Source: Polytrichum commune (lineage: Eukaryota > Streptophyta > Polytrichopsida > Polytrichales > Polytrichaceae). From it: a stretch of DNA of 64,000 nt. Location of the stretch: the NCBI GenBank assembly GCA_950295325.1, contig OX485806.1, forward strand, positions 44,201,169-44,265,168. Direction: 5' to 3'. The notes under the pieces were generated by a model. That model made no database searches, was not told the origin of the DNA, and worked only from the letters and a program-made list of their open reading frames with translations. Each line of letters begins with the position of its first letter. The stretch's first letter is position 1. Position numbers and translations under genes: made by a program. Shown one piece after another: positions 1 through 64,000 of this stretch.

Positions 1-460
1 ATCTTTTCTATGCCTTCTTGAATTAATTATGGTTTTTCAAGTGCTTCACACTAACTCCTGATCTTTGTTTTGGCTCTTTGAGCTAATGTTGGTTCTTCGA
101 TTACCTCACACCAACTCCCAATATTTGTTCTTGCTCTTTGAGTTAATGTTGGTTCTTCAAATACCACACACCAACTTCAGATCCTCGTTCTGGTTCCATG
201 AAGTAATGTTAATTTTGTGTTTACCTTCACACCGACTCCCAATCTTTATTCTGGTTTTTTTGAGTGAATGTTGGTTCTTCAATTACCTTGACCAATTTTG
301 AACCTTTGTTATGGCTCCATTGAGTTAATGTTAGTTTCTCAATTACCTTTACCGACTCCCAATCTGTGTTCTGGCTCTTTGAGCTAATAGTGGTTCTTCG
401 ATTACCTTCATCGACTCCCAATCTTTGTTTTGGTTATTTTCGCTAATGTTGGTCTCACCA
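1..460. repeat. Array of ~60-bp degenerate tandem repeats
   Basis: About eight diverged copies of a ~60-bp unit run off the left edge. Each has a 'CTTTGAGYTAATGTTGGTTC' core followed by a CTTCAATTACC-like stretch and an ACCGACTCCCAATC-like stretch. ORFs on both strands here are by-products of the periodicity and have no coding signature. Confidence 0.85.
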
Positions 461-3400
461 AGGTCACTAATGTCTAATATTGTTTTGGTGTTGATTCTAC
501 CATTGTTTTAGTGTTAATTCTACCATTGTTTTAATGTTGACCTTAACATTGCTTTAATATTGATGTCCAATTTTGATTCTATGTTGATCTCTATTTTGTT
601 ATCCTTCATGATGTTGATTTCTAATATTATTTAATACTAACTTTCATACCATTGATTTCTAATTTTTATGTTGTTGATTCTACTACTACTTACTCACTCA
701 ATGTTGTTATCTAACTACTAACATTATTGGTTTTTATGGCCTTATCCTCTATATTCTCTATTCTCAAATTTATCCACATGAAGGCCTTTGAATTGGTGTG
801 GACAACACCTTTTGGTATTGGAGGTAGTGGATCGCTCTAAATAATCCCAAGTGCAAAACATTGAGATATAGATTGTTGGGAGGTTGACAGACCATACGAA
901 TACAAAATCCACCTTTGTTGCTCTCACGAATGAGATCTAGGTCATCGGCTTTCAGATGCGGTTTTGTGTTGATTTGTTGGAAAAAAATGGTTGTTGAGCC
1001 CATATTTGAATTTCAAACAAGTGAAGAACGAATAGCAAGAGAAACTTGACAAATTCTTAAAATCTTTCATGACCTCTTTGGTTATCATTTCAATAAGTTT
1101 GGTATCCATTGTACCAACATGTCGGTTCTTGTTGTTTTTTGAAAGGTCATTGGAAAGATGCTCACCTTGCTTGATCAGTCCTCGTAACACATGCGATCAA
1201 ATCAAGGGCACATTACTATGGACAAAAGCATGACATTATTAATGAAACGTTTGTTTTTCCCCATTTGATGTGGTTCCTCTTCATTTGCAACCAAGTAAAA
1301 CGTGCCCTTCTATTCCATCAAATAAAACCATTTTTGGTGGATGTGGACGCAATTGAATTCAAACTTGAATGTTGGCAAATTTGTGCCCATAGATGTTTCA
1401 TCTATGATAGAAAGTGAAAAATTGAGTTCTCCAATTATGTTGGTTTCTATCAAGAATGGTTTCATCTCGTTTTTGTGTAGTTTCATGATGCTTTCTAAGA
1501 TTCCTTGGTGCAATGCTAATTTGGGAACACCTAGGGCGTGTGCCATTGATTAAAAGTTTTTGCAACGATGAAGCGAAACTTCCTTGATCTTGGTTGTGCA
1601 ATCAAAATCTTAACGCTTCCATCTAAAATTGCCTTGACTTTGGATGCCAAATTTAAGTGATGGTTTGTGATGTGCAAAAATTAGATTTCCTCATTGTGTA
1701 TCATTCAATCAAAGGTAATGCATCATAGTCCTAAGCCTATCTCGATATTTTAATACTAATCCGAATTACTAATTTTGGAGTGTCCAAAATACTAATCCAA
1801 TTCAGAGTCGATATGCAAGGGTTTGGGAGGGTTGTGACTCAAGCTTGCCTTATTCAAATTTTATGCTCAAAAGGTTTGGTGTCTTGTCTTGTAGCTACTT
1901 TTGTTGAGGGCCCACAATTTTTATGTACCTAGCCACTTGGAAACAAGTACACATGCAAATGCCAATGGCCAATCCAACAATTGGGAATGGGTCATTTTCA
2001 GTTGGTATCATGTTTATGGCATTACCCAAATTCACATTCATAGCCAAAGGAAATAGCTAAAAATGACCAACAACAAAAAAAAATCTCCGAGATTGAAAAA
2101 CATTTAGTTTGAACAACCAGCAATTATGAACAAAGATTGGATGCATAGAGGACATTGCACGGGAATAGGGTATTTTTCCACAAAGATACAAATGAATTGC
2201 ATGACAACCATAGAACAAACTTAATCTTAGAATTTTTAAGAATTAAACATCATCATTTTGAGCATCAATAATATTAGATTTGATACTCATGTAGGTATTA
2301 AGAATTGTTTTGCAACTTAATTATATTAAACCACCTCACCTATGTCTAAAGGATGGGGTAAATTCTCAATTAAATATTAAATGTTTACACTTCAACACAT
2401 ATATACCACAAGATAAATATGGATAAAACTTCAAAATGCGAACATATGAAAAGGTTGAAGGTTATGATTGTTCAAATAAGGTTGAAATCTAAACCAAGAG
2501 AAGATAGTTATTATATAAAATGTAGATTTTAATTGAAGAGAAAAATAACTATGTATGGGGAGATTTTTTGGAATATGTACGTATTTTCAAAGGAACAAAA
2601 TTGGATATCAAAAACACTTGAGCTTACCTTGTATGTCTTTTCTTATAGACATTATTCAAGAATAAACTTATAATTTATTTCTACTGAAGAGTGTGGTTTT
2701 TTTCTCATTTTTTTGAGTTGTTGAATGTTATGATACTTAATGAATTATCTTTTGAGTGCAGAATAATGTAAGGATGAGACACAAACACTTAAGATGTTGA
2801 ATAATGGTTATGATTTTGAATCAACATGATGATTGAGTTAACCTCAATATGTATTGAAGCTTGAGGGATTAAGTGTTTAAATCTTATTTTATTTAATAAA
2901 AACTTCTCAAAAAATAACTTTTAACAAATATGTATACCTTTCATTAAAGAATCAAAAGCTTAAACACTTTAAGTTGTGGGGGTAAATTTCTTGAAGGATA
3001 ACATGAATCTTGATTCTCAAGTCATAATGAAAATTATTATAATGATTATGATGAAATATATAAGATTTGATACACAAATATCATACTTCTATACAACGTG
3101 GTAACAGTTGAATTCAAAGAAAAAAATTACAAAAAACATATATTTTCTACGACTTAAGGCTTAGCATGTATCAATACTCATTACTATTAGAACCTATCAA
3201 GAAAATGATTTAGTTTACATAAACTAACACATTTTAGAATAATTTTGTGATTGATTATAATAATGGACGTGGGTACCTATATGAATGAATTGATGATGTA
3301 CGGCTTACGATACCACAAAAAAATGTGAATGAAAACCTTCACCTTCTTTAGGAAGTTTAATTGAGACCTTGTAGAGTCCTTCTGTCATCAACAATTAAAG

Positions 3401-4490
3401 ATGTTTATTAATGTAGCTTTGCGTAACATAATATTGATGGAACATAATATAGGATATTTATTTTAGTTATGTTCTACAATCAATGATCCTTACATTGACA
3501 TTGAGCATTTATCCTAACTCTTAACTTCATGAGCATTTATATTCAAATCATAGGAAAAATAAGGTTAGATAAGTTATTAAGGGCTTAACCAAACATGTTA
3601 GTTTTTCAAATGATTATAAATTAACATGATATTCCACGATGAATCTTCCTATTTTATTGCAGAAGGAATAATCCACAAGGTTCATTAGCTTGAAAGGCAT
3701 TTTGATTTGTTTGTGGTTGTTGTATTATTTGTTATTGTGTAAGCAATCAATGCCAAAAAAATCTTGTACATATGAGACTAATGTATGTTTAACATTCAAT
3801 TTTCCCAATAGAAAAAATCATCTATTGCATTTAAACATGTCGTATAATATTCTAATCTTCATCTTTATAAACTAATTTAGGATGGTAAATAAATAAGGTG
3901 AAAGTGCATAATCATAAGTTAAAGAATTACGACATTGTTGGTACAACTGGAAGTCTATCAATAGATATGTCATATATTAAATACAATGATATGATTATAA
4001 GCAAGTCAAATTATGAGGTACTACACCTATGAGTCTCAATTAATATTGAAGGGTGGACAAAATTGTTACAACCTTCAAGGATGGTGTCATTGTTAACATA
4101 ATAGAAATAAACTCTAGGAAATAAGGTAAGGTAGATTAAAAATGGTAGATAACAAGGGTAATAAAAATAATTCAAGTTGAGCTACCAACTTTCCTAGATT
4201 AAAAGTCTTTGCAATTTTACATATACGTGTTGATTAAATCATGATCAATTATTGATGCTTGTGCATTTATATGGGAATATTTTTTGGATGTAATTGTAGA
4301 TTTTAATCATTGAATATGATTTCTATGTCTATGTAGATTGCACCCCCATCTTTTTTTGTTTTTAATGTAGTTGCACTATTTCATCACATTTAAGATAGAC
4401 ATTGTCATATTTGATGTCATATTGGCTCCATCATAAAATACTACACCCTTACCTCATGATGATGAGGAACATTGTCTTGCACCTCTCCAG
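461..4490. other. AT-rich region without a recognisable gene
   Basis: I see no ORF with a recognisable motif on either strand and no clear tRNA, TIR or target duplication. 480-720 is a low-complexity T-rich stretch with repeated TACCATTGTTTTA-like phrases that may be an eroded continuation of the left array. The rest is mostly A/T-rich unique-looking DNA. Confidence 0.5.
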
Positions 4491-4496
4491 AAGGAG

Positions 4497-4625
4497 TGTT
4501 TGAAACACCATGGGCACAAGGGGGACCCCGGAGTGACACCCGGGACTCGTGGCGCTATTGGTGAGAGGGTCCCGGGCGTTGGGAACACCTCCCACCCACA
4601 GAGACTATGTCAGCCCGAAACCCCC
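4497..4625 (+). repeat. Dispersed repeat family R, uninterrupted segment
   Basis: This segment (CACCATGGGCACAAGGGGGA, then GTGACACCCGGGACTCGTGG, then TCCCGGGCGTTGGGAACACC) recurs at 8315-8349 plus 16838-16930 and, inverted, at 19484-19556. The copy here is uninterrupted where the 8.5-kb MULE sits in the 8.3/16.8-kb copy, so it serves as an empty-site paralogue. Nature unknown; an LTR or other retroelement fragment is possible. Confidence 0.75.
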
Positions 4626-4979
4626 ACCCTTGAGCGTCCTAGTCCAGGTGGGAATCCAAGGCCAACATCTACCCAACTACCTTCTAATCTTTTGACATTG
4701 AGTCACACTCATCTCAATGAATTTTTTTTGTAAAACATACAACTTTTGTTTAGATAGTACTAAGTCCAAGTATTCAGAAATACTATGTGCCATGTGCTTC
4801 TTGTCATCCATAATTAATTAATGAACATCAACACCCACCTTCAAACTCTAATCTATGAACTCATGGCATCACATGCATGCCAATTATGCCCTCTATATAC
4901 CCTTGCTTACTAATTCAATTCAACCAACTACTAAATCTACATCCTACTCACTACCATGTTCACTAGATCCTGATTAATT

Positions 4980-6200
4980 TCCAGGGCCCTTCGGAATGCC
5001 TCCCTTTGCTGTTAAAAAAAACCAATGAGAACCTTGCACTTTTGCAAGGGAAGGAACCTTTGTTCAGGTCCAGCAATCGGCAGCAGTAGGCAACGTCGAC
5101 TCTGCATTGCCTCGCCGAAGCTCACTGTCCACGTTAAATTCATTCCCTGGATCGCTTGACCTCCCAACAGTTGAATTTGCTTCTCTCTGCAAGACCCTCG
5201 ATCAGAGCTGGCCCTGGCATGGATCTGGGAGCTCCTCTGTAACCTTGGCACAACTCATCACCAATCTCTACTTCCCCTGCTCCGCTCAATGCCATGTTTG
5301 CTTGCTTGCAGCAATGTGGTAGTGCTGGTCACACTAGCTTCTCAAGGACTCGCCTGCTTCCCTCTCCCGAGGCAACGATCTTCCACACCCAACACTCGGA
5401 CTCTGCTCTCTATCGTCAATTCATTCAGTGGCACATCCTCCTGGTGTGCACGATCCCAATAGCTCGCACATTTTTTCCCTCCCCGCACCTCTCACATTAC
5501 ATATCCAACCTTCGGGTGTGGGCAGAAATTCTCCAGAGTGCACTCTTGATTTGACAAGCACACTCTGGCCTTGCTTATTACATGCGGCGCTCTGGTCATG
5601 CCCTCCTCGCAACCTGTTGTACTTGCATCAATGTTCGGGCAGATGCTCGAGCTTGCAGGTAGCTGGATTCGGTGCGCCTGGAATTTCGAAGTCTTCTGCT
5701 TCAGAGCACCCAACCCCCTCAACACCCAATTCGGCAACAGCTGATGCTGCTTCGCCAAAAACCCAACACCCACTCTCCGCACTCTACGTCCTCCACTTGA
5801 TTGAGCGGGTTGTCCAAGAGTGAGCTGCCGCCATTGCAGCCATCTCCCAGCTCCTTAGAGCTAACTTGAGTGAATTCTGAGTAAGAGGCCTGGTGTGGCC
5901 TCGGCCGAGAGGGCATCCCAATGGCTTGCAAAACTAGATACAAGCACAAAACACCTTAACCATCTAAGTTTTGACAGGGCTTCGCCCTCCTGCAGAATCC
6001 TGGCTTTCCTCCGCCGATACGAGAGAGAGAGAGAGACAGCCGGAACAGGGGACCCTTGATTTCCACCGATCCGGAAATCAGGTGGTTGCCCTATCCGGTG
6101 ATGAGACCCCCCCCTTAATCGAACACTTGACACCCTTAAAAAGGCCAATAAATCCAGTTCAAAACCCTAGCACCTTACCTAACCTGCTTCCTACATGATC
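4980..6200. other. GC-richer island with no supported gene
   Basis: The composition is clearly richer in G+C than the flanks, and ORFs of 60-130 codons appear on both strands, the longest at 5428-5823 (+). None shows a domain, a conserved motif or convincing splice borders. A (GA)n run lies at about 6030-6045. It could be a decayed gene or the leader/LTR of a retroelement; I cannot decide. Confidence 0.4.
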
Positions 6201-6565
6201 CTTAGTAACCTAATAAACACGAAAGCACAACTAACTAATCCTAAGCCTAAGTTTGCATAAGAGACCAAAGCCCACTCTTTTTATGTTTTTGTTGTTTAAA
6301 CTCAAATTCAAATTCTAAATCTAAATGGTTTCTAATCCTAACACGCATGTGAGCACACTAACTTGGGCTCACAGACTACGAGTCACAAGGGGTAAAGCTA
6401 TAACCCATGCATAGCTTAGAGTGTATGGATTTTTAAATGCTTAAGAAAACCTCAATCGGAGGTGTGAGCTAGGAAATATAGCAATATGAGTGGGGCGTTG
6501 TCCCGGGACAACGCCCTAGTACGGCAAAAGCCTGGGAGTGGTTCCCGGGACTGCCAAGATTTGAA

Positions 6566-8064
6566 CACGGGGAGGTCACTCAATAGGATTTTTGTGTACC
6601 ACATGCAGCGGAGGGGTATTTGTTTAGGGGCTATTTACCTCCAAGGCACGAATTAAAAGCTCCCTATAATTACATAATATTCTAAAATGGCCTATTTTTT
6701 TTGTACCCTACCATTACTTATAATGCCCATGTCATTGAAATTTTTGTAGTCTATATTTCTTTTAATTAAAAAAATTGAATTTAAGAATGTATGCAATGCA
6801 AAAGTGATGGGAAAAACATGGCAACAAAAAAATATAAAAATTACGTACCATTGCAAAAACCAAGTACAAAAACTTAAAGTGAAAATACAAAAAAAAGACT
6901 TAGGATGGAACACAACATGATTGAGTGTGTGTTTACAAACACAACAAGATTGTGTGTGTGTTCACAAACACAACACCCGCTGCATAAAAATCCTTTATTC
7001 AAAATCACTTTACATCCTAGTGAAGACCAAAACCATATAGTGTGAAACACTTTAAGCTTGGTCATGAATCTTATATAGTTCGTTCTGTCACAAACTTAGA
7101 CAGTTGCTCTGAATCATTCCTATCAAGAGTGTACACCTCATTTGTAGAATTGTAGCTCATGGTTACCGTAGATATAATGCAATCTACATCAATCCATTTG
7201 CTATCTGTGTGATCATACTTAAATTTGTTACGGCCTGGATATTTTCTATAATATTGCAACATTACTTCGATGTGGGGATTATTAGGATTTCTCCTCCCTA
7301 ATTCCTCCGTTCGAGCAAGGAGGTCAACTGCTTGCCTAAGTACTCCAAATTGTTTCCCATTGCGCCGCCGCATATCCTGCACCCTACCCACCCACCATGA
7401 ACTGGAATCTACTCCGTTCAATATGTTAGTAGCATTTCCAGCTTTAACATCAGTCATTGAACGTCCCCTTTTACGTTTGGCAGCGGATTTTACAGTTGAC
7501 AATAACATTGTTGTGCTCCGTTGGACAAAATGCACCCCACAATCAGATCCTATAGATAACAAACTTGATCCACATGAAGATCTTGCTTGGAGACAATTAT
7601 CATGGTTGTTGAATGAATACTATGTTTAATTCTTGCTAATCTATCTTTGGATAAAAAAACATTACCATTGAGTTGCAAGACAAACGTTGACTTGTAAATG
7701 GAATGCCCATCAACTTCTACGGTTGGCAAAAAATTTCTGGTTCTCTGTACTAAGGCTTCCAATTTCATCCATTTTTGGGTAAATGATGAGTAATTTTTCA
7801 TCCATCCCTCGTGAGGCATGCGTACGAAATTGATTCTACTAAACATATATCCTAAGATCCTTATTTTTAGCCCCTATATTATTTTTACTAAAAGGGAATG
7901 GCCCATATTTTATACCTATCTATTTTACTTGTAATGGGCTTATGTACTTTTAATGGACCCTTCATTATTTGGAATTCTTTTATAATTTTTATGTCAAATG
8001 ATTTTAATCCTCCCTATATTATGCCGCACATCGTTTTTAAAATGCACTAAGTGACCTCCCCGTG
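6566..8064 (-). mobile_element. 1.5-kb TIR transposon with 8-bp target duplication
   Basis: Both ends carry the perfect 15-bp terminal inverted repeat CACGGGGAGGTCACT, with weaker similarity further in. A perfect 8-bp duplication, GATTTGAA, lies at 6558-6565 and 8065-8072. The paralogous repeat at about 17,010 has the same flanks without the insert, which confirms the boundaries. An 8-bp duplication fits hAT, P, Merlin or KDZ-type transposons, but no transposase domain is recognisable. The only coding content is the minus-strand protein at 7071-7846, so this is probably a non-autonomous element carrying cargo or a deleted element keeping one of its genes. Confidence 0.9.
7071..7846 (-). pseudogene. 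Unidentified protein inside the 1.5-kb element
   Basis: Two overlapping minus-strand reading frames, 7846-7550 (98 codons) and 7562-7071 (163 codons), look like one protein broken by a frameshift or small intron near 7555. The second part has a basic stretch (AKRKRGR), then WWVGRVQDMRRRNGK, KYDHTDSKWIDVDCIIS and MSYNSTNEVYTLDR. This Trp/Asp-rich beta-like pattern vaguely recalls BAH or Tudor-type reader modules, but I do not recognise a family. It fills most of the element interior. The retained compositional texture suggests past selection. Function unknown; a transposon accessory protein or a captured host fragment are both possible. Confidence 0.55.
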
Positions 8065-8720
8065 GATTTGAATAGGTATAACTTCTTATGTGTTTTGCCC
8101 AAATGGAACAAGTGAGGAGTCCATCAACATCTACTTAAAACTTAGATGACAATGAAGTGGTCAAATGTGAGCATCAAAGATCATACAAGGAAATTAATAT
8201 GATGTTCCGAAACTGATGGGGGTTTCTAGCCCCAACAGCTAAGGGGAATGTATACTTGGCCCCAATTCTTGGTTGAGAGATAAAATTTTGTGCGTCTCTT
8301 TATGAAGAGTGCCCCAAACACCATAGGCACAAAGGGGACCCTGAAGTGAGGGAAACTAGGATGTGAGCGTTGAGCGGTGAGTGGTGAGCAGTGAGCGGTA
8401 ACATGTGAGCAATGAGCAATAAAATGACCAATAATAGGATTATAAAATAAACTATTCCAATATAGTTTGATTATAGATTATGAAAATAACATTTTGGGCA
8501 AACAAAATATTCAACTTGGCCCTATTACCATGGATTTCAAGAAGTTTTCCGATCCACGGTGATAGGCACTTTATTGAAATGTCTAGAACTTTATTGTGGC
8601 AACAACTATGTAGGTGGATCTATAGTTTGCACTACGTACATTTCATATGGATATACACATATATTTCTATATATGCAGAAATGACAAATAATTGCGTCCA
8701 TGCCCTTCACCCCTATGCCA

Positions 8721-11555
8721 CTACGCCTTTTCTACAACACCTGCGAGCTCAAGAAGACGCGTCACCTCATTGTAGCTAAATGTCGGTGCATGAATGAATT
8801 TGTCAGTGGCGTAGTCAACCTTGCACAAATACTTGAACACGTAATACAAATGCTTGCATGAAACCCACTGACCCCTCATTCCCACTACCAAAGACAACAT
8901 TTTCGTAAAGTCTGGGCAAGTGCATTGCGGAATATTTGCAATGGAGACAAGGTATGTCTTCTCCTTTTTGGAAACTATGGATATGATGCATCCGTATCTA
9001 GGATATGGAATGGGAGTCACACCAACCACATAATATCATTCCATGTGTAATGCGCTCTCCTATTTATTCATGTGCTCTATTAATGGTGTTGCCATATTCT
9101 GTCGAACTGCCTTGGAAAACCATGTGTTTGGGTGCGCATCTGGGTTTGAAGGAATACGGAAATGTGAACGAGGGATGGGAAGGTTTGTCATTGTTCTCAA
9201 TCGGTGACGTGGTGACATTACATCTTTTTGTTGCAGTTGAAACCCTGCATCTTCCAATGCAAACACCTCCTCCCGTGTAAGGTTTGTACCAACGTTCACC
9301 GGCCACACCTTAAGGAGATTTGGCCAATCAAACACTCATTTGTTCTTGCTCCCCTTCACACATTGATTAATGTCATCTGCACAAAACAAAAAAATTGAAA
9401 GAACGTGGTTGTGGGAACAAAATTCCTTCTTCATGCATGTGTAAGTTGGCACAGGCATGCCATGTGTACTTTTCCCGACCTTAGCCCTACATGGATGTCC
9501 AGTATTTGCCTGCAAAGCTTGACACTTTTTTTTGGACGGATAAGGCAATCGTGAAATATACCACGCAGATTCCAGACAATCTGACTCCAACACATTGGTG
9601 GTGTGAGACACCACATTCTCATCATACTTGAAGGATTCCTCTATGCGTACCCTCGTTGACCTTGTATTAGGGTGAGGGATGGAGTAGTTCATTTTGTCGG
9701 GACGATGAGAATTATACTCAGATCCAGGCTGTAAATCTAGTTTCCTCTTGGTTGATCCAAACAACTCAGAGCCCTCCAATGCACAATCCCTTGTGTTAAG
9801 ACCCTTTGCCCCAGGGTATGACCTCATTGCCTCTGCAAAGAATTTGGGATTGCCGGTATGCACTACAACTTTGAGCTTCAATGATGCTTGATCTGGCCCT
9901 TTCCTTGAAAAACCCCCTTTAAGCCAAGAACGATAATTTGTGATCTACATGAATGCGCGGATCATGTCATCCACGGTTGCCTCATACAAACATGACATTT
10001 TGTTCCCTGATTGTTGCAGCCACTTGTTATGTACTGTTTCCGCTAGGTTGCAAGTTGGCATCTCAGCTGGTTGATCCAAAGTCAGATCCTGTAATACATA
10101 TTGAAAATATTTCTAGTTAAAAAAATGAAATGACACAACAATTTCATCAATAGTAGAGGAGGGACATTTGTGTATTGAAAGAAACTTACAATGAGCATGT
10201 GACCTCCCCATTGTCTATATTGATAATGCCAAAACCCCAACCATTCCGACAAGTTGTACATGCCCTCCTCGGTGGTTGCCCCTAATAACAACCACCAGGC
10301 CCGTATCACATGGTATTTGATGTCGGTGTCCGCCAAACTCTTGGCGTCCTTGTAGTCTTTACAAAGTTGTTTGTATTCATGCTGCAATGAAGGGCGGATG
10401 TGTTTTTGTGTTATTTTATCAAAATTGGCAGACCAATGGAAAAAACATGTACGCTCACGACCCTCAAGAGGAATGGATGTGTCACCATCACCGTAAATCT
10501 TCCGCACAACAATCCAATTTGCTTGGGCATTGTCCGCCATGAACCTTTTGAAATTGACATTGGGGACACCATTCTCCAGTATGACAACATTTAGATTTTC
10601 CCAAAAAATAGTCTGGGCCCGAGCATCCTCGGATTGCATATCACAACATGCTATTGTGATAACCTTGCAATATTTGATGTCATAGACGTGACACGCCATT
10701 GTAGTCCAATATTGTAAACGCTTCACATGGTCAAACATGATCCACGAATTTTCCATGTCTCCTCCACATTGCATGCGCTTCACCAAATCAACTCCGCTTC
10801 CAGCAAGATCCACCGATATCTTGAACACAAAGACCTTATCTCTGGACTGCCTGGAAGTTGACTATCATGCACATATTTGAACCTAGAGTGGTTTTTCAAC
10901 GCCATGATGCTATCCAAGGACCCCATTCCACTACGAATAAAACGTTTTGAGCCTGCCACGAAGTTCCTACGGTAAGGGGAAACCAAAGTGAAGAACTTAT
11001 CCATTACCACCTCCAAGGATGCTCCATGAAGATGGTTTTTTTCTCCTCAGAAAGGAGATTTGAGTATGTAATTTGCCAAAATTTGTTTATTGGCAGCCAT
11101 AACAATAGTTGAGTTTTTTGCAGTTGGAGTTTAGCCACCTCATTTGCCACACACTAGTAAGCCATGTCTAATGATTCACGACACACTCCAATAGACACAG
11201 GGTGGTTGTGAACACCCTAGTGGATACAAACACGGGAAATGTTTGACGATTGTGAATGGACATATATAATTTTTGCATAGCAAACATCAAGAAATATAGG
11301 AGCGGCATGGAAAACCTTGCACTGAACCTTGGATTTCTCTGGTGGAACTGTACCGACCATGAAAGGAGTGGGTGTAATACCGATCCATTCGGTAGAGTTG
11401 CGAACTCCTCCATTTTGTGAAGGATACTCACACGAGCCGTTAGGGCATTGGAGATGACCAACGCATGAAGACCTCCAGAAAGTCAAACCAAATTCATTTT
11501 GAATATTTGTTGTTTTGGTTCTACACCAAACATGCCCATCATAAGTCTTGTCCAT
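8721..11555 (-). pseudogene. MULE transposase, decayed, with SWIM zinc finger
   Basis: The transposase reads leftward in several pieces. 11555-11217 is an N-terminal Cys/His region (CVGHLQCPNGSCEY). 11016-10780 and 10828-10082 hold the catalytic core, with ITIACCDMQSED and FMADNAQANW as likely DDE aspartates, then ERTCFFHW. 9881-9060 is a Cys-rich middle part. 9029-8721 ends in a SWIM finger (CTCPDF ... WVSCKHLYYVF). Successive pieces are in different frames, for example near 10,828 and 9,335; some changes may be introns but others are clear frameshifts, so no intact enzyme is encoded. Mutator-type transposases cut and paste DNA in the nucleus; the SWIM domain is typical of the family. A sister relic is at 23.4-25.4 kb. 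Confidence 0.87.
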
Positions 11556-11632
11556 CCATCCATTGCATTACACGTTGACATATTCAAGATTCGTTTTATT
11601 CATTTCATGTGTATATTAATTATTTTCTAAAA

Positions 11633-12273
11633 TGATAGGCAATTCTCTTGAGTCTCCAACCTCAAACGTCAAACTTCAAATTCAAATCGTCTAAGATTTG
11701 TTTTATTTCTCAAATTCAATCAATTCATCAGTAGTTAACCGCCGGTTCCTAGGTTCATAAATGTGAGGTTTCAATGATGTGGGGGGCTGATCACCCCCCT
11801 CCCCCATACAAACAACAACATTTAGACAAAATTTTGCAATGTCCTTTCGTTGACGAAAGTACACCAGACAATATTTTGCACTTCTAGAATTTTGTCTAAG
11901 TGTTGTTGTTTGTATGCATATTATGAGAGTTTGGGAGGATTATAAATCAAACCATTGCCTTCGAAGGTTTAGGGGATATTCAGTCAAGATCCTAGTGATT
12001 GTAAATCCAACAGGTTACGAGTTTCAAAGTTGAAGGTTTGATCCGACATCTTCAAGGTTTGCTTTATTCATTTATGTACATGTTAGATATTCGTCTTAAT
12101 TGATAGGCAATTCTCTTGAAGTCTCCAACCTCAAACATCAAACTTCAACCTCAAAGCTTCTCAGATTTGCTTTATTTCTCAAATTCAGTCAATTCATCTG
12201 TAGCTAACCGCCGGTTCCTAGGTGCATAAATGTGAGGTTTCAATGATGTGGGGGGGCTGATCACCCCCCTCCC
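11633..12273 (+). repeat. Direct repeat pair (~170 bp) about 467 bp apart
   Basis: 11633-11805 and 12100-12273 are near-identical (TAGGCAATTCTCTTGA, TAACCGCCGGTTCCTAGGT, CAATGATGTGGGGG). Each is followed at once by TGATCACCCCCCTCCCCC and a different foldback MITE. A segmental duplication around a MITE insertion hot-spot explains this best. Confidence 0.8.
11788..11925. mobile_element. Foldback MITE 1
   Basis: It starts with TGATCACCCCCCTCCCCC. The arms at about 11807-11836 and 11893-11923 (CATACAAACAACAACA against TGTTGTTGTTTGTATG) form a long hairpin. The tip CTTTCGTTGACGAAAGTAC is shared in diverged form with the two other copies. Confidence 0.7.
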
Positions 12274-12450
12274 CCTAAACTTCAACCGTCTATTTATGCA
12301 TATCTGCCCCCCTCCATCCAACCAAGATATGGCAGAATCCTGCAAGTGCAGAATTTTGTTAGTTGTACCTTCGGCAACAAAAGTACAACTGATAGAATTC
12401 TGCACTTGCAAAATTCTACCAGATTTTGGCTGGATGGAGGGGGAGGAGAG
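12258..12450. mobile_element. Foldback MITE 2
   Basis: Same TGATCACCCCCCTCCCCC edge. The arms at about 12308-12370 and 12380-12444 pair over most of their length (CCCCCCTCCATCCAACCA against TGGCTGGATGGAGGGGG; TGCAAGTGCAGAATTTTG against AGAATTCTGCACTTGCA). The tip is ACCTTCGGCAACAAAAGTAC. Confidence 0.7.
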
Positions 12451-13471
12451 ATTTCTGGGCGCAATGGGTTGAGATCCTAATGTTTTCAAGTCCAACTGGT
12501 CATAGGTTGACATCATACAATTTTCCTTTATGAGATTGGGGTATGTTCTATAAATTCCTCTATAACAATCAGTAATTTTCCTGCGGTGTTTGAACTTCAA
12601 TTGGCCATTTCTCGAACTGAACCAGTTCATGTATGAGTAAATCCCAATTATCCCCAATCATAGGTTACCGCGAGAAAGAACAGAGGGTATTATGCATCTC
12701 TATTGTACCTTTGTTCGAGCGCTTGGGGTTTAGGTAGGGATCGGGTGGTGAAATATGAATTATGTGTTTCTTGTGAGCAAATGTGGATCGTATGTGGAGA
12801 AGATGATGTCGGTGCTGGTGGCGACATAGGTTTGAAGATTGTTATGTTGGAAAATTGACACAATAATTTTGCGTTCAGAGTGGTAGAATCGAAAATGCAT
12901 TATGCAAATTGAGAGTCCTCAATTTCCACCTATTTTATGTCATGGTGATTAGAGTAGGTGATTAGGTGATTTGGAGGGTTTTGTTCAATTTTATTCTAAC
13001 TTTCTTTATTAAAAATAAAAAGCAACAAAATGAGAAATTTCCTATTGATAAGCTTAGAAGATTTCTACACCCTCGAGGGACAAGCTAGTAAACCCATGCC
13101 AAGCATTGGATGCCAACCCAATGATCGGGGAGAACCAGCAGTTAGTTACAGATGAACCGGTTGAAGTTCAAGATTGCATGAAAATTACCGATCATTTAGG
13201 AAGCCAACTCCGGGAATTAAATGAAAGGGTTTAAACAAAATTTGGACTCATGTTCAATTTAATTACCATTTTGTAAACAGAAGGATTGATAGTTGGGAAT
13301 GTATATGTTTTCAAGTACCTGAGATGGTGATGTAGGCTTTGGGGGAGAGTTTTGGGATTCATTTTGTACCTTGTTATTAAGGGCATGTAGTTTTCAGATA
13401 ATGGTTTGAGGCTTACAATATTTTAGTGTTTTATCACAAGGATAGACCACTAATATCAAAGTCATATATTT

Positions 13472-13638
13472 GATCACCCCCCTCCCCCTTCGAAATGACA
13501 AACTCTTAGGATAATCCTACAAATGCAAAATTTTGTGAATTGTACTTTCGTTGTTGAAGGTATAACTGATAGAATTTTGCACTTGCAAGATTATTCATAA
13601 GGTTTGTTTTTCCGAAAAGGAAAGGGGGGTGATCAGCC
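13472..13638. mobile_element. Foldback MITE 3
   Basis: This is the most complete copy. It begins TGATCACCCCCCTCCCCCTT and ends AAAGGGGGGTGATCA, so both terminal inverted repeats are visible. Internal arms (AATGCAAAATTTTGTGAA against AGAATTTTGCACTTGC) close on a CTTTCGTTGTTGAAGG tip. Confidence 0.75.
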
Positions 13639-13843
13639 TTCATCTTCATTGAAAGTGCAACATATTTTGAACGTGTTGTTCAGATTCGTTGTATGTAAGT
13701 TCAAGAAAGTTTGTTCTATGATTTTCATATAATTTTGGCATGTGGATGTTGATTTCAGATTTTGGAAGACAAGGAGTTGGATGCCTGTAGGCTGAAAAGA
13801 ACAGATTTTAATTCTATCATTAACCAACTCCGCGTGACTCCAC

Positions 13844-16285
13844 ATGCAAAATCACGATTTTTTGTTCCATTGTGTCGTCTTGTGGTTTTACCGTTGGTTA
13901 GACCAATCCTTGAGGGTGATGTTCAATTATTGGAAAATTAATTTTCCAATGGCTATAGGAAAGGTGATCGTGTATTGTATGTGTCTATTGCCAAAAATCA
14001 TGGTTCTTGTCTTGATGTTACAGATGAGACAATTATCTTTTGGAACCAACATTGACGACGTGCAAATCATTGTTTTGAGGAAGAATTGGATAAAGACAAA
14101 GACTTGCTTAAATTCAAAGGCAAAATGTTTTATGTTTGGGAGGCTAACCATCGAGTGACAGCATGGCTACACCACATTGAACGTCATCACCAAAAATCTG
14201 CAAAAGGAGAGTGGGAGAAAATGACCAAAGCTACTACTTCGATTGTTAGGCCGGTTAGGAAAAAATAATTTGATAAGTTGCTTGTAGTATCAGATCCCGC
14301 AAATGAAGATGGTTTCATGTTGGAGGTATGTTTTTATGCAAGCATTTGTAAAATTATTTTAATATATTTTATTATTTTTGATTTTGATTTGTAAAATAAT
14401 TTTTATGCAAATTAATAAACATTGGACATCCAACTCTAACCCATAGCTCACATTGGAAAAACTTCAAAAAATAGCCACTACTCGTGTACCTGACCATTTA
14501 AAAGCCATATGGCTTAAATGGTGGAATTTTAGTCCTATGTCTCGAATTTCCCTGTATTTGACCTCAAATGATACTAATGATTCTGAACTAGACATATGGT
14601 TGTCAAAAATAATACTTTGGGCTCATATATTTATATTTAATTTATAGCAAGTAATTTTTTAAAGTTTGGTTTTTTATATTGATGTATTGTTGTATTCATA
14701 TGTTCATGTTTTCATGTATTGATGTGTTCATGTGTTCATGTGTAGGTGGAAACAACCGTTGTCAGTGAATTTGAATCAATGAAATATGAGATGAAAAATA
14801 TCACATTGAATATTGGCGCACTATCGCTTCTGGATTATATCAAAAGTAGAGAGTTTTATTATGGGGAAAAACATTTTTTTAACAATAATGAAAGGATATC
14901 CAACATTCACAAAATCTACCCAACTCACAAATTTTTTTGAAGCATATTTAATCATCAAACATGTTCTTTACAAGTTGAATATTTTGATACACTTTGAGAT
15001 GTTATTATGTTCTTTGCAATGCTTTATTCTAGGTGTTGTTTAGTTATATAATTTTTTTCGCTTCATGATTATTTGATTTTAAATTAGTTTTAATATTCTT
15101 GATTGAAATTATTTGTAGATATTTACGATGAGAATTGGTGGTAAAGGGTGCAATTCGCGAACAAAATTTGCCTCAATATTTGGCAGTGTGGGTGGACAAA
15201 TCCAATGATGTTTGCATCTTCAAGGCATTTAATATGCAAACATGGCCTTTGACTATTTTGCAATCATGCCCTTGGTTTTTAGAGTGTCCACTCACGTTTT
15301 GTACTACAAAATAGGAAAAAAAAAAACTTTGTTGGCGATGATTTATTCCTTTCGAAACTAACTCCTTCAGAAGTTATTTCTAATGAAGTTCCAGAGTTTA
15401 GTGGAAAATGCAAACGTGTTTCAAAATTGACTGTCACTCCTTCTCAAGAGAATTTGGTCTCAAGAACATGTGGAGCAGAAGAATATGCGAGTTTAAGAAC
15501 ATATGTAATTGATGATCATGTAGACCTTCCACAACATGATGGTTGTGTGCAAATGACCGGGATATCTACCAAAGAAGTATTGTCTCGAACATCTACTCAA
15601 GTTATGTTGGAGAATACTTATGTTTATAACATCGTGACTGGAGTATCTCATGGAGTGTTGTTGAAAATAAACGAATTTGTTAAACAAGTAAGTATTTTGC
15701 TAACATTTTTTTCACTTTATCCTTTTGGAAAGACTTATGATTGAGGTTCAAGTACAAGTGATATTGAGTTCCTGTTGTTGTGTGAAACGGTTTGATGATT
15801 TGAGATCCAGATATGTGTCCAGCGATACATGTCCGCATCGAGGTTTTGATTTATTGATCGTGGACTTGCATGAGGGTCTTCCTATCCCGCATATTTCTTC
15901 TCCTCCCTCTGTCGTTCCAAAATAGAATAAGCATAATACCACAAAAGTTGAAGCAATATTTGAGTTCGCCCCGCAAAGTAGCAAGGAATCACGTTTGAGT
16001 ACGTGAGTTTTGTCCAACATGTTTGAATTTATCGATTTTTGTGAGTTTGTGTATCGTCATAGTAACTAACTATGATTATGTATATTTAAATGCAGTGTTG
16101 GCATGATGATGGAGCAACTATCATCCCCTCCTAGGTCACTGTTGCTTCCCGTATATGCGGAGAGCGTTGCTCTTGCACAAGCAGCCACATCAACAACTAC
16201 ACGTCATCCAAAATCTCGCAAGTTTAATCTTAATGTGGAAATGTTGTTTCATTTAGAGGCATTAGAGGACGATAGGGTCATCTAG
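13844..16285 (+). pseudogene. Second gene-like region of the MULE, unidentified
   Basis: Plus-strand fragments at 14033-14268, 14453-14647, 14746-14940, 15427-15744 and 16103-16285 look like exons of a decayed gene. The best piece, ending at 14268, contains KGKMFYVWEANHRVTAWLHH; its NHRVTAW core resembles the ligand-binding motif of ParB-like folds (G/N-H-R-x-x-A). An in-frame TGA about 11 codons upstream of the conserved part shows decay. The 15427 piece ends at a possible donor (AAACAA|GTAAGT, about 15688). I do not recognise the family. Its place inside MULE borders, reading toward the right end, suggests an element-borne second gene, as some autonomous Mutator elements have, or captured host sequence. 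Confidence 0.4.
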
Positions 16286-16837
16286 ATATTTCACCATATG
16301 ATTGATCGGATTGGATTGGATTGGATTGGATGTGGTTGGTTTGGAACGTGAATGACATTGAATTTGGTATTATAATAAAACTAAAAACTTGAGGCCATTG
16401 CTTTGTATTGTTTTTAATTACCACAACTGGTGTACATTTATTATGTATGAGCAAATCCCTCTTATTACTAAATGATATGCCCAAATAACTTAGTTTCTTT
16501 CCACCCCAACGCCTTTGTCACTTCATTTCTCAATACTTGGAATGTGTTTGCATTTGTTTTGTTGAATTTGGCAATAACATTTAGATTCATCATGAAACCC
16601 TCGTGCCAATCTTGTAGATATTGATTTTGAAAAAAAATTGTAAGAAACTTATTAGGTTTATTGCATTTTGTTTACACTCCCCACCTCTATTATTACAAAG
16701 AACTATGCAACCAATTATGCCAAAATACCACGGTTCTAGGATAACATTGGGTGTAATTCCAAATATTTTTTGTCCCTCGCTGCTCACAACTTACCGCTCA
16801 TTGCTCACCGCTCACCGCTCACATAATAGCACCCCCC

Positions 16838-17232
16838 CTGAAGTGGCACCCGAGACTTGTGGCGATGTTGGTGAGAAGGCCCAAGTTGTCCTACTGTGGG
16901 TGAGGGCCCCGGGCGTTGGGAATGCCTTCCACCCACATAGATTAGGTGTCACGAGGGTAAGGTCTTGAGCTATGCCTAGCTTATGACATGGGAATTATAG
17001 GGACTACCAAGGTTTGAACAAGCATAACTTCCTCATTACTTGTCCGAATGGGGCAAGTGCGGAATCCACCAGCATCTACGTGAAGCTTAGATGATGATGA
17101 AGTGGTCGAATGTGAGCATCAAAGATCATACAAGGAAATTATGATGTTTTGAAGTTGTTGGGGGCTTCTATGCCTAATAGCAAAAGGAAAATATCTACTT
17201 GGCCCCAACTCTTAGTACAGAGACAAAGGTTT
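16838..17232 (+). repeat. Repeat family R, continuation right of the MULE
   Basis: The repeat resumes after the MULE target duplication (CTGAAGTGGCACCCGAGACT) and continues through TTTGAACAAGCATAACTTCC and ATCAAAGATCATACAAGGAA to about 17232. It matches the 6.3-8.3-kb copy without that copy's 1.5-kb insertion. Confidence 0.75.
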
Positions 17233-17233
17233 T

Positions 17234-18075
17234 CTTAACGGTGGTACAAGGGCCCTACTAGAGGTCCTAAAGGCTTGAATCGGTGAGGTGGTGTGGCCGA
17301 ACCCACCCAAGGCCGAACGGCACGGCCTTCATGGGCATTGGCCCAATGTAAGGGCATAATTGCCTAGTATGGTTTGGGTTGTTGTAGTGTTATTCCGGCA
17401 ACGCGATGATCATCATAAGATTGGACTTCCATGAATGGAAGTCCATATTTAAGAATTGATACCGATTAAGGGGCAAGTCCCGAAAGCAAAGTAGAATGGT
17501 TGGTCCTCCTCCTGTGAACTATAAGGTCCAGGGTATGAGGAGCTAACCATTAGCATGGCGGAATGCGGAGGGTAATCGCTCTTGATTCTTGCTAGAAATG
17601 AGAATGATTAAGATGGTTAAGGGAGCTAGCAATGATTGTAACATAAAAAAATATCTTAACGATGGGGTGGGGGCGTTGCCAAAGTCCTAGAGGCTTATAT
17701 GGGTGAGGTGGTGTGGCTGCCAGATCCACCTCAAGCCAAACTGCATGGCCTTCACGGGTGTAGGGCCAACATGGGGGCATAGTTTCCTAGTATGGTTCGG
17801 GTTGTTGTAGTGTTGCTTTGGCAACGTGATGATTAACAAAAAAATTGGGTTTTCATGGATGAAAGTCCACATCTTATCATTGGGTACCGATTAAAAGAAG
17901 AATCCCGAATGCAAGAGTAGGAGGGTTGGTTCCCTTCCTATACACTAAAAGGTCCAAGGTATAGGAACTAACTATTAACATGGCAGAATACGAAAGGTTA
18001 GTGCTTGTAACCTTTGATAGAAACAAAAATGGTCAAGATTGGTAAGGGGCGCTAGCAAAGGTTGCAACAAACACA
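17234..18075 (+). repeat. Tandem duplication, unit about 421 bp
   Basis: Unit 1 starts at 17234 (CTTAACGGTGG) and unit 2 at 17655 (CTTAACGATGG). Shared blocks include GAGGTGGTGTGGC, GGTTGTTGTAGTGTT, GGCAACG, GTACCGATTAA and the end phrase AGCTAGCAAAGGTTGCAACA. The end phrase recurs, facing the other way, at about 19,305-19,450. No coding signature. Confidence 0.8.
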
Positions 18076-18279
18076 ATGGGAAAATTTCTCACAAAATGTA
18101 ATCCATTGGAATTTTGAGAGAATTTCTTGAATATGTTCATCATCATCATCATGAGAGATAACTTCCTAATAATATATAAGTTTGCCATATGTTTTATTTT
18201 CAAACAATTCAATATGTTATTTTCCAATAATGAATGCTAATCAATCTGAATTTATTTGTTTAATGAATATGAAAATATG

Positions 18280-18600
18280 GTTTATATTATATTTGGAATG
18301 TGTTTGCATCTAAAAAATGAATGTTGAATTTAGTGACATTGTTAAAAACCATTTCAAAACCTTCATATTAGGCTTGCAATTGTTAATTGAAAAATAAAAT
18401 ATGGCATTCATTAGGTTGATTGCGTTTGGTGTGCATTCCCCACTTATATTATTATAAACAAAGATGTTAGATTTTATGGTAATAGACTATAATTATAGGA
18501 TAACAGTGGGTGTATATTCATATCAAAATATCTTGCATCCTTCATTGCTCACAAACTTCCGTTGATCACTCGATGTTCATCTCTCATCTCTCACCCTCCT
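18280..18600 (+). mobile_element. Right-end fragment of the same MULE family
   Basis: TTGGAATGTGTTTGCAT, GGATAACAGTGGGTGTA and the CTCATCTCTCACC-type terminal repeat correspond, in order and spacing, to 16,545-16,820 of the 8.5-kb MULE. No transposase sequence accompanies it, so it is a truncated or heavily deleted copy. Confidence 0.65.
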
Positions 18601-19483
18601 GATGGAAAAGAAGTATTTTGTGTATTTTCCAAATTGCATATATATATACGGGTGCATGGGTGGTGGGGGGGATAATGTATGGGTGGGGTTCGATAGCTTT
18701 AAATTTTATGAGTTCATCGATGGCTTCATTACCACCTATATACATGTTGGTAAGTGCCTATGTTGCCATGTTGAAGAAGGGAGTGGGGTGACGTCTATGT
18801 ATGTGGTGAGGTATCTGAACTATAGTTCTATGTAGAACGTGGTTGGAAGCTTAGGTGGACCGGGGGGGATTTGTAGTAATATGAGGGCAGTGGGTGTGTT
18901 TCCATTTCCAGGATAGGTGGACCTTTATGGGTTGTATTCAATGGGTTGGGGTTTGTAAGAGGGATAGTTTTGTTAGAAGTTATGCAGGTTTGAGGCAATA
19001 CTTGAATCATTCAACACAGTTTGGGATAATGGAGGGGTTTTAAGCTTGGTCTACGCATAGGATTATAATTATTTTGGTTATTTTGTTGGGTAAGCATGTT
19101 TGAAAATTTGTTTTGGGAAATATTTTAAGACATGTGGGTCAAAATGGGCTAGTATCCGAGTGTTTGGATGAGGGGCGATAAGGAATGTGGTTTGTTCCAA
19201 CAATCCTAATGGGGTAGGATGAAAATGGCAAAGTCCTTGGAGTATGTATGTGTTGTTGCTCTAGCCTAATGTAGTGTTTTTAATACAACTTGTTTCACGA
19301 CCTTTGCTAGCTCCCCTTAACTTATCTTCATTATTTTGCAAATGAGCGCAAATGTGTTTGTGTGAGATGTGCAAGGTTAGCGCTTGTGATACCTGTTAGA
19401 ATTGATAAACAACGAAGATAAGTTAAGAAGAGCTAGCAAAGGTTGCAACAATCCAAGGCCTCATCCACACTAAGATCACTTGG

Positions 19484-19556
19484 ATTCTCTCACCTATGAT
19501 GCCACTAGTCCTAGGTGTCACTCCAAAGTCCCCCTTGTGCCCATGGTATTGTAGGA
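19484..19556 (-). repeat. Inverted fragment of repeat family R
   Basis: Its reverse complement reads CATGGGCACAAGGGGGACTT followed by GGAGTGACACCTAGGACTAG, matching 4507-4555. Nearby, 19,305-19,450 has inverted phrases (CTTTGCTAGCTCCCCTTAAC against AGAGCTAGCAAAGG). Confidence 0.65.
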
Positions 19557-20109
19557 AATCCTCATAGGAAGGTGTGTGACAAATTTCCAATGAGTGCGTT
19601 GGACTCCATTACGCTTGAAGAAACGTGCAACGGGACGATGGTATCGCATAAAAAAATATAAACTCGATGCAAATGACACAAACTGTTTGTTTTTGGGTTA
19701 TTGTATGGGAACTTAAGGCCTATAGGCTAATGTGTTTGCAAAAAAAATGATCATAGAAAAATAGGGACGTAGCATTCATGAAGGATAGCATGAGCATTAG
19801 AAACGATTTGAAAATGCATCCAAGTGGGAGAAATGAAGGCCCTATAATGGTTGTTGTGGACAAATCTTCCAAAACATCTTTGTGTGATGATAGTGAGGGG
19901 CGCAAGGAGCAAGTGGGGAATCACTTGGTTGCAAATGATAAAACAATCAAAATACCTCTGGAAAATAATGGCCTCGTTGAAAAATTCAGCAAAGATGAAA
20001 GAGATCCTAAGAAGAAGCGGAGCCCATAAGGAGAGTGGTAAAAGAATCACATTCTACCCCAACACAATCAAAAATGGCATTTGTGGCATTTTTTCATGAT
20101 TTTTGAATT

Positions 20110-21260
20110 TGTAGGAAGCATTGAGATCCAAATATGAGAGCAAATAGGAGGCCCCAATGTAAAATGAATACGACTTGCTCATAACCAATGGTACGTGCAA
20201 ATTGACCAACCTTCCAAAAATGGTAAGAGCATAGGGTACAAATGGGTGTTCTACACCAGAAGGGATGTAACAGGTAAAATTATTCAGCGCGGTCAATAGC
20301 AAAGGTATTTTTTAAAGTTATGTGAGTGGATTTTAACAAGACCTTTGTTTTCATGGGCAAGTTCATCATTGTTAAGTGCATTTTTGCAATAGGAATGGAC
20401 ATGAATTGGGAGATCTACCAAATGGACGTAAAAATAATGTTTTTGAATGAAATACTGGAGGTGGAAACTACATGGATTGATCGGAAGGGTTCATACAAGA
20501 GAATAAAAAACACTTTGTGTGCAACCTGAAAAAACCTATTTACAGGCTCAAACAATCATTAAGGGCGTAGTACCACCAAAGCAGTTCAATATTCTTCAAT
20601 AGAGGTTTTTGTAAGAGCCAAACAGATTATTTGATGGACATCAAACAAACATGTCAGTTTATTCTGGTGGAAATCCTCTAATGGACGAGTTGATCATATT
20701 GTCAAGCAATGTAATCCAATTGAAGTGGCTCGAATCAGAGCTTGAATAAAATTTGAAATGAGCAATTTAAGAAAGATACATTATTGTTTAAGAATGGAAT
20801 TTGAGAGGAATGGATAAGCCCATACCATCATCATGAACTAAAAGAGCTACATTGAAGACGTCCTCAAGTATTTCAATATGGAAGACTGCAAACCAATCAA
20901 AACTTTGGTCAATGCGATTTCCAAATTATTAAAACTTTTGGATGAAGATTTCGGGAATATTGAAAGGAATATGGAAAGTGTTCCATACAAAGTCGGGGTA
21001 GGATTTCTCATGTATGCAATGGTGGATGCAAAGGTCAATCTTGCATTTGTGGTAAGTACGGTGAGCCAATTCATATGGGAGGCCAGTTGACCGCATTGGA
21101 TGGTCGTAAAACCCAACACAAGGTATTTCATAAGCAATTTGGACTTTGAATTATGCCTTAGAGGCAAGAAATTTTCCTTGAGAGGATTTTCCCATACGAA
21201 TTGGGCGGGAGATGTAAAAGATTGGCAATCCACCACAGGAGATTATTTCTTGTTAAATTG
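20110..21260 (+). pseudogene. Ty1/copia pol relic (reverse transcriptase to RNase H)
   Basis: A decayed copia-type pol reads in the plus direction. The order follows the family: NGTCKLTNLPKMVRA upstream, then FNKTFVFMGKF (cf. DFxETFAPVAK) and WEIYQMDVKIMFLNEIL (RT, aspartate kept) at 20326-20470. A region corresponding to LYVDDxII but lacking the intact YVDD comes next, then MEDCKPIKTLV at 20878 and VPYKVGVGFLMYAMVDAK. RNase H-like SHTNWAGDVKDWQSTTGDYF ends near 21260. Several stops and frame changes interrupt it. No LTR pair was recognised around it. Confidence 0.85.
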
Positions 21261-23420
21261 ATGGCAGGGCTCAAAAAACTCTTCCAAGCCGGAATAGTGG
21301 GTTTCTTGTTGCTTAACTTTCAATCATCAATGAATACCTCACAACAGTTGACAAAATAAACTTTTAGATTCAATTATTTTTATGTAAAACCTTGTGTATT
21401 GTAAGATATCAAATTTGGTCACAATTCCTACAATTTATGAAGCTCGTATAGAGTGAATGTGTGGGAACTATATTGAGACTACCACCCTCCGAAATAATTT
21501 TACCCAATTTAGCAACCCTTTATGTTTGCGTTTGGTGTGCAACTTGTGAACATGCTCGAAGGGGACATAGTTGAAAATGAGAATATGTTGTAAATAGATA
21601 AAGCATGTAATCCTATGCTTTGGCGTATTATTTGTGATGGGGTTGAAGAGTTTCTTTGGTAATGTATGAAAAAATGAACATTTGCCAGGAAATTTCACCA
21701 TAGATTAATGCATGCTCTAAGGTGTTTGTAGAATGATACAAAAATTTATATGGAATCACATGTTTATCAATAAATGGTACCAAGTGCCAGTGTTTTCCAA
21801 TGAATAATGTTGAGATGTGAAATGCATCCTAGATCTTTTGGTGTCACTAATGTCATAGTGTAAAGTTTTTGAATTCCACCTTTATTAATTGGTATGATTG
21901 GTGAAGTGCAATAACAATGCAAAATTACCCCCCACAAAAAACAACCTTCAATTAGATTTATATCCGCCCTACCTTAACTTTCATATGGTGCAAGAAAAAA
22001 CAAATGACAACCAAATCAAATAAAGAAAAAAACTTGAAATCTTATAATAGTGATTTTTGGTTCCTAGAATTTTTTTGTTCTTGCACCATGTTAGAGTAAG
22101 GGCAGGGGGGAAATGATCAAATCCAACATCCTCAAGCTTCAACATAGTACCTTCACCTTCAAATTCAATTCATACCATGTTTTCTAACCTTCAAACCAAA
22201 ATCCTAACAATCTCTCATCATACATCCCAACAAGGTTCAAGTTTACCTAGATGGTGGGAGTTGAAATATTGCAACTATTGTTTTTTGCATTGGACTTGCA
22301 TTCAAAGACAACGACACTTGTTCACAAAAACTTGGTCCCAAAAACTAAAATTCTCAATGTCAAAAAACCTTTTTAATCATCAATCATGTGCAATGTTTTA
22401 TCCGTTCTCAAATTTTCTAATGTTTTCCTGGTGAAAGATTCAAAATCACCCGTTTATTTCTTTTGGTTTGTTGATGGTCAAAGGAATTTCTTGCAGTTTG
22501 TGCTTTGCATAAAATACTCAATTTCATTGTGAATTTGGAAAGAATTGAAACATATCATAATTCATTAATTGTTTTTAAGGTTTAAGGTTTAGTTACGGTC
22601 ACAACCATCATTTTTAGATCCAAAACATTAAAAAAATGAATTTTAAAAGGAGGTTTAAGTTGCACCATTAGAATCTTTTATCTACATTGGTCAATTTTTT
22701 ATCCAATATAGTAAACAACTCGCATTATTTTTCTTACACCTACCAGCCCATGTGCATTCATGTAGATTATTTCTTAGGTCCACAAACTATATTCAAATAG
22801 ATTTTTATTGTATATTGTGATGTAACATCTCTTCCGCACATTCTTTATGTACCCTTTACTTTGGCACTTAAGGATGATGGTTATGTGAATGTTTTGAAAT
22901 ATTTGTTTGGTTTGGGATTCTATCTCTAGATAGGAACCATGTATGTCAAACAGAAAAATACTTTGCATAAGAACATGAGTGATGGTGGATTTATGTGGTT
23001 TTTGTGACCTTCTCTATTTAATATTGTAGGCCTATCCGAGTTTTAAATGCAAGCTTCAAGTATCATTTTGGCAAACAAATTTAGCATATCCATTGTTCAA
23101 ATTCCAAGTGTTGCCATTGTTGAAATTGCCATTGATGATGATCTGTTAATGTTGTCAAATTTAGAAGATGACATTTGTATTGTGGTTGATTTTTATGACA
23201 CATCACCTTTTATTATATCAAAAATCAATATTTCACCCTTTTAAAATTCCTAGTGGATTTCCTTACACCAATTCATGATTCATGATCACAATGTCCATTT
23301 TTTTCATCCATGGATTACAATATCATAGACGTTTTGAAACAAATAAAATCTAGGAAAATATCTAAGTGATATTTTGAATCCATTGAATTTTATAGCATAG
23401 AGGTCCATGATGTTAATCAC
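21261..23420. other. AT-rich interval, no gene recognised
   Basis: Short ORFs only. Part of this interval may be the far half of the inverted MULE relic that starts at 23.4 kb, but I could not find its other terminal repeat. 21.9-22.1 kb has an inverted phrase (ACCTTAACTTTCATATGGTG/CACCATGTTAGAGTAAGG) that may be an eroded MITE. Confidence 0.35.
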
Positions 23421-25390
23421 TTGGATTATTCTTTTGACGGTGATATTTTGTTTGCGTTTCCCCTTGTATCACTTGGAACTCCAAGTGCCTATGGTTGTTT
23501 GATGGATTACATGGACAAGATGTACAATAGACATCATTGGTTCACCACCAAAGTCACAAACATCCAAATTAATTTTGGATTATCCTTTGGGTGTTTATTT
23601 GTGCATGGCATTTCCATTGCCTTCATGATTTTTTTGATTACTTGCATCATGATGCGGGTGAACACAACAACACCAAATGGGTTGGATCAACTTTTGTTTT
23701 ATTCTTTGTGGGTGTTGTTGCCCCTGAGAAATCAAAATGGGAGTTTAAGGTTTGTTGTTCAACAATTGTATGCATAATTTTGTTACATGCACGCATCATT
23801 CATGTGCATTATACATTGATTAAAATGTTAAAGGTTATATTCATCTAGGCTTGCATGACCACCTTGTCTCTAATGGTAGATGTTATGAGTCATCGGACAT
23901 GATTTACCAATGGTTGCCACAAAGGTCATAAAACATCCATGAGCAATAAATTTTCTTTGAAAATGGCAACAAACAAATAATTCCTAAAATGCTACTTTTT
24001 AAAATCTCCATGAAACAGTTAAGGCCATCACCTCTCAAATTCGTCATTAAATGTTGTTATGGAGAAATTCAGTGCTCTAGCCTCCGCGAATTATTGTAAC
24101 TTCATGTTAGGTTCAAAGCCTTTTTCTTAGAGTAGAATGAATACCATGGATAACATCATGGTTCTCAAATATCATTATGGTTTTTTGTGTATATGGTAGC
24201 AAATTCCCACATCGATCCAAAAACAAAATGTTTGTAGACCTTCCAAGTAATGGTGTGGATTTTGTGAAATGTATGTAAGTCAAGGGTGATATGGAGATTT
24301 AGTGAAGAATGTTTGAATATGGCAGACATTTGAAAGATGGAACCACCCTTGCAAGCCATGGGTACAACTACAAATATTATAAGGTGTTGACGATTGCATG
24401 TTGTGACATGCAAATTGAGGATGTGCAACACTCAGTTTCCCCCCTAATATTTGCGCTAAAATGTTATACATTAAAGAATCCTTGAATTCTACAAATCATG
24501 GTGTAGTTCATGCCACATTTAAAAAAAAGATGATTGCCTTGCATTTCATTGACACGTTTTTGGATTGCTCCCCACACAACCAAAAGATGTTGGATAAAGC
24601 AAGCCAATATATATACATTGTGCAATGTAAAAGTTTGGACCAACATGGGCAATTATGCTCCAACTTGTGGTAGAGGAAGGCAATCCACAATTACAACATT
24701 GCCAATTCCTTGTTGCATTCCCTTGTCCTCCCAAATTTGGATGCCCGCCCAGTTCCACATTCTTGAAAGCAATGCATCTAATAGCACCCACGGCGGATCA
24801 CAAAACAATGAGAGAGCATAGGATTCATGGACTACTATTATTTGATGGGAATCATTGCCATTCCATATCTTGGATTTGACGTGATAATCAACATTGTTTC
24901 TAAGGAATATTATTTGTGTTGGCTTAGAGTTGGTAACATCATGCTTTATACATTCACTTCTTAGGCTTTGCAAAAAAGAAGGAAATGGGTGTATTTCAAA
25001 TTTCTATATCATGTTTTTAGAGTTTTATGTAAGGTGGACTATGATAGTTAAGTGCGTTCATGCTCCAACGTTCACTTACAATGAGGTTATATGATTATTT
25101 GAATTTTTGGGTTTGTGTTTAGCCTTATGCTTATTAATGTCAACTGGTGACATGTATTGGTGTGGATTTTTATAATAAAATTAATAATGGACTAAAGGTT
25201 ATGCAAGCATCTATGGCTAATAGGCCTTTTTCACTTCTAATCATTATGATTGTTATTATTTTCCACTTTGAAAGGTTTATTCATATGGATGACAAATTTA
25301 GATCATGGCCCTTATGGCATCGTCACTCACATGTTACCACTCATTGCTCATTTGTTATTGCTTATCATTCATTCCTCAACACTCATGTTT
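23421..25390 (+). mobile_element. Second MULE relic, inverted relative to the first
   Basis: Plus-strand pieces parallel the 8.7-11.6-kb transposase in order. MDKMYNRHHW and KVTNIQINFGLSF at 23,510-23,590 match MDKTYDGHVW and KTTNIQNEFGLTF. VVAPEKSKWEFKVCC follows at about 23,720. KVLTIACCDMQIEDVQ, the first catalytic aspartate block, lies at about 24,385. VKCVHAPTFTYNEVI lies at 25,050-25,094, the stretch after the SWIM finger. A terminal repeat resembling the 8.4-kb left end (CTCACATGTTACCACTCATTGCTCA) sits at 25,326-25,350. Stops and frameshifts are frequent and the middle catalytic region is poorly preserved. Confidence 0.8.
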
Positions 25391-25482
25391 TAGTTTTATT
25401 CTTTGGTGGTGTGCATGGTATTCAACGGTCCATAGACAACTTTGGCAAAGGTTTCCATTAAAAACTATGGAGGGTCCATACC

Positions 25483-26384
25483 CAAGCCTCCTTAAGAGTG
25501 GTAAACCCCACTTTTAGCCCTCTTAAGCTAAAAGTGGGGTCGATTGGGGGTCCAGAGTGGTAAACCCCACTTTTAGCACTTTTAGCAACTTTTAGCAGCT
25601 AAAAATGGGGTCCATGTGGGCCATTTTAGAATTTAGAGTCAAATTGGCGCCTCAAATTGCGTTTCAGCTTGATTAGACAAGCAACACGTTCAGCGATATT
25701 CGGATCGAGAGCCTCGCCATCATCGTGCTCGAGGGCGGCCATCTCGTCTTCAGGCCGGAACAAGAGCTTGCCAATGATCGTATCGACAACGGCGTTTGAA
25801 ATCTTGAGCGTCAGCTCATCGCCGTCAATCTCAATGTACCGGTGCAGCGTGTTGTTGCGCGACACGATCCCGTCGAAGAACTTGAGCTGTTCAGACGGCG
25901 ACAATGTCTGGTACTCGCTCTATTTCTCCTGGTGTTGTGACTCCATGTGTTTGGTCATGACATCAGAGCGGAAATCGGGCCCGTACGTCTAGTTCGTGAC
26001 GCGCGCGGCGCGCTTCCGGTTCGCCATGTCGACTTGCCGCCCAAAGTATTTGCAAAACGAGCAGACCGCCTTGATAACTGCGGATGTCTTGACATCGCGG
26101 TTCGTCACGTGCAGCCCGAGTTTTTGTTTGTAGGCCGGCTGCCAGGGGCTCCACTTTTTCTTCGGCATGATCACTATAGTGACGCGGAGGTCCACAACAG
26201 GGTCTGCAAGTGTACCTGTAACTGCAATCGATCCCAAGTGCATCGTTTTGCACCTTTGGACAATGCTCTCTTAAAAATGCTTTGAACAATCTTTGGTCTC
26301 ACTCTCTTAAAAATGGGGTCTGGCGAGGCTTAAATGTGGTAAAAGTGGGATCTGTTTTTAGAATCCCACATTTAAGGAGGCCTG
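25483..26384 (-). mobile_element. 902-bp hAT-like element with perfect 8-bp target duplication
   Basis: The ends are CAAGCCTCCTTAAGAGTGG (left) and CAGGCCTCCTTAAATGTGG (right, reverse complement), 16 of 19 identical. The target duplication TCCATACC is perfect (25475-25482 and 26385-26392). Subterminal copies of ACCCCACTTTTAGC or its complement form hairpins near the left end (25505-25541) and recur near the right. The 8-bp duplication together with a BED finger gene points to the hAT superfamily. The interior is far richer in G+C than the surroundings. Confidence 0.9.
25626..26168 (-). pseudogene. BED-type zinc finger protein of the hAT-like element
   Basis: One minus-strand frame runs from an ATG at 26168 to a TAA at 25626 (181 codons). 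It contains two in-frame TAG codons, at 25989-25991 and 25920-25922, both one transition from CAG. It begins MPKKKWSPWQPAYKQKLGL and has CSFC and, about 30 residues on, KHMESQH, a C-x2-C...H-x4-H BED finger for DNA binding. The rest (SPSEQLKFFDGIVSRNN, LLFRPEDEM) has no hAT catalytic or dimerisation motif, so the protein is an N-terminal transposase remnant or a stand-alone DNA-binding protein. In the 60-base line at 25981, 41 bases are G or C, unlike the host background, which suggests recent arrival from a GC-richer genome. Confidence 0.75.
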
Positions 26385-26392
26385 TCCATACC

Positions 26393-27948
26393 TCAAGTGC
26401 TTTGCCCTTTAGATAATCCTCTAAACCCATAGATTTTTTTATTTTGATATGTTTCAATATGAGATTCTTGCCATACGGCCATCTAAAAATAAAGAATACA
26501 TCAAATGATAGAGACCATGAATGGAATAAAATTCCACATCATGGATGGGAAATGGGTTTCCAATGACAAAAATATAATATGAGCACAATGTAGGATTGAT
26601 TTTATTTTGCTAAGGGGATTCGCTGTGGGGCAAAATTAATACATCAGTATGTGTTGGAATGGGTTTAGGATTTTGGGGGAAGTTGTATTCATGAAAATAC
26701 ATATATTGAGATATATGTATGAGCCCTTCTAATGTGTGCTAATTGGTATTCATGATATTTATCAATGCAATTTTGATGTTAAAATTGGTACACATGTAAT
26801 AATAACCTTCAATTTTATCCAAATTATTTTGAAATAAAAAATGCATGTTGTAAACGTAACAATTGGACATGCATGGGCAAATAATGTTGAAATGTAGTCT
26901 AAGATTAGTTTTTCGTAATGACAATTTCAGGTTGAGGTTAATATGTTGGTAGTAATAGTTTTAGAATAAATATTTAAATGAGTAGGTTGGTGGTTGTAGT
27001 TGAGACTAATGCAAGATGCAAATCAAGTAACTTAGATCTACATAATTATGATTTTTTTTAAATAAACAAGTTCAAAATGATAATAGAAATAATGACGCCT
27101 TTGTTCATAATACATATTAAAAAATATGACATATGTTGTTATAATTGAGATTTACCAAATTATGTCATGCTTTGGTACTTTATTTAATAATGTGTTAAGT
27201 GTTTTTTCAAATAATCATTTTTAATCATAAATAGATTAATTAGACAAAACATAAAATCTTAACGATTGAGATTCACAAATCTAACATAATATGAGGGTTT
27301 GGTATTATTAAGTTAATGAAAAATGTGTATTGTGAATGTGATCGGTGGAATGTGGCTTGCAACACAATTACAATTTGTTTTAAATAACAATCAATAATCA
27401 TTTGGAGATTTATGAGGACTTTGTGAGGGACAAATTTTCTACGCATTTTAAGATAATTGTTAAAGGTGTAAGCAGAACAAACACATATGCAGAAAACATG
27501 GAAAATATGAAAATTTTAAAAGGAGTTCAAGAACTAAGTCGACGTGCAAAAACTGGGAAAAATTTGTTGACATAGTGTTCATATGGATTATGATTTTCTA
27601 TTTGGATATTGGTTTGGTGAAAAAAAAACCTATTCCAATATGGTCCCCATTGATTTGTGTATATGGAATAATTATACTAAGAACTTTGAGTTATTGCCTA
27701 TTGCTTACCATGCCTTAATCATCATCTTTTTGGAAGACATAGATAATGTTGGGTTGCACCATTTGAGATGGAAAGTCTAATTATAATTAAATTACAACTA
27801 TAATATCATATAAAAAATTGAACCATGCATTTTGAATATGTAATATTAAAATGTCTTAGATGCATTTTTGTAATGTACAATGTTATTAATGCAATGTCAA
27901 TGGATTCATTTCCCTATGTCTTTGAAATGGCATGAAACTTGTGGAGGG
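26393..27948. other. AT-rich interval, no gene recognised
   Basis: No motif-bearing ORF, TIR or tandem array seen on either strand. Confidence 0.4.
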
Positions 27949-27956
27949 GTCCTTTG

Positions 27957-30417
27957 CAGAGCCCTCCATTGTCAATTGAAGTTGTACCCATGCCCATACC
28001 ATTAATATCAGTTGCAACCTTTGCCCACCAGTGCCAAACCTATGCCCATACTATAAACTTAAGGATGTGTGCATGGGAGAAAAAATTTATGAGGACTGCA
28101 AGTCTTGATTTGTCTGTAGGAATAAAAGGTCATTGACTATCGCACACTTCAGCCCCGAGAGCTTTGGGGTGAGAGTATTGCCAGCATTGGAAAAATTGCA
28201 TTATGATTTTGAATTACCTGTTGGGATATGCAAAATTTGAACGCGCTATGCGTGACATGATCGGGAAAGACAAGGCCCCTTTCAGATTCCACCACCAAAA
28301 AATACGGAAGCTAGCACTGTCCTTATTATTTGGTGGCAGAGTTGCGCGTACTGCCTCAATTACCTATTTCTTTTCAAGATCTTTCACTTTGTACTTCTCT
28401 TACATAGTAACCTCAACACGTGTGTCAAAGTTGTTGACACCTTGTTGAACATCCAGTTAAGCACTATCGTCTGTGTCATCCTCAAGATGATCGTACATAG
28501 ATATCTGATCACCAATGCGGCGCTTCTTTGTTTGCGGGGGGACATGGTCATTATCATTTCCCTCTGTATTGGCCGATAAATTGACCTCCATGCCAATCGA
28601 GTGCATATGTGCCTTCAATTTTTCCTTCGCTGCAACAATCATATGGTTGAGATTATCTTTCCATTCACAAGTGCTTTCAATAGGCGCTTACATGAGATAA
28701 TCGATGGGGGGATCTCTGCTCTTAATGATGGCACCATTGTCACCCACTTGATCATCGACAACAAGATTCAAAAGATTGATCAATTGAAATCTCCAAAATG
28801 CGACCTTGTGTAGTGTCAGCTCTTTGATTTTTTTCAAGATCGAGAGTTTCCATCTCAGAGGGTGTTAAAAAATCAATGAATTGCTTTAAAAAGTCTCTAA
28901 CATCATGGCAATTTTCCGCAGTTGATCACCCTGCTTCAGTAGCTTAATGACCTCGTTCAACATCTTGTCAACACTGTTCAAACAACGAAGAAGTGAGTTC
29001 CAACGTGGTGCGTTCTCTTGCTTCAGAGTCTTCGACAACTTGGATTGCAAATTATACTTTTTAAAGTACGCGACCAGATTCTTGCAAGCATCAATGAGAT
29101 TATACAAGTCTGACATGTGGGCCTCATCATGGTATCTATAAAACGGCTTGCTCCTCTAACCAGCAACTTGCTTCGTAGTCTTGTTGAAGACGTACGTTAA
29201 CGGGTTTGCAATCTTATGATCTATGCAACCTAATAGGTCAAACTCGCTTTCAACACCACCTTCACCAACAATGTTCGAGCCACCATCCGCCACAACAGTG
29301 ATTTGATAGAAAATGCTATTGAAGATGTCAAAGACGTCAAGAGCTTCCCTAAGCTCCTCCAAAACCATGATGGCGGTGTGGCTCGCGTCCTGAACAGGCT
29401 TGACATGCAATGTTCGATTAAACAGAACGAACTGTTCATAAATGTAGTGCACCGTGATCGACAAATATGACAATTTCTTGACATCGCCCGTCCAGAGATC
29501 GAGAGTAATTGCAATGGATACACTAGTTCCAAGGTGTTTGGCAACGATCTTTATCAACTTAGTGCACCCATTCTGGGCACGGGCCTGCACATTGCGTCCG
29601 ATCATAGTTGGATCAAGCAGTAGGTCATCAACCATGAGCCATTTTTTGTTGGCAAGACCGATGTCCAAAGATGTTTGAAAAAACCGCTTCAAACCATTTC
29701 CGGCTACATATTCAAATGGTTGAAGGTCAATCGTGCAAAAGTTGGCAGCCGCTAATGTCAACTTCTTCTTATCGGTTGTGCTGGCGACACCCTTGGTTGC
29801 AAATACATTCATTGTTCCACTTTGCGGTTCTTCATGACACTTGTGTTGAGCAATAGTGTTGGTATCAGTGGTTTTCTTGCGAGAAAAACACGCTGCAAAC
29901 TGGCAGTCCTTACCATGTTGCTGCACAATGCCAAACCTTTTCCACAGAGCTTGGTTTTGGCCGTGGTTCTTTGCGTTGCGAAAACATATGATTAACCTCA
30001 TTCCTCAATGACTTCTTCAATTCCTTCTCGATTAGTCGCACATCTACCAAACTATTGTCTGCCGCCATCTCTTTGCAAGTTGCAATATCCTAATAGGAAT
30101 AACACTTGGTTGTTTCACACAAACCACAATTTCAAAATAACTTAACTTCAACAATGTTTCTTTGGTGGTCTCGATCAGAAACTTGGCATGTTCCGCACTC
30201 CACAATAAGTCAGGACTCAAGTTAGGACTTAAGGCCGCTTAACTTGCTCCACTAATACAAAAATAAGTACATGCCCTTTGCCTACCCATGCCCACTTGGA
30301 AGAAATTCCCATTCCATACCCACTGGGATGCCGTGGCCACCCATGCCCACATTAAACCCATGGGCATGGGTGGGTATGGGCTTGGGCATGGGTATGGGCG
30401 CCCAATGCAAGGCTTTA
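27957..30417 (-). mobile_element. hAT transposon, near full length, decayed
   Basis: Left end CAGAGCCCTCCATTG and right end (reverse complement) TAAAGCCTTGCATTG match at 11 of 15. The flanking 8-bp duplication is GTCCTTTG (27949-27956) and GTCCTTTT (30418-30425), 7 of 8. Subterminal regions at 27,985-28,055 and 30,270-30,410 are loaded with CCCATGCCCA motifs in both orientations, as expected of transposase-binding subterminal repeats. The transposase occupies most of the interior on the minus strand. The MITE at 43,444 shares termini and subterminal motifs. Confidence 0.9.
28087..30068 (-). pseudogene. hAT transposase, decayed
   Basis: Translation probably began at ATG 30068-30066 (MAADNSLVDVRLIEKELKK), followed by a frameshift into the 30001-29156 frame. 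Domains in order: a BED-like finger (WKRFGIVQQHG ... CHEE); FCTIDLQPFEYVAGNGLKRF; the catalytic-core start ITLDLWTGDVKKLSYLSITV; VVADGGSNIVGEG with the second acidic residue and a following Cys-His (GCIDHK); CKNLVAYFKKYNLQSKLSKT and APRWNSLLRCLNSVD (29,110-28,950); and a hATC dimerisation tail GNTLTPKLSGLKCAIVNDLL ending at TAA 28089-28087. Stops and frame changes separate these blocks, so no active enzyme is made. Confidence 0.88.
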
Positions 30418-30425
30418 GTCCTTTT

Positions 30426-31930
30426 GTGGTGTACGTACCTTCCTTCCCAAAAATGAAATATACTTATTTTATTTAGATATAGTATTCATAATATGCTTAC
30501 TTAATCAGGGTTAAATTGGGTATATGCAATATTGGTTAAATAATTTCTTAATCATGATTCTAGTGTACCAATAACAAGTACTACAAATGGAGGAACTTAA
30601 TCGAGATTAGATTATGTGGGTGAAATATTATAATATGTCTGCAAGGCACAAAATTGTTAACATATTTGGGGAGAACCTCTATGACCTTCAATGAGCATTG
30701 TAATATCTTCTTAGATAATGTACTATATAGTCATATAAGCTCCAAAACTTACAAATAAGTAAGGTAAATATCTAATTGGAATCTTGTCTCCAACAAACAC
30801 TTATATTTGAGTGGTGTACAGTTGACTATGAATATTTGAATTGATGCCAACAACATATTTGTTGAATAGCATGCTCAAGTTTTTTATTATAGACGATGAC
30901 ATATTTGGAAAAATCTATGTGAACAATTAATAATTAGTAGTTTTTCTCAAAATAACAAACACAATTAATTTAAGCAAAAATGGTAACATGATGATGCAAA
31001 CATACAAATTTGGTGGAAGTATAGTGCAATTGGTAAGTTTAACATCCATTTATTGGAATTCCTAAATCATTACTTAATTTTAATTGCACATCCAAGGTTT
31101 AAGGGCATTAATAAAAAAAATCTTTAATTTCTACTACTTAGATATATTCTACCAATTCATGTAGCATATAAGTTAATAATTTAATTTCAAACTTCTTTTA
31201 AATTACTCAAGGTTATAAAAAAAATGCATGTGTTCACTATTAATTTTGAATTGGTTTTTAATAGAATTTGAAGATGTGACCCAATTTTTTCTAGATATAT
31301 TTTTTATGATGTAAATTTTCCAATACTCACCAAAATATAAGCCAATCAATTAAAAAGATTTGATAATTTTCTTCCATAAAACTCACATACCTTATATTTA
31401 AATGGTGCATGATTGGATGTATATCTAAGATTGGACACCAAAAATACATTCTAGAAATATGTATAATCATAATCCTTGCAATATTCAACAAAAATTGGAA
31501 ACGAGGGTCTCTATGATCGTACAATAACTTGGAAAATATTTTCTTTGATAAGGAGCATAATATTCATATAAGCAACAAGAAAAATGAGGAGAATGCATAC
31601 AAACATGATTTCATTTTTTTAATACTAATCATATTGTTCATAACATTTAAAAAAGTGGGGTGCATAGAGTAAATGTATGTTAAGACCATGTTACCTTAAG
31701 GTAGACGTGTTTTTAACTCAAAAATGGATTTCAAAATAATGTGTTTAAATGAAACTTGGAAAAAAAAATTCAAGCTCAATAATCAACATGTGGGGGGATA
31801 CATGTGTGGCCATTAATCATGCACAAATTATTCATACATGCTCCCAAAATACGTACTATGTAGTTGGTGAATACTAGAATCGCTTTCAACTAGAAATGAG
31901 TACCATATGTCTCGCGTCATGTCAATGACC
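30426..31930. other. AT-rich interval, no gene recognised
   Basis: Only short ORFs without motifs. No terminal repeats recognised. Confidence 0.4.
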
Positions 31931-31940
31931 AGGTCGGTTG

Positions 31941-32037
31941 TGTGATCGGTTCCAGGCCAGTAGCGTTTTTCCATGCACATGCTACTATGTGATCGGTTCC
32001 AGGCCAGTAGCGTTTTTCCATGCACATGCTACTATGT
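31941..32037 (+). repeat. 47-bp tandem duplication
   Basis: Two essentially identical copies starting at 31941 and 31988 (TGTGATCGGTTCCAGGCCAG ... CACATGCTACTA). The near-identity implies a recent duplication. Confidence 0.9.
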
Positions 32038-32142
32038 GTAGTTAGTGTGGTGATGTGTAACACTAAAACCATCCCTATTGGGATTTATAGGAGATACCTA
32101 TTTATACATTAAAAACCTAGGTAGGTATGTATAAACATGTAA

Positions 32143-32690
32143 GTGGAAATACCTATTTTAATATGTATTGTTTTTGTTGTGTTGTGGTTGTCTATTGCTT
32201 TACATTTTTTGAAGATGGAGGCAAGTTTTAGACGTGGTCCTATTGACTACAACTTAGCTTATTATGATGATGTTGAAATTCACTTTGATCATGGTGTTTT
32301 TACCTTCAATCAAGCAAATGACGGAGTGGATTAAGTTGAGGTTGTGCCTTCTAGAGCTAGTCGGAGGGGCTATTATGGATGTCAACTTGGTCATCTTCTT
32401 TGAGGTCCCAGTAGCAATTGTACCAATTTTCCAATCTATGTTAAAACTTTTGTAGTGGTGGAATCATCACAATTTGCGAGAAATCATGATTCTATGTTGA
32501 TGAGTAATAACATTAATTAAAATGTTATTGAGATTCAAATTGTTTTATCAAGTTTTGATTGCCATGTTGATGTCCAAGTTGTTGTTGAGGTTCAACCTAT
32601 ATTGGATGCTCACATTGAGGAGTGTGTGAATCAGGTCGATTTGGTGCTTCAAGTGTTTCAAGTCAATTTTTCCAATTTATCATGAATATA
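32143..32690 (+). other. Possible decayed coding stretch, unidentified
   Basis: Plus-strand reading 32143-32334, and its continuation with interruptions to about 32690, has an amphipathic texture rich in Val, Asp and Gln (for example VDVQVVVEVQPILDAHI). No known motif is present, and the first ~20 residues could be a hydrophobic helix. It could be chance or a retroelement remnant. Confidence 0.2.
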
Positions 32691-33069
32691 ACCAACCTTA
32701 TAAATCTCCTTACTTATACTTTCCACTACCTTTTAATTTATGGGCACACATGTGTATATCTTTCCAAAGAGGTTATGGACACACATTCATGATCCTTGTG
32801 GCATGTTGGCATGTTGGCATGTTGTGGGTCCACATGTTCTCGAATATGTAATTCCATGTAATAGATTTTTGTACATGCATATGTATGTCACATGACATGG
32901 TGTCGAGCACCAAACCACGTCTTGGTTGCTTAGTTTTAAGCTAGGTAATGTTCTTGATTAATTTCTAGACTAAACATTGTGGAAGTTTAACCTTTAGGAC
33001 GATTCCCCAAGTTTAGTAGGTTGTTTGGGAATTACTTTGTGTTGTGGGATCTTGCCATCTTTTTGGAAG

Positions 33070-33190
33070 GTTCCCATTCACTTTCCATAGGACCCACCAA
33101 AGGTTGGACTTGACGGGGTCAAGAAGGTTCCCATCCACTTTCATGGGACCCACCAAAGGTTTGATTTGAAGGGGTCAAAACACAATGGCT
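33070..33190 (+). repeat. ~57-bp imperfect tandem duplication
   Basis: GAAGGTTCCCATTCACTTTC and GAAGGTTCCCATCCACTTTC head two adjacent copies, each continuing with GGACCCACCAAAGGTT and ending GGGGTCAA. Confidence 0.8.
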
Positions 33191-36100
33191 CCTTTGGCTT
33201 GTAGTTATGTGAGACACAAAAAAACTTATGGTGTAAGGGTGTTTCAAGGGGGGTTGTTATTGAAAAAATTTATGAGTCTTTGCCATTTTTGTTACACTGG
33301 TTGATTCCCCCGTGTGGAATGAATGATAATTTATCTTGTAACAAATGATTCTTGAGAAATATTGTGTTTCTAAGAAAATATAATTTATAATTTATTACTT
33401 ACTATCTAGATTCTCGTCTCATTCATTGATTATATTTTAGTAACATGCTTATTGTTGTATTTAATGCATGTTTCTCTGGGTATGATTTTCGCATGATGTG
33501 ATATGTGTGGCAGTGTGTATTTTCACAACATTCACCTTTATATCTTGCTAATCTATCTTTGTCTATGCAAAAGAAGATCCGTAGGCACAATAATAGACCC
33601 CTACCCCTCCCAACCTTGTTATACACACAAATACAACTCAAATGTCCCTCCATACATACCACACAAACGATTCTTTACCCCCTTGATAGTGTAACAAATG
33701 CACTATGATCTATGCATCTACCATCATGTCGATAACATCCAACAAATATACAAAGTCCTATGCAAACAAAATATCCTCTACGCAAAAGTAACAACCATAT
33801 ACAGAGCCCTCCACCTCACCAAAAACAATCCCATCCCCTTGTATATCTTCACAAACATCCTCAATTCCATCTAATCAATCAATCAATCAAATTGGCAATC
33901 CAATTTTATTTAAAGATTGATTGATATGCATTAAGGATGGCATATCATATAGGATTAATCAAGCCTAAATTCCTTATTCATGCATTAAGTATATGGAGTA
34001 TAGGGATCCAATTAAATTGATAATCTATCCATTAAACATGGATATTGACTTATGTTGGTGTCAAAAAAAATAAAAAAATGAACATACAATCTTATTGATC
34101 ATTGAATGGTATAAAACAATAATTACATCAGTTTCTATGACATGTATTACAAAATTTGATGCATATGAATTAAACATGGGAGATGAAAACATCTTAAAAA
34201 GATTTCATTTATGAAAATCAAGGATTTGTATTAAATGTATGATATTGGCAACTATTTTATAAAAAATTACATGTTCATTTGTGTTAATGATTACATACAA
34301 ACATATTTTTTATGTAAAAATATTAGCATTTATATTTATATCATTGAAATTATATGTATATTTCTTAGGTTACAAAATACGTTTTATAGAAGAGGTTTGT
34401 AGAGTATAATGCAACTGCACATGATTATTTTGTCTAATGAAAGGTGCACCTTTGAAATATAAATCTTCAAAATAGATTTATAATAAAACCAACCAAAAAA
34501 CCTTATGACAACAAAATTAAATTGAGATACCCTAAAACTACATAAAATAAAAAATAAAAAAATGTAAGAAAACCACACATAAAACAAACCAAATAAAATC
34601 TCAATTGAAAGCACAAAAAATATCCAAAGTTTTTGACACCAAATTAAATAGATTCCCAAACTCTACCAATTTAAGTATCAGTTTTCAAAAAATATAAAAA
34701 ATGCAAACTTTTGAAATACCAACAAAGAATTTATCAACTAAAATACTAGAATAAAACATCTACGACTAATCACCAAACCACCATAAGCCTTTCAAAACAA
34801 AACCCATACCAAAATCCCACAACACACAATTTCATTAGAATCGGAGTACACAATAATTACTTAGAGTCAAAGACATGCACCAAACCTAGGCGGCTTCACC
34901 CTAACCATTAATTGTTTGTACCCCAATGTCAAAGGAAATATTTTTGATTTATTATTGGTTTCCCTTAATACAAATATTCCCACGTTTTTGCAAAATTTAA
35001 ACCCTATTTTAATATAATACCTACAAACACAACAAAAAAAATTCCACATATTAATAAACAAATAAGGATTTCTCCAAGTTTATCTAGTAGAATAACGTCT
35101 TTGCCTCTATTATAAAAACCAACTCTTCACATAATGCATGCACTATGTTTACAACCCCATACTCTCGACGTGAATATTCATCCCCTCATATAAATTATTG
35201 CCCCCACCAACACATTTGACAATAAAAAATCCCACCTCTAGATAAACATTCCACAACTCAACCATATACACAACCTCAACCAAAAAACCAACAAATCCCT
35301 CCCCCCTTAAAAACCTTTTAACACCTCATAAAATCATGTCCAACATAGGTATTTTTCAAACAACCTCCAAAGTTTACCATCAACCAAATAACCTCAATAT
35401 TTTCCAAGCCAACATTAAAACAAATTCACAACCAACCTTGCACATTCATAACACACCAATACACATGACCAGGTGTTTCACTAGCAAAATATTCAAAATC
35501 AAATAAGACTGTGAACCCTTAGAGTGGTCCACCACTCCGCGGGATCACTTTTAGTTAGAATGATAACATTAAAATTTAGAATTGATAGGGAATTTAAGGA
35601 AAATTAGTTCATTTAGTATTTAGCTTAGAAGAAAGAATGTGAAGTACCGAGGACTTCAGGCCTTTAACCGGAAGTAGAAAAAATATGCTAGCTAGTAAAA
35701 ACTACTAGCTAAGCAAATGTTAGTAGATGCTAGTTAAGCAAATGATACTAGATGCTAGCTAAGCAAATATTAGTTTATTAGTTAATAGGGTCCACACAAG
35801 ACTATTGGAGGTGTTTGGCGTAAGAAGACGAAATCGGCTTGAAGATTTTTGAAGAAAAAAAGAAAGAGAACAACGGGGTTATTTGACCACTTGCCCCCTT
35901 GCCAACTCAATGGCAAAAAATTAGAAATGTTATAAGGTTTCCCGTCGGAGCCACCTCGACGAGAGGGTGACAACCTCAATCAACAAAATCCCCGAGCCAA
36001 AAAATTTGGGAAAGGGTTCGAAGAATGAAGCCGGTGGCGGAGGGGTCCAACCTTTTGCTGAGAGGGTTTTAAAACCCCTCCTTCTACTTTGTAGTATCTC

Positions 36101-39100
36101 TCTCTTCCTCTAATGCTTGGGCGAAGCCCTGCTTCAATGTAGTTAGGAAAATTTCTTTAGCGTGCATTCTCAATGGCCTAAGAAAAAAACTTGAGAAATT
36201 CCTCTACTTTTTCTCCTAATTAGAATGTATGTTTATTGACACACCAAAAAATTTCTTCATTTTTTTGTAAAGGTAGATTGGATTGTAGAATTGTGAGTGA
36301 AGGCATTGTAAACCTCAGCTGACAATGCCCTGAAAGCTTAGTTCAAGAGCTAAAACAAAATACTTATCATTTTTCTCATAGAGAAATTTCATATAACTGT
36401 CCATAGCCGTTTTCAATTTGTGATTTGGTTAAGGTGACAATTAATTATGGATTTCTTATCCGGTTAAAGTGATTTTTAGATCATTGGAAAAATAATTATG
36501 TACACTAAGCAAATTTATTATGCTTAGGCCTAAATTATAGTGCAAAAAAAACAATTTAAATTTAAATTGTTAACTAATATACGCTTTACAATCAAACTAG
36601 TTACAAGGAAGGAGGCAAGGTCGACGTCCGGGAAGTAGAGCAAGGAAGGAGGTAGCGGCTCGGCCGACATCGAGCCCAATTAACCGAGGTGAATTGAGGT
36701 AAATTAACTAACCGTAGTCTTCCATTTAGGGTTGGAGGGAGCGTGGGTAAGGTATGCATCTCTAAACCCATTCACTTATCTCGTAAGGTCAAGTGGTTTG
36801 ACCACTTGATCGCCGAGGGAATACCCAACTCCATTGTTCTAAGGTCCCTTGGTATGCTTTATGATAGTAGCTTTGTTAATTAGCAAGTTTCGTATGTGGT
36901 AAGTTGGATTAATCACTGACACGATTACTCTAAATGTTGTTGGTGGAAAGGTGGGATTAATGACCCGCGAATCCATTTTTCTATTGTTGGCCCCATAGAT
37001 TGGGAGTAATGACCACAATTTATGAAGATTGTGCAACAGGTTGAACCTACATGTTATCCGTCACCCTAGTCCCATTAGGTTGAATTTCGAAGTCTATCCA
37101 GTGTAAACACACTTAATAATTAAAACATAAAAAACAAATCATAAACCCTTGTTGGCAAGAGACCCAAATTGGAAACTTAATTCGGTAGGGTGACACCACC
37201 TTTTGGACCGTTGAAGTCCAAAGGGTTTGAGATGTCATTCGAGCTTCAAAGGACATGCACGAGGCCTTAGAAGGTTTCAAGGTAAGGAATGCACCAACCA
37301 AGTAAGGGGTGATGCCTAATATATGAATGTAGTGAGGTAGGATGTGCAAACAAAATTAAGTAATTAAGAAAGAATTTGTATAAAGGGTGGGACTTAAGCT
37401 AAGTTCCCCCGCTTAAAAATTTAAATATAACTAAGTAAAAAAATACGAAGAATTGAATGGTCCATCAAATCGTCGTTATTCCATTTATTGATCTATGATA
37501 GTATGAGTCACACCCGGTTGGTGTGTATCAAAACCATCCCAATTCACAAGTTAGGATTGTTTTGGTTTTAATGTTGGTGAGTCTGTGCTTAGAATAGGTT
37601 GTAGGTTAAGGTTAGAACTATACATGAAATTGGTTAGTGGAGTTTAGAGCCACAATAGTAAAAAACTAAGGTCCAACCTCCAGAGGTACTACAACGCATA
37701 TTTAATTTCCCTTAAAAATCTAAGTACTCACGTTATACACCTATCATCTGGGCACCTGCAAGTGCAAGCCAACTTCATCGAAGTGTTTGTGTGATATTTT
37801 TAGGCTCCTTCGGAAGGGGGTGGCCAAAAGTACCACAGAAATTTTATGAAAAATATGTTTTATACATGCAAGCAATTTTTTTAGAATATAATTAGTATAA
37901 TATAGCATCAATTCTGAACACATAGTGTATAATAAACACTATATAATACCATGTTACGCCATGTATTATTTAATTTTCTATATATATATATGATTTTGTA
38001 TTTAGGATGGTAAAAACTTTTGGAATGGGATGTACAAGATGTGAATGAAGATTTGTATTGGGTTATTCAAGTCGTCTAGTTTAATCATTGTTGTAAAATC
38101 CACATTTAATTGCAAGTGGTTTTAAGTGGTTTTAAACAACATAAAAAAAATATTATTTGAATTCATATAGGGTAAGTTTCAATGGAGGAAAAATAAAATT
38201 CAAACTACCAAAATATGAAAAAATGAAAAATAAAGGATTAAAATAGAAGGGAGCAAATATGGTCAATAAATATATTAAAAAATTCTTTGGTATAGTAAAA
38301 CCATTTTTTTGTCAAACGCCTAGAAATGATAATAAAATGTTTTTAAAATTGGATTTTTTTCCATGCCATGTTTTTTTGTTGTGTTGAATATAGAATATCA
38401 AAATGAAATCTTCAAAATTTATCATTGAAAATATTTCTCAAAAGGTAAAGGCTAAATCTAGTTTTGGACATACATTTCAAATCCTTAAATTGTTTTAAGT
38501 TGGATTGTTTTCCATATTCCTTGAATTCATTTTAAACTTGAGGGTAGAATTAGACAAATTTGTAAAACAAATTATAAATTTAATGTAACAATTTCATGTT
38601 TTCAACAAATTTTAGACAATTACATGTTCAATACATTTACTTGCACACTAGTTGCATATTCTTCTAAATTGGGTAGAATTCTCTTGACAATAAAATGTGT
38701 CAACATAAATAGCATGGCTTTGTAGATAAATGTGTTTTTCAAATGTTTGAGATTTTTTCTTTCACAAAATTCAAAGTTATTATATAGTTTTGAATCACTT
38801 TCACCTTAACTTATGCACGATAATGGAGTTGTGTACTTGATCGTGTTTGCGCCTAGAAAAAAATATTAGATAAGTAAACAAGTATTAGATTAATAGCCAA
38901 CATCACACCTTTATCACACGACTCCTCTCCAACCAAAAGCTCTAGATATACAAGGTCAAGATAAATAAATAAATAAAACATTATAACTCCACAATCAATA
39001 CCAAACATTAAAATTATCAAAATAACATGTTTCAAAAATTCCACAGAAACCAAAAAAACACAAATAAAAAATATACCAGATAGCTAAACTCTCAAATTGA

Positions 39101-40693
39101 AACACCACAACTGAATCATGCCCACGCAACCAATGTTTAAAAGAAATTGCATCTGATATTGATATTATATATCTAAAAACAAACATTCATAAAGACACAA
39201 AAGAACCTCCACATCTTCTTTTGGCTACACTAGAAATTATTTTCAAGAAAAAATTTTATATGTAATTTTTCAGAAAAACCACTAGCTAGCAATATGTCCA
39301 TATGGCTAGTAAAATATGTAGGCTATAGAACACACTCTACTAATGAAAACACTAGGATTCCAACATGAATAACTATTGTAAATGCATGTCCACAATGCAC
39401 ATCAGATGAATGCAAACTTGGTTTTGAGGTTTATTCTTCATGAATGTAGGTGTATTGATGGTGCGTTCATTTTTTACAATCCCCAAAACTATTATAGTTG
39501 CTATGTTTTGCAATTTTAAGTCATTCAAAGCACGAATTCAACACAAAAATGATTATATAACTTGCCTAGTTCTTGTAAGTGCATTGATGTTACATGGTGA
39601 TTTCATGGTTGCATGTGCATTTGACTACATTGCCAATTTGAACAAGTTATCATGGATGTTGAGTTTGTCCAATGACAACACGGGATCCACCACCAATGCA
39701 AACGTCTAAAAAGAGCTTTTGACCTGGCTTTTACTCATATGTTTATATTTTTTGACTTTGGACCCACCCACAATTGGCATTTGGATTTGGGGAACAATGA
39801 TAACCTTGTTTGCATTTACCCAAAAAAATCCTCGCATTGTTTTACATTTTTCTCCAATAATTGATACAAACATTCAACAATAATCTTTCATGCATTATGA
39901 CCCATGTGATTTGAGAATTTGGGAACACCAAAACATGGAAACATGGGTTTTCATAGCCTGTACTTGAGCATTGGTCACAACCTACAACCTATATGGTTAA
40001 TACATGTGCCATGTTACTCTCAATTAGTTGTGACATAAATTCCTCCAAAAGGTGGCAATAACATGTGGAATAAGAGGTTCTTCATCTACATTTGTTTTAA
40101 AAAAAAAACCAACATTGCTATCCTATTTTATCTTTAATGGTAGATGTGGTATTGTGAAGTATTCAATAAACAAAATGGTTATGTGTGAAAGATTACCTAA
40201 TAGCAAAGTCACACATTTTTAACATGAACAAACCCATGTTGATGATTTGGAGTTGAATTTAAGCAAAACATGTATTTGCATGTTCTGATTTGCACCAGTT
40301 TAAATGTGTTTCGTCACCTCCAAACTTTTCCACCTTTTTTAATATGAAAATTACAAAGGGGAGTTTTTTGACACCTATATAGAATAAATGTCCCCCGCAC
40401 CAGAAAGTGTGTATATGAAAAAATCTTTGATTTTTCTGTCATCTTTTCAAATTTCCAATTTATAACATTGCTTTCCCTAGAATATTCAAACCCTTTGCTA
40501 ACATAGCCATGATCCTATCCCCTAACCAACCTAACCCCCAAATCAAATGTAAGTTTAAAGTACCTAACAAAATTTTTATTATGCCCATGTGTAAATCCCG
40601 TGGCCTTCCCATGTGGTCTTCTTTGATCCTAGACCTCAACCTCTAGCCACCAACCCTTGTATCCTCATCCACATGTGGGGTTTGCCTTTCCTT
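33191..40693. other. Long AT-rich desert
   Basis: No gene supported on either strand. 35,690-35,775 carries three ~30-bp repeats (GATGCTAGYTAAGCAAAT). 36.0-37.5 kb is less AT-rich and has phrases typical of retroelement leaders, such as GTCAAGTGGTTTGACCACTTG (palindromic) near 36,790, but no pol motif or LTR pair was found. The ORF at 39440-39709 (+) has no recognisable domain. Confidence 0.4.
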
Positions 40694-41247
40694 AAGGGTT
40701 GTTTGCATCATGGACCATGAAGTTGTCTCATGTCAGGTGTGTTTTGTTTTTTTTATGTTTTTTTTCCACAGTTATGTTTTGTAGTTACATTATATTGAAA
40801 ATAGATATTTAAAAACCTTTGGGCACCTCACTAGGTGCAAATTGAACGTGGATCAAGAGCAGTGACCATGCACCAAAAAATGAGTGTGTTGAAGCTTTTA
40901 AAATATGTCCAATAAAAATCTTCTATTTTTCATTTTTCTTCTTCTTGAATACTAAATTTTTTTGCCAAAAAATGATAAAAATGCTAAAATGACATTTCTT
41001 TGCCATGGTCCCTTAGTTTTTGCAACGAGAGAACCTTTTTCGCCTCTATCATAACAAAACCCTTTGGACCATGATAATGAATTATGTAGGCATGAAAATG
41101 GGTATTTTGGGAACCTGAAGTTCCATGGTCACTCTTATATTTTTGCCTTGATGTAAACCAAAGTAATCATGTGATGAAATTAATGATCAATTACATATTT
41201 TAGGGGAGCAAAGGGGGACTTCATGGTCCATGATGTAACGACCCCTT
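40694..41247. mobile_element. Candidate TIR element (554 bp)
   Basis: The left end AAGGGTTGTTTGCATCATGG, continuing ACCATGAAGTTG, and the right end (reverse complement) AAGGGGTCGTTACATCATGG, continuing ACCATGAAGTCC, are inverted over about 33 bp at roughly 80% identity. No clear target duplication was seen and no ORF of interest lies inside. Confidence 0.5.
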
Positions 41248-42426
41248 AGTCACCAACTCCCACCATAAAGTCAATGTCCTTTGGGGCATCCCTCCATAGA
41301 CCATAATTTTTTGCACCAACATGCCTCCTTCTCTCGACCTACCATTTATTTTTTTGTAACTTTTTCCATTTTATATGGTTTTAGTTGGAATAACGGGGAG
41401 TGGTGGACTATGGTGAGGCAACTGCCTCAACACCAACACCAACAAGTCTTTCATTGTATATAGATTTGTTTTGATCATGAGACTTACAATTTTAAATGGT
41501 TATACAAAGTGAATGTGTGGTACACAAAAATATTGTACTCTAAATCAAAGTCTCCCAATTCATATTCCTTTGCTGTAGTGTTTGGTCTAAATTGCATGGT
41601 GGTGTTCTAAGAAACATATGCTCTTTGCCAATAACTAGGTTGTCATGTATTTTTTTACACAAAAATAATAAAAACTTGAATACACATGAAATACCAATTT
41701 TTTAGAACTATCAAACTTTGTACCTTACAAAACTTTGCAACTTAAACACAATATTGTGATTGCTACGAATTCCAACCACGTGACCATAAGAGAGACCAAC
41801 GAGCCACTCGGGGCCGAGGCCCCACCATTGGTGGGAGGAGGAGGCCCCTCGTAGGAGAGGCGGTTCATCTGGAAGGCAACGTGAATATGCGGGTGTGAAG
41901 TTAAGGCCAAAGTCAATCATGAGCTGCTCAATACAGGGAAAAAAACTAAAAAAAAACTTAGAATAATGTCATTAAGGTATAATTACATGTTGACTTAGAT
42001 TATTCAATGTGATAGGGTGTTTCTGCAATTTTTCATTGTGAAAAAATAAATATAGGCTTGCTATAAAACTCAAACACTTGACTACACTAATTATCTCATT
42101 TAGTGAGGGTGGGATAATAGTGCGTGTGGGATAAAGTTATATTAAATTTCTTCATGCTATGAAATTAGAGCCACCATAAGATCTAGGAAGCATTGTTCAT
42201 TCCGACATTATTTACTAGAAAAATATACGCATAGCAAAACTATTCAAAACAGTCATGCTATTCATACCAACATCACTTCTCCTTATTATCTAAGTTTGTT
42301 TCCCAAATTAGTTCAAATGATGTAGATATGAACCTATAGATGAGTTGAATCAGCAATAAACATATAAGGGATTAAGTAATCGCTATATAAAAATGTAGAC
42401 CGGATTAATTTACCTATAAGGTGAAT

Positions 42427-42494
42427 TAGGTTTGTTGTTGATTCACCTCGTTTATACCTACATTTACAAGTTAGGTGAATCAACAACAAACCTA
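42427..42494. repeat. Perfect 22-bp inverted repeat with 24-bp loop
   Basis: 42427-42448 and 42473-42494 are exact reverse complements (TAGGTTTGTTGTTGATTCAC.. against ..GTGAATCAACAACAAACCTA). As RNA this gives a strong hairpin. Confidence 0.85.
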
Positions 42495-42685
42495 TAGAGG
42501 GTCAATTTTTGATGTTGGATGGATGAGATATACACTTGTATGCAATAATTCCCCCTCTCCAAATAGTTTGGATTTGTGTATGCAGGTAGATTACCGGGTT
42601 TATTCACAAACATGTAGGTTTCATAGGCACAGTCAAGTAAGCATAATGAACTGAAACATTTTACAAACAACACACAACATCACAA

Positions 42686-42883
42686 GTGCAAGATAAATTG
42701 TCGACCAAGTCCATTTCACTCTATACAATAATTCTCAAAAACATGAAGAAGAAATTAGGACACGATGGCATTTTGCTCGATGACACCACGGAGCTTACTG
42801 ACACTGATCTGCTCACTCCAGGACGCATTTACAAGTTTCGAGAATCCATACATGTTGATGCTCCCTCCGCACCAGGTATGTAA
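42686..42883 (+). other. Possible exon, unidentified
   Basis: The ORF contains KKKLGHDGILLDDTTELTDT and LLTPGRIYKFRESI and runs to a good splice donor, CACCAG|GTATGT at about 42876. Composition and donor suggest a real, possibly truncated, exon upstream of the DBR1 fragment. No family recognised and no second exon found. Confidence 0.35.
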
Positions 42884-43443
42884 AATCTGACCTTAGACCC
42901 TTTGATATGCGGGTTTTGTTCAGTTAATTTTCTCAATAGAACACTTGTATTTGATTGGTGTGTGGTTAGGTGAGGATCAAAGAACGACTATGCAATCAAG
43001 TAGTACTCAACTTTATAGGTTCCTCCGTCAAATCAAAAGCACTGGAGTTTAAGAAAAATAGCAAGAACAATTCAAAACCAAGTGGGAATTAGAGATCGAA
43101 ATCTGACCTGCTCCTAACGGATACTCAGAGATGCTGCAATCTTCTTTGGTGACAGAAACTCCATCACGAACATCAGCCGCAGTTGCTGGTAATAAGGATT
43201 ACTTGCACTCATTGAGATGAGCCATGTGCCATTGAAGGAGACATACTTGCTGACAATCCGCTCCGATTGGAGAATGCAAGGTCATGGATCAGAATCTCCA
43301 TGGCCATTTTAGAATTGGATACCACCACCGTTCAATTTGAGCTGCTTGACACGAACAGCAAGAGCAAGACATTTAAAGTATTGGATTCCATCCAAAGTGT
43401 TGAAAACTGTTGATGAGGTGCAATGTCTTTGTGCACTTCACAT

Positions 43444-43792
43444 CAGAGCCCAACATTTTCCTTTTTAATTGCACCCATACCCAGACCATGCCCATCAGCA
43501 GTGACCCATGCCCACCCATGCTATTCAAATTGCGCCCATGTATTCAAAAATTGTGTAATGTGTATTGTGTAATGTGTATTGTGTAATGTGTATTGTGTAA
43601 TGTGTATTGTGTAATGTGTCTTGTATGATTGTGTAATTATGCCCCACCCATGCCCACCCATGCCAACCCATTATAATATCAAACCCATGCCCACCCATGA
43701 ACAATAATATCGCAGCCATGCCCACCCAAAACCCATGGGCATGGGTGGGTATGGGCATGGGCATGGGTATGGGCACCCAATGTAGGGCTCTG
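43444..43792. mobile_element. 349-bp hAT MITE related to the 28-kb hAT
   Basis: The ends are CAGAGCCCAACATT and (reverse complement) CAGAGCCCTACATT, 13 of 14. The target duplication is CTTCACAT (43436-43443) and CTTCCCAT (43793-43800), 7 of 8. Subterminal CCCATGCCCACCCATG repeats occur at both ends, as in the 27,957-30,417 hAT, so that family's transposase probably mobilised it. The interior includes about five copies of a 14-bp GTGTATTGTGTAAT unit (43556-43625). It lies about 620 bp upstream of the DBR1 start codon. Confidence 0.9.
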
Positions 43793-44412
43793 CTTCCCAT
43801 GTAGAACACAATTGAAAGGAAGGAGTGTAAGCATAAGCTTTGACATGCAAAACTGATGGGTATTTGGTTTATAATATCCACAGAAAGAGAACCGGACAAA
43901 CTCAGAGGAAAATGGGCAGAATATGAAAACTAAAGTGCTCCATTCTACGCTTTCATTTATCTAACTGGACAGCAAATGCACTACCTGATCATTAACCAAA
44001 AACTCTCAAGCCATTATGGTATAATGAAACAACACATGTTTGGAGCATACAACCATTGTGGCTCTTTGACAACAGACCCCATAATTTTACTGAAACCCTT
44101 GAATTAAGACTTCTTTTGCCATTAAAGTTGTGACCTTCATGTGATTTTTGTAATCCCTGACTAAAAATAACTAGCCGCCCTTGTCAGTACTTGTAATTTG
44201 CGTTATGCTAAGTGCAGCAACCACAATTTGCAACCGCACACACCTGATGAGAGTTACATTTTACTATTTTCCATGTGTCTGAATCTAAATCTTTTAAGAG
44301 CAAGTGCTACATTGCAAAAATCTTTAGAGGAGCTGCTGTGATGTAAATGCAACTTCCTTATCATTTTTTGTAAATTTTGTTAGTTTCTTCATCTATGCTC
44401 GTTTCTACTGCG

Positions 44413-45247
44413 ATGCAGATTGTTGTGGAGGGATGTGCACATGGCGACCTGGACAACATTTATTCCACTTTGCAACATTTGGAGGTTGTGGAGAATGTTA
44501 AAATTGATCTGGTCATCTGCTGTGGCGACTTCCAGGTTGCTGTAACCCTAAACCTTTATGAGTTCCAATCGCCACAAAATAATAATTAAGGAGAGCATCA
44601 TTATGGTGAACATGACATTGTCAAGTAGCCAGCCTATTTAAGTTTCTTTGCAGATGGAATACTTCGTAGGTAATTTGGATAGCCTGAGAAGGATTTCATC
44701 GGGGACACGCGCAATTTTAATGGTAGATGGAAGAAGGATTTGTGTCTGAAGATCATAGGCATCAACAATGAGGTTATGTCGACTAATGAGAGCTTAATGC
44801 CACTAGACTATGTTTGGCATCCATGGATGTGATTAAGGACCTTGATTCTTGAACCTAGAATAGAAAGAGTGTCGTCACACATCATTAAGAATGCTATACA
44901 TATTTTGTAGTGCAATCTTCACCCAGTGTCATGGGCAACCGATTCCACCAGGACTCCTTGAAATAATTGTGGGTTTAGCAAGTTGGAGTTCAGGGTTCAG
45001 GGTTTAGGGTTTAAGAACCTCGCATGCAATCATTTCTGGTTTTTGTGCACAAATTCATTTTGTAACATACTGTTGATGCTTTAATTCAGGCTGTGCGGAA
45101 TGAAGAAGATCTCCTGTCTTTGAACTGCCCAGAAAAATTTCGTGCTATGAATAGCTTCTGGAAGTATTATTCGGGTGTTGAGAAGGCACCCTACCCCACT
45201 CTCTTTGTGGGTGGGAACCATGAAGCATCTAATTATCTTTGGGAGCT
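44413..45247 (+). pseudogene. DBR1: Lariat debranching enzyme, exons 1-2 only
   Basis: DBR1 hydrolyses the 2'-5' branch of excised intron lariats in the nucleus. Exon 1 is 44413-44535 (41 codons, starting [20 protein letters not shown] and ending CCGDFQ) with donor CAG|GTTGCT. Exon 2 is 45090-45247, after TTAATTCAG, encoding [35 protein letters not shown] and [12 protein letters not shown], with donor CT|GTGAGT. Metallophosphoesterase residues are present: Cys8/His10, the GD of CGDFQ, and GNHE. I start at 44413, not the upstream in-frame ATG at 44377, because homologues begin at MxIxVEGCAHG. Both exons are intact, but the next conserved block (YYGGW...) is not found in the following 350 bp, where sequence from an opposing kinesin gene begins. 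This is therefore a 5' fragment covering about 94 residues of an enzyme normally over 400. Giant introns with later exons outside the window are a less likely alternative. Confidence 0.87.
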
Positions 45248-45566
45248 GTGAGTACCATCTCTGTAACTTCATGCTGTCTTTAATGTAATTTTATGTGAGA
45301 GGGAATGAAACATCACTTGCAAACGTGTGGTGTATTTGTTTTGCAAATTTTATATGTTGAACGTGTGGCCACGATGTTTATAAGAAAGGGAAGTTAATTC
45401 CAGCTTTTTGGATCTCATCTCTTTGGAGGATTTTGGAGGCCATTGGAAGATAATCATACGAGATGTACACACATATGGTGAATATTACTTGTCCCTTGAA
45501 AAATTAGATTTTGTTGGAACGGTATGTTAAGAGCTATTTACTCTTCTAGAAAGAATACTGAGTTAC

Positions 45567-46894
45567 CTTTCGGATGTGATTAAATACTTCACTGACAGCC
45601 AGCCTAGTAATTCCTGGCTCGGCTTCTGAACCCCTCATGGTGTACGTCTTTCCGCTGCTTGTTTGCCCATAGGCAAATACAGTCCCTGAATGTTTTCGCA
45701 ACATACATCAATAAGATGTCCTTTCTACAGAGATTTTTATAAAACATGTAAGAAACCATCAGAAGGTCATGAATCGCTTTTGAGAGCAGGACGCTCGTCA
45801 CCACCTCCAGTGAGAATTGCAGTCAAACAATAGAAGGGCCCCACTGTATATTGAAGACATCATTATTCATTAGCACATGCAGATGACAGGACATTGAATA
45901 CTTGCAGAAATCAAGTACCATTAAAACCAGCCACAGCAGATAGAACAACGTCCTTGGCGTGCTCTTCATAGATTTGATATTCTTTGCTGCTGATCCAAAT
46001 ATCGTGTCTGCTCAAATTGGGAAGGCAGTATAGTGACCCACAAGAGTTAAAATCCATCCACAAGCGTACAGTGAGAACAAGGAAGATCCAAAAACCTGTA
46101 CCACCACCATAAAAGGGAATTCCAAGCTATGAAACTCTTCAGAATGTAAAGAGACGTTGGGTCATCAGAGACAGGAATCTCAAGGTAAGAATCGAGTGAG
46201 TGCTCTACGAATGCTAGTCCACTTACAATTCATGGCCACTTGAGAAGGGAAAGTGGCCTCCAAGAACAGAATAATAGAGTTATCCTCTAACTCAACATGA
46301 CTGTTTAGTCCGGAGTTGGTTGTTTTGTCATGTCCGGTAAGCTTACGGTGCATGCTTAGAGGAAGTGTGGAAGTTCGCACGAAAACCATTCTATATCGGC
46401 TCATGAATGCTCAAACTCATTTTGGCATGCCAAGAGGTGCTAACTTTTGGCCCTCAATGAACCAAAATAGGTTGCTCTTCATTTGAATTCAAACACGACC
46501 TCCAAGCATGCACAAGAAATAGAGAGACATTATTGATAATCAATTGGTTTGCAAAACAACCAATGCAAAATCCATAGGAGACCAACTTCGAGGAAAAGTC
46601 CCATTGAATTAAAGGATAACTCTGATATGCTCCTTCCATGTCTAACTTGCTTTCTCTCGCTCTAACCTACACATGAATCCTGGCTTTAGTATGACGTCGG
46701 CGATTCCTATTTCTGTGGCATACAGGGAAGGATTTGTCAAGAAACTTACCAAAGGCAAAGGTATGACCGAATACTAGTGCGCCAGCTGTATTCAGCAACG
46801 CAATTGTATTGTTCATTACCTTCCACTGAAGCCCTCGGTTGTTGTTTTCATGTGAAGGGGGCCTCACCCTGATGGCCACACAAATTTTCTCCAT
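45567..46894 (-). pseudogene. CENP-E/kinesin-7-like motor, exons 1-3 only, frameshifted
   Basis: Exon 1 (46894-46750) encodes MEKICVAIRVRPPSHENNN ... FGHTFAF with donor G|GTAAGT. Exon 2 (46007 to about 45927) begins DTIFGSAA and reads, after a frameshift, YEEHAKDVVLSAVAGFN; the AATG|GTACTT donor splits the Gly codon. Exon 3 (45685-45567), after CATTCAG, encodes TVFAYGQTSSGKTYTMRG with the intact P-loop and ends VSEVFNHIRK|GTAACT. A single-base deletion in the A-run at about 45982 explains the frame change in exon 2. Switch I, switch II, neck and coiled coil are absent. Kinesin-7 members move along microtubules, for example at kinetochores or the phragmoplast. The fragment stops where the oppositely oriented DBR1 fragment begins. 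Confidence 0.86.
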
Positions 46895-48640
46895 TGCCCT
46901 CGTTTGTTCAAGTTCAAGTTTATTGTTGCTGTCCCTCTTGTCAACTATTTTGGCTGGAGTGTGCTTCCTTCGTGTCTAAACTCACACAGACATTAAATTC
47001 ATCCATTCCAAAGGTCCACAATCTTTTGTGCTGAACAAAGGCAGTATAGTTGAAGGCGCAGGAGATAGCCGTTGGGAAGTAGTAGTATTCTGAGGCATCA
47101 TCACAAATAAGAATGAAGCATTAGGAAGACGATTCTAGCAGACTTTCTGAAGCCGAAAATGACGATATCAGAATAAAGGACTAGTGAAAGTCATCAACAT
47201 CCTGGCAGGTATGAGATCAGAAGATCTGCAAGCAAACAAACAAAACAGAGAAGATCTGACCAATTATGCACATAAAACTTGGTGCGTGCAGGTAGACATA
47301 TGCATAAAAAGAAGCACAGAAGGGCTTAATGAAAAGACGATTGAAGTATTGGAAATTTAAAGTCCAGCAAAGGAAGAAGTCAATGTCGAATAAAGGAATG
47401 GGGCCGTGAAGGTTCTTTCGTAGGGATCGCAAGTGTCTAGGCGACTGAGAAATAAATGCTCTCGTAAGAAAATGCGACAGCGTTTAACTGTTAAAAGTGC
47501 AATACGTGTGATGATTCTAAATTGACAGACTGAATGTATGTAACCTCTAAAGCAGGAGTAAATACGCTGCACCACATGAACTGAGGAACAATTGCAAGTG
47601 CACAGCGCACGTTCAGAGTATATATTTTTCTCTTCTTCCAATGCAGAGGAAAGTCCTGTCGAGGTTCATCCTCGATTACAAATCAATTACGAGCTGATAT
47701 TGAAAAGACATAGCTCTTTACAGGTTCAGTACAATGAGCAGACATTTATCAAACTAGTTGCCAGGCTACAAATTTTCAAGATCCTGGAGCTCAATGTCCA
47801 ATTTTCCAGCACCAGGAAATGGAAGATAGATTTCGACTAGACGACATGATAACGACATCCAGGCCTTTGACTTGAACAAAGAGTAAATTTAGATGTGCAC
47901 TATCATAATCCCCTACCACATCAGAAGTTTACTATGGTCGAGTAATCGATGCGGAAAGCTCAAGGATGGTCTGAATTTTGAATGAACCACTTCATTCTGT
48001 GCTTCTCATGTACAAACTTGCTCAGGAAGCTTAAAGCTGGATGTGCCCTTACATTTTGACATATAAGTTCTGCCTCGCTAGCACACTTCACTGCAACGCG
48101 CTCTTGCGATAAATTTGACACTTCACTGCACGATTCAAGAGGCAGCGATAAATCTCTCTTTACGCCGACTCTCGAATCTTCCATTCCATTTCATTCGATA
48201 CGCTTACAAAATCGTTGAAAAACGCCACGATCAGCATCTTTCCATTCCAACCCCTGATCCCGAATTCAAGAGTCCTCGAATTCGAAGACATCCAGTTCAC
48301 ACACAACGGGAAAAGAAACACTATCTTCCTGTAAGCGGAGGAATCACCTGTCACCAGAAGGCGTGCAATGAAACCCGATCTGTCGCTCGAAAGAGCAAAT
48401 TCAAAGTCCCCTTTCGTCCGAAAATTCCGTTTCTTTGTGAAATTCCTTTGCAAGCTATCTGGAATGACGTAATCGTTAGATTGTGCTCGGGTGCAGCAGC
48501 ATCGCAATGTTTTGTGCGATGTCAGTGGCGACCCATCGCCACCTCCATCGCTCTGGGGAACTTTAAAAGAGGAGACGTTCCGGAACCCTAACCCTAAAAC
48601 GAATTGGTGACGTGGCCGCATGAGAAGCCAGCATTTCGGG
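46895..48640 (-). promoter_or_regulatory. Upstream region of the kinesin fragment
   Basis: G+C content is higher than in the deserts and no domain-bearing ORF is present; overlapping ORFs of about 155 codons at 48115-48621 on both strands look accidental. 48585-48600 holds a telo-box-like AACCCTAACCCTAAA, an element common in promoters of plant genes active in dividing cells. I read this as former 5' leader and promoter of the kinesin gene, but no TATA element or transcription start can be assigned. Confidence 0.35.
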
Positions 48641-48884
48641 AGGAGGCTCTAGGCCTCCTCCTCGAAGAAAATCCTCTCTCTTCCCCCAAATTTTGTTTCC
48701 TTCAAAGGTGCTCCTGGTCTTATCCATCTTTATCCATAGTATATAAGAGATATGTTTTTAGAAATATCAAATTTCATTAAATATAATTTGAAGCTCCCTT
48801 ATCTATATACATAGATCATTTCACCATATATATATATATATTTATATATTGTCTTTGGGCTCAATCACAATCCTCTAGTTGAAA

Positions 48885-49090
48885 CTATCCCATTCCAATT
48901 TGATGCATTCATCCATTAATGTAATTGGAATTGTCTAATTCCAACATTATTCATTCATTGAAAGTTGTCTAAATCCAATTAATAACATCCATCCAATGGG
49001 AGTTGTCTAACTCATATTCATATATGCTAGTTGGAATTTGCCTAACTCTAACACAAAGATTTGCTAGGGAGGTGTCTAACCTCCAATGCA
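48885..49090. repeat. Left minisatellite array, orientation GTCTAA
   Basis: About five ~40-bp units contain a palindrome-like core: TTGGAATTGTCTAATTCCAA, GTTGTCTAAATCCAATT, GGAGTTGTCTAACTC, TTGGAATTTGCCTAACTC, GGTGTCTAACCTCC. They are spaced by ATTCATCCATT-like sequence. The reverse complement of this unit forms the array at 61,262-61,690. An (AT)n run is adjacent at 48,825-48,850. Confidence 0.75.
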
Positions 49091-49524
49091 AAGAGGTTGG
49101 AGTGCTCGGAGCAATGTATAGCAAGAGAAGCGCAGAGTAGTGTGCCCCTTCATAGGCCGGGAGGCTGCAGGAGGTCAAGGGGGAGAAGTAGGGTTGAAGC
49201 GTCGCTAAGTGATGCTCCTCGAAACTCCCCCCTCTCCACCCACCTCACCAAGCCCTAAAAGGCCGCTCAAACGGCCACCGCAACAACCTCGGGAAAGATA
49301 CATAAACAGAAGAGCCAGCAACACAACATCACTTCGGGAATACACACTTCGAGAGCTAGCAAAGATATCTTGACAAGACTGTGAGTAGAAGCGGGCCTCA
49401 GCGACACTGGATGCGATCTTGAGTAGGAGCGACCCTCAGTGATAGCTTGCGCGAGAGAGACTCCGGCTAGGGAGAGAGCACAGATCTTAAGACGGAGAGG
49501 ACACTGGAATGAGAGATCTACTAT

Positions 49525-50190
49525 GATACATGTGAGATCAGATAGCTAGAACTTGCAGATCTAGAAGCACCAACCGAGAGACACCAAAACCAACGCCAAT
49601 CTACAGATCCCACTGCAACCATTACCGAAGGAGCCACTTGGGCTGCACCGACGCCGCGGCAACCCAACATCCGAAGTTGAAGAGGGAACTTTCAGAAGCC
49701 GAAGAGATCCCACAGCCAACGCCCGAGGAAACTACACTGAGATACATGGGAGATCAGATCTCTGACAGTAGAGAACTTCATAGCTAGAAGCAGCACCCGA
49801 AAGACACCGAGAAGTACTACTGCCACTCTGCAGAAAACACCGAGAGACCAACGCCACTCACCGCAATCAACACCAAACGGAGCGACGTGGGCTGCAGCGG
49901 AGCTAAGGCGCCCCCAACAACAACTGAAGATTGAGCCGAAACCGAAGAGACCCCTCAACCAACGTCAGAGGAAAATCGTATCAAGATACTTGTGAGATCA
50001 GATAAGCTAAGCATCCGAGAGCTTTCAGATCTAGAAGCAGCAACCGGGAGACACCAAGAAGTACTGTTGCCACTCTGAAAAAATATACTGAGTAACCAAA
50101 CACCCTTTCTACAGCCAGCACCGAACGAAGTTGCTTGGGTTACGCAGGAGCTGCGGCGACCCCAACAACAGACGAAGAAGAGGACCAAGC
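49525..50190 (+). repeat. Three tandem 5' monomers (216-244 bp)
   Basis: GATACATGTGAGATCAGATA at 49525, GATACATGGGAGATCAGATC at 49741 and GATACTTGTGAGATCAGATA at 49985 head three diverged copies. Each continues with AGAAGCA-CAACCGAGAGACACC, a 'TGGGYTGCACCGG-like' GC-rich stretch and CCCAACAACAACTGAAG. They lie directly upstream of the coding part of the retroelement, the position where several non-LTR elements carry promoter monomers. Short ORFs here are shadows. Confidence 0.8.
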
Positions 50191-50511
50191 CCAAGCCGAG
50201 TCACAGAGAACTCTGAGTCACAGAGTTCACGAAGTCACGAAATCACAGAGTCACAAAGAAGAGACGCAAGGTACGAAGCTACTCGCCACCAAACTCTGCT
50301 GCCATAAGCAGAAGAAGAAGATGGTTGAAGCTGCTGTGTGTGAGACCACGAAGATACTACAAGCAGACACGGTGGTATTGGAGAACATCCACACCGAAAG
50401 AGTTGGTCGGAGGGGGAGAGCTAACCGAATTTGGAGCTGTTGGAGCTACTAGGAGCTACGAGCAATCCAACTTGTTAGAGGGCCATTGTACGACGAAATC
50501 CTATCCCAGGT

Positions 50512-50595
50512 AAGTTCCCTAACCACCCATTGCACATAGATTAGTTGCACACACATAACAAGTAGTCACATAGCAATTTCCTTTGTCAAAATAGG
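50512..50595 (+). other. Possible 5' UTR intron of the retroelement
   Basis: A consensus donor (CCCAG|GTAAGTTCC) at about 50512 is followed by a pyrimidine-rich stretch and a candidate acceptor TCAAAATAG|GAGG at about 50594, just before the ATG at 50603. Splicing is inferred only. Confidence 0.4.
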
Positions 50596-50602
50596 AGGTA
50601 GA

Positions 50603-51082
50603 ATGAAGGTTGCATATGCAACCATCCTTGCCTTTGTATTATGGCTCATAGTAGCCGCCCCATATTGGAAATTCTCTCACCGTGTCTCCTCTCAAACTCT
50701 TTGGAAAGGGTATTCAAGTTGTTGTTATGAAAACATACATGAAGATAAATCAACATCTAAAGTAGTACCACCATGTTTTTATGCCTCTCCATATTGGAAC
50801 CTTATGTATCTCATCAAAACTCCCACACACCTTAAACACCCAACACAACAATACACTAATATACAATATAAAAACTCAAAATTGTTGCATGTTTGGATAG
50901 CTAATAGTTGTTGCTACAAAACCAATTGTAGTAAATTATACAAAAAACAATCAAAACACTTCTTCCCAACAACCAATATCCAATTTGGCCCACAACTTAA
51001 TTTGTGGAATGGATTTGACGTAGGGATGATAAGAAGTAAAGACTTAGTTAAAACTTTACAAAAATCATGTCATTCATTTTAA
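50603..51082 (+). CDS. Cys-rich ORF with signal-like N-terminus, unidentified
   Basis: A 159-codon ORF begins MKVAYATILAFVLWLIVAA, a short hydrophobic helix behind one lysine that looks like a signal peptide or membrane anchor. A Tyr/Trp/Cys-rich part follows, with paired motifs APYWKFS and SPYWNLM and cysteine pairs SSCCYEN, SCCYKTNC. It is in the same frame as the next ORF (51161), separated by a TAA at 51080 and 26 codons, so it could be the N-terminus of ORF1 or a separate small protein. TTTGTTACAG|AATAAC near 51101 could be a splice acceptor. I know of no comparable product in Dualen-type elements. Unknown function. Confidence 0.45.
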   Translation: MKVAYATILAFVLWLIVAAPYWKFSHRVSSQTLWKGYSSCCYENIHEDKSTSKVVPPCFYASPYWNLMYLIKTPTHLKHPTQQYTNIQYKNSKLLHVWIANSCCYKTNCSKLYKKQSKHFFPTTNIQFGPQLNLWNGFDVGMIRSKDLVKTLQKSCHSF

Positions 51083-51160
51083 CATTCTATTTGTTACAGA
51101 ATAACTACATCCACCAATGTTGCCGCCACCACTAGGAAATTATTTGAGCAAAATGTTGAT

Positions 51161-52599
51161 ATGATAGATGCACTAGCAAACGGTCAAAAAAGACAAGTCG
51201 GTGTCATGATTGTGTCTAGCCAAAAGAAAGCAAAGGGCAAAGGAGTTGTACCCCAACGCCCCTTCTTTTGGTTGGGATATCATACGATGAATACACTTGC
51301 ATATGAAAATGGTGAAGCATTAGAACCAACATACTCGGTTAGTGAATTTGTTAAATTCGGAATAGAACATGATGAGGCATTAGAACATCTAGAAGCGGTC
51401 CCTTCCTTCCCATACATCCCCCAAGAGGCTAGGACTTCCAAAAGGATGGATGGTAAAAAAGGTGGACACTTCAATCTCACTCAAGTGCCCTTCGATATAG
51501 AAGTGGATGAAGGAGGGTTTTCTCTTCACTACCAAATAGCTATAACCTTTAAGCTTTGTGATCGGAACTTGTCAAGAGATGAAATATATGGAAAAACGGA
51601 AGCAAGGTTAAAAGCTATGAACTAGGAGAGATTCTAGGAGAACCTATAGCCATCCTTTGCTTCCATGGTTCAAAAAAGTGGAGTGGTACAATCAAACTCC
51701 ACCTCAAGAACCCAATGAAAGATGCCAATGATCTCCTACATGGCAATAGGTCATTTATCCTCAAGTTGGATAATACAACCTATTGTAGAGGAAAGGCATT
51801 CAAATCATTTGACTCTATAGCCATCGCAAGCTTGCTCTCAGTCAAAATCTATAGCCCAACATTCTAGAATAGAAAATGGTTCCAATTGCATGAAGAGATT
51901 GTCAAAGATAGCTTTAAGCGAGGGTATGAATTTGAAATTACCAATGTGCAAAAGAATGATAGTGTTGAATTTGCATGGATTAAAATCCCTTCTCCGGCCC
52001 AAGCAAAGAAGGTTAAAACTTTCAAAATATCATTTTTTAATGAAATTATGGAAGTACACTTTGCTAGTATGGAGAAACTCTCCGAAGATGACAAGGCCAA
52101 AAAGAATGCGGTAGTTTTAATTGCAAAGAACCTCAACAAAACCAAAACAACCACTGCCTTAGAGGAGGGAATAAAGAAACTCTTTGGGCAGGAAAATATA
52201 GCGGGTATTTTCTTCCGATTAGAGAAAGGGAAACATGTGGGATCATGCAATGTGCAATGTCTAAACGCAGCGGTCTACAAGAAATATGTGAAGCAAAATT
52301 ACCAAATTCATGGCAAATACATAGAATTTTCACCCCACCCCAAAAGCCTAGATGGAATTGACGCCCCCTCCCCAAAAGGACTTATTAGACTAGGGTTTTC
52401 TAATGTGAACACCGCACTTGCCAACACAATCCAAGCAATGGAGAATGCACCCTCGAAAGGATATACAAAAGCGGACTTAAGCAAAATGGTGGAAGAGGCG
52501 GTAAATAAAGGAGCCATAATAATTCGGAAAGAGATGAGCCTCCTTAAAGAGGAAATTATAGAAGAAGCAAGAATGTATGCCGACAAAGTACAAACATAA
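51161..52599 (+). pseudogene. Retroelement ORF1, RRM-like nucleic-acid-binding protein
   Basis: Two frames join near 51615: 51161-51625 (IVSSQKKAKGKGVVPQRPFF ... DEIYGKTEARLKAM), then a +1 frame with an in-frame TAG at 51865 (probably from CAG) running to TAA 52597. The second half has an RRM-like pattern: beta-1 AVVLIAKNLN, a helix GIKKLFG, NIAGIFFRLEKGKHVGSCNV (RNP1-like) and a last strand HGKYIEFSP, at about 52108-52340. A Lys/Glu-rich helix follows (KMVEEAVNKGA ... MSLLKEEIIEEARM), a possible coiled coil for multimerisation. RRM plus coiled coil is a common ORF1 architecture in non-LTR elements; the product would bind element RNA. Confidence 0.65.
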
Positions 52600-52689
52600 T
52601 CAAACCGCAACTGAAGAATTCAAATTGCACTCCTCCAAAAACAAATGCGCATCACTTTGGAAACTCTCCAAACCGATCACCCCTACACA

Positions 52690-53165
52690 CCTGACATTGA
52701 AGGCAATATGGACACGTCAAACTAGTTTTGACAACCGTAGCGTCAAGGAAAAATCAAATAAAAATATTTTTTTATACAAAATTCAACAAAAAAAAATTCA
52801 AATACCGTATAGTATTATTAAATACTAGAAGTAAAAAACGAGTTTCTCATACGTAACATCAAGAAAACATAAAGTAAAAGTATATTTATATACAAAAAAC
52901 AAAAACAAATACCGTATAGTATTATTAAATATTATACGTATAAAACTAAAATTTACATATAAAACATCAAGTAAATATAAAATAAAATTTATTTATATAT
53001 AAAACACAATAAAAAACAATACAGACACCATATAGTATTTTTCAATACTATACGGACAAAACTAGTTTTGACATATGCAATATCAAAAACATGTAATATA
53101 GAAGTATATTCATATATAAAATACAACAAAAACCTACACAAATACCGTATAGTACTATCAAATGA
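52690..53165 (+). repeat. ~115-bp AT-rich tandem repeats between ORF1 and ORF2
   Basis: ATACCGTATAGTATTATTAA-like heads start at about 52802, 52909, 53026 and 53142 (spacing 107-117 bp), each preceded by TATTTATATAYAAAA-type sequence and CATCAAG or its relatives. GTTTTGACATAT-like phrases mark unit boundaries. The heads contain a palindrome (CCGTATAGTA...TACTATACG). The first ~35 codons of the longest ORF2 reading fall inside this array, so the true ORF2 start may be further right. Confidence 0.75.
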
Positions 53166-54108
53166 TATATGTAAAATACACATAACACCCATTATAAATC
53201 CAAACAAAACTAGCATAGTACTTACCAATACCACTCTAAGAATACAAACAAATAAAATAAAAACAAAGACGCCCATTAAACACACAATAAACAACACACA
53301 AACAAATAAACAACCGGTAACACACAATAAAAAGACACTCACACAAACAAAAAGGCTACTCACAACTAATACAAAAATAATAATATTCACCAAACACCTT
53401 ATAAAACACCAAACAAAACACCAAGTGGCCTCGGCCTACCAGCCTCGTCACAAAACAAAACAAATAATACACCCACACCAACACAAATCTCATTACAACC
53501 GTTCTATACACATTAAATATAAATTTTATTCTAAATATAAACATCAATCGAAACATTGCCTTCAACATAAAACGGCCTCGGCCTCCCGGCCTTGCCACAA
53601 AAATAAATACAAATACCAAATCGCAAACAGCTGGACACCCAACACAATAACAGACCACACACCTAAAGACAACACAAATACACACTTCTCCACCAAACAA
53701 ATATCAAACAAAATACCCGCCTTACCTAACATTTTTACTACAATCAGATTCATACTTACCAAATATCTTAAAATAAACAAGAAAAAACCAAAAACAATAC
53801 AACTTCATGGGTACTACTTCATTAACAAACTAACATTATTAAAATGTGGAGATATAGAACCCAACCCCGGACCAATGCCTGATATTTTACACACACATCC
53901 CGCCTTACACAAAAAAAGAGCCAATGAATATTTTATTTCAAATACGATAAAATTGCAACCCGAATATCAACACATAACTACCACATTTGCACTCATACTA
54001 AAACACAATCATTCACTACATCACCAAGCAACCACTATGTACACATACTTACATCAATACATCCAAACACAAAGTTATTCCCATCAACTCACATACTATA
54101 TGCCTTAA
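53068..54108 (+). pseudogene. ORF2 N-terminal region with 2A-like motif
   Basis: A 346-codon frame ends at TAA 54106. Its first ~190 residues are Lys/Thr/His-rich and partly repeat-derived: a ~150-bp direct repeat (GGCCTCGGCCT) occurs at 53,427 and 53,573. From about residue 245 it reads YFINKLTLLKCGDIEPNPGP. This fits the 2A consensus D-(V/I)-E-x-N-P-G-P, with the usual hydrophobic run before it. The scissile Gly268-Pro269 bond corresponds to bases 53871/53872. 2A peptides make the ribosome skip that bond, releasing the upstream product. APE-type non-LTR elements of animals and trypanosomes carry 2A near the ORF2 N-terminus, the same location as here. Confidence 0.75.
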
Positions 54109-54109
54109 T

Positions 54110-54403
54110 CATCACTATAAGCCCCTCAATAAACACATGTAACAATATACTAGCCCAACCACACATTCACCACTTTAACAATATATGGACCAACACGCTT
54201 ATCATTAGGCTAGCCAACCTTAACAAACCCCTGAATGGCATATTCTAATACAACACCCATACACTACATTTGTAGAAAATAACCAAGATATAATACTCCC
54301 CAAAAATACTATACATACTGAACTATATGAATTCATCCACAGCCAAAAAACTCCACCCACTCTAGTCACATTACAAACAAAATTTCCCTATCTCCCAAAA
54401 AAT
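54110..54403 (+). pseudogene. Frameshifted ORF2 segment between 2A and APE
   Basis: In the main ORF2 frame, 54106-54330 is full of stops, but the +1 frame from 54110 reads coherently (EWHILIQHPYTTFVENNQD ... TELYEFIHSQKTPPTLVTLQ). It is broken only by TAA 54140, TAA 54176, TAG 54206 and TAA 54221, every one a single C-to-T step from a Gln codon. Return to the main frame occurs near 54345-54400. Whether this segment held a domain, such as the cysteine protease reported for Dualen, cannot be seen. Confidence 0.5.
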
Positions 54404-54519
54404 TAATAACCGAATCCCTCCGTTGCTTAGAAAACATAAATGAATATTCACACCCGCCTCCACTCCCAAACACCCCTACACCAACCCCAACAAACATCGT
54501 AAATACCTACCACGAAACA

Positions 54520-55773
54520 AATATGATAACTTGGAATGCCGCATCGCTTAACACAGCCTTACCAAATCTACAAAGCCTAATAAATTACTCCTTCAGAAAC
54601 ACTGCAATTATTAATATCCAAGAAACCAAATTGATAGCAACTAAATCAACAAAATACATACAAAACTTATTCCCTGAATACAAACTTATTTTTAACAACA
54701 CGCACGCCCTCACAAGATGTATACAACAAAGAATGCCTTACACCCCCGGAAGAGGTGGCCTACTCACACTCATTCATAACAAATACGCATTTCCCGGAAA
54801 CATCACCAAAATCCCATCACCAGCAAACATCTCCCCATATTTACAAATAATAAAAATAAACAATCACCCACTCCTACCATGGCTAATCTTATACATGTAT
54901 ATGCCCACACACTTAGAAGATATCCACCTCATTCCGTACCTCAAAACCGCAATCACTAATCAAATCACTGCACATCCAAACCACACGCACATCTTTTGTG
55001 GTGATTTTAACCGAGACATTGCACTCACTGATAGGCAAAATTATAACAACAATACACCACAACAACAAGAAGATATACAATAAAAAAACTTCACCACAAC
55101 CCTCAATCTAGAATATATTCCTACGGACACTATTCTCTCCAGACAAGGAGGCTATAACTACACATCAACCAGCCTTATAGACGGATTCTATATCAACTCA
55201 CTAGACAATAGCAGATTCACCTCCACAACAAACACAAACATGAATCTAAACTCAGACCACTATCCAGTCACTCTACACATACCCCTAAACACACTTATAG
55301 CTAGACCTCTACTCCCCACGAATATCACATCAACCAGAATACTAAACCCGATCCCTCCGAAAAACTTAGAAAAATTTAATATAGAATTTTTTGAAACATA
55401 CTCCACGCAACTAAACGAACTAACCAAATTACTAGAGGATCACAACCACCTCAACCCTGATCAATGGCAAGAAGCCTGTACAATACTAGACAATATTATA
55501 GAAAAAATCTCTGAAACCATTGAGAAAACCTGCAAAGCAGCCCCAATACCATCCCTCACGAACAAAACTGCACAGCAAGGTGGCTTCCTACCACGAAAGC
55601 TATCTAAAGAATGGAAAAAACACCTTCAAACATATCACCTTATTAGAAAAACTATATATATTGCAAAAAAACAACTCACACGGCAAACTCACCCTATCCT
55701 AAATGAAATTCGAAACCACAAAAATGTGCAAATCTCATACTCACCCACAACATCCACCCCTCCAAATGAATGA
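54520..55773 (+). pseudogene. ORF2: APE-type endonuclease domain
   Basis: This exonuclease-endonuclease-phosphatase fold domain nicks target DNA for target-primed reverse transcription. Motifs in order: MITWNAASLN (start of the fold), NIQETK with the metal-binding Glu at 54622, GRGGLLTLI, CGDFNRD (Asp 55003, Asn 55009), LIDGFYI (Asp 55180) and NSDHYPVTL (Asp 55255, His 55258). All catalytic residues are kept. A premature TAA at 55081 (from CAA) lies between GDFNRD and LIDG, and the frame is otherwise continuous. A TGA at 55771 (probably TGG) ends the next segment, a linker of about 160 residues toward the RT. Confidence 0.85.
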
Positions 55774-58023
55774 ATAGATATCATAGCTGCCATCGCAAAA
55801 ACCGCTTATAAAGACGCCAGGAAAATCACCACAAAATATACCAAAGACTGTATTCTAAAAGCTGTATCAAAATACCGACAAATGTATAAAAAAAACCCCA
55901 AAAAGATAAATAGGAAAGTCTTCAAACATTCCGAAATTTCCCCCCTAGACTCAATCACAGATAGACAAAACAATATCCTAACTAGCCCTGAAGACATTGC
56001 AAAAGAAATACACATCCAACAATCCATCAGTAACCGCCCAACAGTACCCACATGCCACTATTATAATACCCACCCAGCATACTGCACCTGTGGTGTTAGG
56101 CAATACCCATGGCACGACCTAAAAGGATTTACAATTGATCAACGTGGTGAACCCCAAATTCCCCTGCACACATACTTTGACCAAGAAACATACAACTTCT
56201 GCCTTAAAAACCTAGGCAACAACAAAGCCCCGGGCCCAGACAAAATTCCTAATTCAATCTTAAAAAATATGCCCCCACGATTTCACAGACTCCTTTATTT
56301 ATTCTTCAAACACTGCTACAAACAAAAACAAATTCCCGCATCGTGGAAAACTAGTTTAACAGTTCTACTATATAAGAAAGGTGACCCGTCAAAACTTACC
56401 AACCACAGACCTATCGCATTAGCTAACACCATATATAAATTATATATAAGCACACTAACCTCTATCCTTTCAGCTTATGGGGAAAGATACCAAATATTGC
56501 ATGACAGTTAAGAAGGATTCAGAGCCGAACGAAGAACATCTAGGCAACTTCAACTCCTCATTGCAGCATTAGAAGATGCTAGACTTACGAACCAAGATAT
56601 ATACATCCTCTACATTGACTTCAAAAATGCTTTCGGATCCATTGACTATGCAAGACTCTTAGCCATAATGAAGGACCTTGGTTATCCAATTGACGCCATA
56701 TACCTCATCGGAAACATATATTCACAAGCATCTACCATATTTACTGGAGAACACTTTGGTAAAATCCTACCTATCCCTATTCAAAGATGTACAATACAAG
56801 GAGACACTCTCAGCCCATATCTGTTTATAATATTTTTAGAACCCCTCCTTAGATGGCTACAACAAGGAGATAATGGATACACCTTCGGAACATCTAAAGT
56901 CAAAATTACATCCGCAGCATATGCAAACGACTTAGCAGCTATTGCTAGCAAACTAAAATCATTACAAGTACAATTAAACAAATTAGACAAATTCTACGAA
57001 TGGGCAGTAATGGACATTGGAATACCCAAATGCGCAGTGACCGGATGCCCTAATAAATCTAAAATGAACCCCATAACATTCAAAGCATGGATTCAATCTA
57101 CTAATATAAATTATAGAAACCAACCAATTCCAGTTTTAAATCAACACGAACCATACACTTATCTTGGAATAAACCTCGTACCTTCACTTAAATGGAAACC
57201 ACAAATAAACACCACTACAGCAAAAATCATCAAACAATGTCAAGCCCTTGCAGCATGCCCAACCATCATGAAGCAAAAAATCAACATGGCAGACACAATC
57301 ATACGTGCTGGAATAGCCTACAGCTTTTACGCAGTACCATACTCTATCCCGGCCATCAAAAAACTCGACAAAAAGATTATAGTACTCCACAAGACAATAT
57401 GCGCATTACCGAAATGCACATCTAATATTGCTACACAACTTCCACATGATCTATTCAGAATTGAAGCATTCTCACTACAAAATGCTTACCTGCGTTGTAT
57501 TGGAGAACAACTACAAAACTCCCTCAATGACAAAGGTAGACTTGGCAAATTTTATTATGGCTTGATACAATTTATACTCGCTAAATTTGGAGGCTCCAAA
57601 GAAATAGTCTGCATTAAATACCATCACTGCGTTAGATCACCTATCACTAGAACGTTATTCCTACTTAAACATGAAGATGGAGTCCACCTAAAAAGAACAA
57701 TAGATATTTTTCTAATAAACTTATCCCCACTCGAAACCGCATGGTTGAAAGAAACACAAAATCTACAGGGCCTAAATCCCAACACTTCACTTAAACTACT
57801 ACAAAAACTTCTATTGTATAATGTAATAAAATTAGAACAAATAACCATGCCTAATGGTGCCACCTTAATGAACCCATATACTTTAAAATATACCACTCCA
57901 ATCCTACAAACTCATAAAGAGTGCATTAAACATCGCAAACCAATTATTTTGCCACCCTTCCTGTCACCGAGAATGTCCACTCCCTTGCCCACACCACTAC
58001 CCTCCACGAACCCTAAAAAATGA
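55774..58023 (+). pseudogene. ORF2: reverse transcriptase domain
   Basis: The domain follows in the same frame. Motif 0/1: NNKAPGPDKIPNSIL at about 56217. Motif 2: LTVLLYKKGDPSKLTNHRPI. After the TAA at 56509 (CAA expected): EGFRAERRTSRQLQLL. Motif A: YIDFKNAFGSID (Asp 56617). Motif B: QGDTLSPYLFIIFLEPLL. Motif C: AAYANDLAAIA, where the first catalytic Asp of YADD has become Asn (56926, GAC to AAC), which would abolish polymerisation. The thumb follows (YLGINLVPSLKWKPQI) and further sequence runs to TGA 58021. Confidence 0.9.
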
Positions 58024-58762
58024 CTACACAATAATAAACCACAACATCCTTCCTCAACACCCAACCCCTCCTTTACACCCCCCGAACCCCCCGGTCCCCC
58101 ACCTACGTCCACCTCCCAATAATATACTTAAAAACCCCCGTCAATTTCCCATACACACAATACTTGACCACAAATAACGACAACTCACAAATTCTAATGG
58201 GATAAAAAGAAAATACACATCATATCTATGCCAATGGATTACTCCAAATAATAACACATACAACAAATGGCGTACCCAAAGAGATTTATTTTCCTATTGT
58301 GACGCATATACTAGTCGTCACAACACCGAACTACTCACCCAATACTATACGAAAAGACAACACAAACATTTTTCAAACATTATCAATGCATACTTCTCCA
58401 TAGAACAACAACGAGGCACTAGATATGTTATCCCTGCCACAAGTATCCCATTGGCACATATCTCCATTAATGAATGCAACCCAGAGAGTGACATCAAAAC
58501 AAATACTAACACTATCCAAATACAATTCGACGTCGCTCACATATATGAAGACAACGGTCGGCACCTCATTACCATACCAAAAACTAGATTACTGTGGTTA
58601 TGGAAACAATACCACCAAGCTAAAGATACCCCACATAGTCTAGAACCACCTACCCAATCATTTGAAATAAAATCGTGTGGCTATACCAAAGGTATAAATA
58701 CCGTATTCCAAAAAACGACCCGCTTCAACGTACTCAATATACAATACCAACTCCAATACTAG
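58024..58762 (+). pseudogene. ORF2 linker with two frameshifts
   Basis: After TGA 58021 the main frame stays open for about 32 codons of Pro/Thr-rich sequence. The coherent reading then moves to the +1 frame from the C-rich runs at 58,078-58,096 (PQFP..., RKYTSYLCQWITPNNNTY, ISINECNPESDIK, PKTRLLWLWKQYHQA) with one TAA at 58175. Near 58,670 it returns to the main frame (WLYQRYKYRIPKNDPLQRTQ). No domain recognised. Confidence 0.5.
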
Positions 58763-59835
58763 ATTTCCTAATAACATCATTCAATATTAACCATTCATAC
58801 TTCTCATCCCCATTTACTTGCCCCACACAATTCTCCCAATTCCACTCACCATTCTCCAGGGATAGAATATTTGGATCATTAGGAAAAATGTTTAACCAAA
58901 AATGGAAGGGAATTGGTTACGCCCACCCCCATAACGCAATAGACTTACAACAAACCATCCATTGGGCCCGCATTGCGGCCAAAAACGATCCAAATACAAT
59001 CACTATACTTATTTCAAAAGATATGGATTGGTACCATAATTTTAACCCATACACTAGCCCATTCTTGGACACATACATCATTGCCCACTTTGCAGCTGAC
59101 ACCATCATATACGAAGAACCCACAATTCCCCCCGAACTCAATATCACGAGGAAAGAATTATTAACATTACGAATACTCTGTATCCACCACCAAAACAATC
59201 ACATCGGTACCTACGAACAAATGAATCAACTCACCAACATAGCAAATAACCTCCAAATATTACAAATTCACACACAAATTGCACCACCCACCCCTGTAAA
59301 TACCACCGTTAACCCTAGCAAAAAATGGGCTAAATCTAACTATCCAAACACACCTGTAAATAATAACACACCTATTCCACAACTCCCTAATTACCAAACT
59401 AACTTACCATTAAAATTTCACCTTCAATTCAGCTACTACACAGACGGCTCTTTTATGAAACCCAAAGAAATTAACCCTGGAGTATGGAGAAGAGAAAGAG
59501 CCGGATATGGAATCTATAGCCCCAAGGGCCTTAACATCTCCAAAAGACTACATGGACACCAAAACATACTACGAGCAGAAATGATAGCAATACATGAAAT
59601 ACTAGCAACCATTAATACACTATATCCAAACGAACCAGCATACATATTTACCGACAGTCTAAACGTATTATACTTACTCAACACACAAATTAAACACCCC
59701 ACACTTCACAATAGCCACCCCGACCAAATTACCCTCGCTACCATGGTACAACTACTTCAAAACCAGACACAATCAATCACATTATACAAAGTTAGAGCCA
59801 ACGTCAACATTGACGGCAACGAATAAGCAGACAAA
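58675..59835 (+). pseudogene. ORF2: RNase H domain
   Basis: RNase H removes the RNA strand of the RNA-DNA hybrid. Motifs: SYYTDGSF (Asp 59443), LRAEMIAIHEIL (Glu 59578), YIFTDSLNVLYLL (Asp 59653), and VRANVNIDGNE followed by TAA 59824 and ADKLAKE (Asp 59830). The catalytic triad plus final Asp are present. The usual His before the GNExAD block is Asn (59800), and the GNE-x-AD position x is a stop (CAA to TAA). The ~250 residues before it (FGSLGKMFNQKWKGIGYAH ...) are unassigned. RNase H occurs in Dualen and in several plant L1-type LINEs. Confidence 0.85.
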
Positions 59836-60894
59836 TTGGCAAAAGAAAGGCTAGAACTAGAGCACAGAATTGCCATTCACCCATATGAGCATGCCCATGT
59901 CACCCCATACTACTACCAAAAGGACGTCTGGGCCTCAATGACGGACGTTCCTGATAAAGGCCCCGTTAGATTCCTAGAAAAACAAATTATTAAATATGAT
60001 AGGGAAAACAACTTGAAAAACATGGCCACACAAACCCCCAACACTTACAAATGGACAGGAAATGTAGATATAGATAAAGAACTTTCTAACGAATTATGGG
60101 AAAACCCGGAAATCACGGATAAACAAAAATCATGCCTCATCAAATTCCAAACAGGAACCTATATGGGCAATGCTCGAAAACAATTGTTCTTAGGTAGACA
60201 AACATATCCCTCTATTACATGCCCCATTTGCACCTCATACGAACCGGACACGTGGTTACATGTACTACTTATGTGTAAACAACAACATATACATTCACTC
60301 CACGTCAAAAGACACAACAAAGCAGTATGGGAAATTAGGAAACTACTAATCTCATCTAAAAAATCCCGATGTTATATTCTCATGAACGCGGGCACCTTCA
60401 ATAATACACCCCAAGAAAACACCGTTCCCAATTGGCTACTCCCTTGCACATGCGGTACACAAAGATGCCATTGTAACTCCAGATTCAGACCTGACATCCT
60501 CTATGTTAGAGGATTACCATACCAAAATGACCCCCCCATAGACTTGGACCCCAACCTCACCATACAATTCATCGAATTTACATACTGTAATGATAGATTA
60601 TCTCCAGAAACACTTGAAGCAAAAAATAACAAATACAAACCATTAATCGATAGTATTGCTGCTAGAGGATGGAAAGTTGACCCCCTTATTATAATCACCG
60701 CGGGCGCTAGAGCCACTACACACACTCCTTCAATGAAATCACTCGAAAATAAATTTAAAATACCCATGCCTATCATTAAAAATACCTTTAAAAACATTAA
60801 TACTATCGCTATAAAATATGCCATGGCTATCCTCCTACACAAAAGAAGAATAGAAAACCACCAACCACTACCCCAAACACTAGACCCCCCATAG
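59836..60894 (+). pseudogene. ORF2 C-terminus: CCHC finger and restriction-like endonuclease
   Basis: A 352-codon open segment without internal stops. CPICTSYEPDTWLHVLLMC gives a C-x2-C-x9-H-x4-C finger (Cys129, Cys132, His142, Cys147). VKRHNKAVWEI follows, as in R2-type elements. A PD-(D/E)XK-like core comes next: FRPDIL (Asp220), IQFIEFTYCNDR (Glu247), then EAKNNKYKPLI (Lys263, Lys266-Tyr267). This order, CCHC then K/RPD...E...K-x2-K-Y, is that of the restriction-like endonuclease of R2, CRE and Dualen elements. A tail of about 85 residues ends at TAG 60892. It would supply a second nicking activity beside APE. Confidence 0.78.
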
Positions 60895-61230
60895 ATAAAG
60901 CCATAAAACCTTAACAACTAAGCCACTCCACCTCATCCACTAACAATGCACTAGAGACCTGGCGACCCAAATCATATTAACAATCCCCTTAATAACAAAC
61001 CATTTTGGTTCTTGTTACTAGTGACTGGTGACTATAGTGTCTACTCTCGAAAGGGAGGAGTAGATCTTCACCTCCGTACCTTTGTCCTGTGGGCATTGGA
61101 TTGGAGGAGGATCGAACATACACTCCATTCACGTCGGTCTCCTCCGGAGACCGAAGTTTTTCTTCTTCCAATGCAAAGATCTTTGATCGAGAGATGTTCT
61201 AAAATAATTACAAATATTGATGAATGATTG
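60895..61230 (+). other. Probable 3' UTR of the retroelement
   Basis: Contains GTTACTAGTGACTGGTGACT and, at 61135-61153, a perfect 8-bp stem with 3-nt loop (CGGTCTCC-TCC-GGAGACCG). No poly(A) or short 3' tandem tail. A structured 3' end recognised by the reverse transcriptase is possible. Confidence 0.45.
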
Positions 61231-61261
61231 AATATTCTAACCATATGTGCCAGTGTGTAAG

Positions 61262-61690
61262 CAGAGGATGATGGGAGCTAGACAATTCCTAGTTGAAGAT
61301 GGATGGATTGGAGTTAAACAACTCCAGATTGACAACATGTGCATTAGGGTTAGACAACTCTGCATATAGTGCATTGGAATTAGACCATTCCATATTGAGA
61401 ACATGTGCACATGAATTAGACAACTATCAATGAGGTGCACTGGAGTTAGACCACTCCAGAATTGGAAAGATGAATGTTATTCATTGGAGTTAGACAACTC
61501 TAGTAAATAGATAAATCTAGTTGAAATTATACAGTTCCAACTAGAAGAATGGTTGGATGAACCAAGTTGGAATTAAACAGTTCCAACTGGAATAAATGAT
61601 GGATGTATTTAGTTGGAATTAGACAGTTCCAACTAGAAAGAATGATGGATGAAGCCAATTGGAATTAGACAATTCCAATTGGAAGAATGA
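61262..61690. repeat. Right minisatellite array, orientation TTAGAC
   Basis: About eleven ~40-bp units with palindrome-like cores: GGAGTTAAACAACTCC, GGTTAGACAACTC, GGAATTAGACCATTCC, TGGAGTTAGACCACTCCA, TTGGAATTAGACAGTTCCAA, TTGGAATTAGACAATTCCAA. Spacers are GAATGATGGATGAA-like. This is the reverse complement of the 48,885-49,090 array unit. Two further cores in the left-array orientation appear at 62,480-62,570. Confidence 0.8.
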
Positions 61691-63180
61691 GATTGAGATA
61701 AGAGATGGAAGAAAGTTCTAGAATAACCAAAGATAGAAGATTCATAGTAGAACTAAAAGATAGAGCTAAGAATAAAACACTTTACTATATGTAAAAACAA
61801 TAAATGAAAGTAATGCTTTGGCATAAGAGGTAGCTCGAGGGAGGAGAGAGGATATTTTTTGTCTGTCTCCTATGGTCGGGCGGTTGAGCTTAGACCAAGA
61901 CCTACTTGGTCTACGATTGTAATTTGATGTTACAAGATAAATAAACAAAGTGTTTCAACTTGTCATTTTGATTGATAATTGTGATTGTGAAAGTAGGTGA
62001 CAAATCTGTGAGAGGTTTGTTGGCTCTGTCTGTAGGACAAAGACTATGCATCAACTTCTCTGTTTCAATAGCAAATTTCCTAACCACTTTGCATTCACAC
62101 TTGAATGTTACTTGTTCCCGTTATTTTTTGTCCAATTTATTCAATGTGGATGTTAACTATAGTTATATATATATATATTTAGTCAACCATAGTTGCTCTG
62201 AAAAATGTATTGAAAAAAACCTAGTTTATTATAATTATTTTGGCAGTTGTTGATTATTTATTTTTAAACTTTTGGGTGATAAATGAGTAGCTTCAATCCT
62301 TGACCCCGCATTTGAGAAGAAGGAGCACAAATTCCAAAAAATGTTTGGATATAGGTATAGTAAATAACCATGGAGTGACATAAGCAAAGTGGACAATTAT
62401 AGTTTTAGTCTTTCACAAGAAAGGACAAAGCCTCACGGTTCTACCATTTTCTTGTTACAAATGTGTAATTCATGTGCATAATTCCTTCATAGGTTGTCTA
62501 ACCCGTGTGCACCATTCTCTCTTGAGGTGTCTGACCCAATTATTTCTTTGGAGTTGTTTGACTCCAAACACCATACGCTAACATGCTAAATACAACAAAG
62601 CATGATTGGTTTTTATTTCGTGTGTAATCCAACATTGAATTTATCAATCCGGGTATATCACAATCGTGCATTTGAAACCAAATTTATTTTGTGAGTGTAG
62701 TTTCATAAATCATCAATTGTAGAATTAAAAAAAACCTTCATTTATGATGTGTGCTTAATGAGGATCCCAAACCAAACACCATAAAGACACATATTTAAAG
62801 TAGATTGGAATATATCTTCAAATTTTTTTTGAGTTCTCCACAATCAATAGTGGACATAATTAGAAAAACTTGTATATTCTATCAAGAAATAAACATACAT
62901 GCATTTTTGATAACAAAAACTACACAAGAGAAAGTTTGATTTTCAGTCCCAAATTTTTTAGTGATGCTTCATCATAGATTTGCTAATGCAACACAAGTTT
63001 CATTGTGTAAATCTAATCGGTAGAAGTTGGAAAACGAACCGAATAACAACCAAATATGTACATACCTTAAATATAGTGGCCGTCGACGGGAGGGAACTCA
63101 GTCGGAAACTTCATGTCTCTAGAGTTAAGGTTCAGAGTTGGAGTACCTCTTTCTGTGGAGCCTGCGACGGACTTCTTGAC
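61691..63180. other. Interval upstream of the PDAP1-like gene
   Basis: AT-rich with a (TA)n run at about 62,167 and GGAGTTGTTTGACTCC-type cores at 62,480-62,570. No gene recognised. The last ~150 bp become G+C richer and may hold the promoter of the gene at 63,277. Confidence 0.35.
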
Positions 63181-63276
63181 TTTTAGGGTTTGCTTTGTGG
63201 AGACGGAGGTTTAGGAGGATTGGACACGACAACGTCGCAATCGAGATCGCAGTGGGAGGAGCAGGGAGCAACAACT

Positions 63277-63355
63277 ATGGGGTCGGGCGCGGGGAGGGGG
63301 AAGTTCAAGGGAAAGCCTACAGGGCGGCGCCATTTCTCCACGCCGGAAGAGATGG
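63277..63355 (+). CDS. PDAP1-like (28 kDa heat- and acid-stable phosphoprotein) exon 1
   Basis: The exon encodes MGSGAGRGKFKGKPTGRRHF followed by STPEEM, the conserved N-terminus of plant PDAP1-like proteins (GRGKFKGKPTGRRxFSTPEEM). These are small, highly charged, heat-stable proteins of poorly defined function. The exon ends ATGG|GTACGT, a good donor in phase with the family's next residues; those residues are not found before 64,000, so the gene leaves the window inside or after intron 1. I start at 63277 by homology. An upstream in-frame ATG at 63190 would add 29 unrelated residues. The exon lies in a G+C-rich, CpG-containing island, typical of an expressed gene's 5' end, and is the best candidate for a live gene here. 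Confidence 0.8.
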
Positions 63356-64000
63356 GTACGTGTGCGAAATGCTGAGTGGTGTAGGTCAGTTCCTGTGAGC
63401 CGGTTTTGTCGGCCCTGGTTATGTGCCAGTGCATTTTGTAGTGCATCGCAGATTTCGTCGATTTTGTTGATCCTTCTGCAACGGGCATACTGTTTCATTG
63501 TTTCTACCTTTTCTCTGGATTAATCTTGGTGGGATTTCATCTGGCATTGAGCATATGGGCTCGGTACTGTGGTTGGCGTCAAGGATGCGGCGACACTTTG
63601 ACTCAATTGAGTGGGACTGTGGTGGCCTCACTTTTCGATGAGTAGGAGGACTTGGAGTGTGTTATTGTACTATGGATGAGAGTACAACTTTTACTGTGTA
63701 TTTCAGCCTCTTGAGATGAAATTGACTCTTAGAGCTGGTTTAGTGTACTCCTAAGCAGATGCTTCTGACCCTGTGGCAAGTCGAAGGGGGTAGTTTCACG
63801 TTACTTGCTTTTATGTTCATGCTAATGTTAATTTCGGTGAATAGAAATTCATGAGAAGTGTGGGGGGATTTTAGCGTGTGCCCGTAAATTTTGTGAGGAT
63901 GCACGCAGAAGGACTGTAAAGCCTTTCGGGGAATCCACATGAGCACATTTCTCTGGAGCTGCAATTGGGCTTGTGTACTTAATTTTGGGATTTGGATGTT
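63356..64000 (+). other. First intron of the PDAP1-like gene (partial)
   Basis: T-rich, intron-like sequence with short ORFs on both strands and no PDAP1 continuation. The acceptor lies beyond the window. Confidence 0.5.

Follow-up and report, generated by a model that had tools for sequence, protein, structure and literature searches.

The 64-kb window, the whole stretch of DNA analysed here, very probably carries a dead copy of a Dualen-group non-LTR retrotransposon of moss that has been mobile very recently, and for which we propose a transposition scheme. The element has near-identical open-frame copies, target-site duplications (TSDs) of 12–13 bp and short-repeat tails. The damaged 12.07-kb element spans positions 49095–61166 of the forward strand, on which all its parts are read. 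It is bounded by an exact 13-bp duplication (49082–49094 and 61167–61179), obtained by searching 47500–49600 against the 3′ flank, and homology to other copies runs from 49162 to 61167. Hence the limits in an earlier note on this DNA, 53068–60894, were too short. Confinement of the element to an A/C-rich block at 52.7–61.0 kb is ruled out, since other copies have more sequence upstream of it, namely ORF1 and a 5′ region; a TSD search using the limits of that block returned only an 8-mer and a 9-mer. An alternative left TSD at 47627 (18 of 19 letters) was set aside because 5′-region homology starts at 49162, which 49082 adjoins. TSDs accompany all five copies searched (12 bp for the C5, C2 and C1 copies, 13 bp for the C6 and window copies), and the insertion sites of the five differ. 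No tRNA or Rfam match occurs in the 64-kb window, and a scan of viral contigs gave no relative.

The 5′ region (49095–50602) shows patchy homology to that of the C5 copy, for example at 49162–49267. Mutual alignment of the C5, C2 and C1 copies sets in only at about 6.5 kb on the joined stretches (at 5.4 kb for C5 with C2), while their TSDs place their starts at about 4.5–5.2 kb; the 5′ ends are thus not common to all copies, which we count against our preferred explanation. ORF1 (50603–52722), located by tblastn with C5 ORF1 (E 1.5e-155 and 9.7e-56), is damaged by stops and a frame change; in three stop-free copies it comprises 733 aa from the first Met. Its dN/dS is 0.12 over 218 codons at a dS of 2.09, near saturation, and a domain search of ORF1 gave no Pfam match over the cut-off, no NCBIfam match and no PDB match. 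Four repeats of about 107–117 bp (52719–53220) lie between ORF1 and ORF2. The 3′ UTR (60895–61166), from a side-by-side comparison of five 3′ ends, closes with a short (CTT)n tail and has no poly(A).

ORF2 is arranged as N-terminal piece, 2A motif, APE, reverse transcriptase (RT), PCIF1-like domain, RNase H and CCHC/restriction-like endonuclease (RLE), an order of domains kept in 41/41 relatives showing all five (182 proteins examined). The APE (EEP) domain (54520–55323, one internal stop), set by profile limits and motifs, has QETK at 54619–54630, GDFN at 55000–55011 and SDHYPV at 55252–55269, as the earlier note had read them. RT (56137–57342, by profile limits) contains one internal stop and YAND in motif C. 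A frame-2 stretch with approximate limits (57900–58680) holds a Cys-rich motif after RT and then a linker, judged by eye against relative P0104. RNase H (59377–59847) has an internal stop close to its end. The profile check that the note had proposed succeeded for RT (RVT_1, 1.6e-15) and RNase H (RNase_H, 7.4e-7), both passing Pfam cut-offs; APE fell slightly below (Exo_endo_phos 7.2e-5, 23.1 bits, cut-off 24.5) and RLE had no Pfam match. Profiles built from pieces of the window itself match it by construction. Independent evidence is that these profiles match many relatives too, that relative P0028 exceeds the Exo_endo_phos cut-off (3.4e-11), and that RLE matches R2 in profile and fold.

The CCHC knuckle and RLE (59950–60867) are of the R2 type, with the CCHC, RHN and PD-(D/E)xK residues and the fold all present. 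CCHC (60220–60276) and RPD...E...K-x2-KY (60487–60636) lie where first placed, and the C-terminal match to R2-type endonuclease by profile and fold bears out the original reading. A single-sequence PDB search with RLE gave a best E of only 0.25. The moss element shares CCHC-RLE fold and motifs with R2-group elements (PDB 9nl2, 9nl3 and 8gh6), and its RT scores better, as a single sequence, against R2 than against human L1. Unlike the R2 group, it possesses APE, RNase H and a PCIF1-like domain, and its five inspected insertion sites differ.

In the window copy, the frame-1 read-through is interrupted at codons 251, 481, 727 and 1832, the frame-2 stretch at about 57.9–58.7 kb contains a further stop, and the frames are broken in the interval from the 2A motif to APE, much as the note's single frame with a few stops and frame excursions had implied. 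With these lesions and YAND in RT motif C, it is dead. Elsewhere the genome holds open-frame copies, in answer to the search for intact ones that had been suggested: among 60 matches scored out of 6,845 candidates, three have a stop-free 2,625-aa frame, and their ORF2s differ from one another at 29–50 of 7,728 nt. Chance is ruled out by these 60 matches and the three open frames among them.

The 2A/StopGo sequences of other non-LTR elements, reportedly treated by Odon in 2013, sit ahead of the enzymatic domains, and so does that of the moss element. Its motif, CGDIEPNPGP (53845–53874, ORF2 frame), is the same in the C5, C1 and C2 copies, where NPGP falls at residue 233 counted from the first Met, and in C6 copy L016. 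NPGP precedes APE in only 16 of the 48 relatives with at least 200 residues there, a point we count against our preferred explanation; 15 match the 2A consensus, 11 of them Haematococcus copies. The motif fits the core consensus (D/G/C/N)(V/I)ExNPGP of PMC12846837 (this and the other PMC sources are cited from partial texts). That core is the likeness to the 2A of other non-LTR elements (PMC4981915); the difference is that here it belongs to dual-endonuclease elements of moss and algae.

We propose that a single transcript would yield ORF1 and ORF2 proteins, and that StopGo skipping, predicted from the motif, would divide the latter at about residue 235, releasing a small peptide ahead of an enzyme of ~2,340 aa. 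This enzyme would bind its own RNA, nick DNA and use the nick as primer for target-primed reverse transcription; RNase H would clear the template, and the second strand would be cut 12–13 bp away. Descriptions of other non-LTR groups give them one endonuclease, APE or RLE (PMC4640811), in keeping with the earlier note's remark that the two normally exclude each other, and one endonuclease might accordingly be a passenger here, with only the other working. We think this unlikely, since both are under similar constraint against the C5 copy (dN/dS 0.10 for APE, from the dead window copy, where RT gives 0.06, and 0.07–0.09 for RLE, from five copies of the other subfamily; dS near 1 makes all these ratios rough) and the RLE residues are kept (D in 75/76, E in 73/76 and K in 60/76 at the aligned column). 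The same five copies give 0.08–0.11 for PCIF, 0.10–0.15 for RNase H and 0.20–0.25 for the linker. A worn-out copy with two different DNA-cutting enzymes and a part resembling a cap methyltransferase but without its motif opens the question of how two nucleases are used, and a moss with 60 scored matches and three near-identical stop-free ORF2 frames makes it testable in a tractable plant group.

The PCIF1-like domain (58672–59181) has the fold of the cap-specific adenosine methyltransferase PCIF1 (6irv, 6irw and 6irx). It differs from PCIF1 in being embedded in a retrotransposon polyprotein and in the absence of the catalytic NPPF, which HPHN replaces in the window and C5 copies. A PCIF1-derived domain occurs in 60/60 relatives long enough to show one. 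Because NPPF is lost yet the domain is conserved, its most likely role is binding, probably of the element RNA at its capped 5′ end (the cap being suggested by the fold alone), and not methylation. An active enzyme with a changed motif, placing the m6Am mark on the element's own capped RNA, would be compatible with the fold, the strong constraint and the sequences SPPF in P0027 and VPPF in P0023; with HPHN in both moss copies, one match to [NSDH]PP[FYW] among 96 domains and NPEY in 16, we consider it quite improbable. Such a PCIF1-derived domain would be a captured cellular part at the heart of a retrotransposon, and cap recognition a testable route to choosing complete RNAs. In one account of how APE replaced RLE in LINEs, Dualen is an intermediate (PMC4640811). 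We tentatively entertain a different view, though we would not favour it over its negation: dual-endonuclease elements may not be transitional relics but a design that succeeds and goes on multiplying in mosses, APE and RLE perhaps making one cut each to give the 12–13 bp TSD, and the captured non-catalytic PCIF1 perhaps recognizing the capped 5′ end and so selecting full-length, intact messages.

In the RT tree, which includes no published Dualen sequence, the window falls in a 62-row clade (100/96) and pairs with P0003 (100/100). It groups with Haematococcus, Parachlorella and Pleodorina, apart from R2 and from plant L1 (two Pinus L1 rows, besides other L1-like rows). Plant L1 LINEs likewise have APE, RT and RNase H, and the RLE profile matched 4/20 outgroup RT hits (P0084, P0086, P0093 and P0101). 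A plant L1 whose C-terminal zf-RVT/RNase H region was misread as RLE is nevertheless rejected, its probability being negligible, by the RT tree and by the likeness of RLE to R2 in both profile and fold; three of the four outgroup matches are weak, covering 58–78 residues in proteins with PF13966. Unlike plant L1, the moss element has its RT in another clade, an RLE and a PCIF1-like domain, and a tail that is not poly(A).

Dualen was reportedly first described by Kojima and Fujiwara in 2005, and that description is said to include a cysteine protease. Neither ORF of the C5 copy gave a Josephin or OTU match; some relatives have one (P0028, just under the cut-off, P0031, P0049 and P0065). That no such protease was found in the moss element counts, in our assessment, against the preferred explanation. 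The available text of PMC4640811 names no cysteine protease in its definition of Dualen. The moss element resembles Dualen/RandI in combining APE and RLE with RT and RNase H in one polyprotein (group as in PMC4640811), in the nearness of its RT to green-algal relatives and in its short-repeat 3′ tails, those of RandI being (ATT)n and (CTATTT)n (PMC3747384). It differs in its host, in the cysteine protease and in an ORF1 without known domain, and it has a PCIF1-like domain and a 2A, which go unmentioned in the available text on the group. Dualen is found in all core-Reinhardtinia species studied (PMC8226300); one survey places it under green algae only (PMC4438587), and it was later found in cryptophytes too (PMC12747079). 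With APE and RLE in one element, and a C5 copy without stops, the Dualen/RandI-like assignment of the earlier note is supported, as is presence of the group in the plant lineage, given a moss host with 60 scored matches.

Green-algal contamination, with the element lying in algal DNA assembled with the plant, would suit the named strong RT matches, all green algae, but is scarcely conceivable and is rejected: the window lies on a 59-Mb contig, has 37% GC and CpG depletion throughout and includes a hAT transposon that matches a Marchantia protein at 56% identity across 49% of its length, the 60 matches are spread over all seven large contigs, and LEAFY is present on C1 and C7. LEAFY gave four matches (best 7.1e-33) and none in 14 control genomes, of which the named ones are prokaryotes; to our knowledge, it is restricted to streptophytes. 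At its DNA-binding site all three loci inspected read GLDYLFDLYEQC, with the D that we take to be the moss type.

The contig that holds the window is 59 Mb long, and the assembly totals 407.8 Mb. The C-terminal part of the element was compared with this genome, and all 60 loci scored of 6,845 candidates matched, 27 at 88–100% identity (including the window copy) and 33 at 82–83%. A search for intact copies, proposed in the earlier note, recovered three with a stop-free frame of 2,625 aa, all from the 82–83% class; counted from the first Met, their ORF1 and ORF2 encode 733 and 2,576 aa. ORF2 of one of these, the C5 copy, carries the NPGP of a 2A (StopGo) ribosome-skipping peptide at residue 233, an APE endonuclease at 453–719, a reverse transcriptase (RT) at 993–1393 with YADD at 1253, a PCIF1-like domain at 1837–2006, an RNase H at 2072–2229 and a restriction-like endonuclease (RLE) at 2263–2568. 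The three ORF2s differ pairwise at 29–50 of 7,728 positions, a near-identity that speaks for recent mobility of the element.

The frame-1 pieces that the earlier note had read in the damaged window copy (+ strand) are present. Its proposed profile comparison bore out part of the domain set: against Pfam, RVT_1 (1.6e-15) and RNase_H (7.4e-7) exceeded their curated cut-offs, Exo_endo_phos fell marginally below its own and the RLE had no match among Pfam families. PCIF1_WW, which the first reading had not named, was also above cut-off (1.1e-9). The core of a 2A peptide, CGDIEPNPGP, is encoded at 53845–53874, 5′ of the APE and in the same frame. Searched alone, without a profile, the RT piece matched an R2 chain at 2e-14 and human L1 at 7.5e-5.

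dN/dS between C5 and five copies of the window's subfamily was 0.08–0.11 for the PCIF1-like domain, 0.10–0.15 for RNase H, 0.07–0.09 for the RLE and 0.20–0.25 for a 55-codon linker; another copy, L012, yielded no ratio. Between C5 and the window copy it was 0.10 for the APE, 0.06 for the RT, 0.16 for the region around the 2A and 0.12 for part of ORF1, values that are rough as the window copy is dead and dS near or above 1. By these ratios, selection has maintained every part tested, the two endonucleases to a similar degree. R2 and L1 are established users of target-primed reverse transcription, which the titles of R2 structures in the PDB also name, and from its family the element would be expected to use it. 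The APE and RLE may divide the cuts between them, StopGo would separate the ORF2 product, and the PCIF1-like domain, judging from its fold, might recognize the cap.

By its target-site duplication (TSD) the whole window copy spans 49095–61166; the interval 53068–60894 of the earlier note stands as ORF2 and not as the complete element. TSDs were found in all five copies searched (12 bp in C5, C2 and C1; 13 bp in C6 and the window copy), a sample outside which two further fetched copies, L017 and L018, lie; we estimate a chance match of this length in the searched stretches at about 0.01 or less per copy. Since the flanks differ, no site specificity was seen in the five insertions. The 5′ ends are variable: in the joined stretches, alignment of C1 with C5 or C2 begins only at about 6.5 kb and that of C5 with C2 at 5.4 kb, the starts of all three copies by TSD lying at about 4.5–5.2 kb. 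At the 3′ end, the young copies carry a (TATC)n tail and members of the window's subfamily a (CTT)n tail. Four repeats of about 115 bp separate ORF1 from ORF2 in the window copy. Neither blastn nor tblastn found a further copy inside the window. Short GGAGTTAGACAACTCC-like repeats occur on both flanks of the insertion (48900–49080 and 61250–61710), in opposite orientations by eye, and an array of them seems to have been its target. About 1.5 kb upstream of the 5′ end, positions 47627–47645 match the element's 3′ junction at 18 of 19.

A search of 5.8 billion proteins gave 101 hits for the RT part and 82 for the C-terminal part. Where a strong RT hit has a named host, it is a green alga (Haematococcus lacustris, Parachlorella kessleri or Pleodorina starrii); most other hits carry no host name. 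With domain profiles that took the window as seed and were constructed from the relatives, the order APE, RT, PCIF1-like, RNase H, RLE was common to all 41 five-domain proteins among 182 relatives, a sample biased towards the element as candidates were collected with its own query. At least 1,000 residues follow the RT in 60 of the 81 RT-bearing hits P0003–P0083, and these contain the PCIF1-like domain in every case and the RLE in 56; the profile search found no PCIF1-like domain in the 20 more distant RT hits (P0084–P0103). In a maximum-likelihood RT tree (81 rows, two R2 fragments as outgroup), the window copy pairs with P0003 (100/100) within a 62-row clade (100/96) that includes algal proteins, and Pinus L1 and other rows fall outside. 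Ten long end branches were flagged, among them P0084, which has APE (2e-7), RNase H and RLE without the PCIF1-like domain, is sister to all remaining rows of the clade and may mark a stage preceding gain of that domain. In P0012 and P0028 a PHD finger separates the RT from the PCIF1-like domain, and P0028, P0031, P0049 and P0065 carry a Josephin or OTU domain N-terminal of the APE. P0129, a C-terminal match filed under a Candidatus Nitrosocosmicus (archaeon) metagenome bin, is probably a misbinned eukaryotic piece.

NPGP occurs N-terminal of the APE in 16 of the 48 relatives with at least 200 residues there, and 15 fit the 2A consensus, 11 of them Haematococcus copies. In PMC12846837 the 2A core is written (D/G/C/N)(V/I)ExNPGP, and plant viruses are reported to make no natural use of it; 2A-like sequences in non-LTR elements are described in PMC4981915. 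Passages of PMC4438587, PMC8226300 and PMC3747384 locate Dualen or RandI in green algae, and one of PMC12747079 in cryptophytes. Our literature search, whose scope excluded most subscription papers and which is thus weak evidence of novelty, found no description of PCIF1 or 2A in Dualen, and the word retrotransposon is absent from a history of N6-adenosine methyltransferases (PMC8868631).

SAM_LFY matches the genome of the window at four places, the best at 7.1e-33, whereas the 14 control genomes gave no match; the named controls are prokaryotes. LEAFY is not known outside land plants and streptophyte algae. All three LEAFY loci fetched read GLDYLFDLYEQC, the aspartate of which marks moss (type II) LEAFY, and we regard the host as a moss. 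Elsewhere in the window, long stretches resembling a broken MULE-type transposase were noted by eye at 8800–11200 (− strand); two ORFs tried there had no Pfam match. A decayed hAT-type transposase lies at 28172–30004 (− strand). Of its 16 hits two have a named host, the closest in Marchantia (56% identity across 49% of the query) and the other in the orchid Dendrobium (36%).
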